In this document: in pieces, positions 1 through 38,742 of the stretch | How the letters are laid out: every line of letters starts with the position of its first letter | Numbering within the stretch: position 1 is the stretch's first letter | Origin: Sandarakinorhabdus sp. | GTDB lineage: Bacteria > Pseudomonadota > Alphaproteobacteria > Sphingomonadales > Sphingomonadaceae | NCBI GenBank assembly: GCA_020693225.1 | Contig: JAIMJL010000019.1 | Location: 1 to 38,742, forward strand | Length of the DNA stretch: 38,742 nt | Direction of reading: 5' to 3' | The notes under the pieces: model-generated | Told to the model about the DNA's origin: nothing | The model's input: only the letters and a program-made list of their open reading frames with translations | Databases searched by the model: none | Program-made: the position numbers and the translations under genes

Positions 1-3000
1 GGTTTTCACGAAATTGGCCAGCGCGAAGGCCGGGCCGGTTTGCGCCATCGGGACATCGGGCGAAACCAGCACCAGTTGCGTGTTGTCATACAGCGAGGCT
101 TTGCGGGCAACGCGGAAATGGTGGGTGAGGTTGGCGTCTACCATGGCGGAGAAGCCTTCGGTGTCGAGCGCGTTGCCCTCTTCGAACAGCTTGTCGGGCA
201 GCGGGGTGAAGGGGGTGGAGACGATGGTGGTGGGGTTGCCCCAGCTGCGGAAGGCGGAATCCATGGCGGTGTCCACGTCCCCCTCGCAAAGATGGAAGGC
301 GAGGCTGTCGGCCGGGAGATCGGCCAGCGCCTCGCGCAAGGGTGCCGCCCCTTCCGGCGATTTCACCATGATGACGACCTTGCCGGCGTGGCATTTCTCG
401 ACAAATTCGCGCGCCGCTTCGGCCAGATAATCGACCATATATTCGCCGATGATCCAGACGGTCTTGCCGCGCATCTGATCGAGACGCTCCTGCTTGGGGC
501 CGCCGAACAGCTCGCGTTCGGTGGTGGAGCGTTCCAGCGTGAGGCCGCCCGATGGCATGAAGGTTTCGCCGGAAACGGCGCGGTCTGCGAGGAAGAAGAC
601 GGTGGCCTGCGCGACTTCGCCTTCGGTTGGCATCTTGCCCAGATTGAGCAGCGAGAGAACGCCGCCGCCGACCTTTTTCGCCTCGGCGGCGATTTTCGCG
701 CGCGGCAGCCAGGGCTTGTCATCCGGCGGGGTGCGCATCAGCCAGCCGCCATCCTCACGGCGCTCGGCCCATTCCGGGCAATCGAGGAAATAGCCACCCA
801 GCCGCAGGCGCGCGACAAGGCGGCGGGAGATGGCCTCGGTGATCAGGAATCGGCCCCAGGTGCAGCTGTCGTCGCCTTCGCGAGCCGACGCGAGCGCGAG
901 ATCACGCAGTTCGCGCGGATTGTCGGTGTCGTGCGCCATGCGGGCGATATCGTTGCGGGCGAGACGGCCGAGGATGGCCTCGACGCGGACACCCCGGCGC
1001 ATCGCCTTGACGGTTGCGGCGTGGACGGCATTCAGGCGCTTGTTTTCGAGGATGAGACGCCCGCGCCGATCAAACAAGCCGGGCTTGCCGCCGAGGCCGG
1101 CGAGGCGATCGCCATCCACGGGCCCCGGGGCAATCGCATTGATCTGGATTTCCGGGCCGAGAAAGCGCGCCATGGATTCGACCATCGCGCGCTGGCCGGA
1201 TTTGGAGACGGCATAATCGGCGCGGTTGGGATAGGCGACGGCGAGATATTTCTCGCCGCCGAAGTAGCTGGAAACATTCAGGATATAGCCTGAGCCCTGT
1301 TTCTTCATCATCGGCACGACGCGGTGCATCAGGGCGAAGTTGGAGATCATGTTGGCGTCCAGCGTGCGCTGCCAGGCGGCCGGATCCATATCGACCACCA
1401 TCTCTTCGGCGCCGGAAATGCCGGCGTTGTTGATGAGATAATCGATGCGGCCGAACTGGCGGATGGTTTCATCGACGGCGCGGTTGAGCGAGGCGAAATC
1501 GGCGACATCGATATCGGCCATGGTTTGCACGCGGTGCTCGACGCCGGCGAAGCCGACATCCTCCAGCTCGCCGACAATGCGGGCGCGCATGGCGGCGAGC
1601 TCGGATTCGCGGCGGGCAACCAGCATGACCTTGGCACCGGCCAGCGCCAGCAGGCGTCCGACCTGGCCGCCGATGCCGGCCGAGCCGCCGGTGATGAGGG
1701 CGACCTTGCCGAGATGCAGGCCGGTGATGTTTTCGGAGAAGCCGACCATGGCGCGGCGGGCACCGGTGGCGTCGGCGATGGATTCGGGGAGGTAGAGGTT
1801 GATCTGCCGGATCTTGCGCTCTTTCAGCAGGATGCGGACCAGTTGTCCGGCGGTGAAGGGCAGGTTTTCCGGCTCGCTGTTCTGGTAGCGAATGATCTGG
1901 TGGCCCCATTCCAGCTGCTGGCGGCGACCGTGGGCCACATCGACGGCGGATTCGTCGCGCCAGATGCGCACCAGCTGCTCGATACCGGCGCGCAGGAAAT
2001 TGGCCCAGACATCGCCGGCGCCGTCGCTGGTGTTGGAGAGGAATACGAAGCGCGGGTCGCGCGGCAAGCCAACCTGCCGCCGCCAGTAGCGGCTGAGCGT
2101 GCGGGCGAGCGCGATCGCACCGCCAAGCTCGGCATCGACGAAACTGTCAACCGCCGTGTCGCTCGCATCAACCAGCGATCCGGCGAAATGGCCGACACCA
2201 TAATAGGGCAGGATGATGGCACCGGAGATCGGCAGGCCGCCTTGCGTCCACTTGTCCAGCGCATCGTCCATCATGCCATGATCGGCGCGATCGAAGCGGA
2301 CGACTTCGATTTTGTGCCCGGCAGGCAGATCGCCGAGCTGGGATTTGGCGGCCTTGACGCCGGACGCTGCGGTGAAGCCGAGCAGCACGGCGGCCCCGGC
2401 TTCGGCATGGACGCGGGCGATGGCGACGCCCTCCTCCACCTGATCGCCGGCAGCAACCAGCAGGGCCACGCCGGCACCGTCAATGGTGCGGCGCGAAGGG
2501 CGCGACTGGAAGGTGGTGCGGGATTCCTTCTTCACCGCCATGCCGTGGGTGACTTCGAAGTCATGGCCGTTGAAGGCGGCGGATTCGTCGGAGCCGAGGA
2601 ACACGCAGGTGTTGGCGATATCGGCCGGGGTTGGCAGGCTCTTGGCGGGGGCGGCCCCGCCGGTGCTGCGCTTCAGGCTCATGATGCCTTCGAAATGATC
2701 GGCGGTGCTGCCGGCGGGATCGCCGCGCAGATCATCCATCGCGGCGAACACGCTGCGGATGCGCTGGCTTTCGATCGGGCCGGGGAACAGCAGATTGACC
2801 CGGATGCCGCGATCGCCGAGCTCCAGCGCCAGTTCGCGCGACAGGGCGTTCATCGCGGCCTTTGGCACCACATAGGCGGTGCGGGCGTAATATTCGGTGC
2901 GCGAGAAGATGGTGGAGACGTTGATGATGGCGCTGCCCGGCTGCATCACCGGCGCGCAGGCGCGGATCATGTTCCAGGCGACTCCCAGGATGTTGCGCGC

Positions 3001-3441
3001 GGCATCGCCCACGGTTTCGCTGTCGGTTGAGCCTTCATCCTGCAGGGCTTTCAGATCGCCCTTGTTGAGCGGCAGGCGCTCCAGCGGCTGCTTCGGCCCG
3101 GCCGAGCCGGCGTTGTTGACGAGGATGTCCAGCCGGCCATGTCGGGCGAGGATCTGCGCGGCACCGGCGCGGACGGAGGCCGGATCGGCGCCATCCATCA
3201 CCACGGCAGACGCGCGCGAAGGATCGGCGCCGGTATCGGCGAGCGCGGCCTGCATGGCGCTTGTGATGCGCGCCTCGTTGCGGCCGGTGAACACGACGGT
3301 TGCCCCTTCGCGCAGATAGTGGCGGACGATTTCCTGGCCGAGATTGCCGGCCGCGCCGGTAACGAGTGCGATTTTGCCAGCGAGACGGCCGGAAACCGAT
3401 GCGCCGGCCTCGGCCTTGGCGATCGCCGTGGGTGCGTTCAT
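1..3441 (-). CDS. mcr: Bifunctional malonyl-CoA reductase (C-terminus cut by window edge)
   Basis: Reduces malonyl-CoA with NADPH to malonate semialdehyde and then to 3-hydroxypropionate. The frame is open for 1147 codons from ATG 3441 to the window edge. The family is about 1220 residues, so roughly 70 C-terminal residues are missing. Two short-chain dehydrogenase units are visible. The N-terminal unit has a TGAAGNLG nucleotide-binding motif at residues 28-35 and a YVVPK active site (Tyr190, Lys194). The C-terminal unit has TGGSAGIG at 584-591 and YAVSK (Tyr743, Lys747). In the Chloroflexus enzyme the C-terminal half makes malonate semialdehyde and the N-terminal half reduces it. An AGAGGG ribosome-binding site lies 9 bases before the ATG. 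The gene starts 14 bases after the propionyl-CoA synthase stop, so the two are co-transcribed. Identification rests on the fused double-SDR layout and this neighbour; I am confident of it. Confidence 0.93.
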   Translation of the reverse strand, partial: MNAPTAIAKAEAGASVSGRLAGKIALVTGAAGNLGQEIVRHYLREGATVVFTGRNEARITSAMQAALADTGADPSRASAVVMDGADPASVRAGAAQILARHGRLDILVNNAGSAGPKQPLERLPLNKGDLKALQDEGSTDSETVGDAARNILGVAWNMIRACAPVMQPGSAIINVSTIFSRTEYYARTAYVVPKAAMNALSRELALELGDRGIRVNLLFPGPIESQRIRSVFAAMDDLRGDPAGSTADHFEGIMSLKRSTGGAAPAKSLPTPADIANTCVFLGSDESAAFNGHDFEVTHGMAVKKESRTTFQSRPSRRTIDGAGVALLVAAGDQVEEGVAIARVHAEAGAAVLLGFTAASGVKAAKSQLGDLPAGHKIEVVRFDRADHGMMDDALDKWTQGGLPISGAIILPYYGVGHFAGSLVDASDTAVDSFVDAELGGAIALARTLSRYWRRQVGLPRDPRFVFLSNTSDGAGDVWANFLRAGIEQLVRIWRDESAVDVAHGRRQQLEWGHQIIRYQNSEPENLPFTAGQLVRILLKERKIRQINLYLPESIADATGARRAMVGFSENITGLHLGKVALITGGSAGIGGQVGRLLALAGAKVMLVARRESELAAMRARIVGELEDVGFAGVEHRVQTMADIDVADFASLNRAVDETIRQFGRIDYLINNAGISGAEEMVVDMDPAAWQRTLDANMISNFALMHRVVPMMKKQGSGYILNVSSYFGGEKYLAVAYPNRADYAVSKSGQRAMVESMARFLGPEIQINAIAPGPVDGDRLAGLGGKPGLFDRRGRLILENKRLNAVHAATVKAMRRGVRVEAILGRLARNDIARMAHDTDNPRELRDLALASAREGDDSCTWGRFLITEAISRRLVARLRLGGYFLDCPEWAERREDGGWLMRTPPDDKPWLPRAKIAAEAKKVGGGVLSLLNLGKMPTEGEVAQATVFFLADRAVSGETFMPSGGLTLERSTTERELFGGPKQERLDQMRGKTVWIIGEYMVDYLAEAAREFVEKCHAGKVVIMVKSPEGAAPLREALADLPADSLAFHLCEGDVDTAMDSAFRSWGNPTTIVSTPFTPLPDKLFEEGNALDTEGFSAMVDANLTHHFRVARKASLYDNTQLVLVSPDVPMAQTGPAFALANFVKT

Positions 3442-3455
3442 GGTTTTTGTCCCTC

Positions 3456-6400
3456 TCATTGTTCGCGCGCTGCGGCCCAGGCCTCGAGCAGCGCATCCTT
3501 GCCGCGCAGGCCGGTGGCTGGCAGCGCATGATTGACCACATAGGTTGCACCCACATGGCGGTTTTCCCACATCGCCTGGTGCGCTTCCGGCAGGCCTTCC
3601 CACGGTACCAGTGTTGGCTCGGTGACATCGAGCAGGCCGCCGGCGATCATGTCGTTCATGCGACTGACTTCATAGGCATTGCACAAATGGGTGCCGCGAA
3701 TTTCCGCCGTTGGCATCAGGATGCGGCGCTGCCGCGTCCATACCTGCGGCGCGTAGAAGGTGTAGCGCATGCCGGCCATGTCTTCGGCATAGATCACCCG
3801 ACCGGTGAACGGCTTGACCAGCGCGGTGGAGACGCCGAGCGTGTCTTGCGCGGCGCGTTCGATGACGAGATCGGGGTTACCGCGCGGATTGTCAGGCGAT
3901 CGCAGCAGCTTGCCGACGGCGGTTCCGAACGGCTTCAAGGTGCGATCTTGATAGTCGCGCACCGCCAGCCGGAAGGCTTCGATATCGTCGCGCGCGGCCG
4001 GCAGCCTTGGCATGGTGTCGGGCCACTGGAACAGCGCGCCTTCGCGGCGGCTGATATCTTCCAGGCTGACGATGCCGGCGACCGCGTCCTGCAGCCCCAG
4101 GCTCTGGATGAATTCGCGCTGGCCATCGGTGGTGGTGACGACCACGGTGCGGGCACCGATGGCGCGAGCGGCTTCGATGAGTTCGAGGCCGACGGTGTCC
4201 AGCAGCTCCTGCGAGCGCGGGCTGTAGTAAAGCAGCACGGCTTCACCGGCGCGGGCCTTGGCGCGGCGCAGCATCGCCTCGGCAGTGGTGCTTCCGGGCT
4301 TTCCCATGAAGCTGAAATGGTAGCCGGAAGACGCGCCATAGAAGGCGAGGATGCCATCTTGCTCCAGCAGCTGGAAGCTGCGCGGGAAGGCGGTTTCGCC
4401 GGCGTGGCTGACGGCATAGTCAGCAAGCCTGCCGCCGTTCAGCGCGCGATACTCGGCCAGTAGGCCCTCCCCTTCGGCTTCCCAGGCGGCCCATTCAGCC
4501 GCATTTTCCGGGACGGCGCGGAAAGCGGCGGCCCAGCGCGGATCGGTGCGATCCAAAGCCCCGACCGCGCCCTTTTGCGCCACGAACGCCGCGCGCGCGG
4601 CGCTGGAGACGAGGCCGGTGGCGGCAAGCCCGCTCTTGATGGCGGTTTTCAGCGCATCGAGGCCGGTGCCGGTGGCGGAGCCCTCCACGAAGATGGTCTT
4701 GCCGGGCGCGATTTCCAGCGTGGTGAACAGCGCGCGGACGACGGTGCCGAGGTTCAGGACATAGCTGCCGGCCTGCTCCAGCGTAAGATCGCCGGGAACG
4801 GGGTGCAGCTGCGGCGCCTGCACAGCAAGAAACTGCGCGTGGCTGCCGGTTTCGGTTTCATAGCCTTGAATGGCGAAATCGGCGAACATCGGATCGCGCC
4901 CGGCCATCGGGGAGAGCAGATCGGTGGTGCCGGAATAGACGGCGACCAGATCGCCAACCTTCAGCCGGCCTTCGGCTTTGGCTTCGGCACCAAGGGCGGC
5001 AATCAGGCCTACGCCGCCGGACCCGGTCACCTGCTGGTCACGTTCGTGATTGTCGAAGGGGGAGACGGGGATGCCGGTCAGCGCCCAGATGTCGTTGAAG
5101 TTCACTTCGGAGGTGAGCATGTAGACCAGCGCGTCGTTGCCGGCCGGCGTGTCTACGGGGACGATCAGCTCGCGCTCTGACTGCGCCGGTGGGCCGAAGC
5201 GCGGCGCGCCGGTATCAGGGTCGCGCGGGACGCCGAAGGCATATTGGTGCGACGGAATGGCGCTGATGCCGGGGAAGAATGGCGCGCCAACGGGGAGAAG
5301 ATCGCCGGCGGCTTCGAGGGCTTTGGCGCGAGAAGCCTGGTCGGCCTCGATGTGCAGGCCGTTGCGGCGGACGGGCAGCGGCGGGCTTTGTTTATCGAGG
5401 AACTGGCGGATCCCGGTTTTGCCGCCGTCCGGATCGATGACGGCTTCGGCGAAGACCTGTGCTTCGCGTTCGAGACCGGCGGGCATACCCTGCGTCCAGC
5501 CGGTGCGGATGGCATCGAGCGCGCGCGCGCCGGCCTTGCCGCGCCCGGCCCAATCGAGCTGACGCAGGATGCGTTGCAGGAAATCATCCTGCAGCACGGC
5601 ATCGAGATCCTGGGTCGCGGGCTTGTCCCATTCGGTGGTTTGCGCCCGGCGCGCGGCCCAGGCGCGGCCGAGCGGGCTCGCGTCGCCATGTTGCACAAAA
5701 GCGCGGACCAGGGCGTGCGCCTCGCTCAGGGCATCGCCAGAGCTCGACAGCGCATCCACCAGCGCGATTTCGTGCGCGGCTTCGCCATCGATGCTGCGGC
5801 CGCCGAGAATCAGGTCCAGCGCGTCGCGCAGGCCTTCTTCGCCGCGCCGGTCGGCCAGCAGGCGGGGGAGCCGCTGGGTGCCGCCATAGCCGGGCAGCAG
5901 GCGCAGGCGGATTTCCGGCTGGCCAAAGCGGGCGAACGGCTCGGCAATGCGATAGTGACAGGCAAGCGCGAACTCCATGCCGCCGCCCAGCGCCACGCCC
6001 TGGATCGCAGCGATGCAGGGCTTGCCCATCATCTCGATCTTGCGGAAGGCCAGCTGCGCATTGTTGGGCAGCACGCGGGCCTCTTCAGACGTGTTGATTT
6101 CATCGAGAAACTGGCGAATGTCGGCACCGGCCACGAAAGAGGCGGTGCCATCGCCGGTGAACACGACTGCCACCACATCGTCGCGATGCGACAGATGCTC
6201 GACGACGATGACCAGCTCGTCGATGGCGCGTTCGTTGAGCGCGTTGACCGGCGGGTTGGTGACATACACGGTTGCCACGCGTTTGCCGGGTGCGACCAGA
6301 TTGTACTGGATGCGGAAATAGCGGTAGCGTTCAAACAGCTGCTGCTCTTCGGACAGGCGCTGCTTGGCCTTCCACTCGGCTATCACCTTGCGCAGCGCGT

Positions 6401-8945
6401 CCAGGCTTTCCGGATTGCGCAGGGTGGAAACGTCGCCGAGGTCGCTATCCTCGACCAGCGCGCGCACCATGCGGCGGACATATTTGCCGCTGCGGGTTTC
6501 CGGGAAGGCGGATACTTCGAGGAAATCCTGCGGCACGGCGACCGCGCCCTTTTCTTGCCGCACCAACTCGGTGAGGCGGCGGCGATCGTCTTGCGTCAGT
6601 TTCTGCCCGGCGCTGGGCAACACGAAGGCGAGCGGAGTGAGGCCCTTTTCGCGGTGCGGCGCGCCGACGACGAGAACATTGCCAACCGGGGAGTCCGGAT
6701 CGAGCGCCTTGTCGCGCAGGATGGCGCCCTCGATTTCCTCGGTGCCCATGCGGTGGCCGGAGACGTTGATGACATCGTCGGAGCGGCCGTGCAGCGAAAA
6801 GGAGCCATCCGGATGCACGACCGCGAAATCGCCCTGGGTGTAGGCCCACTGGCCCTTCCAGCGGGTCCAGTAGCCTTCGCGCCAGCGGGTTGCGTCGCCG
6901 TTCCAGTGGGCGACAACTTTGCCACCTTCGGCGGAGAAGGTTGCACCGTCCCACACCGTTCGGGCGAGATAGGGATAGGGTGCGGCGATGACGATCTCGC
7001 CCTTTTCGCCAACCTCGGCCTCGCGCCAGGGGACGCCGGCTTCCCCGGAGCGGGCAAACAGGGCATCGGCACCCTGCCCTTCCATATCCTCCACCCGCAC
7101 ATCGCCGATGATCCACGGCAGCGGATAGGTGTGCGCGTCGGGTCGCAGCGCGAAATCGCCGTTGGCGTAGAAGTGCGTCCAGGCGATGCCGCCATGCTCG
7201 GTTGCCCAGTAGCTGTTGATGTACCAGGGCGTGATCTCTTTCATCCCGAAGGCCTGCACGGCGGGCGAAGTCGGCTCGGCGCAGAAGGTGGCGACCCGCA
7301 GCGAGGCCATATTGTAGGCTTGCAGATCGCGCAGGTTCTGCGGATCGGCCATGATGGCCTTCAGGAAGGTGACACCGGCCTTGAAGATGGTGACCTTGTG
7401 CCGCTCGATCATCGAGGAGAAACGCCCGGCGTGCGGGAAGGTGGGTGCGCCTTCGCCGAGGATGCTGGTGACCCGCGACGTAAGGGCTGCCGAAATCATG
7501 TAGCTCTGCCCGGTGATCCAGCCGGGATCGGCTACCACGAACATGACGTCTCCGGGCTGCGCATCGAAGGCGACCTTCATCGTGTGCGCGATGCCGGCGA
7601 CATAGCCGCCGTGGACATGCACGAGGCCCTTGGGCTTGCCGGTGGAGCCCGACGTGTAAATGAAGAACAGCGGGAACTCGGCATCAACCGGCGTGACCGG
7701 GGCGGCGGCCCAGATGGCGGCCACGAATTGCGCATCCGGCAGCGCATCGAGGGCGGCTTCATCGGGCAGGCCGGCGGCCTCCAGGATGGTTTCCAGCGCC
7801 GCATCGGTCAACGTGTCGCTCCAGCGATCGCGCGTCCGCCAGACGAGATCGGGCTGGGCGGCATGGCGGGCGACGATGACGGCTTCGACACGCGGCGGGG
7901 TGGAGACCAGGGCTTCGGCCGCGGCGATTCGGATTTTCGCGGCATCGGCGCCGGACAGCCCGGCGCGGCCGAGATCGCCCAGCGCCCGGCCGACGCCGCG
8001 CATCACATCGGAGCGTTCGACGGTGACTTCGCCGGCCAGGGTTTCGGCGATGGTGGCATCGATGGCGGTGCGGGTTTCGACATCGATGCCGAGCGTTTCA
8101 AGCTGTGCTGCCACGACCTGCCGGGCGACGGCGACAGGCACGTAATTGTCCAGCGCCGGATCGGTGTAAGCGGTTTTGAAGGGGATGATCTGGGCGTTGC
8201 GATAGCCGCCGTCGGCGGTGATCACGACGCGCGCGCCGGCATCGTGGATGCGATCGGACAGCGTCTTGTCGGAGAAACCGCCGAACACCGGCGTATAGAG
8301 GATTCCGAGGCGCTTGGCGGCTTCCGTCCAGAAGACCTGCTCCGGAATGTTGGGCATGTTCAGCGCGATGCGGTCACCCGTTTTCAGCCCAAGCGCGGCG
8401 AGGGCGACCGCGCATTTGGCCGATTCCTTCAGCAAGGCGCGGCGCGAAATGGGATAGCAATCAACCGGGCCACCGCGGCCGCCGTCGAGGCTCATGTCCC
8501 AGCGATCGCCTTCGAAGATGAAGGCCGCCTCGGCGCCATGGCCGGCCAGCACATGGCGATCGACCTCGTTGAAGGCGGCGTTGGTTTGCCCGCCTTCAAA
8601 CCATTTCCAGTGCGGCGGCTCATCGGCATTGAAGGCGCGCTTCCAGGGCTGGAAATCGGCCCCGAGATCGGCGGACACCGGCTCGGCGGTGCGGCTGTCA
8701 AAGCCCTGCCAGAGCTGGCTGGCCTCGTTGAAACTCAGCCAGGCGTGCCGATCGTCCAGCGGCACCAGCCAGTGCAGCGTGGCCTTGGCGATGGCACCAT
8801 GGAAGCCGCCCGGATCGGCGATGCAGGCATCGCGCATGGCCTGCCAATCGGCGCGCGTGCGCACCGGGTTGCTGGACGCAGCCGCGCGCGGCGAAATCGC
8901 TGCCGCTTGCGGCCCTTCTGGCACCCGATCCATTACCGCTTCCAT
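3456..8945 (-). CDS. pcs: Trifunctional propionyl-CoA synthase
   Basis: Converts 3-hydroxypropionate to propionyl-CoA using ATP, CoA and NADPH through 3-hydroxypropionyl-CoA and acryloyl-CoA. Three enzymes are fused (numbering from ATG 8957). An acyl-CoA synthetase covers about 1-870, with phosphate loop TSGSTGKPKG near 435 and the conserved adenylation lysine in TRSGKYVRR near 822. An enoyl-CoA hydratase covers about 890-1180, with GADIRQF near 944 and GVALGGGMEFALACHYR near 989. A medium-chain enoyl-CoA reductase follows from about 1230 to the end, with the nucleotide-binding stretch IFVEGSATGTG near 1425. The length of about 1830 residues matches Chloroflexus and Erythrobacter enzymes. Two in-frame ATGs compete: 8945 has GGGAG five bases upstream, whereas 8957 has no good ribosome-binding site, so I choose 8945 (the longer form adds MGDD). 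First gene of the pcs-mcr operon. Confidence 0.95.
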   Translation of the reverse strand: MEAVMDRVPEGPQAAAISPRAAASSNPVRTRADWQAMRDACIADPGGFHGAIAKATLHWLVPLDDRHAWLSFNEASQLWQGFDSRTAEPVSADLGADFQPWKRAFNADEPPHWKWFEGGQTNAAFNEVDRHVLAGHGAEAAFIFEGDRWDMSLDGGRGGPVDCYPISRRALLKESAKCAVALAALGLKTGDRIALNMPNIPEQVFWTEAAKRLGILYTPVFGGFSDKTLSDRIHDAGARVVITADGGYRNAQIIPFKTAYTDPALDNYVPVAVARQVVAAQLETLGIDVETRTAIDATIAETLAGEVTVERSDVMRGVGRALGDLGRAGLSGADAAKIRIAAAEALVSTPPRVEAVIVARHAAQPDLVWRTRDRWSDTLTDAALETILEAAGLPDEAALDALPDAQFVAAIWAAAPVTPVDAEFPLFFIYTSGSTGKPKGLVHVHGGYVAGIAHTMKVAFDAQPGDVMFVVADPGWITGQSYMISAALTSRVTSILGEGAPTFPHAGRFSSMIERHKVTIFKAGVTFLKAIMADPQNLRDLQAYNMASLRVATFCAEPTSPAVQAFGMKEITPWYINSYWATEHGGIAWTHFYANGDFALRPDAHTYPLPWIIGDVRVEDMEGQGADALFARSGEAGVPWREAEVGEKGEIVIAAPYPYLARTVWDGATFSAEGGKVVAHWNGDATRWREGYWTRWKGQWAYTQGDFAVVHPDGSFSLHGRSDDVINVSGHRMGTEEIEGAILRDKALDPDSPVGNVLVVGAPHREKGLTPLAFVLPSAGQKLTQDDRRRLTELVRQEKGAVAVPQDFLEVSAFPETRSGKYVRRMVRALVEDSDLGDVSTLRNPESLDALRKVIAEWKAKQRLSEEQQLFERYRYFRIQYNLVAPGKRVATVYVTNPPVNALNERAIDELVIVVEHLSHRDDVVAVVFTGDGTASFVAGADIRQFLDEINTSEEARVLPNNAQLAFRKIEMMGKPCIAAIQGVALGGGMEFALACHYRIAEPFARFGQPEIRLRLLPGYGGTQRLPRLLADRRGEEGLRDALDLILGGRSIDGEAAHEIALVDALSSSGDALSEAHALVRAFVQHGDASPLGRAWAARRAQTTEWDKPATQDLDAVLQDDFLQRILRQLDWAGRGKAGARALDAIRTGWTQGMPAGLEREAQVFAEAVIDPDGGKTGIRQFLDKQSPPLPVRRNGLHIEADQASRAKALEAAGDLLPVGAPFFPGISAIPSHQYAFGVPRDPDTGAPRFGPPAQSERELIVPVDTPAGNDALVYMLTSEVNFNDIWALTGIPVSPFDNHERDQQVTGSGGVGLIAALGAEAKAEGRLKVGDLVAVYSGTTDLLSPMAGRDPMFADFAIQGYETETGSHAQFLAVQAPQLHPVPGDLTLEQAGSYVLNLGTVVRALFTTLEIAPGKTIFVEGSATGTGLDALKTAIKSGLAATGLVSSAARAAFVAQKGAVGALDRTDPRWAAAFRAVPENAAEWAAWEAEGEGLLAEYRALNGGRLADYAVSHAGETAFPRSFQLLEQDGILAFYGASSGYHFSFMGKPGSTTAEAMLRRAKARAGEAVLLYYSPRSQELLDTVGLELIEAARAIGARTVVVTTTDGQREFIQSLGLQDAVAGIVSLEDISRREGALFQWPDTMPRLPAARDDIEAFRLAVRDYQDRTLKPFGTAVGKLLRSPDNPRGNPDLVIERAAQDTLGVSTALVKPFTGRVIYAEDMAGMRYTFYAPQVWTRQRRILMPTAEIRGTHLCNAYEVSRMNDMIAGGLLDVTEPTLVPWEGLPEAHQAMWENRHVGATYVVNHALPATGLRGKDALLEAWAAAREQ

Positions 8946-9263
8946 ATCGTCTCCCATTCTGCCAGCTTTTCCCGGCGGCCGCAGCCTTGCACAGCAGCCG
9001 CGGCAGGGAAAGCCGACAAATCCGTCGTGCCGGGCCAGTTACACGCGATTTCTATTAATGCAATAAAATAATTGTGTTTATCGCAATTTTATGACTTTCT
9101 TTTGTCAATTTTCCATACAAAATTGCAGAAATCGCCCTGCTAGACGCCAGGGTGCCGGGTGTGGAGCAGTCGCCGGCCCGGTTGACCATGCCGCTGCAAA
9201 GGCGGCAAGACCGCGCGATGATGACCACGGCAGCGTGGCCGCCAGTTTGAGAGGGTTCGAGGC
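8946..9263. promoter_or_regulatory. Divergent intergenic region with AT-rich core and nested inverted repeats
   Basis: This gene-free stretch separates the pcs-mcr operon from the serine hydrolase gene. Its centre (about 9045-9135) is strikingly AT-rich for this genome. It holds an outer perfect inverted repeat GCGATTTCT (9045-9053) / AGAAATCGC (9127-9135) and an inner one GCAATTTT (9083-9090) / AAAATTGC (9119-9126); the two right arms abut. A consensus -35 hexamer TTGACA reads on the minus strand at 9108-9103, inside the inner loop, pointing toward pcs; no convincing -10 box follows at 16-18 bases. I infer a regulated promoter for pcs-mcr. No regulator gene lies next to it. Confidence 0.5.
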
Positions 9264-10922
9264 ATGACAATCCGGGTTTTGCGCATTGCGCTCTTGCTGG
9301 CGGCATCGGTTGCGACCGCCTCGCAGGCGCAGCCCGCCGTTTCAGATTCTCGGGCGCAGGCCGCCGTTGCAGATTCGCGGGCGCAGCCCGCCGTTTCAGA
9401 TTCGCGGGCGCAGCCCGCCGTGCCGGAGGAGATTGCCCGCGCGCTGCCGGAAATCGACCGGCAGTTTGCCGATTGGATGCTGGATGCGCGCGTTCCGGGG
9501 CTGGTATATGGCATTGTTGCCGATGGCCGGCTGGTGCATGTGCGCGGGCTTGGCGTGCAGGATCTGGACAGCCGCAGGCCGGTAACGGCGGACAGCCTGT
9601 TTCGCATTGCCTCCATGTCCAAGGCGTTTACGGCGCTGGCCCTGCTCGATTTGCGCGACAAGGGGGCCGTGCGGCTGGACGCGCCGGCGGCCACCTATGT
9701 GCCGGAAATGCAGGGCTGGGCGCTGGCTTCGCCGGACAGCGAGCCGATCACCGTGCAGGATCTGCTGCACCATGTGGCGGGCTTCGTGACCGACGATCCC
9801 TGGGGCGACCGCCAGACGCCGATGCCGGAGGCGGAGTTCACCAAACTGCTGGCGGCCGGGGTGCCCTTCACCCGGGCGACGGCGACGGCCTATGAATATT
9901 CCAACCTTGGCTATGCGACGCTTGGACGGATCATCACCAATGTTTCGGGGCGGAACTTTGCCGATACGATCGAAGCCACGGTGCTGAAGCCGCTGGGCAT
10001 GACGTCGAGCGGCTATGATGTTTTTGCCACGCCGCAGGCGAAGCGCGCGCTGGGCTATCGCTGGGAGAATGGCCGCTGGCTGCGCGAGCCGGAGATGGGG
10101 CCGGGGGCGTTCGGCGCGATGGGGGGATTGCAGACCTCGGCGAATGATTATGCGCGCTATGTGGCCTGGCTTTTGTCTGCCTGGCCGGCGGGAAGCGCCG
10201 GCAGCACAAAAACGCCGGCGGGAAGCGCCGGCAAACTTACAGAACCGGCGGGAAGCGAACGGACGACATTTTCGGGGCCGCTGAAACGCTCCACGGTGCG
10301 CGAGCTGGCGCGCGGCAATGGCTTTGCGCAGAGCCGCACGCGACCGGGCAAGACCGGGGCGACCGCCTGCCGGGTGGCCGCGACCTATGGCGGCGGCATG
10401 ATTTCCGGGCAGGATTGCGATCTGGGGTTCGTGCTGTTCCACGGCGGCGGCTATCCGGGCTATGGCTCGCACATCCTGCTGTTGCCGGACGCCGGGGTGG
10501 GCATCTTTGCCTTTGCCAACCGCACCTATGCGCCAGCGACAGCGGCGGTGTGGGATGCGGCGCTGGTGTTGCAGAGGGCCGGGGCGCTGAAGCCGGCGGC
10601 CATTCCAACGAGCGCGGCGCTTGCTGAAGCCTACAAGGCAGCCGGGCGGATCTATGCGGCGGGCAGCCTGCAGCCGGAAATGCGCTTTGTGGCGATGAAC
10701 ATGACGATGGATCGATCGGCAGAAGGCTGGGCGGCGGATCTGGCGCGCATGAAGGGGGAGACGGGCGCATGCGCGACCGATTCGCCGGTGCGGCCGACGG
10801 GGGCGCTTTCGGGAACCTTCAGCTGGCGTTGCGCGACCGGGCGGATCAGCGGCCAGATCCTGCTGGCGCCCACCACCACACCGCAGATCCAGGCGCTGAG
10901 GCTATCGGTGGTAGCTCCTTAA
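9264..10922 (+). CDS. Serine hydrolase of the class C beta-lactamase / penicillin-binding family, exported
   Basis: A 552-residue serine hydrolase whose substrate cannot be told from sequence. The N-terminus is a signal peptide (basic MTIRVLR, then a hydrophobic run, likely cleaved near ASQAQ). The family catalytic motifs are all present: SMSK near residue 117 (nucleophile Ser and Lys), YSN near 211 and HGGG near 392. Just after the signal peptide the protein carries nine-residue repeats of the type QPAVSDSRA, and between the YSN and HGGG motifs there is a Gly/Ser/Pro-rich insertion of three ten-residue repeats beginning PAGS. Both are exact in-frame DNA tandem repeats. The start is supported by a purine-rich GAGAGGG / GAGG stretch upstream. 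It is divergent from pcs. The stop codon lies on the edge of a repeat element. Esterase, D-aminopeptidase or beta-lactamase activity are all possible. Confidence 0.85.
   Translation: MTIRVLRIALLLAASVATASQAQPAVSDSRAQAAVADSRAQPAVSDSRAQPAVPEEIARALPEIDRQFADWMLDARVPGLVYGIVADGRLVHVRGLGVQDLDSRRPVTADSLFRIASMSKAFTALALLDLRDKGAVRLDAPAATYVPEMQGWALASPDSEPITVQDLLHHVAGFVTDDPWGDRQTPMPEAEFTKLLAAGVPFTRATATAYEYSNLGYATLGRIITNVSGRNFADTIEATVLKPLGMTSSGYDVFATPQAKRALGYRWENGRWLREPEMGPGAFGAMGGLQTSANDYARYVAWLLSAWPAGSAGSTKTPAGSAGKLTEPAGSERTTFSGPLKRSTVRELARGNGFAQSRTRPGKTGATACRVAATYGGGMISGQDCDLGFVLFHGGGYPGYGSHILLLPDAGVGIFAFANRTYAPATAAVWDAALVLQRAGALKPAAIPTSAALAEAYKAAGRIYAAGSLQPEMRFVAMNMTMDRSAEGWAADLARMKGETGACATDSPVRPTGALSGTFSWRCATGRISGQILLAPTTTPQIQALRLSVVAP
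9330..9424 (+). repeat. 27-bp tandem repeat, three copies plus a partial fourth
   Basis: Units begin at 9330, 9357 and 9384, with a 14-base partial at 9411. Each full unit encodes nine residues of the form QPAVSDSRA (second copy QAAVADSRA). The copies differ at only a few bases, so the expansion looks recent. It forms a linker between the signal peptide and the hydrolase domain. Confidence 0.9.
10184..10273 (+). repeat. 30-bp tandem repeat with a palindromic core, inside a coding region
   Basis: Three units begin at 10184, 10214 and 10244. The first two contain GCCGGCG-GGAAG-CGCCGGC, a perfect seven-base stem with a five-base loop; the third has a degraded right arm. The first 19 bases of each unit are conserved and the other 11 vary. 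The encoded ten-residue units start PAGS and interrupt the serine hydrolase in a probable surface loop. Confidence 0.88.
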
Positions 10923-11023
10923 AGCGAGTCTCGTTCTGATTGCATCAGAACGGCCGCTCTATCTTCCTGTTTTTCCGCAGGGGTTTCCGATCTGGTGATT
11001 CCACCAGATCGGAACATACTCTA
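10920..11023 (-). repeat. Double-hairpin interspersed repeat, copy A
   Basis: A 104-base element homologous, in reverse orientation, to 15529-15633. A 41-base run (10923-10963) is identical to the reverse complement of 15590-15630. It contains two hairpins: CGTTCTGAT-TGC-ATCAGAACG (10932-10952), and an 11-base stem CCGATCTGGTG / CACCAGATCGG with a four-base loop (10987-11012). The ends are TAGAG-like inverted termini. It overlaps the stop codons of both convergent flanking genes. It may also act as a bidirectional transcription terminator. Confidence 0.85.
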
Positions 11024-12199
11024 GGGAAAGGCCGGCATGATCCGTTTCATGAACTCGTCGAACATCGGCACGGTGAAGGCCGTGTCGCCGTGCGCGGGGG
11101 AATAGAGCATGCCCTTCTTGATCAGGCTGTTGCGGATCGGGGCGAGCTGGTTGACCTGTTTGCCCAGCTTGTCGGAAATGTCGCCGGAGCGGTGCGGCCC
11201 CGATCCCAGCTCGGCCATGGCGCGGACGTAGCGTTTCTCGGTTGGGGTGAGCCGATCGAAGCGGACGCGGAAGAAGCTGGCGTCCAGCTCGGCCAGTGCG
11301 GTGATGCTGGCATTTTCCACGTCGCGCGGGGAAATCGGCGAGCAGAATGCGAGATCCCAGGCATGTTTGCCCCATTCCTGCAGGAAATAGGGATAGCCCT
11401 GTGTTGCCCGGATGATGGCGCGGGTAGCCTCCGGCTCGATTGCTTCCTCCTCGCGCTCGATCGGCAGCACGATGGCGTTCCAGGCGGCGCCTTCGTCCAG
11501 CCTTGTGACCTGCACATATTCGAACAATCGCTCGGAATAGCTTTTGGCGCGGCCCATCTGGCCAAGCAGTTGCGGCAGGCCGGCGCCCATCATGGTGACC
11601 GGCAGGCCGGCCTGCGCGACCGCGTGCAGGGCGGCAATCAGCGCGCCCAATTCCGCCTCGCGGACATATTGCAGCTCATCGAGGAACAGCACGACGGCGG
11701 TATCGCGCTCTTTCGCCGCTTCGCCGACCGCCAGCAGCAGCTCGGCCAGATCGACCGAGAGATCGCCGGAATCGGCGACGCCCTTCTCTGGCTCGAAATC
11801 GAGGCTGACTTCGATGTCGGCATAGTGCAGCTTCAGCTTGGCGAAGCTGGCGAGCGCGCCGAGCGCCTTGCGAGCGCCGGATTTCGCCGTTTGCATGCGA
11901 TCAAGCTTCAGCAGGCAGGCGCGCAAGGGGGCAGCGAGAATGGCCGGCAGCGAGCGATCTTCGGGTGCCTCGATGCGCACGGCCTGCAAGCCCCGCCCTT
12001 CGGCTTCGGCGCGAATCTTGCCGAGCAGCACGGTTTTGCCGGAGCCGCGCAGGCCATAGAAGATGAAGCTGCGAGCCTGCCGCCCGGCGGCGATGCGATC
12101 GAGGGCGATTTCGGCCCGCTCGATCAGATCGTCACGCCCGGCAAGCTCCGGTGGCTGGTTGCCGGCCCCGGGGGCGAAGGGGTTGCGACGGGGGTCCAT
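11021..12199 (-). CDS. AAA+ (Orc/Cdc6-like) ATP-binding protein
   Basis: A 392-residue ATPase of unknown cellular role. A short Pro/Arg-rich N-terminus is followed by a P-loop GLRGSGKT at residues 49-56 and a Walker B VVLFLDELQYV near 170. A sensor-like MMGAGLPQL follows near 200. The C-terminal region (about 290-392), with RFDRLTPTEKRYVRAMAEL and GDISDKLGK, looks like a winged-helix domain. The architecture resembles archaeal-type Orc/Cdc6 or MalT/STAND-related ATPases found widely as lone genes in Actinobacteria and Alphaproteobacteria. No partner gene is adjacent. The TAG stop is supplied by the terminus of repeat copy A. It lies 56 bases downstream of the sugar dehydrogenase gene but has its own AT-rich upstream region. 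Confidence 0.85.
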   Translation of the reverse strand: MDPRRNPFAPGAGNQPPELAGRDDLIERAEIALDRIAAGRQARSFIFYGLRGSGKTVLLGKIRAEAEGRGLQAVRIEAPEDRSLPAILAAPLRACLLKLDRMQTAKSGARKALGALASFAKLKLHYADIEVSLDFEPEKGVADSGDLSVDLAELLLAVGEAAKERDTAVVLFLDELQYVREAELGALIAALHAVAQAGLPVTMMGAGLPQLLGQMGRAKSYSERLFEYVQVTRLDEGAAWNAIVLPIEREEEAIEPEATRAIIRATQGYPYFLQEWGKHAWDLAFCSPISPRDVENASITALAELDASFFRVRFDRLTPTEKRYVRAMAELGSGPHRSGDISDKLGKQVNQLAPIRNSLIKKGMLYSPAHGDTAFTVPMFDEFMKRIMPAFP

Positions 12200-12242
12200 A
12201 GCAAGCTTATCCCATATTATTTCCTACAGATAAACCTTGCTA
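12199..12242 (-). promoter_or_regulatory. Candidate promoter/operator of the AAA+ ATPase gene
   Basis: The 56-base spacer before the ATPase gene is AT-rich. On the minus strand it holds a TAATAT -10-like hexamer. The region is bracketed by a perfect seven-base inverted repeat, TAGCAAG (12199-12205) and CTTGCTA (12236-12242). One arm overlaps the start codon. Promoter or operator function is inferred. Confidence 0.3.
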
Positions 12243-12255
12243 ACTTTCCACCACA

Positions 12256-13404
12256 TCAGCCTGCCGGGCGCAGCCGGATGATCTTTCCTTCCGGCTCGTC
12301 GGTGAGCACATAGACCAGCCCGTCTGGCCCCTGCTGCACCTGCCGCACCCGCGCGCCGATTTCGATGCGCGTCTGCCGCGAAGGCTTGCCGTTGGCGCCC
12401 AGCCGCACAACGCGCACATCCTGGCTCATCAGGCCGCCGGCCAGCAGCGCGCCATCGAGCGCGGGGAGCGCGCGGCCGCGATAGACGGCGAGGCCGGACG
12501 GCGCGATCGACGGCGTCCACAGCGAAACCGGATCGCGCATGCCGGGGCGCGAGCGTTCGGAGGTGATCGGTTCGCCGGAATATTCGACGCTGTGGGTGAC
12601 CACCGGCCAGCCGTGATTGCCGCCGGAGGCCAGCTGGTTCAGCTCGTCGCCGCCGCGCGGGCCGTGTTCGGTGGCCCACACCACGCCGGTTGCCGGATCG
12701 CGCGCCAGCCCCTGGATGTTGCGGTGGCCGATGCTCCACACGCGGCGATCCCATCCCGAGGCCGGGTTAACGACGCCAGGATTGTCTTTCACCGGCGCGC
12801 CCTCCTGGGTGACACGCAGGACCTTGCCGAAAAACGCGGCCGGATTCTGCGCCTGGGTGCGGATCGGCTTGCCGTCGAGCTTGACGCTGGGGTTGCCGCC
12901 ATCGCCCACCGACAGCAGCAAGGTGCCATCGGGCAGCCAGAGCAGGCGCGAACCGAAATGCGCGCCGCCCCGCTTGGGCGTGGGGTTGCGGACCAATTCC
13001 TTGACCTCGGTCAGCATGTTGCCTGACAATTTGCCGCGTGACAGCGCCGTCATGTTGGCGTCTGCCGTGCCGACCGAGTGGGTGAAATAGACGAGGCCGT
13101 TGCGGGCGAAATCCGGATGCAGGCTGACATCGAGCAGGCCGCCCTGCCCCACGGCTGCGACCGGCGGCACGCCGTTCAGCGGCGGCCCGGCGCGGCCATC
13201 CTTGCCGAGGATGCGCATGCGCCCCGGCCGTTCGGTGACCAGCGCGCGGCCATCGGGCAGGAAGGCAATGCCCCAGGGGTGTTCGAGGCCGCTGGCCCAG
13301 ATCTCCCGGGCGACGCCCGGCTCGGCGGGAACCTCCCAGGGCACGACCGGTTGCGCCAGTGCCGGCATTGCCAGCAACCCGAATGCCAAGCCGATGAACC
13401 GCAA
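12256..13404 (-). CDS. PQQ-dependent aldose sugar dehydrogenase (Asd/YliI type), exported
   Basis: A 382-residue soluble glucose/sorbosone dehydrogenase-family beta-propeller that should oxidise aldose sugars in the periplasm with PQQ as cofactor. Typical blade motifs are visible: LEHPWGIAFLPDGRALVTER, GQGGLLDVSLHPDF, HFGSRLLWLPDGTLLLSVGDGG (shortened match), GHRNIQGLA and TEHGPRGGDELN. I take TTG at 13404 as the start: it is preceded by GGAGA with six bases between, and it places a signal peptide (RFIGLAFGLLAMPALAQ) at the N-terminus. The open frame continues upstream to 13842 but runs antisense through the metallopeptidase gene, so that extension is rejected. No PQQ biosynthesis genes are in the window. 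Confidence 0.88.
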   Translation of the reverse strand: MRFIGLAFGLLAMPALAQPVVPWEVPAEPGVAREIWASGLEHPWGIAFLPDGRALVTERPGRMRILGKDGRAGPPLNGVPPVAAVGQGGLLDVSLHPDFARNGLVYFTHSVGTADANMTALSRGKLSGNMLTEVKELVRNPTPKRGGAHFGSRLLWLPDGTLLLSVGDGGNPSVKLDGKPIRTQAQNPAAFFGKVLRVTQEGAPVKDNPGVVNPASGWDRRVWSIGHRNIQGLARDPATGVVWATEHGPRGGDELNQLASGGNHGWPVVTHSVEYSGEPITSERSRPGMRDPVSLWTPSIAPSGLAVYRGRALPALDGALLAGGLMSQDVRVVRLGANGKPSRQTRIEIGARVRQVQQGPDGLVYVLTDEPEGKIIRLRPAG

Positions 13405-13492
13405 AGACCGTCTCCTGCCAAAATATTTCAACCGTGCGAAAAGCCGATTCTGCTGGTAAGGCAGGCTCAACACACCGCCAAGGGGTAGGCCC

Positions 13493-14431
13493 ATGAAACT
13501 CGACGACAGCCGGGAAAGTTCCAATATCGAAAACCGTCGCGGCGAAGGCGGCGGCATGGGCGGCTTTGGCGGCCAGCAGGCCGGTGGTCTGGGCGGCGGC
13601 AGCGGCATGGGCGGATTGATCGCCATGTTCCTGCCGCTGATCTTTTCCAAGTTCGGCATCATCGGCGTGGTGATTGCCGCCGGCGCGCTGTTTTTGTTTG
13701 GCGGGCTGGGCGGTGGCGGCAGCGCGATTGCACCCGGCGCGCAGGTTTCTGCGCCATCAGCCCAGGCACCCGGCCAGCCTTCGCGGTTGACCAACGAAAC
13801 CGATGTTTTCGTATCGAAAGTGCTGGCCAGCACGGAAGACACCTGGGGGAAGATCTTTGCCGCGAGCGGGGAACGCTATCCGGCGCCGCCGCTGGTGCTG
13901 TTTGCCGGGCAGATCCGCTCTGCCTGCGGATCGGCGACCTCGGCGACCGGGCCATTCTACTGCCCCGGCGACCGCAAGGTGTATCTGGACACCAGCTTCT
14001 TCGAGGAGCTGGCGCGGCGCTTCGGCGCGCCGGGCGATTTCGCGGCGGCCTATGTGATTGCGCATGAGGTGGGGCACCATATCCAGACCATCACCGGCAT
14101 CTCGCAGCAGGTGACGAAGCAGCAGGCGCGCGCCGGGCGCACCGAGGCGAACGCGCTGCTGGTGCGGCTGGAATTGCAGGCGGACTGCTTTGCCGGCGTG
14201 TGGGCGCATCACAATCCCAACTTGCTGGACGAGGGTGACTTTGCCGAAGGGGTGCGCGCGGCACAGGCAATCGGCGACGACACCTTGCAGAAGCAGGCGC
14301 AGGGCCGTGTGGTGCCGGACAGCTTCACCCACGGCAGCAGCGAGCAGCGGGTGCGCTGGCTGACCAAGGGCTTCCGATCGGGCAATGTCGACACCTGCGA
14401 CACCTTCTCGGTGCCCGCAAACGCGCTCTGA
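13493..14431 (+). CDS. ypfJ: Neutral zinc metallopeptidase, YpfJ family
   Basis: A 312-residue membrane-anchored peptidase. After MKLDDSRESSNIENRRG and a Gly-rich stretch comes one membrane segment (about residues 40-75, LIAMFLPLIFSKFGIIGVVI). The zinc-binding and catalytic HEVGH motif is in AYVIAHEVGHHIQ near residue 192. A later glutamate-containing ELQADCFAGVWAH segment is the usual third-ligand helix of this family. Length matches other YpfJ proteins. The start has AAGGGG upstream. It is divergent from the sugar dehydrogenase gene with an 88-base spacer. The physiological substrate is unknown for the family. Confidence 0.92.
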   Translation: MKLDDSRESSNIENRRGEGGGMGGFGGQQAGGLGGGSGMGGLIAMFLPLIFSKFGIIGVVIAAGALFLFGGLGGGGSAIAPGAQVSAPSAQAPGQPSRLTNETDVFVSKVLASTEDTWGKIFAASGERYPAPPLVLFAGQIRSACGSATSATGPFYCPGDRKVYLDTSFFEELARRFGAPGDFAAAYVIAHEVGHHIQTITGISQQVTKQQARAGRTEANALLVRLELQADCFAGVWAHHNPNLLDEGDFAEGVRAAQAIGDDTLQKQAQGRVVPDSFTHGSSEQRVRWLTKGFRSGNVDTCDTFSVPANAL

Positions 14432-14472
14432 CGCGTCATAAAAGCGTCACGCGCGCGCGGCAGGAGATTGCT

Positions 14473-15531
14473 ATGCTGGATGTGCGCAAAGGGTTTCGGG
14501 CGGATGACCCTCTGCGGGCGCTCGGCATATCGCGCCCGGCCCCGATCTTTGATGATGCGCAGCGGCAAGCCCTGGCCGGGCGGTTGCTGGCGGGCGATGC
14601 ACCCGAGGCGGTTGTCGCCGACCTCGCGCGGGACGGGGTCGCGCTGCCGCTGGCGCGGGCCGAAGTGGAAGCGGCGCTGGCGCACCCCTATCTGAAGGCT
14701 GCCGCCCTTTTGCAGGCACGGCTTGCCAAGCGCGACTGGCTGCTGGAAAGCCGCGCCCGGCTGGAGCGCGAGGCGCTGCCCGAAGTGCCGCGCCGGCATG
14801 CGCTGGCGGCTGATGTTTTTCATGCCGAGCAGTATCTGCCGCTCAAGCCCGTCGTGATTTCGGGGCTGTTCGATCATTGGCCGGCGCGGCAGTGGACGCT
14901 GGAGATCCTTGCTGCCCGTGTGGGCAATCCGGAAATCGAAGTGCAGTCCAACCGCGAGGCGGATGCGGATTTCGAGCTGAACTCGCTGCGCCACAAGGCG
15001 AAGTGGCGCTGGCACGACCTGATCGAAAAGCTGCACACCACCCCGCGCAGCAATGATTTCTATGTGACCGCCAACAATGGCGGCACCAACCGCCGGGCGC
15101 TGGCAGCGTTGTGGGATGATGTGGGCGATATGCCCGGCTATCTGGCCGCCGGCCCGATGGGCGACGGCTTTTTCTGGATGGGGCCGGCCGGCACGATCAC
15201 CCCCTGGCACCACGACCTGACGCAGAATCTGCTGGTGCAGATGGCAGGCATCAAACGCGTTTCGCTGGTGTCGCCGCTGGAAACGCCGCGGATGCGCAAC
15301 CACCGCCACTGCTTCAGCCGCTTCGGCAGCGACGCGACACTGGCCGATGCCCCGGCAGACACGCGCCCGCGCATCCTGACGGTGGATATCGGCCCCGGCG
15401 ACGCGCTGTTCCTGCCGGTGGGCTGGTGGCACCATGTGGAAGCCTTGAGCCTCACCATCGGGATGAGCTTCACCAACTTCGTCTGGCCGAATGATTTCAG
15501 CAGTTTCTATCATTCGGACGGAGAGGTTTAG
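14473..15531 (+). CDS. JmjC / cupin-8 domain protein (possible Fe(II)/2-oxoglutarate hydroxylase)
   Basis: A 352-residue protein with a cupin-like JmjC fold in its C-terminal two thirds. The metal-binding HxD is seen in TPWHHDLTQN near residue 246, and the distal histidine in VGWWHHVEAL near 320. The strand KPVVISGLFDHWPA and the segment GIKRVSLVSPLE are typical of the FIH-like cupin-8 family. These use iron and 2-oxoglutarate to hydroxylate proteins or small molecules; the substrate here is unknown. The N-terminal ~110 residues are helical and family-specific. CAGGAG lies 7 bases upstream of the ATG. The TAG stop is the first three bases of repeat copy B. Confidence 0.85.
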   Translation: MLDVRKGFRADDPLRALGISRPAPIFDDAQRQALAGRLLAGDAPEAVVADLARDGVALPLARAEVEAALAHPYLKAAALLQARLAKRDWLLESRARLEREALPEVPRRHALAADVFHAEQYLPLKPVVISGLFDHWPARQWTLEILAARVGNPEIEVQSNREADADFELNSLRHKAKWRWHDLIEKLHTTPRSNDFYVTANNGGTNRRALAALWDDVGDMPGYLAAGPMGDGFFWMGPAGTITPWHHDLTQNLLVQMAGIKRVSLVSPLETPRMRNHRHCFSRFGSDATLADAPADTRPRILTVDIGPGDALFLPVGWWHHVEALSLTIGMSFTNFVWPNDFSSFYHSDGEV

Positions 15532-15633
15532 AGCATGTTTCGATCTCGTGGAATCACGAGCATCGAAAACCCATGCGGAAAATCATAAGGATAGAGCGGC
15601 CGTTCTGATGCAATCAGAACGAGACTCGCTCTA
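15529..15633 (+). repeat. Double-hairpin interspersed repeat, copy B
   Basis: A 105-base element running from TAGAGC to GCTCTA. It contains CGAT-CTCGTG-GAAT-CACGAG-c-ATCG (15541-15565) and CGTTCTGAT-GCA-ATCAGAACG (15601-15621). The second hairpin region is identical to copy A; in the first hairpin a stem pair is swapped relative to copy A (CTCGTG/CACGAG against CTGGTG/CACCAG), a compensatory change. Confidence 0.85.
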
Positions 15634-15663
15634 GGGGAGGCGGTCTGGGAAAGTCTGCCTCCG

Positions 15664-15700
15664 GCGGGAAGGGGCTTGAAGCCCCTTCACCCGCATTTTT
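15664..15700 (+). terminator. Rho-independent terminator-like hairpin after the JmjC/cupin gene
   Basis: The stem is GCGGG + AAGGGGCT, loop TGA, then AGCCCCTT + CCCGC with a two-base bulge, followed directly by A and five T (15696-15700). It should end transcription coming from the plus strand. Confidence 0.65.
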
Positions 15701-15762
15701 CAGCCAGACCTCTGCCAGGCGCCGATAGAGGGATACGCAGCGCCTGGCGAGGACAGCTGCGA

Positions 15763-16587
15763 TCAATCGATGCGATTGAAGTGGGTCGTTTCCAGTTTCG
15801 GAAGCCTGTCGCCGGCCCAGACAATGGTTTCCGTCATCGATTTTCGATCCTTGGCAACGGCATAGACGCGCGTCGAAACCGGAGCTCCATTCTTGCCCAA
15901 GGTCATCACCAGCGTGTTCGGTGCAGGCTGGCGCAGGGCAACGGTATCGATGAAATCCATCGTGCCGCTGATGGGCACGGGAACACCATCAAGCGCAGCG
16001 GTCGATTCCGCATGCCTGCTGGAACCATCAGGGGCGACAATTTCAACCAGCGATGTCCATTTATCATCCGGCGACACGCGGAACGTCATGGTGACCCGTT
16101 GCGGGCGCTCGCTCTCTGGAATGCGTGAAACGTCCAGCGACCAGCTTCCGACCAGCGGCAGCGGGCTGGATGCGGGGGCGGTGGGTGCCGGCGCGACTGC
16201 GGTGGGCTGGGTGGAGGGCGCTGCCGCGAGCATCAGTCCGAGTGCGGCCACAGGTATTGCGACAAGCATGACAATCATTCCTTTCGATCGATTCAACCCG
16301 ACGGTTTCGGGCTGCCCTGAGCTGTTGCCCGTGGGTGTTGGTGACGAAAGATCGATATTCTTGTCACAGAATTTTTGGGCCTCCAGCAGGCGCGCCAATT
16401 CGCGGCTGCTGCCGATGCCTGTCTTGCGGCGGGCGGCGCGCAAACGCTCGTTGATCGAGGTTTCCGATCGGCCAAGACGCGTCGCGATGGTCTTGGCCGT
16501 ATGGCCGGCCGCCAACAGCCGCAGAACTTCCAGTTCGCGGTCCGTCAGGTCTGAAAACGAGCCGAAGAAGTGTTCCGGGGCTGACAT
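15763..16587 (-). CDS. Membrane-tethered LuxR-type HTH regulator with extracytoplasmic domain
   Basis: A 274-residue protein with an unusual order. A LuxR/GerE helix-turn-helix sits at the very N-terminus (about residues 12-70: LTDRELEVLRLLAAGHTAKTIA). A linker and one membrane segment (about 105-130, MIVMLVAIPVAALGLMLAAA) follow, then a C-terminal domain of about 140 residues predicted outside the cytoplasm. That domain contains SWSLDVSRIPESERPQRVTM and YAVAKDRKSMTETIVWAGD. The layout suggests sensing of an envelope signal with DNA binding at the membrane, as in ToxR-like one-component systems; this is inference. Target genes are unknown. It lies 96 bases downstream of scpA on the same strand and probably has its own promoter. 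Confidence 0.75.
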   Translation of the reverse strand: MSAPEHFFGSFSDLTDRELEVLRLLAAGHTAKTIATRLGRSETSINERLRAARRKTGIGSSRELARLLEAQKFCDKNIDLSSPTPTGNSSGQPETVGLNRSKGMIVMLVAIPVAALGLMLAAAPSTQPTAVAPAPTAPASSPLPLVGSWSLDVSRIPESERPQRVTMTFRVSPDDKWTSLVEIVAPDGSSRHAESTAALDGVPVPISGTMDFIDTVALRQPAPNTLVMTLGKNGAPVSTRVYAVAKDRKSMTETIVWAGDRLPKLETTHFNRID

Positions 16588-16683
16588 GCCCTGTTCTCAC
16601 CACAGGCACCGTGGCGCGTCCATCCCAATTTATTTGGGCAGTCGGCAACCCGAGAGTTGCTCCATTGTCCGCTGCACGCGGCC

Positions 16684-17457
16684 CTATGTGCGAGCGCGGA
16701 GCAGGATCGGGCCGAAGGCGCTTGCCTGGCTCACGTCGGCACGCCCGGTGCGGGCGAGTTCGAGCATGGCGACGAAGCTGGAGGCCAGCGCCGAGCGGGC
16801 GAGTTGCGGGTTTGGGGTGTCGGGCAGGAATTTGCGCAGGTCGGTCCAGTCGAGGGCCTGGCCGATGAGCGAGGAGAGGCGTTCGAGGGCTTCTTCCAGC
16901 GTGACCACCGGGCCGCGGGCGTGCGGGGTCCAGGGGGTGGCGCGGGCGCGGCCGTGGATGGCGCCATAGGCGGCGAGCAGATCATAGAGGCTGGCTTCGT
17001 AGCGGCTGCTGCGGAGCTGGCGGAGGCCTTCGGGGGCACCACGGCGGAGCACGTCGCGGCCGAGCAGGTCGCGGGCGAAAAGTTTGCTCGCGGCGTCTCG
17101 CATGGCTTCGAGCCGTTGCAGGCGCCAGCGCAGCCGTTGGGCGAGATCGTTGGGATCGGGTTCGGGGGCTTCGTCTTGCGGCAGCAGCAGGCCGGATTTC
17201 AAATAGGCGAGCCAGGCCGCCATCACCAGATAGTCGGCGGCGATTTCCAGCTTCAGCAGCCGGGCTTCGGCGATGAAAGCGAGATATTGATCGACCAGCG
17301 GCAGGATGGGGATGGCGGCGAGGTCGATTTTTTGTGCGCGGGCGAGCGAGAGCAGGAGATCCAGCGGGCCTTCCCAGCTTTCGAAGCTGACAACCAGGGT
17401 GTCGGCCGGTCTTTCGGCCGGTGCCGGCTGGCGCGGTGGGTCTTCCTCGAAATCCAC
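16684..17457 (-). CDS. scpA: Segregation and condensation protein A
   Basis: The kleisin subunit that bridges the SMC ATPase in bacterial chromosome condensation. The diagnostic N-terminal block SFESWEGPLDLLLSLARAQKIDL and the following DQYLAFIAEARLLKLEIAADYLVMAAWLAYLKS (shown across residues 30-90) are present, with the C-terminal winged-helix region ending near RPILLRART-like residues. The length, 257 residues, is normal. It begins two bases after the nagZ stop, so it is translationally linked to nagZ. The scpB gene that usually follows in Alphaproteobacteria is absent; a LuxR-type gene is in its place. Confidence 0.93.
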   Translation of the reverse strand: MDFEEDPPRQPAPAERPADTLVVSFESWEGPLDLLLSLARAQKIDLAAIPILPLVDQYLAFIAEARLLKLEIAADYLVMAAWLAYLKSGLLLPQDEAPEPDPNDLAQRLRWRLQRLEAMRDAASKLFARDLLGRDVLRRGAPEGLRQLRSSRYEASLYDLLAAYGAIHGRARATPWTPHARGPVVTLEEALERLSSLIGQALDWTDLRKFLPDTPNPQLARSALASSFVAMLELARTGRADVSQASAFGPILLRART

Positions 17458-17459
17458 GG

Positions 17460-18482
17460 TCAGGCGTGTGCCGCTGCCAGCAGCGCGTCGCGCTTTTCAG
17501 CGAAGCCTTGCGCGTCGCCGGTTGGGGTGTCGGCCCAGGCCATGGCCGCTTCGAGGCGGGCAAGGGCGCGCTCGGAAATGGGCGCCATGGCGTCGGCAAT
17601 TGCGGCCATTTCGGCATAGTCGCCGGAGCAATGCAGGGCGATGTCGCAGCCGGCGGCGATCACGCCGGTGGCGCGGCCGGCCATGCTGTTGCCGCCGGGC
17701 TGGTGGGTGAGCGCTTGCATGCCGAGATCATCCGACATCAGCAGGCCATCGAAGCCGCAGCGTTTGCGGATGATTTCGGCGATCACGAATGGCGAGAGGG
17801 TGGCGCAGCGATCCTCGTCCCAGGCGGTGTAGATGATGTGCGCGGTCATCGCCATTGGAGCGTCGGACAGCCTTGCGAAGGGGGCGAGATCGGCTTCGAG
17901 CTGTTCGGCGGGGGCGCTGACCACAGGGAGCGCCAGATGCGAATCCAGCGTGGCGCGACCGTGGCCGGGGATATGTTTTACAACGCCGACCACGCCGCCG
18001 GCCTGCAAGCCATCGAGGGTGGCACGGCCAAGGGCGGCCACCAGCAGCGGGTCTTCCCCGAAGGCGCGATCGCCGATGACGGCGTGCATGCCTTCTGCTG
18101 CGACATCGAGCAGCGGCAGGCAATCAACCGTGATGCCGAGATCGGCGAGGGTGAGCGCGATGGCGCGGGCGTTGGCGCGGGCGGCGGCCATGGCGGTGAG
18201 CGGGGCTTTTGCATAGGCTTCGCCGAAAAGCTGGCCGGGGGGAAAGCTGGGCCAGTGCGGCGGTTGCAGGCGGGCGACACGACCGCCTTCCTGATCGATC
18301 AGGATGGCAACACGCTCTGTGCGGGCCAAGGCCTTGAGCGATGCGGTGAGCGCGCGGACTTGCGACGGATCGACGATGTTGCGCTTGAAGAGGATGTAGC
18401 CGGCGGGCTTGCAGGCGGTGAACAGCGCCTGTTCGCGCGGGGTGAGAGCGGGGCCTTCCAGCCCGAAGAAGACAGGGATCAT
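17460..18482 (-). CDS. nagZ: Beta-N-acetylhexosaminidase
   Basis: A 340-residue glycoside hydrolase family 3 enzyme that removes N-acetylglucosamine from anhydromuropeptides in the cytoplasm during peptidoglycan recycling. The family motif KHIPGHG is at residues 169-175, with the substrate-binding ILIDQEGGRVARL segment near 95. The start is ATG 18482 (MIPVFFGLEG), preceded by AAAGGGA; the open frame upstream to 18656 overlaps the MAPEG gene in another frame and lacks homologous character. It lies 40 bases after the MAPEG gene and two bases before scpA. Confidence 0.94.
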   Translation of the reverse strand: MIPVFFGLEGPALTPREQALFTACKPAGYILFKRNIVDPSQVRALTASLKALARTERVAILIDQEGGRVARLQPPHWPSFPPGQLFGEAYAKAPLTAMAAARANARAIALTLADLGITVDCLPLLDVAAEGMHAVIGDRAFGEDPLLVAALGRATLDGLQAGGVVGVVKHIPGHGRATLDSHLALPVVSAPAEQLEADLAPFARLSDAPMAMTAHIIYTAWDEDRCATLSPFVIAEIIRKRCGFDGLLMSDDLGMQALTHQPGGNSMAGRATGVIAAGCDIALHCSGDYAEMAAIADAMAPISERALARLEAAMAWADTPTGDAQGFAEKRDALLAAAHA

Positions 18483-18522
18483 GCGGTCCCTTTGCGCAGG
18501 CGGGCGAGGCTTTGCAACTGGA

Positions 18523-18906
18523 TCAGCGGGAGAGGCCCGACCACAGCACGGCGAAGGCGAGGATGCCGATCGGCCCCCAAGTGGCGACCATGCCGACCAC
18601 CCGCCAATTGTTGGGGGCCGGCAGGGCCATGCCGATCGGGTGCGCGATGCGGCCAAGCACCAGCCAGGCGGCCATGGCGACGACCAGCGCGCCGGTGCCC
18701 AGGGCCTGCTCGGCGAGAAACAGCAGGATCAGGCCGATGGGGGCATATTCCGCGCAATTGGCCTGCGCCCGGATGCGGGACTGCAATTCGGCATTGCCGC
18801 CATCGCCCATGGAAATGCGATCGGCGCGGCGAATCAGTGTGACTCGGACGCTGAGAACCAGTAACAAAAGGCCGAGCAATCCGGCGGCGATCATCGTGGC
18901 CTGCAT
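18523..18906 (-). CDS. MAPEG-family membrane protein
   Basis: A 127-residue integral membrane protein with four hydrophobic segments: about 5-22, 58-75 (APIGLILLFLAEQAL), 77-92 and 105-124. The segment ELQSRIRAQANCAEYAPIGL matches the glutathione-binding helix of the MAPEG family (membrane-associated proteins in eicosanoid and glutathione metabolism). Bacterial members may act as glutathione transferases; activity here is inferred. A strong ribosome-binding site AGGAGG precedes ATG 18906. First gene of the minus-strand run MAPEG-nagZ-scpA. Confidence 0.88.
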   Translation of the reverse strand: MQATMIAAGLLGLLLLVLSVRVTLIRRADRISMGDGGNAELQSRIRAQANCAEYAPIGLILLFLAEQALGTGALVVAMAAWLVLGRIAHPIGMALPAPNNWRVVGMVATWGPIGILAFAVLWSGLSR

Positions 18907-19055
18907 GGAAGCCTCCTGTTTCGGGCCAATTTCATGGCGCGCTCTTGCGCTTTGGCCAGATTTCAGTATGAACGCGCGCTCGATTCCCGCAAGTCCAACG
19001 TTCAGGTTCCGGGCGATTTTGCTCGCCTGTCAATGATACAAGAAAAAGGTGCCTC

Positions 19056-19235
19056 ATGGCCGTTCCAAAACGCAAGACCTCGCCTTCGCGGCGCAACATG
19101 CGGCGCAGCCACCACGCTCTGGTTGCCGTGCTGCCGCAGGAATGCAGCAATTGTGGCGAGTTGAAGCTGCCGCATCATGTGTGCCCGGCTTGCGGCTTTT
19201 ATGATGGCCGCGAGGTCTTGGCACAGGCAGATTGA
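19056..19235 (+). CDS. rpmF: 50S ribosomal protein L32
   Basis: A 59-residue protein beginning [21 protein letters not shown], with zinc-ribbon cysteines at 30, 33, 43 and 46 (CSNC and CPAC). It binds 23S rRNA near the exit of domain I/V in the large subunit. It is the first gene of the conserved rpmF-plsX-fabH lipid cluster and is divergent from the MAPEG gene across 149 bases. Confidence 0.97.
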
Positions 19236-19304
19236 GCCGTTTGCCGGCAAGGCTTCAAAACGCAGCCTATAGGCAGACGAGCATGTGGCAGCTAAGCACA
19301 GGCG

Positions 19305-20384
19305 GTGAATAACCTGACACTCGCCCGACGCTCGCCGCCAAAGCCCATCATTGCGCTGGACGCAATGGGGGGAGATGTTGGCCCGGAGGTGGTGATTGCC
19401 GGCGCCGAGCTGGCGCGCGAACGCTACCCCGAACTGCGGTTCCAGCTTTATGGGCGAGAGGCCGATATTCGCGCGGCACTTGCCTCTGCACCGCGACTGG
19501 CCGCCGAGGCCGAGATTGTCCCGGTGGACGGGGTTGTGCTGGGCAGCGACAAGCCCTCGCAGGCGATTCGGCGGGCGAAATCCACATCGATGGGGCTGGC
19601 AGTCGAGGCGGTGAAATCCGGCAGGGCTTCGGCCTGTGTTTCGGCCGGCAACACCGGCGCTCTGATGGCGATGGCGAAGCTTGCGCTGCGCACGATGGAG
19701 GGGATCCACCGGCCGGCGCTGGTGGCGCTGATGCCGACATTGAAGAATGACGCCGTGGTGCTCGACCTGGGAGCAAACACCGAGTGTGACGCGGAAAATC
19801 TGGTGCAGTTTGCCGTGATGGGGGCAGCTTTCGCGCGCACGGTGTTGGGGCTTGATCGGCCTAAAGTGGCGATCCTGAATATCGGCGAAGAGGATATGAA
19901 GGGCACCGAATCCATCCGCGATGCGGCGCTTTTGCTGCGCGAGGCGGCGGGCGATCTGCCGATGCATTTCCTCGGCAACGTGGAAGGCAATGGTATTGCC
20001 GAGGGCAATATCGATGTGATCGTGACCGATGGCTTTTCCGGCAATATCGCGCTGAAAACCGCCGAGGGAACCGCGCGGCTGGTGACCGGGCTTCTGGCCA
20101 ACGCCTATCGCGCCTCCTGGTTCACCAAGCTTGGCTACCTGTTTTCGCGCTCCGCCTTGCGGGCGCTGCGGGATCAGCTGGACCCTAACAACCACAATGG
20201 CGCGGTGTTCCTGGGGCTGAACGGCGTGGTGGTGAAAAGCCATGGTGGCGCCAATGTGAAGGGCTTTGCCAACGCCATTGGCGTGGCCCACGATCTGATT
20301 GCGCAGGACATCAACAGCCGTATTCAGGATGATCTGGCGAACTTTGCCGCACACCGGTCGCTTCCGATGACGCTGGCCCGATAG
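19305..20384 (+). CDS. plsX: Phosphate acyltransferase PlsX
   Basis: Makes acyl-phosphate from acyl-ACP for the first step of phosphatidic acid synthesis. The family signature [17 protein letters not shown] is at residues 15-31. [12 protein letters not shown] near 108, [17 protein letters not shown] near 155 and [13 protein letters not shown] near 245 are further hallmarks. The 359-residue length fits. The start is GTG 19305 with a weak ribosome-binding site; no ATG lies suitably nearby. It sits 69 bases after rpmF and eight bases before fabH. Confidence 0.96.
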
Positions 20385-20392
20385 GCTCTAAT

Positions 20393-21352
20393 ATGCGGCG
20401 CAGCGTGATCATCGGAACCGGCAGCGCACTGCCACCTGCCATCGTGAGCAACGCCGATCTGTGCGAGCGGCTGGATACGTCGGACGCATGGATCGTGGAG
20501 CGCACCGGAATCTGCGAACGGCGGATCGCCGCCGATGGCGTGGTGACCAGCGATCTGGCGCTGGAGGCCGCGCAGCGTGCGCTGGAAGCCGCCGGGCTGA
20601 CCGCCGCCGATATCGACCTGGTGATTGTGGCCACCGCCACGCCCGACCAGACCTTTCCCGCCACCGCCACCATCGTGCAGGCGCGGCTTGGCATGAAGCA
20701 GGGGGCGGCGTTCGACATTGCTGCCGTGTGCTCCGGCTTCATCTATGCGTTAACGGTGGCCGACGCGATGCTGAAAGTGGGCCAGGCCAATCGCGCGCTG
20801 GTGATCGGCGCCGAATTGTTCAGCCGCATTCTCGATTGGGAGGATCGCGCGACTGCCGTGCTGTTTGGCGATGGTGCCGGGGCCGTGGTGCTGGAAGCCC
20901 GCGCCGGCACCGAGCGTGGCATTCTGGCATCGCGCATCCATTCCGACGGACGGCACAATGGATTGCTGTATGTGGATGGCGGCCCAGGCAGCACCGGCAC
21001 GGTTGGCAAGGTTCGGATGAAGGGCCGCGAGGTGTTTCGCCACGCGGTGCAGAATCTGGCTGCGGTGATGGAAGAGACTTTGGCCGCAGCCGGGCTGGAA
21101 ACCGGCGATATCGACTGGGTAATCCCGCACCAGGCCAATGCACGCATATTGGATTCCACCGCCCGCAAGCTGGGGCTGCCGGCCGACAAGGTGGTGATGA
21201 CGGTGGCGGGACATGCCAACACCTCGGCGGCATCGGTTCCGCTGGCGCTGGATACGGCGGTACGCGATGGCCGGGTGAAGCCGGGCGATGTGCTGCTGCT
21301 GGAAGCGATGGGCGGCGGCTTCACATGGGGTGCTGTTGCGCTCCGCTTCTGA
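20393..21352 (+). CDS. fabH: Beta-ketoacyl-ACP synthase III
   Basis: Condenses acetyl-CoA with malonyl-ACP to start fatty-acid synthesis. The catalytic triad is visible: Cys113 (AAVCSGF), His246 (IPHQAN) and Asn276 (GHANTS). The length of 319 residues is typical. It follows plsX by eight bases and belongs to the same operon; a 109-base spacer with a small CCGGCT/AGCCGG hairpin separates it from ihfA. Confidence 0.97.
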
Positions 21353-21461
21353 AGATGTTGCGCGTGCAGGGCGCTGCGATTTTGACAAGCGGCGGGCCAA
21401 ATTCCGGCTTCCTTCCAGCCGGATACGGGGTTAGCTTGCGTTTCTGACAGGGAGGGAGGCT

Positions 21462-21779
21462 ATGGCCGATTCGCAAACCCGGGGTGCCAGAAGCGTTCCA
21501 ACGCTGACGCGCGCCGATCTCGCCGACGAACTGCACCAGACGATCGGCTTGTCTCGCGCTGAATCCGCGGATCTGGTCGAGCAGGTGCTGGACAGCATTG
21601 GCGCGGCGCTGCTGGAGGGTGGCAATGTGAAGCTGTCGTCTTTTGGCAGTTTCATGCTGCGCAAGAAGGGCCTGCGGGTGGGCCGCAATCCGAAGACCGG
21701 CGTGGAGGTTCCGATCCAGCCGCGCACGGTGCTGACCTTCCGGCCCAGCCAGCAATTCCGGCAGAAGATCAACAGCTGA
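21462..21779 (+). CDS. ihfA: Integration host factor subunit alpha
   Basis: A 105-residue HU/IHF-family DNA-bending protein. The core [20 protein letters not shown], the [15 protein letters not shown] strand and the DNA-inserting arm [20 protein letters not shown] with its conserved proline are all present. It pairs with IhfB, encoded elsewhere. A strong ribosome-binding site GGGAGGGAGG lies upstream. The N-terminus is about ten residues longer than in E. coli. Location after fabH and before a MerR gene is the standard alphaproteobacterial arrangement. Confidence 0.95.
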
Positions 21780-21792
21780 TGCTGGCCCGCTG

Positions 21793-22203
21793 ATGCAGTT
21801 CAACGATGGCAAATCGGCCGATGCCTTCCGCACCATTCGCGAGGTTTCGGAAGCCTTGGATGTGCCGCAGCATATCCTGCGTTTTTGGGAGACCCGCTTT
21901 CCACAGCTGAAGCCGCTGCAGCGCGGCGGCAACCGGCGCTATTATCGCCCGGAAGACGTGGCGCTGGCCAACGCCTTGCACATCCTGCTGCACCGCGAGG
22001 GCTATACCGTGAAGGGTGTGCAGAAGCTGATGGCGGACCATGGTCCGCTGGGGCTGACCGCCCTGGCAGACGGGCAGCCGCTGAAGGTTGCGGTTGCAGC
22101 TGTTGAAGCTGCGTCTGCGCTCCTCCGCCCTGCCCCGGATTCCGGGCTGGTGTGGCAGTTGCAGCAGCTGCGGGATCGCCTGGCTGCCGCGATCGCGGCC
22201 TGA
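21793..22203 (+). CDS. MerR-family transcriptional regulator
   Basis: A 136-residue regulator with an N-terminal winged helix-turn-helix (about 12-80): [21 protein letters not shown], then [15 protein letters not shown]. The C-terminal part is short and has no cysteine metal-binding set, so it does not look like a metal sensor. It follows ihfA by 13 bases, and its stop overlaps the next start (TGATG), so it is co-expressed with the ParA-like gene. Targets are unknown; orthologs occur at this position across Alphaproteobacteria. Confidence 0.9.
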
Positions 22204-22937
22204 TGGCGATGAAAGCGGTTGCGGTTTTTTCGATCAAGGGGGGCGTGGGGAAATCGGCCATCGCCGTGAACCTTGCGCATGCGGCGGCCACATCCGGCGC
22301 CCGGCGGACGTTGCTGTGGGATCTGGATGCACAGGGGGCGGCGACCTATCTGCTGGAGCTGGCGCCGCGGGCAAAGAAGGCGCGCGCTGCGGTTTCGGGC
22401 GATGCCAGCTTTGAAGAGCTGATCCAGACCAGCCGTTTTGCCAATCTGGACGTGCTGCCGGCCGACCGGTCGCTGCGCCGGCTGGAGGGCGATCTGGCGC
22501 TGGCGGATCGGCAGAAGGTGTTGAAGAAGCATCTGAAGCTGCTGGAATCGCGCTATGATCGGATTATCATCGATTGCCCGCCGGGGCTGTCCGAGCTGGC
22601 CGATCGGCTGTTTCGTGCGGTGGATCTGGTGGTGGCGCCGCTGTTGCCGTCACCGCTTTCGGAGCGCGCGCTGGAGCAGTTGCTGGACGAATTGCGCAAG
22701 AACCATGGCGGCAAGCCGCCGGTGCTGCCGGTTTGGAGCATGGTGGATCGCCGCAAGCGGCTGCACCGTGACACGCTGGCCAGCCATCCCGATCGCCTGG
22801 CAATTCCTTATGCGGCGGCGATCGAGGCGATGGCGGTGAAGCGCATGCCGATTGGCGCCAGTGCCCCGATGAGCGAGGCCTCGCGGGCGTTTGCGGCTTT
22901 GTGGTCGGCAGTGGAAATGCAGCTGCTGCGGCAATAA
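22203..22937 (+). CDS. ParA/MinD-family P-loop ATPase
   Basis: A 244-residue ATPase with the deviant Walker A KGGVGKSAIA near residues 11-20, the DLDAQGAATYLL segment near 42, and IIIDCPPGLSELADRLFRAVDLVVAPLLPS near 120 (Walker B and switch II). This is the class that positions chromosomes, plasmids or protein complexes. There is no parB and no obvious centromere-like repeat beside it, so it is an orphan. I start it at ATG 22203, overlapping the merR stop; an upstream in-frame ATG at 22152 lies inside merR. It is convergent with the histidine kinase gene, leaving one base. Confidence 0.88.
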   Translation: MAMKAVAVFSIKGGVGKSAIAVNLAHAAATSGARRTLLWDLDAQGAATYLLELAPRAKKARAAVSGDASFEELIQTSRFANLDVLPADRSLRRLEGDLALADRQKVLKKHLKLLESRYDRIIIDCPPGLSELADRLFRAVDLVVAPLLPSPLSERALEQLLDELRKNHGGKPPVLPVWSMVDRRKRLHRDTLASHPDRLAIPYAAAIEAMAVKRMPIGASAPMSEASRAFAALWSAVEMQLLRQ

Positions 22938-22938
22938 T

Positions 22939-24249
22939 TCAGGCGAGCGGCAGGACGACCCTGGCGCGCAACCCGCCTTCCGCGCGGTTGCCGAGCGAGA
23001 CTTCGCCGCCGTGCGCCTGGGCAATCGCCCGCACCACCGAAAGGCCGAGGCCGATGCCGCCGGTTTCCCGGCTGCGCGACGGCTCGAGCCGGAAATACGG
23101 ATCGAACACCCGGTCTTCGCTGCCGGGCAAGAGGCCGGGGCCATCATCGTCGATTTCAACGACCGCCTGGCTGCCGTCGCGGAAAATCCGGGCGTGGGCG
23201 CGGGTGCCGAACTTCTCGCCATTGTCCAGAAGGTTGGTAAACAGGCGGCGAAGGCTGAGCGGGTCGCCATTCACCACCAGCGAGTCGGTGGCTTCGGCGG
23301 TGATGCGCCGCCCGGTGAGGCGCATATCCTCGGCCACCCGCTCCACCAGCGAGCCAAGTTCCAGCCGCTGATGCATGCCCGTTTCGTGGGTGGCGCGCGC
23401 AAAGCCCATCGTGGCGGCCACCATCGCCTCCATTTCGCGCACATCGGCGGCCATAGCCTGCTGCTGCCTGACGTCCAGCGATTCGATCCGGAAGGCGAGC
23501 CGGGTGAGCGGGGTGCGCAGATCGTGCGCCATGGCCGCCACCAGCGCGGTGCGTTCGTTCACATAGGCCGCCAGCCGCGCCTGCATGACAGCAAAGGCGC
23601 GGGCAGCGCGAGCAACCTCGGCCGGGCCGTCGATGGCGGCGGGGGCAGCGCCGGGATCCCGCCCAAGGCGCTCGGCAGCTTCGGCAAATTGCGCAAAGGG
23701 ATCAGCGAGGCGCTTGGCGAACAGCCAGGCAATGGGCAGCATGGCGAGCGCGCCGGCCAGAAACAGCAGCAGGAAGCGCCGCTCGCGGCTGTCGAACAGG
23801 GCCCGGTCTTTCGGCATATATTGCGTCCAGCCGTTGGCATCCTTTTGCAGCTGCAGGCTGAAATTGCCGAGCAGGGCCGGCTGCGGCTCCGGCGATGTGC
23901 CCGGCTGCCCGGCTGATGCGGGGAATACTGCCACCAGCTTGCCACGCTGAACCGGGGACAGGGTCAGGCGGACGGCTTCCGGCGGCAATCCCAGCTGGCG
24001 TGCAATATCGGCCTCCAAGCGGACCGCGGCCGGATTGTCTTGCGGGTCGCGTGGAAACGGCGGCGGCGAGGGCCGGGCGACCAGCAGATCATTGCCGGGC
24101 TGCTGCGTTGCCGCCATCACTTCGGCCAGCGGAATCGAGCGGGCGGGCGATGGCGGCAGCAGGGCCAGCAGCGCCAGGCTGATCAGTTGCGAGACCACCA
24201 GCGTTGCCAGCACCAGCGCCAGGATGCGGGCGAACAGCGAACTGCGCAC
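22939..24249 (-). CDS. Sensor histidine kinase, EnvZ-like
   Basis: A 436-residue inner-membrane kinase. The first membrane segment is at about 6-32 and the second near 165-185 (RFLLLFLAGALAMLPIAWLFA), with a periplasmic loop between. A HAMP domain follows. The phosphoacceptor is His242 in AMAHDLRTPLTRL. The ATP-binding domain shows the N-box LFTNLLDNGEKFG and G-boxes DDGPGLLPG and GGIGLGLSVVR. The chosen start is GTG 24249 with no clear ribosome-binding site. It lies 35 bases after the response regulator stop on the same strand, and the two form a pair. Confidence 0.92.
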   Translation of the reverse strand: MRSSLFARILALVLATLVVSQLISLALLALLPPSPARSIPLAEVMAATQQPGNDLLVARPSPPPFPRDPQDNPAAVRLEADIARQLGLPPEAVRLTLSPVQRGKLVAVFPASAGQPGTSPEPQPALLGNFSLQLQKDANGWTQYMPKDRALFDSRERRFLLLFLAGALAMLPIAWLFAKRLADPFAQFAEAAERLGRDPGAAPAAIDGPAEVARAARAFAVMQARLAAYVNERTALVAAMAHDLRTPLTRLAFRIESLDVRQQQAMAADVREMEAMVAATMGFARATHETGMHQRLELGSLVERVAEDMRLTGRRITAEATDSLVVNGDPLSLRRLFTNLLDNGEKFGTRAHARIFRDGSQAVVEIDDDGPGLLPGSEDRVFDPYFRLEPSRSRETGGIGLGLSVVRAIAQAHGGEVSLGNRAEGGLRARVVLPLA

Positions 24250-24284
24250 CGGCCGAACCGACAGAGTATCGCCCTGCCCCCGGT

Positions 24285-24998
24285 TCAGCGCCGCACCACC
24301 GTGGGCGTGAACTGATAGCCTTCGTTGCGGATGGTGCGGATCAATTCGTCGTGCTGCTGAGAGGTGCTTTCCAGCTTGCGCCGCAGCCGGCTGATCTGGA
24401 CATCGATCGCACGATCATAGCTCTCGCTGTCGCGCCCACGCGCCAGATCCAGCAGCTGTTCGCGGCTGAGCACGCTTTTCGGATGGTCCACAAACACTCT
24501 GAGCAGGCCGAATTCGCCATCGGACAGGTTGATGAGGACAGCATCGGGCGACCGCAGCTCGCGCCGAACGAGATCGAGTGACCAGCCGGCAAATTCGGCG
24601 ACCAGTCCCGATGGCTCGGCCCGATGCGGTTCCTGGCGGCGGCGCAGCACAGCGCGGATGCGCGCCAGAAGCTCGCGCGGGTTGCACGGCTTGGCGAGAT
24701 AGTCATCCGCACCCACTTCGAGGCCGACGATGCGATCGGTCGCTTCCCCCATCGCCGACAGAATGATGATGGCAGGCGCTTCGGGGGAGGCGATCCGGCG
24801 AGCGATCGAAAGCCCGTCTTCGCCGGGCATCATCTGATCCAGCACCACCAGATCGAACGGCACTGGAGTCGACGCCAGCGCACGATCCATTGCAATCCCA
24901 TCTTCGGCTGTTTCCACGCTGAATCCCTGGGCGACGAGAAATTCGGAAATCACCTGGCGGATACCGGGATCATCATCGACAATCAGGATATGGGTCAT
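24285..24998 (-). CDS. OmpR-family response regulator
   Basis: A 237-residue two-component regulator with a receiver domain (acidic pocket Asp8-Asp10, phosphoacceptor Asp54 in VVLDQMMPGEDG, switch lysine in DDYLAKPCNP) and a C-terminal winged-helix DNA-binding domain (about 135-235, including DRAIDVQISRLRRKLE). I choose ATG 24998 (MTHILIVDDD) over TTG 25010. It should be phosphorylated by the kinase encoded downstream. It is divergent from the tolC-macAB-like operon, which makes that operon a likely target (inference from position). Confidence 0.93.
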   Translation of the reverse strand: MTHILIVDDDPGIRQVISEFLVAQGFSVETAEDGIAMDRALASTPVPFDLVVLDQMMPGEDGLSIARRIASPEAPAIIILSAMGEATDRIVGLEVGADDYLAKPCNPRELLARIRAVLRRRQEPHRAEPSGLVAEFAGWSLDLVRRELRSPDAVLINLSDGEFGLLRVFVDHPKSVLSREQLLDLARGRDSESYDRAIDVQISRLRRKLESTSQQHDELIRTIRNEGYQFTPTVVRR

Positions 24999-25134
24999 GC
25001 GGGTGGCCAATCAGATGCAAAACGCGAAGGCGGTGTAGCGCCATTCTTTCGGGCAGGCAAAGATGTCGCAATGCGTGCCCTTGACAGATTGCTGCCTGCG
25101 GGGGATTTCCGAAAAACTGCCGTAAGGCAAAGCA

Positions 25135-25152
25135 GCCTGCGCTGTCGCAGGC
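25135..25152. promoter_or_regulatory. Hairpin in the response regulator / tolC divergent region
   Basis: GCCTGCG-CTGT-CGCAGGC is a perfect seven-base stem with a four-base loop, about 30 bases before the tolC start. A TTGACA hexamer lies upstream at 25081-25086, without a clear -10. It could be a leader hairpin or an operator. Confidence 0.35.
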
Positions 25153-25180
25153 TTGGCGCAAGGGTGAGTGATACGCGTTG

Positions 25181-26596
25181 ATGATCCTTGCTGCCCGTAC
25201 CGCTTTCCCTGCTTTGCTGCTTGTCCTTTCGGCCTTGCTGCCGGGAGTTTCGGCGCGCGCCGCAGACGATCCGCGCCGGGTGATGCCGCCGCAGGCACCG
25301 GACTTTTCCGCCGCCCGGCTGGCCGATCCGAGTTGCGCGGCCTTTGCCACGGACACGCTGCCGGAGCAGCAGTTCGATCTGCCGAAGCTGGTGGATCTCG
25401 CGCTATGCCGCAATCCGCGCACGGCATCCTCGTGGAGCGCGGTGCGCTCTGCGGCGGCGCAAAGCGGGCGGGCGCGCGCCGCCTATGGGCCGAGCATCAG
25501 TGCCGGGCTTGGCCCGGACGTGGGCATCGTGCGCAGCGCCGGTGGCGGCTTCCCCACCGCGTCGGACTGGTCTGCCTCGGGCGGGGCGAGCCTTTCGATC
25601 GGCTGGCTGCTGTTTGATTTCGGCAATCGTGAAGCGCGCATTGGCGCCGCCGACGCCAATCGCGCGGTGGCGCTGGCCACCTTTGCCGATACCGCGCAGG
25701 CGCTCGTGCTGGAGGTGGCGCTGGCCTATAATGGCTTGCTGGCCAACCTCGCCACACTGGAAGCAGCGCGCGCCAATCTGCAATTCTCCAAGGTCTCGCT
25801 GGATGCCGCGACGGCGCGCGAACGGGCCGGGGTGGGGATCAAGTCAGACAGGTTGCAGGCCGACGCGGCCTATTCGCAGGCGCTGCTGGCCTTGCGCCGG
25901 GCGGAAGGCGATGTGGCGACCGCGCGCGGCACCCTGGCAGTTGCCGTCGCGCTGCCGCCGCAGACTGTGCTGCAACTGGCGCCGCCGCCGCCGCTGGGCA
26001 GCGCGCGCGATCTTGGCCGATCGGCGGATGCGCTGATTGCCCGCGCGGAGGCTTATCGGCCCGATTTGCAGGTTCGTGCGGCGGGCCTGCGGGTTTCGCA
26101 AGCCAATCTGGCGTCGGCGCAGGCCGATCGGCGCCCAAGCATCAGCCTGGGCGCCTCGCCGAATGTTTCGCTGCGCGATGGTGGCTCCAGCACTGTGGGG
26201 GCCAGTGCCGGGGTCACGCTTTCGGTACCGCTGTTTGACAGCGGCGGGCGAACCTATGCGGTGGCGGGCGCACGCGACGAAGTGGCCCGCAGTGCCGCCC
26301 TGTTGGAATCGGCGCGGCAGTCGTCCGGGCTCGACGTCTGGACGCGGTTGCAGACCTATGAAACGCAGGCGGCAAATCTGGACACTGCCCGCCGGCTGCT
26401 GGCCAGCGCGGATGAGGCGGCGCGGCTGGCGCAGGGGCGTTATCGCAGCGGGCTGGCGACCGTGACCGAACTTCTGAATGCGCAAAGCGGGCTGGAGAAT
26501 GCCCGGCAACAGCAGGTGACGGCGGAATTCGGGGTCCGGTCGGCGGAATATCAGCTCGCCCGCGCCGTGGGCAGCATCGGAGAGGCAGTGCAATGA
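25181..26596 (+). CDS. TolC-family outer membrane channel protein
   Basis: A 471-residue outer membrane efflux protein forming the exit duct of a tripartite exporter. A signal peptide is clear (LPALL-like hydrophobic run ending near VSARA). Two repeated OEP domains follow, with characteristic coiled-coil segments such as ARANLQFSKVSLDAATARERAGV in the first half and AAQLAQGRYRSGLATVTELLNAQ-like sequence near 430. ATG 25181 is preferred to the adjoining TTG 25178. It overlaps the adaptor gene by four bases (ATGA), so the three export components are translated together. Confidence 0.92.
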   Translation: MILAARTAFPALLLVLSALLPGVSARAADDPRRVMPPQAPDFSAARLADPSCAAFATDTLPEQQFDLPKLVDLALCRNPRTASSWSAVRSAAAQSGRARAAYGPSISAGLGPDVGIVRSAGGGFPTASDWSASGGASLSIGWLLFDFGNREARIGAADANRAVALATFADTAQALVLEVALAYNGLLANLATLEAARANLQFSKVSLDAATARERAGVGIKSDRLQADAAYSQALLALRRAEGDVATARGTLAVAVALPPQTVLQLAPPPPLGSARDLGRSADALIARAEAYRPDLQVRAAGLRVSQANLASAQADRRPSISLGASPNVSLRDGGSSTVGASAGVTLSVPLFDSGGRTYAVAGARDEVARSAALLESARQSSGLDVWTRLQTYETQAANLDTARRLLASADEAARLAQGRYRSGLATVTELLNAQSGLENARQQQVTAEFGVRSAEYQLARAVGSIGEAVQ

Positions 26597-27819
26597 GCTT
26601 GAGGCGCATTTTGGGGATCGCCCTGCTGCTGGCGGGCCTGGCGGCCGGGATCTGGTGGTATAGCTCGCGCAACAAGGACGCGGGCAGCCGCTTTGTTACC
26701 AGCGAAGCGCAGCTTGGCGCGTTGACCGATGTGATCACCGCAAACGGCACGATCAACCCGGTGCGGGTGGTGAATGTGGGGTCGCAGGTTTCGGGCACGG
26801 TGGAGAAGCTCTATGTCGATTTCAATGACCGGGTAACCGCAGGCCAGGTGCTGCTGGAGCTGGATCCGCAGCTGTTTCGCGCCCGGCTGGCGCAGAGCGA
26901 AGGCAGCCTTGCCAATGTGCGGGCGCAAGCGGCGCTGGCGGAGGCCAATGCCCGGCGCGCGGCAGACTTGCGGCGGCAGGAGTTCATCAGCCAGCAGGAT
27001 TATGAATCGGCGCTGGCGTCGGCGCGCTCGTCTGCTGCGCAAGTGGCTTCGGCGCAGGCCTCGGTAAGCCAGGATCGCGCCAATCTGGGCTTTTCGATCA
27101 TCCGGTCGCCGGTTTCGGGGGTGATCATCAGCCGCCAGGTGGATATCGGGCAAACCGTCGCGGCGTCTTTCCAGACGCCGACGCTGTTCACCATTGCCCG
27201 CAACCTGACGCAGATGCAGATCGAGGCGGCAGTGGCGGAGGCCGATATCGCGCGCGTGCGGGTGGGGCAGAAGGTGAGCTTCACGGTGGATGCCTATGGC
27301 AGCCGTGAATTCGCCGGTGCGGTCAGCCAGGTGCGGCTGAACCCGACCACCCAGCAAAATGTGGTGACCTTTACCGTGGTGGTGGATGTGCCCAATCCGG
27401 ACGGCGCGCTGCTGCCGGGGATGACCGTGAACGCCAGCTTCCTGGTGCAGCAATTCGAGAATGTGCTGCTGGTGCCCAATGCGGCGATGAGCTGGAAGCC
27501 ATCCGACTGGAACCGCCAGCGGCAGAGCGCCGCGGCGAAGGGCGAGAAAGGCAGCAAGCGCGGCGGTCAGGCGGCCGCTGGCGGCAGCGACGGCTATGGC
27601 ACGACGATTTTCGTGCTGGGGGCCGATAGCAAGCCGGAGCCGCGGCAGATCCGCATCGGGGCCGCCGACAATGACAACAGCGTGGTGTTGCGCGGCGGCC
27701 TGAAGGCCGGGGACAAGGTGATTACCGGCGAGATCGATCCCAAGGACAAAGACGACAGCAAGGGCAATGGCAAAGGGGTAAGCAAAGACGATCAGCGGCA
27801 GGTGCGGGACAGAAGCTGA
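26593..27819 (+). CDS. MacA-like periplasmic adaptor (HlyD/RND family)
   Basis: A 408-residue membrane-fusion protein. An N-terminal membrane anchor (about 5-22) is followed by a barrel-sandwich segment VNVGSQVSGTVEKLYVDFND, a long coiled coil with many Ala/Gln (about 85-160) and the second lipoyl half FSIIRSPVSGVIISRQVDIGQ. Beta-barrel strands follow. Two features are less usual: a Lys/Gly-rich insertion near 310-330, and a very polar tail rich in Lys and Asp at the C-terminus. It links the TolC-like channel to the ABC transporter encoded downstream. Start and stop overlap both neighbours. Confidence 0.92.
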   Translation: MSLRRILGIALLLAGLAAGIWWYSSRNKDAGSRFVTSEAQLGALTDVITANGTINPVRVVNVGSQVSGTVEKLYVDFNDRVTAGQVLLELDPQLFRARLAQSEGSLANVRAQAALAEANARRAADLRRQEFISQQDYESALASARSSAAQVASAQASVSQDRANLGFSIIRSPVSGVIISRQVDIGQTVAASFQTPTLFTIARNLTQMQIEAAVAEADIARVRVGQKVSFTVDAYGSREFAGAVSQVRLNPTTQQNVVTFTVVVDVPNPDGALLPGMTVNASFLVQQFENVLLVPNAAMSWKPSDWNRQRQSAAAKGEKGSKRGGQAAAGGSDGYGTTIFVLGADSKPEPRQIRIGAADNDNSVVLRGGLKAGDKVITGEIDPKDKDDSKGNGKGVSKDDQRQVRDRS

Positions 27820-28568
27820 TGGTGGCGGTTCTCGATCTTGCCGGAATCGTCAAGGACTATGCCTCGGAAGCAGGCGCCTTCCGCGCCTTGCACGGGGTGA
27901 GCTTTGCCGTGCAGCAGGGCGAGTTCATGTCGATCATGGGGCCGTCCGGCTCCGGCAAATCGACCTTGATGAACATCATCGGCTGCCTGGATACCGCGAC
28001 CGAGGGCCGCTTTCTTTTTGATGGCACCGACATTTCCGCCTATGACGAAGCGGCGCTGGCGAAGCTGCGCAACAGCGCGATCGGCTTTATTTTCCAGCAG
28101 TTCAATCTGCTGCCACGCTTGTCCAGCCTGGCCAATGTGGCGCTGCCGCTGGTGTATGCCGGATTGTCCCGCAAAGAGCGTGAAGCCCGTGCTGCTGAAT
28201 TGCTGGCGCTGGTGGGGCTGGCCGGGAAAGAGGCGAGCCGGCCGTCGCAGCTGTCGGGCGGGCAGCAGCAGCGCGTGGCGATTGCGCGCGCGCTTGCCAA
28301 CAACCCGCGCCTGCTGCTGGCCGATGAACCGACCGGGGCGCTGGACACGAAGACCGGTGCCGAGGTGCTGGACTTGTTCCGCAAGTTGAACAGCGAGCGC
28401 GGGGTAACGGCGGTGATCGTGACGCATGATCCGGGCGTGGCCGCGGCCACCAACCGCGTGGTGCGCATCCAGGACGGATTGATCACCTATGACGGCCCGC
28501 CGACGCAGGATGCGCTGGCGGGGGGTGCCGGGCATGAATATGCCGTGCATCCCGAAGTGGCCGCCTGA
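27819..28568 (+). CDS. MacB-type ABC transporter ATP-binding protein
   Basis: A 249-residue ATPase with Walker A GPSGSGKST near residue 46, Q-loop FQQFNLLPRLS near 92, signature LSGGQQQRVAIARAL near 147 and Walker B LLLADEPTGALD near 168. It is closest to the LolD/MacB class, which powers mechanical transmission rather than substrate import. Its start overlaps the adaptor stop (TGATG). Here the ATPase and permease are separate proteins, unlike E. coli MacB, where they are fused. Confidence 0.94.
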   Translation: MVAVLDLAGIVKDYASEAGAFRALHGVSFAVQQGEFMSIMGPSGSGKSTLMNIIGCLDTATEGRFLFDGTDISAYDEAALAKLRNSAIGFIFQQFNLLPRLSSLANVALPLVYAGLSRKEREARAAELLALVGLAGKEASRPSQLSGGQQQRVAIARALANNPRLLLADEPTGALDTKTGAEVLDLFRKLNSERGVTAVIVTHDPGVAAATNRVVRIQDGLITYDGPPTQDALAGGAGHEYAVHPEVAA

Positions 28569-28596
28569 TGCCCGCATTCGCTGAGGCTGTTCGCTG

Positions 28597-29820
28597 ATGT
28601 TCGGCAGCATGGTGGCCGAGGCCTGGAGCGCGCTGATCGCCAACCGGCTGCGCTCGTCGCTGACGATGCTGGGCATGATCATCGGCGTGGCGGCGGTGAT
28701 TTTGATGTTGGCGATCGGCTCTGGCGTGCAGGCCTACATCGAGAAATCCATTTCCGCGCTGGGCTCCAACCTGCTGATCGTGAACTCGGGCGCAGCGCGC
28801 TCGGGCGGCGGCTTTTCGCAGGGCGGTGGCACGGCGCCGACACTGACGCTGGATGATGCGGACGCGATCGCCCGCCTGCCCGGGGTGATTGCCGCCGCGC
28901 CACAATCCGGCTTTGCCAGCCAGGTGGTGGCCGGACCCGCCAACTGGCTGACGCAGGTTTCCACCTCCACCCCGGCCTGGTTCCAGGTGCAGGACTGGTT
29001 CCCGGATGAGGGCCGGCCCTTTACCGAGATGGAAAACCGCCAGGCGGCGCGGGTGGCCGTGCTGGGGCGCAAGGTGGCGGATGAATTGTTTGGCGCCAAT
29101 GATCCGCTGGGCCAGCAGATCCGGGTGCGCGGGATCACTTTCACGGTGATCGGCATCCTGCCAACGCGCGGACAGGGCATCGGCGGCGCAAACCGCGACG
29201 ACACCATCGTGCTGCCGCTGACCGCTTCGCAGCGGCTGGTGCAGGGCGGCGGCACCTTCCGCCGCTCCATCCGCACCATCTCGCTGTCGGTGGAAACTCC
29301 GGAGGACCTGGAGCCGACCGAGGAAGCGATTGCCCAGCTGCTGCGTCGGCGGCATCGGCTGGGGCCGTCGCAGGTGGACGATTTCACCATCACCAACATC
29401 ACCGCCGTGGGCGACACCTTCAAGGAAACGACTGGTGCCATTTCGCTGCTGCTGGGGGCGATCGGCGGCATCAGCCTGGTGGTGGGCGGCATCGGCATCA
29501 TGAACATCATGCTGGTGAGCGTGACGGAGCGGACGCGGGAAATCGGCATCCGCATGGCAATCGGCGCATCGCGCGCTGCGGTGCGTCTGCAATTCCTGCT
29601 GGAGGCGTTGATGCTGAGCCTGGTCGGCTGTTTGGCCGGGGTGGCGTTTGGCGCGGGTATCGCCGTGATTGCCGGCAAGTTCCTGCCTTTTGCCACCGTG
29701 ATCAGCCCGGCCTCCATCATCGTGAGCTTTGCCATTTCTGCCGGGATCGGCATCTTCTTCGGCTGGTATCCGGCCAACCAGGCAGCGAAACTCAGCCCGA
29801 TCGAGGCGCTGCGGAGCTAG
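28597..29820 (+). CDS. MacB-type ABC transporter permease
   Basis: A 407-residue permease with one N-terminal membrane segment (about 20-42), a large periplasmic MacB domain (about 45-270) and three C-terminal FtsX-type segments (about 285-310, 335-360, 370-395). The coupling motif ERTREIGIRMAIGASRAAV, which meets the ATPase, is typical. With the upstream genes it completes a TolC-MacA-MacB-like exporter. Such systems export macrolides, peptides, siderophores or lipids; the cargo is not evident. Confidence 0.93.
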   Translation: MFGSMVAEAWSALIANRLRSSLTMLGMIIGVAAVILMLAIGSGVQAYIEKSISALGSNLLIVNSGAARSGGGFSQGGGTAPTLTLDDADAIARLPGVIAAAPQSGFASQVVAGPANWLTQVSTSTPAWFQVQDWFPDEGRPFTEMENRQAARVAVLGRKVADELFGANDPLGQQIRVRGITFTVIGILPTRGQGIGGANRDDTIVLPLTASQRLVQGGGTFRRSIRTISLSVETPEDLEPTEEAIAQLLRRRHRLGPSQVDDFTITNITAVGDTFKETTGAISLLLGAIGGISLVVGGIGIMNIMLVSVTERTREIGIRMAIGASRAAVRLQFLLEALMLSLVGCLAGVAFGAGIAVIAGKFLPFATVISPASIIVSFAISAGIGIFFGWYPANQAAKLSPIEALRS

Positions 29821-29862
29821 CCCGCCCCGGCATGGCTGCTAGTGGTTTTGCTGGCATATTTC

Positions 29863-29915
29863 ATGTTTCAAACATTATTATTGATGCTATAACGCCAAGA
29901 ATGATGGTTCAAACA
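29863..29915 (+). promoter_or_regulatory. Promoter with two operator-like repeats before the XRE regulator
   Basis: ATGTTT-C-AAACAT (29863-29875) is a perfect palindrome with a one-base centre. A related copy GGTTCAAACA lies at 29906-29915; the shared core GTTTCAAACA / GGTTCAAACA is spaced 41 bases, about four helical turns. Between them sits TATAAC (29888-29893), a good -10 box; the first site overlaps its -35 position. Autorepression by the XRE protein is inferred. Confidence 0.5.
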
Positions 29916-29929
29916 AGAATGGCGACTCG

Positions 29930-30196
29930 ATGATCACAGCAGCACAGATGCGGGCAGCGCGCGCCCTGCTGGGCATGGACCAGCGGCGGCTGGCGGCGCT
30001 TGCCGAGGTATCTTTGCCAACCATCCAGCGGATGGAGGCGTCGGACGGCCAGGTGCGCGGCGTGGTGGACACGTTGGTGAAGGTGGTGGACGCGCTGGAA
30101 AAGGCCGGTGTGGAGCTGATCGGCGACGGGGCGGCAAGTCAAGGCGGCGGGCGCGGGGTGCGGCTGCGTAGCGTGGGAATTGGGCGGCAGCCATGA
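29930..30196 (+). CDS. Small XRE-family HTH regulator
   Basis: An 88-residue protein made almost entirely of a Cro/CI-type helix-turn-helix: ITAAQMRAARALLGMDQRRLA then LAEVSLPTIQRMEA, followed by VDTLVKVVDALEKAGVEL, typical of this small class. It overlaps the SulP gene by four bases (ATGA), so the regulator and the transporter are co-translated. The AT-rich upstream region has two copies of a palindromic motif that may be its operator. Confidence 0.87.
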   Translation: MITAAQMRAARALLGMDQRRLAALAEVSLPTIQRMEASDGQVRGVVDTLVKVVDALEKAGVELIGDGAASQGGGRGVRLRSVGIGRQP

Positions 30197-31875
30197 ACGA
30201 CAGGGCGCTATTTCAGCCGAAGCTTTGGACGGTCTTGCGCGAGGGCTATGACCTTGCGACGTTCCGGCAGGATGCGATTGCCGGGCTGACGGTGGCGATC
30301 GTGGCACTTCCGCTGGCCATGGCGCTGGGCATTGCCAGCGGCGCGACGCCCGACAAAGGGTTGATCACGGCGGTGGTTGCCGGCTTCCTGATTTCCGCGC
30401 TGGGCGGCAGCCGGGTGCAGGTGGGCGGGCCGACCGGCGCGTTCGTGGTGGTGATCTTCAATGTGATTGCCCAGCATGGCTATGACGGGCTGGTGCTGGC
30501 GACCTTCATGGCCGGCGCGATGCTGGTGGCGGCGGGGTTTGCCGGGCTGGGGCGGCTGATCCGCTTCATCCCGCACCCGGTGGTAACCGGCTTTACGGCG
30601 GGCATCGCCGTGATCATCGCTTCCAGCCAGGTGAAGGATTTTCTCGGCTTGCAGATGGAGCAGGTGCCGGCGGAGTTTCTGCCGAAGTGGGCAGCCTATT
30701 TTTCCGCGCTTGGCACCGTGCAATGGCCAACCCTGCTGATTGGTGCCGGATCGCTTGGCACCATCATCCTGCTGCGCAAATGGGCGCCAAAGCTTCCGGG
30801 CTTCCTGATTTCCATCGTGCTGGCAGCGGTGGCGGTGGCGCTGCTGGGGCTGCCGGTGGAAACCGTGGGCGGCCGCTTTCCCGACATGCCAAGGGGGCTT
30901 CCGATGCCGTCGATTCCGGCGATTTCGCTGGAGCGGATGGCCGCGCTGGTGCCGGCGGCGGCCACAATCGCCTTTCTGGCCGGAATCGAAGCGCTGCTGT
31001 CTGCCGTGGTAGCCGATGGCATGGTTGGCACACGGCACCGATCGAACCAGGAGCTGGTGGGGCAAGGGCTGGCCAATCTGGGTTCGGCGCTGTTTGGCGG
31101 ATTGCCGGCCACCGGCGCGATTGCCCGCACCGCCACCAATGTGAAGGCAGGTGCCCGCACGCCGGTTGCCGGAATTCTGCACGCGCTGTTTCTGCTGCTG
31201 TTCATTCTGTTTGCCACCGATCTGATGGCGTTCGTGCCGATGGCGGCGCTGGCGGCGGTGCTGTTCATGGTGGCCTGGGGGATGAGCGAATATCCGCGCT
31301 TCCTCGCGCTGCTGCGGATGCCCAACAGCGATCGCGCCGTGCTGCTGTTGACCTTCGGATTGACCATCCTGGTGGACTTGACGGTGGCCATCGGCGTGGG
31401 GGTGACGCTGGCGTCGCTCGTGTTCATGGCGCGGATGGCGGAAGCGGTGGAGATCGAATCCGGCACCGGCATCCGCGTGGATTCCGAACTGGACGGCGAT
31501 GATTTCGCGCAGCGCGAGGCACTGCCCGCCGGCGTAGAGGTGTTTCGCATCACCGGGCCGTTCTTCTTCGGCGTGGCGGGCGAATTGCTCGATGCGTTGC
31601 GGCGGCTGGGGCAATCGCCCAGGGTCATCATCCTGCGGATGCGGCTGGTATCGGTGCTCGATGCCGATGGCGTGGCCGGCGTGATGGAGTTTGCCGAGCA
31701 GGCGCACCGGGCCGGCGCGGTGGTGATCCTGTCAGGCGTGCAGCCGCAGCCGCGCGGGATGCTGGCGCGGGTGAAGCGCGACGCCGATCACAGCACGCGC
31801 TTTCGCATGGCGCGCGACTATCCCATGGCGGTGGATATGGCACAGCGGATCATGGAGCGGCTGGACCGCGAATAG
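30193..31875 (+). CDS. SulP-family anion transporter with STAS domain
   Basis: A 560-residue inner-membrane transporter. The membrane domain (about 25-430) begins with QDAIAGLTVAIVALPLAMALGIASG, the family signature, and contains GPTGAFVVVIFNVIAQHG near 95. A C-terminal cytoplasmic STAS domain (about 440-550) includes RVIILRMRLVSVLDADGV. SulP proteins carry sulfate, bicarbonate or other anions, often with sodium or protons; the substrate is not decided by sequence. No carbonic anhydrase is fused or adjacent. It is convergent with pdxH. Confidence 0.93.
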   Translation: MNDRALFQPKLWTVLREGYDLATFRQDAIAGLTVAIVALPLAMALGIASGATPDKGLITAVVAGFLISALGGSRVQVGGPTGAFVVVIFNVIAQHGYDGLVLATFMAGAMLVAAGFAGLGRLIRFIPHPVVTGFTAGIAVIIASSQVKDFLGLQMEQVPAEFLPKWAAYFSALGTVQWPTLLIGAGSLGTIILLRKWAPKLPGFLISIVLAAVAVALLGLPVETVGGRFPDMPRGLPMPSIPAISLERMAALVPAAATIAFLAGIEALLSAVVADGMVGTRHRSNQELVGQGLANLGSALFGGLPATGAIARTATNVKAGARTPVAGILHALFLLLFILFATDLMAFVPMAALAAVLFMVAWGMSEYPRFLALLRMPNSDRAVLLLTFGLTILVDLTVAIGVGVTLASLVFMARMAEAVEIESGTGIRVDSELDGDDFAQREALPAGVEVFRITGPFFFGVAGELLDALRRLGQSPRVIILRMRLVSVLDADGVAGVMEFAEQAHRAGAVVILSGVQPQPRGMLARVKRDADHSTRFRMARDYPMAVDMAQRIMERLDRE

Positions 31876-31894
31876 CCTGGTTCAGGGATTGGGC

Positions 31895-32473
31895 TCAGGG
31901 ATAGAGCAGCCGCAGCGTCCAGCCATCACCCGCGCGGTCGAACCGCTCGCGGTGATGCTGGCGGCCGACCCGGTCTTCCCAGAATTCGATCCAGTCCGGC
32001 AGCAATCGGAAGCCGCCCCAATGCGGCGGGCGCGGCACAGCGCCCGGGAAGCGCACGGCCTCGCTGGCCAGCCGCGCCTCAAAGGTTTCGCGCGCGTCCA
32101 GCGTTTGCGATTGCAGCGATGCCCAGGCTGACAGCTGGCTTTCGCGCGGGCGGGTGGCGAAATAGGCATCGGCTTCGGCTGCCTCCACCGGCGCGACCGG
32201 GCCGGACAGGCGGACCTGCCGCCGCCGCGACTTCCAGTGAAAATCGAGGCAGGCATGCGGCAGGCCTTGCAGCTGCTGCCCCTTGGCGCTGTGGAAATTG
32301 GTATAAAATACAAAGCCGCGGGCATCGAAGGCCTTCATCAGCACGATGCGCACATCCGGGCGCGGCGCTTCCACTGTGGCTACCGTTGCCAGCGCGCAGG
32401 CGTTTGGATCATTGGGTTCGGACAGGCTGGCATCGGCAAACCAGGCTGCGAAGCGATCGAAGGGATTTTCCAT
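31895..32473 (-). CDS. pdxH: Pyridoxamine 5'-phosphate oxidase
   Basis: Oxidises pyridoxine or pyridoxamine 5'-phosphate to pyridoxal 5'-phosphate with FMN. The 192-residue protein shows FMN- and substrate-binding segments: RIVLMKAFDARGFVFYTN, RRRQVRLSGPVAPV, RPRESQLSAWASLQSQ, and the C-terminal WGGFRLLPDWIEFW and RQHHRERFDR that are diagnostic of the family. I start at ATG 32473 (MENPFDRF), after GCGAGGG; the longer frame to 32566 is not conserved in character. It is divergent from the DnaJ-like gene across 115 bases. Confidence 0.95.
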   Translation of the reverse strand: MENPFDRFAAWFADASLSEPNDPNACALATVATVEAPRPDVRIVLMKAFDARGFVFYTNFHSAKGQQLQGLPHACLDFHWKSRRRQVRLSGPVAPVEAAEADAYFATRPRESQLSAWASLQSQTLDARETFEARLASEAVRFPGAVPRPPHWGGFRLLPDWIEFWEDRVGRQHHRERFDRAGDGWTLRLLYP

Positions 32474-32588
32474 GCGCCCTCGCCTATGCCGATGTGCAGT
32501 TTCCTGCAACGGGCGCTCTTGCCGCGTGGGCTGCATCGGCCTATATCCTGTGTGACATTTCCGCAACAGGTGTTAGCATCGGGATTTC

Positions 32589-33503
32589 ATGGCTGATCTC
32601 TATTCCACCCTGGGTGTGCCCCGAACGGCAGACGCGGCTGCGATCAAGAAGGCGTATCGCAAGCTCGCCAAGCAATATCATCCGGACAAGAATGCCGACA
32701 ATGCGAAGGCAATGGAGCGGTTCAAGGCGATCAGCTCCGCTTATGATATCCTGTCAGACGATGCCAAGCGCGGGCAATATGATCGCGGCGAAATCGATGA
32801 CGACGGCAATCCGCGCGGCTTTGATTACAGCCGGGCGGGAAGGCCGGGGCCGGGGGCGGGTGCCGGCGGCGGATTTCGAGGCACCGGCGATGCGGGAGGC
32901 TTCGAATTTCGCGGCGATCCGTCGGACTTGTTTTCCGAGCTTTTCGGCAGTGCCACCGGGCGCCGGGGCGGCGGGCCTTTTGGCGGCGGCGGCTTTCGCG
33001 CTGCGCCGCCGAAGGGCGCCGATGTGGCCTATCGGCTGCGGGTGTCGTTTGCCGATGCCGCCATTGGCAAGACGCAGCGGCTTTTGCTGGCCACCGGCAA
33101 GACCATCGATCTGGCGATCCCCAAAGGCGCGGAAGAAGGCCACAAGCTGCGGCTGGCCGGCCAGGGCGAGCCGGGGCCGGGCGGGCCGGGAGATGCGATT
33201 GTCACGCTGATGATCGCGCCGGACGCACGCTTTGTGCGCGATGGTGCCGATATCCGGCATGATCTGGCTGTGCCGCTGGAAACGGCGGTGCTGGGCGGCA
33301 AGCTCAGGGTGCCCACGCTGGAGGGCGAGGTGATGCTGTCAATCGCGCCGGGCACATCTTCGGGCAAGGTGATGCGGCTGAAGGGCAAGGGCTGGACAGC
33401 GAAGGATGGCAGCCGGGGCGACCTGCTGGCCAGGGTGCTGGTGGAAGTGCCGAACGATCCGGCGCTGGCGGATTTTTTGCGCGCACGGGTGGCGGCCGCC
33501 TGA
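32589..33503 (+). CDS. DnaJ-domain co-chaperone, CbpA-like
   Basis: A 304-residue class II J-protein. The J domain covers residues 4-69 with HPD at 31-33, needed to stimulate DnaK ATPase. A Gly/Phe-rich linker (about 75-140) and two C-terminal beta-sandwich substrate-binding domains follow. The DnaJ zinc-finger cysteines are absent, so this is not DnaJ itself but a CbpA/DjlA-type partner. It lies two bases before the YihY gene on the same strand. Confidence 0.92.
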   Translation: MADLYSTLGVPRTADAAAIKKAYRKLAKQYHPDKNADNAKAMERFKAISSAYDILSDDAKRGQYDRGEIDDDGNPRGFDYSRAGRPGPGAGAGGGFRGTGDAGGFEFRGDPSDLFSELFGSATGRRGGGPFGGGGFRAAPPKGADVAYRLRVSFADAAIGKTQRLLLATGKTIDLAIPKGAEEGHKLRLAGQGEPGPGGPGDAIVTLMIAPDARFVRDGADIRHDLAVPLETAVLGGKLRVPTLEGEVMLSIAPGTSSGKVMRLKGKGWTAKDGSRGDLLARVLVEVPNDPALADFLRARVAAA

Positions 33504-33505
33504 TT

Positions 33506-34372
33506 GTGGCGGAGGCTGTGTCGCCGGCCTTTTCGCGTGTCCGCCGATTTGGCTTGCGGCAATTCGTTTTCTGGCGCGGTATTGTCTCCAACACCTTGCG
33601 CGATGGCTATATCCACGCCGGAAATATTGCCTATCTGTCGCTGGTCACGCTGTTTCCGCTGGTGATTTTGATCACCAGCGTGACGGCCGCATTCGGCCGC
33701 ACCGATGCCGGGCAGGCAGCGATCGACGGGCTGCTGCGGGCGCTTCCTGCCAACATCGCCGAGCTTTTTGCACCGGTGATCCAGGAGGTGCTGGAGGCGC
33801 GATCGGGCTATCTGCTTTGGGCCGGCGGGGTGGTGGCGCTGTGGACGGTGACCACCTTCATCGAGACCTTGCGCGACATCATTCACCGCGCCTTCCAGAC
33901 CCCGATGCGACGGTCTTTCTGGGAGTATCGCCTCTATTCGATGGGGGCGACGCTGCTCACCATGCTGCTGGTGACGGTCGCGTTCGTGTCGCAGGTGGTG
34001 CTGGTGGTGGCGATGAAGAGCATCCGGCACCTGTTTCCCTATACCGTTGAAATGCCCGGCTGGGTCGATCTTTCGCAATGGCTGCCGCCGGGGATTATTT
34101 TCCTGTCGTTGTGGGCGGTTTTCAAGCTGCTGGCGCCGGCCGGCAATCGCCACAGCCCCGGCTGGCCGGGCGCGCTGGTAACCACCATCACCTGGATCGG
34201 CGGCTCCTTTCTGCTGGGGCCGGTGCTGTCGCGCTTTGGCGACATGAGCATCACCTATGGTGCGCTTTCGGGGGTGATGGTGGCGATGCTGTTCTTCTAT
34301 TGTGTGGGCCTGGCGCTGGTGCTGGGGGCGGAACTGAACGCCGCTCTGGCAAAGCAGGTCGCCAGAGCCTAG
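33506..34372 (+). CDS. YihY/BrkB-family inner membrane protein
   Basis: A 288-residue protein with about six membrane segments. The N-terminal block GNIAYLSLVTLFPLVILITS is the family signature, followed by TTFIETLRDIIHRAF and, near the end, TYGALSGVMVAMLFFYCVGLALVLGAELNAAL (residues about 250-280). The family was once called ribonuclease BN in error; its function is unknown, with proposed roles in transport. GTG 33506 is used as start, just after the DnaJ-like stop. Confidence 0.9.
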   Translation: MAEAVSPAFSRVRRFGLRQFVFWRGIVSNTLRDGYIHAGNIAYLSLVTLFPLVILITSVTAAFGRTDAGQAAIDGLLRALPANIAELFAPVIQEVLEARSGYLLWAGGVVALWTVTTFIETLRDIIHRAFQTPMRRSFWEYRLYSMGATLLTMLLVTVAFVSQVVLVVAMKSIRHLFPYTVEMPGWVDLSQWLPPGIIFLSLWAVFKLLAPAGNRHSPGWPGALVTTITWIGGSFLLGPVLSRFGDMSITYGALSGVMVAMLFFYCVGLALVLGAELNAALAKQVARA

Positions 34373-34398
34373 ACAGGCGCTAAAGTCGGGGAGTTTGC

Positions 34399-35202
34399 AT
34401 GGCCGGATTGATGCAGGGAAAGCGCGGGCTGATCATGGGGGTCGCCAATGACCGCTCGCTGGCCTGGGGAATAGCGTCTGCGCTGGCGGCGCATGGCGCG
34501 GAGCTGGCATTCAGCTATCAGGGTGAGGCGCTGGAGAAGCGGGTGCGGCCGCTGGCGGAGAGCGTGGGTTCGAGCCTGCTGTTCGATTGTGATGTGGGAT
34601 CGGACGAGAGCATCGATGGCTGTTTTGCAGCACTGTCCGCACATTGGCCGGCGATCGACTTTCTGGTGCACGCCATCGGCTTTTCCGACAAGAACGAGCT
34701 GCGCGGGCTTTATGCCGACACCAGCCGCGAGAATTTCCGCATGAGCATGGACATCAGCGTCTACAGCTTCACGGCCGTTGCGCGGCGGGCGGCGGCGATG
34801 ATGCCGAACGGCGGCAGCCTGCTCACGCTGAGCTATTATGGCGCGGAAAAGGTGATCCCGCATTACAATGTGATGGGGGTTGCCAAGGCGGGGCTGGAAG
34901 CCAGCGTGCGCTATCTGGCGGCGGATTATGGCCGACAGGGCATTCGCGTGAACAGCATTTCCGCCGGCCCGGTGAAAACGCTGGCGGCGAGCGGCATCGG
35001 CGATTTCCGCTACATCCTGAAGTGGAACGAACTGAACAGCCCGCTCCGGCGCAACATCACCATAGAGGATGTGGGCGGCGCCGGGCTTTATCTGCTGTCA
35101 GACCTGTCGTCGGGCGTGACGGGGGAAAATCATCATGTGGATGCGGGCTATCACAGCATCGGCATGAAGGCGGAGGATGCGCCGGATATTGCGCTGGCAT
35201 GA
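34399..35202 (+). CDS. fabI: Enoyl-ACP reductase (NADH)
   Basis: Reduces enoyl-ACP in the last step of each fatty-acid elongation cycle. The 267-residue protein has the nucleotide-binding [20 protein letters not shown] and the catalytic pair Tyr156-Lys163 ([10 protein letters not shown]), at the same residue numbers as the E. coli enzyme. [15 protein letters not shown] is the flexible substrate loop. It is a likely triclosan target. GGGGAG precedes the ATG. Its stop overlaps the aroC start (ATGA). Confidence 0.96.
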
Positions 35203-36272
35203 GCCACAACAGTTTCGGTCATCTTTTTCGCTTTGCCACCTGGGGGGAGTCGCATGGGCCGGCTTTGGGGGCGGTGGTGGATGGCTGTCCGCCAGGGCTG
35301 TTGCTTTCCGAGGCGGATATCCAGCCGTTTCTGGACAAGCGGCGGCCGGGGAGCAGTCGCTTCACCACGCAGCGGCAGGAGCCGGACCGGGTGGAGATCT
35401 TGTCGGGCGTGTATGAGGGGCGCACGACCGGCACGCCGATCAGCCTGATGATCCGCAATGTGGATCAACGCTCCAAGGATTATTCTGCGGTGGCGCAAAG
35501 CTATCGCCCCGGTCATGCCGATTATGCCTATGATGCCAAATATGGCTTTCGCGATCCGCGCGGCGGCGGGCGGTCCAGCGCGCGAGAGACGGCGGCGCGG
35601 GTGGCTGCGGGCGCGGTGGCGCGCAAGGTGCTGGGCGATGCGGTGACGATCCGCGGCTATCTGGTCGAGCTGGGTGGGGATGCGATTGAACGGGCGGCAT
35701 TCGATGCGGCGGAGATCGAGCGCAATCCCTTTTTCTGCCCGGATGCGGACGCCGCCTTGCGCTGGGAAGGCGCGCTGGATGCGGCGCGCAAGTCCGGATC
35801 GTCTTTGGGCGCCATTGTGGAAGTGACCGCGACCGGCGTTCCGGCGGGCTGGGGCTCGCCCGTCTATCACAAGCTGGATGGCCAGCTGGCGGCGGCGATG
35901 ATGAGCATCAATGCCGTGAAGGGTGTGGAAATCGGCGACGGCTTTGCCGCCGCCCGGTTGCGCGGCGAGGAGAATGCCGATGCAATGCGACCGGGCGCCG
36001 ATGGCCCGCAGTTTCTTGCCAACCATGCCGGCGGCACGGCCGGCGGCATCAGCACCGGCCAGCCGCTCTTGGTGCGCATGGCGCTGAAGCCGACAAGCAG
36101 CATCCTGACCCCGGTGCAAACCATCACCCGCCAAGGCGAGGCGTCCGATATCGTGACCAAAGGGCGGCACGATCCGTGCGTGGGCATCCGCGCGGCACCG
36201 GTTGCGGAGGCGATGATGGCGCTGGTGCTGGCGGATGCAATGTTGATGCACCGCGGGCAGACGGGCCGCTGA
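35199..36272 (+). CDS. aroC: Chorismate synthase
   Basis: Makes chorismate from EPSP using reduced FMN, the last step of the shikimate pathway. The 357-residue protein shows signatures [33 protein letters not shown] and [22 protein letters not shown] (residues about 100-140). A conserved [10 protein letters not shown] and [15 protein letters not shown] lie near the C-terminus. The start is ATG 35199 (MSHNSFG), overlapping the fabI stop; the frame open from 34644 is antisense-like noise within fabI. The last codons and stop lie in a 28-bp tandem repeat. Confidence 0.96.
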
Positions 36273-36336
36273 TAGAGAGCGCGGGCAGACGGGGCGCTGA
36301 ACTGTAACGCGGGCAGAAGGGGCGATCAGCCCTATT
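36253..36336. repeat. 28-bp tandem repeat across the aroC stop codon
   Basis: Three units start at 36253, 36281 and 36309, each opening with GCGGGCAG followed by a conserved ACGGGGCGCTGA-like segment and a variable tail. The first unit encodes the last aroC residues and stop; the third reaches into the stop codon of the convergent YeiH-type gene. Confidence 0.85.
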
Positions 36337-37366
36337 CGAACAGCAACATCGCCGCCCCCAGAGACAGCGCCAATGCGACCAGCGAGGCGCCGGCGACCAC
36401 CAGCAGCGGGCGCGGGCCGGAGGCCAGCAGGTCCTTCATCGGCGAGCGGATGGCGGCGGCGGCGATCGCCATCGCCATCAGCCAGGTGGAGAGTTTCGAG
36501 GCAATGGCGACGGCGGGGGCGGGGATGATGCCGGTGGAATTGATGGCGGCGACTGCGAAAAAGCCCAGCAGGAACAGCGGCACCGCGACGCCCTTCGCCT
36601 TGGCGCCGCCATCGCGGAACAGTGCGGCGACGATCAGCAGGATGGGCGCCAGCATGGCGACGCGGGAAAGTTTGACGATGGTGGCCACTTCGCCGGCTTG
36701 CGGCGAAAAGGCGGTGCCGGCGCCGACCGCCTGCGCCACATCATGGATGGCGGCCCCCATCAGGAAGCCGGCCGCGCGGTCAGACAGGCCGAGGCCGGCG
36801 GCCAGCGGCGGGTAAAGCGCCATGGCCGCCGCGCCGACCGCGGAAATGCCAACCAGGACCATCGTGACATCGGCCTGGGTGACCCGCCGCTCGCCCAGAG
36901 TGGCGGCCAGCGCCATCGCCGCCGAGCCGCCGCAGATCGCCACCGCGCCGCCTGCCAGTGCGCCGAAGGCGTGCGAAAAGCCCAGCGCGCGGGCAATCGC
37001 CACGCCCGACAGGAAGGTGAGCGCAAGGATGGCCAGCACCAGCGCGAAGGTTGCCCAGCCGAGGTCTGCGATATCGCCCAGGGTTATGCGCACGCCGATC
37101 AGCACGACGGCAAGGCGCAGCAGGTCGCGGGCGGCAAAGCTTAGCCCGGCATTCAGCCGCCGATCCCCCGACAGGAAATTGAGCGCAAGGCCGACCAGCA
37201 ACGCCATCAGCGTGAGCGGCGCACCATAATGATCGGAGAGGTAGCCCGCTGCCAGCGTGGCCAGGAGCGCCACCATCAATCCCGGGACATAGTCCTTCAG
37301 GCTTTGCTTGGGTGTGGTTTCGATGTCGCCATAGAGATCGGCGGCCTGGAAGCTCGGGCGGTTCAT
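36332..37366 (-). CDS. YeiH-family putative sulfate exporter
   Basis: A 344-residue membrane protein with about ten hydrophobic segments, starting near residue 28 (GLMVALLATLAAGYL). Family hallmarks are LLRLAVVLIGVRITLGDI, GGAVAICGGSAAMALAATLG and MGAAIHDVAQAVGAG. The family (Cons_hypoth698 / PSE) is tentatively linked to sulfate or sulfite export; the substrate is not established. I start at ATG 37366 (MNRPSFQAADLYGDIE); the longer frame to 37606 overlaps the upstream small membrane protein gene. It follows that gene by 23 bases. Confidence 0.88.
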   Translation of the reverse strand: MNRPSFQAADLYGDIETTPKQSLKDYVPGLMVALLATLAAGYLSDHYGAPLTLMALLVGLALNFLSGDRRLNAGLSFAARDLLRLAVVLIGVRITLGDIADLGWATFALVLAILALTFLSGVAIARALGFSHAFGALAGGAVAICGGSAAMALAATLGERRVTQADVTMVLVGISAVGAAAMALYPPLAAGLGLSDRAAGFLMGAAIHDVAQAVGAGTAFSPQAGEVATIVKLSRVAMLAPILLIVAALFRDGGAKAKGVAVPLFLLGFFAVAAINSTGIIPAPAVAIASKLSTWLMAMAIAAAAIRSPMKDLLASGPRPLLVVAGASLVALALSLGAAMLLFE

Positions 37367-37389
37367 GGCGGCCTGTTGCGCGTGTTTGG

Positions 37390-37749
37390 CTAGAAAATCC
37401 AGGATTCCACATTGGCGATGGGTTCGCGCTTTTGCGCGGCCAGCAGGCTTTTCACCGCGCGCACCACAAACCAGACCGCGACCGCCCCGAACAACAGCGG
37501 GGCCAGCAGGAACAGCGTGATGATCGAGCCGATGGTGGCGAGGATGGTGTAGACCATGCCGATCCAGAAGGTGCGGATGTGATAGCGATAGTGCGTATCT
37601 TCCCACGCTTCATGGTTTTCCTTTTGCCAGACATAGCAGAGGATGACCCCGATGAGCGTGGTGATGCCGGCGAGGAACGAGCCGATGTAGAGCAGCGCGA
37701 TGATGGTTGGGCGGTTCATTTCGAAATCGTTGGCGCGTTCGTCTGCCAT
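37390..37749 (-). CDS. Small four-segment membrane protein (DUF4870/Tic20-like)
   Basis: A 119-residue protein of unknown function. After a short polar N-terminus there are hydrophobic segments at about 14-35 (TIIALLYIGSFLAGITTLIG), 60-80 and 80-100. HEAWEDTHYRYHIRTFW between them is the conserved polar loop of this small-membrane-protein group. AGGAG lies about eight bases before ATG 37749. It shares its 66-base upstream region with rnpB, transcribed away from it. Confidence 0.85.
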   Translation of the reverse strand: MADERANDFEMNRPTIIALLYIGSFLAGITTLIGVILCYVWQKENHEAWEDTHYRYHIRTFWIGMVYTILATIGSIITLFLLAPLLFGAVAVWFVVRAVKSLLAAQKREPIANVESWIF

Positions 37750-37780
37750 GGCCTGGCTCCTGTGTTGCAGGGCTGAAACC

Positions 37781-37810
37781 TTGACCTTTCCGGGCGCTGT
37801 TGACAAGGAT
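37781..37810 (+). promoter_or_regulatory. rnpB promoter
   Basis: TTGACC (37781-37786) as -35 and AAGGAT (37805-37810) as -10, 18 bases apart, put the transcription start at about 37816, exactly the first base of the RNase P RNA P1 stem. Confidence 0.55.
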
Positions 37811-37815
37811 GTTGC

Positions 37816-38220
37816 GTGTCAGAGGTTCAGGCGATCGCGGCGTTCGGACGGTTGTGCGAAGGTCGAGGAAAGTCCGGGCTCCAGGGATGAACGGTGGCGG
37901 GTAACGCCCGCCGGCCCGGCGTTTCAGGCGCCGGGCAAGGGACAGTGCAACAGAAAGCAAACCGCCGGACGGGCTGAAATGGCTTCCGGCAAGGGCGAAA
38001 GGGTGCGGCAAGAGCGCACCGCGCCGCTGGCAACAGCGGCGGCACGGCAAACCCCACCGGGAGCAAGACCGAATAGGCGCGTCGCGTGGGAAACCACAGG
38101 CTCATCCGGCCGGAACGCGCGGGTTGGTTGCTAGAGGTGCGTGGCAACACGCATCCCAGATGAATGGTCGCACAGGGGCTTCGGCCCCGGACAGAACCCG
38201 GCTTACAGAGCCTCTGACAC
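37816..38220 (+). ncRNA. rnpB: RNase P RNA, bacterial class A
   Basis: The catalytic RNA that matures tRNA 5' ends. The ends pair as P1: GTGTCAGAGG at 37816-37825 with CCTCTGACAC at 38211-38220. The universal 5' core GAGGAAAGTCCGGGCTCC and the 3' core ACAGAACCCGGCTTACAG are both present, with the conserved ACAGAAA and GGCAAACCCCACC segments between. The ~405-base length fits alphaproteobacterial class A RNA. Confidence 0.96.
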
Positions 38221-38228
38221 GGCTTGGT

Positions 38229-38254
38229 GCGGCGCCGTGGCTTTGCCACGCCGC
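38229..38254 (+). terminator. Hairpin downstream of rnpB
   Basis: GCGG plus CGTGGC, loop TTT, then GCCACG plus CCGC, with a three-base bulge. The following T-run is poor, so termination strength is uncertain. Confidence 0.4.
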
Positions 38255-38327
38255 GTTGAACCGCTTTCTTGTGCGCCGCAGCATCTTCGGCTATGGCGCG
38301 CCACCAACAAAACGCACAGGATTTTTC

Positions 38328-38742
38328 ATGGCCCTCACCCGCACCTTTTCGATCATCAAGCCTGACGCTTGCGCGCGTAACATCACCGGCAAGGTGATCA
38401 CCATGCTGGAAGACGCCGGCCTGCGGGTGGTGGCGTCCAAGCGCATCCACATGACCAAGGCGCAGGCGGAAGGCTTTTACGGCGTGCATGCCGAGCGGCC
38501 CTTCTTCGCCGATCTCGTTGCTTTCATGACCTCCGGCCCGGTGATCGTTCAGGTGCTGGAAGGCGAGGATGCGGTTGCGCTGAACCGTCGCGTGATGGGC
38601 GCCACCAATCCGGCCAACGCTGACGCTGGAACAATCCGCAAGGAACTGGCTGAAAGCATCGAAGCCAACACCGTGCATGGATCGGACAGCGAGGAAAATG
38701 CGGCGATCGAAATCGCCTTCTTCTTCACTCCGGAAGAAATCG
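38328..38742 (+). CDS. ndk: Nucleoside diphosphate kinase (last few residues cut by window edge)
   Basis: Transfers the gamma phosphate among nucleoside di- and triphosphates through a phosphohistidine. Visible are [17 protein letters not shown], the segment [37 protein letters not shown], and the active-site histidine in NTVHGSDS. 138 codons are seen of an expected ~140, so only the last two or three are missing. It lies about 110 bases downstream of rnpB. Confidence 0.96.

Follow-up and report, generated by a model that had tools for sequence, protein, structure and literature searches.

Among the closest described systems is the 3-hydroxypropionate bi-cycle of Chloroflexus, of which propionyl-CoA synthase (PCS) and malonyl-CoA reductase (MCR) are the two hallmark enzymes. 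A structure is available for a proteobacterial member of the first family (PDB 6eqo), which we take to be the PCS of Erythrobacter sp. NAP1. To our knowledge, the enzyme route of light-stimulated CO2 uptake is unsettled in most aerobic anoxygenic phototrophs. Such uptake has been reported for these bacteria (PMC12999727). In PMC10674011, Porphyrobacter sp. ULC335 and Erythrobacter sp. NAP1 are aerobic anoxygenic phototrophs with a partial bi-cycle, which has the key enzymes and lacks a full fixation pathway, and the pathway genes of ULC335 rise by day. Bi-cycle marker genes also occur in such phototrophs of Microcystis blooms, where propionyl-CoA carboxylase was not found (PMC11089705). Parts of the link to phototrophy are already stated in PMC9802188, PMC10674011 and PMC11089705.

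We analysed a stretch of 38,742 nucleotides (the window), the entire contig C43 of a Sandarakinorhabdus genome, for which a PCS and an MCR in one alphaproteobacterial operon had been proposed. The source and both enzyme identities were borne out, as were the pairing and the 14-base gap (Table 1). MCR, on the other hand, is incomplete: its frame opens with an ATG at 3441 and runs past the first base of the window, and a search of the assembly with a full-length relative returned no remaining piece. Judged by sequence, the two proteins as single enzymes are new members of known families.

Table 1. Features of the PCS-MCR locus (window coordinates).
Feature	Position	Strand	Basis
N-terminal 1147 aa of MCR, a double-SDR fusion; C-terminus lost at contig end	1..3441	-	
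MCR C-terminal SDR half, incomplete, aa 555-1147; Y743, K747, S724	1..1779	-	6k8s aligns to aa 555-1147
MCR N-terminal SDR half, aa 1-554; Y190, K194, S176, N109	1780..3441	-	6k8v aligns to aa 10-565
Gap between PCS stop and MCR start codon, 14 bases	3442..3455	.	Read directly
PCS, trifunctional ACS-ECH-ECR fusion, 1833 aa	3456..8957	-	Open frame; Pfam domains; 6eqo, 2811 bits; 19-row set with NAP1 PCS
PCS acrylyl-CoA reductase (medium-chain dehydrogenase, ECR) domain, about aa 1218-1830	3468..5306	-	ADH_zinc_N
PCS 3-hydroxypropionyl-CoA dehydratase (enoyl-CoA hydratase) domain, about aa 893-1150	5508..6281	-	ECH_1, 107 bits
PCS 3-hydroxypropionate:CoA ligase (acetyl-CoA-synthetase type) domain, about aa 102-858	6384..8654	-	AMP-binding, AMP-binding_C and ACAS_N matches
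Region 5' of PCS, divergent from plus-strand serine-hydrolase (beta-lactamase family) gene	8958..9263	.	

The PCS frame carries the Pfam domains ACAS_N, AMP-binding, AMP-binding_C, ECH_1 and ADH_zinc_N in this order, and is thus a fusion of the type and length (about 1800 aa) by which propionyl-CoA synthases are recognized. Chain 6eqo aligns over residues 33-1831 with a score far beyond chance, and the crotonyl-CoA carboxylase/reductase chain 4gi2 aligns to aa 1218-1550. The ligase domain contains YTSGSTGKPKG at aa 434 and the lysine K825 in ETRSGK, and the dehydratase domain contains the glutamates E995 and E1015. An alignment examined for active-site loss showed these two glutamates, together with G437, K441, K443, E587, D710, R725 and K825, to be constant in all relatives covering the positions. 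For the roles of these residues we rely on general family knowledge, not on the PCS literature.

Compared with the NAP1 enzyme (L159), the window PCS shares the fusion of three domains along its whole length and keeps all checked motif residues; among the matches listed, its identity is 68% to L159 and 60% to the PCS of Chloroflexus islandicus. In an unrooted tree it lies inside the characterized clade, in a 19-row set with NAP1 PCS (SH-aLRT 100, computed without bootstrap). The two are on different branches, and sequences from Alphaproteobacterium AAP81b, Novosphingobium, Glacieibacterium and Sandarakinorhabdus are nearer to the window PCS by path.

MCR was placed by comparison with PDB chains. 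Its 1147 residues hold two fused SDR stretches with Ser-Tyr-Lys motifs, and, apart from the shortening at the contig end, they match the full-length structures 8hi4 (1051 bits, residues 18-1147) and 8hjw (1014 bits, residues 16-1147) nearly throughout. YxxxK motifs are present in both halves, and the checked motif residues are constant in every relative covering the position. Presumably, 6k8s is the Porphyrobacter dokdonensis MCR, and 6k8v, 8hi4 and 8hjw are Chloroflexota relatives. By analogy with these proteins, the N-terminal half would reduce malonate semialdehyde and the C-terminal half malonyl-CoA.

Of the 41 PCS-containing genomes in the window's taxonomic family, 38 have MCR behind PCS, the window counted. 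Thirty-seven of these pairs lie on one contig, PCS being split over two contigs in G256; in the other three genomes (G298, G231, G267), the PCS contig stops inside the gene or within 160 bases of it. Outside Chloroflexota and Aneurinibacillus, MCR accompanied PCS at every examined locus whose contig permits it, whereas the seven Chloroflexota loci have PCS with no MCR behind it (two of them reach little further, L207 stopping immediately behind PCS and L198 about 1.1 kb downstream). The pair occupies differing sites across genera, and flanks other than accA, encoding the acetyl-CoA carboxylase alpha subunit, are rarely conserved. The motif TGT-N12-ACA, which we take to be the PpsR-type consensus, is absent from the 450-base stretch preceding PCS in the window. 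Within the same distance it occurs at 2 of 38 loci against 2.04 expected from shuffles, a chance frequency with no enrichment, and PpsR-type regulation of PCS was therefore rejected.

To investigate the relation to phototrophy, genomes were surveyed for pufL/M, encoding the type-II photosynthetic reaction centre. The window's genome, in which the original prediction had suggested looking for these genes, contains both as two full PF00124 matches (C67:14061-15718); among 14 control genomes, PF00124 was matched in Synechococcus only. The 397 genomes of the family include 41 with PCS and 76 with pufL/M. Reaction-centre genes are present in 38 of the PCS genomes versus 38 of the 356 others (Fisher p 3e-28), and the three PCS genomes lacking them are 67-88% complete. 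The association also holds at genus level (11 of 12 PCS genera, p 9e-6). Half of the family's pufL/M genomes (38/76) are without PCS, which makes PCS optional. In the Burkholderiales family of Piscinibacter sp. MQ-18, pufL/M occur in 6 of 7 PCS genomes (the exception being G693) compared with 49 of 309 overall (p 7e-5). Among 50 named PCS genomes from several phyla, 46 have pufL/M, including 5/5 Burkholderiales (three of which, G400-G402, belong to the Piscinibacter set too), 7/7 Chloroflexota and 3/3 Gemmatimonadota; the Gram-positive Aneurinibacillus danicus is one of the four without.

Such a pattern could arise from shared inheritance or joint transfer with no functional link, and in 5 of the 11 genomes with both loci on one contig, PCS and pufL/M are 56-122 kb apart. 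In the other six, however, the distance exceeds 300 kb, also when the contig is taken as a circle, and the association persists within seven genera mixed for PCS (stratified p 4.5e-6), in a second class and in other phyla. Moreover, the MCRs of G000 and G250, two genomes of one genus, do not group as sisters (AU p 0.0009), yet pufL/M occur in both. We therefore regard an association by descent or transfer alone as unlikely. In the surveyed genomes, the PCS-MCR pair is almost confined to bacteria with a reaction centre, and this suggests a light-linked carbon route with CO2 uptake instead of true autotrophy. The ULC335 study (PMC10674011) concerns the transcriptome of one strain, whereas the present work surveys hundreds of genomes and adds a link to accA. 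A literature search, which left subscription papers mostly outside, returned no account of a PCS-MCR-accA operon or of a survey of PCS against pufL/M, and we make no claim of priority for the association.

In 30 of 80 named loci, accA is the next gene after MCR, the two being separated by -4 to 60 bases, and the MCR-linked copies form a separate clade (support 97/95). Cultured bacteria with PCS-MCR-accA include Porphyrobacter sp. AAP82 and Erythrobacter ramosus, and Sandarakinorhabdus sp. AAP62 is a cultured strain with PCS-MCR. This linkage, together with the separate clade, indicates that in these relatives malonyl-CoA supply is encoded together with the pair. In G072, a gene that looks lipase-like by eye lies between MCR and accA; this accA is probably an ordinary one, as it is sister to the free copy of G140. 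The window's genome has a single accA, of the ordinary clade, about 1 kb from the end of contig C57. Joining of the window to C57 was considered and rejected, since, on inspection by eye, the gene upstream of accA there resembles one for a tRNA methyltransferase, and a matching MCR piece is absent.

The accA link bears on what the pair is for. PCS by itself would convert 3-hydroxypropionate to propionyl-CoA, and the NAP1 enzyme, the subject of a 2018 paper, reportedly keeps a toxic intermediate enclosed during this conversion. The pair might let cells use or detoxify 3-hydroxypropionate or acrylate from outside, or supply propionyl-CoA for odd-chain lipids or polyhydroxyalkanoate. Neither the constant presence of MCR outside Chloroflexota and Aneurinibacillus nor the frequent accA is required for the use of external 3-hydroxypropionate, and a role in DMSP or acrylate metabolism does not predict pufL/M; we give these uses about one chance in ten. 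The accA link in relatives suggests instead that acetyl-CoA is where the module begins; this sets co-assimilation apart from the use of 3-hydroxypropionate alone. The route consumes three NADPH per turn, and with its close co-occurrence with phototrophy it could mainly be a redox sink that shields light-exposed aerobic cells, with carbon gain secondary. However, the accA next to the pair, together with the genes for the mutase and the carboxylase, indicates carbon use, and aerobic cells already have oxygen as a sink, so a primarily protective function seems improbable.

We next considered the remaining pathway genes. Methylmalonyl-CoA mutase and a PccB-like carboxylase, for which a genome check had been advised, are encoded on contigs C57 and C97, respectively. 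In the window itself, no other bi-cycle gene family was found among 29 ORFs tested against Pfam (drawn from 130 that reach 120 aa or more, the majority overlapping others), as had been stated. With PCS, MCR, the mutase and the carboxylase all present, and with nine CoA-transferase family III genes and an HpcH/HpaI lyase fragment that would accommodate a second cycle, a complete autotrophic bi-cycle could be envisaged; PMC9802188 claims full gene sets for MAGs of Burkholderiales and Gemmatimonadota. Unlike in Chloroflexus, however, the second-cycle genes were not found intact in the window's genome. A malyl-CoA lyase-like gene, for which a search had been advised, is present only as a contig-end fragment: it is the sole HpcH/HpaI match in this 98% complete genome, weakly similar to its nearest relatives, the malyl-CoA lyases. 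Eight of the nine CoA transferases were scanned and fell below every curated NCBIfam cut-off, the library possibly lacking a mesaconyl-CoA C1-C4 transferase model. PMC10674011 states that such bacteria in general cannot run the autotrophic cycle, Dinoroseobacter shibae being the named exception. The early doubt about autotrophy thus holds, and we consider a working bi-cycle in this organism very unlikely.

Least probable of all is that the route substitutes for the glyoxylate shunt in acetate growth. It would lead from acetyl-CoA to succinyl-CoA, like the ethylmalonyl-CoA pathway, but canonical isocitrate lyase is present in the window's genome (751 bits, cut-off 562) and in eight other listed PCS genomes, and replacement of the shunt was rejected for the former. 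These counts include two-stretch canonical matches only, as an E-value cut of 1e-20 bisects a second ICL-family type (near 1e-21). With isocitrate lyase present, anaplerosis by the PCS-MCR route is not forced. Succinyl-CoA is also not the end point everywhere, as G219 (99% complete) contains PCS and gave no methylmalonyl-CoA mutase match.

The physiological role had been left open by the original prediction; on comparative grounds, a light-linked route that leads from acetyl-CoA to propionyl-CoA is now preferred. We hypothesize, and think it rather likely, that the pair belongs to a linear, light-supported, CO2-using route from acetyl-CoA to succinyl-CoA for photoheterotrophic growth of aerobic anoxygenic phototrophs. 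Acetyl-CoA carboxylase would convert acetyl-CoA and CO2 to malonyl-CoA, MCR would reduce this to 3-hydroxypropionate with 2 NADPH, and PCS would form propionyl-CoA with ATP and NADPH. Propionyl-CoA carboxylase and methylmalonyl-CoA mutase would then yield succinyl-CoA with a second CO2. Light would provide the ATP and spare respiration, while the TCA cycle would be refilled from acetyl units, with CO2 taken up and NADPH spent; a closed autotrophic cycle is not part of the proposal. The sequences themselves show the gene identities, the operon, the intact motifs, the reaction-centre co-occurrence, the accA link in relatives and the accA, mutase and PccB-like genes of this genome; the direction of flux, its light dependence and its purpose we infer.

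More tentatively, and at slightly less than even chances, PCS-MCR, often with its own accA, may be a mobile operon that has moved across classes and phyla and is dedicated to carbon metabolism in photoheterotrophy with a type-II reaction centre. It would allow aerobic phototrophs to put light energy into the two carboxylations between acetyl-CoA and succinyl-CoA. The MCR-linked accA clade would then be a carboxyltransferase subunit specialized for feeding MCR. The near-exclusive presence of the pair in reaction-centre genomes of several phyla singles out one operon for direct testing of CO2 uptake.

Comparison of the two adjoining genes at the start of the window, which is the entire contig C43 of a 2.63 Mb assembly (134 contigs, 98% complete), with known proteins bore out the original prediction of a propionyl-CoA synthase (PCS) followed by a double-SDR malonyl-CoA reductase (MCR). 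The PCS open frame contains the Pfam domains ACAS_N, AMP-binding, AMP-binding_C, ECH_1 and ADH_zinc_N in that order, MCR contains two SDR stretches, and the gap between them, read from the sequence, is 14 bases. Among solved structures, PCS matched chain 6eqo (2811 bits, residues 33-1831 covered), listed as an acetyl-CoA synthetase, which we take to be the PCS of Erythrobacter sp. NAP1. MCR matched the full-length double-SDR chains 8hi4 (1051 bits) and 8hjw (1014 bits), as well as the half-proteins 6k8s and 6k8v. Eleven PCS positions (7 ligase, 2 hydratase, 2 reductase-domain) and 7 MCR positions were aligned in two sets of relatives with some genomes in common (up to 40 and 86 loci for PCS, up to 36 and 70 for MCR). 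No motif loss was seen, each position being invariant in all relatives covering it, and the PCS tree placed the window's protein inside the characterised clade, in a 19-row set including NAP1 PCS (SH-aLRT 100). Both genes are further members of already known families.

Features of the window
Feature	Position	Strand	Remarks
MCR	start 3441, runs to the window's first base	minus	cut there, incomplete
PCS	3456..8957	minus	1833 aa, open frame
Long open frames	10940..12313 and 15893..18842		no Pfam match; several overlap one another and are possibly not genes
plsX, fabH, ParA-like ATPase gene	19305..22934		10-14 kb upstream of PCS
Tripartite efflux cluster	25178..29820		four genes (Pfam): OEP, HlyD, ABC ATPase, MacB/FtsX permease

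Complete PCS genes, or large parts of them, were found in 41 of 397 genomes of the window's taxonomic family. MCR lies behind PCS in 38, the window counted (37 on the PCS contig; in G256 PCS is split across two contigs), and in the remaining three the contig stops inside or just past PCS. Among named genomes, the best 80 loci of 400 relatives (not all 400 necessarily PCS) showed MCR after PCS, at most 300 bases from the match, in 66; in six others the contig stops in PCS or within 250 bases beyond. The other eight without adjacent MCR are seven Chloroflexota and Aneurinibacillus danicus, and two of these eight contigs stop right behind PCS (L207) or about 1.1 kb beyond (L198). The A. danicus contig (10,870 bases) carries a PCS, 58% identical, with no adjoining MCR, in a Gram-positive genome that gave no match to pufL/M, the type-II photosynthetic reaction centre genes; contamination or another use is possible. 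Candidatus Oscillochloris fontis has a PCS 60% identical, in contrast to the absence of the pathway from Oscillochloris reported in the accessible part of PMC5826079.

A PF00124 search of the same 397 genomes detected pufL/M in 76, of which 38 also contain PCS (Fisher p 3e-28). Only three PCS genomes had no pufL/M: G022 (67% complete), G190 (88%) and G267 (76%). Because the genomes are related, the association was stratified by genus; it held within the 7 genera containing genomes both with and without PCS (p 4.5e-6) and at genus level (11/12 PCS genera pufL/M-positive, p 9e-6), both tests correcting by genus and neither being fully tree-aware. The converse did not hold, 38 pufL/M genomes of the family being without PCS. 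In the Burkholderiales family of Piscinibacter sp. MQ-18, PCS was found in 7 of 309 genomes (E 1e-150), pufL/M in 49 and both in 6 (p 7e-5), the exception being G693. Fifty of the 80 named loci were also tested: 29 with record titles outside Sphingomonadales or selected as doubtful, plus 21 with mostly sphingomonad titles that are not among the 397. pufL/M was present in 46 of the 50 (L199 on a fragment only), a figure not valid for more distant PCS, because the 80 loci are those nearest to the query. Positives included Burkholderiales (5/5, three shared with the Piscinibacter set, so that the two counts overlap), Gemmatimonadota (3/3) and Chloroflexota (7/7); the negatives were A. danicus, a 2.0 Mb Steroidobacteraceae MAG (L180), a Novosphingobium MAG (L140) and a Sphingomonas MAG (L147). 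Six genomes of one genus (g7: G006, G100, G162, G211, G314, G376) have four Photo_RC matches each, which looks like two pufLM sets.

In several genomes, including G250 of the window's genus (L042), the gene behind MCR is accA, encoding acetyl-CoA carboxylase alpha. This arrangement, with gaps of -4 to 60 bases, occurs in 30 of the best 80 named loci (all within L131-L210), and L042, L046, L049, L057 and L112 likewise have an accA of a distinct clade directly behind MCR. An AccA tree of 85 proteins contains one clade (97/95) of 35 rows, comprising 34 linked copies and that of G022, which sits just past an MCR end. Two linked rows fall outside: the long-branched G173, and G072, which is sister to the free copy of G140. 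Because the clade takes in Aerophototrophica crusticola, listed as Rhodospirillaceae, PCS, MCR and accA seem to travel as a trio. A PF03255 search of 74 genomes, 41 with PCS and 33 without from the same genera, found two full accA copies in four, all with PCS (G250, G260, G382, G173); the named-locus genomes were checked for a second copy only where they are among these 74. The non-linked copies of G250, G260 and G382 lie outside the clade. One full accA was found in 32 of the 33 genomes without PCS, and none in G389 (66% complete) or in the PCS genome G298 (71%). The linked copy is the sole one found in G030, G113, G219, G256 and the incomplete G022. Four genomes of genus g31 showed no accA besides the linked copy, which can therefore probably perform the ordinary accA function too. 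The window's genome has one accA, on another contig; in the tree it sides with free copies from the same genus.

The main groups agree between the PCS and MCR trees. G000 and G250, of the same genus, fall in different groups, and a tree forcing their MCRs together was rejected (AU p 0.0009), which points to independent acquisition or to ancient losses. Gemmatimonadota PCS occupy three positions of the PCS tree. In six loci of genus g21, counterparts of the window's plsX, fabH and ParA-like ATPase gene are located behind MCR, so PCS and MCR may have changed position around a single site on the chromosome.

Of the genes proposed for a genome search in the original prediction, pufL/M (contig C67) and methylmalonyl-CoA mutase (C57, 1193 bits, above cut-off) were found in the window's genome. 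For the carboxylase and malyl-CoA lyase there are candidates: a PccB-like carboxyltransferase on C97 scores 718 bits to a related subfamily, under its cut-off of 999, and an HpcH/HpaI fragment at a contig end, the only such lyase found in the genome, has malyl-CoA lyases as its closest matches, at about 50 bits. A canonical isocitrate lyase lies on C38 (751 bits, above cut-off), and none of eight CoA-transferase III genes scanned, out of nine, exceeded a curated cut-off. Most steps of the linear route from acetyl-CoA to succinyl-CoA therefore have genes, in a search that covered PCS, MCR, accA, the mutase, the carboxyltransferase, isocitrate lyase, HpcH/HpaI lyases, CoA-transferase III and pufL/M. 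The mutase was found in 39 of the 41 family PCS genomes, with no match in G267 (76% complete) or G219. The latter, 99% complete, contains PCS, MCR and accA, and its propionyl-CoA must go elsewhere.

The strongest reading is a light-supported route in which acetyl-CoA would be converted to propionyl-CoA with use of CO2 and mostly onward to succinyl-CoA. In the accessible parts of earlier reports, Porphyrobacter ULC335 induces genes of the 3-hydroxypropionate bi-cycle in daytime with the full fixation pathway absent (PMC10674011); Garritano et al. describe complete bi-cycle gene sets in Burkholderiales with predicted photosynthesis, and in two Gemmatimonadota MAGs linked to inorganic electron donors (PMC9802188); and a bloom study describes aerobic anoxygenic phototrophs with an incomplete bi-cycle, without propionyl-CoA carboxylase (PMC11089705). 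Neither a survey-scale nesting of PCS inside type-II phototrophs nor the accA clade was found in the accessible parts of the literature searched. The pattern constitutes a specific, testable link of the PCS-MCR operon to photoheterotrophy.
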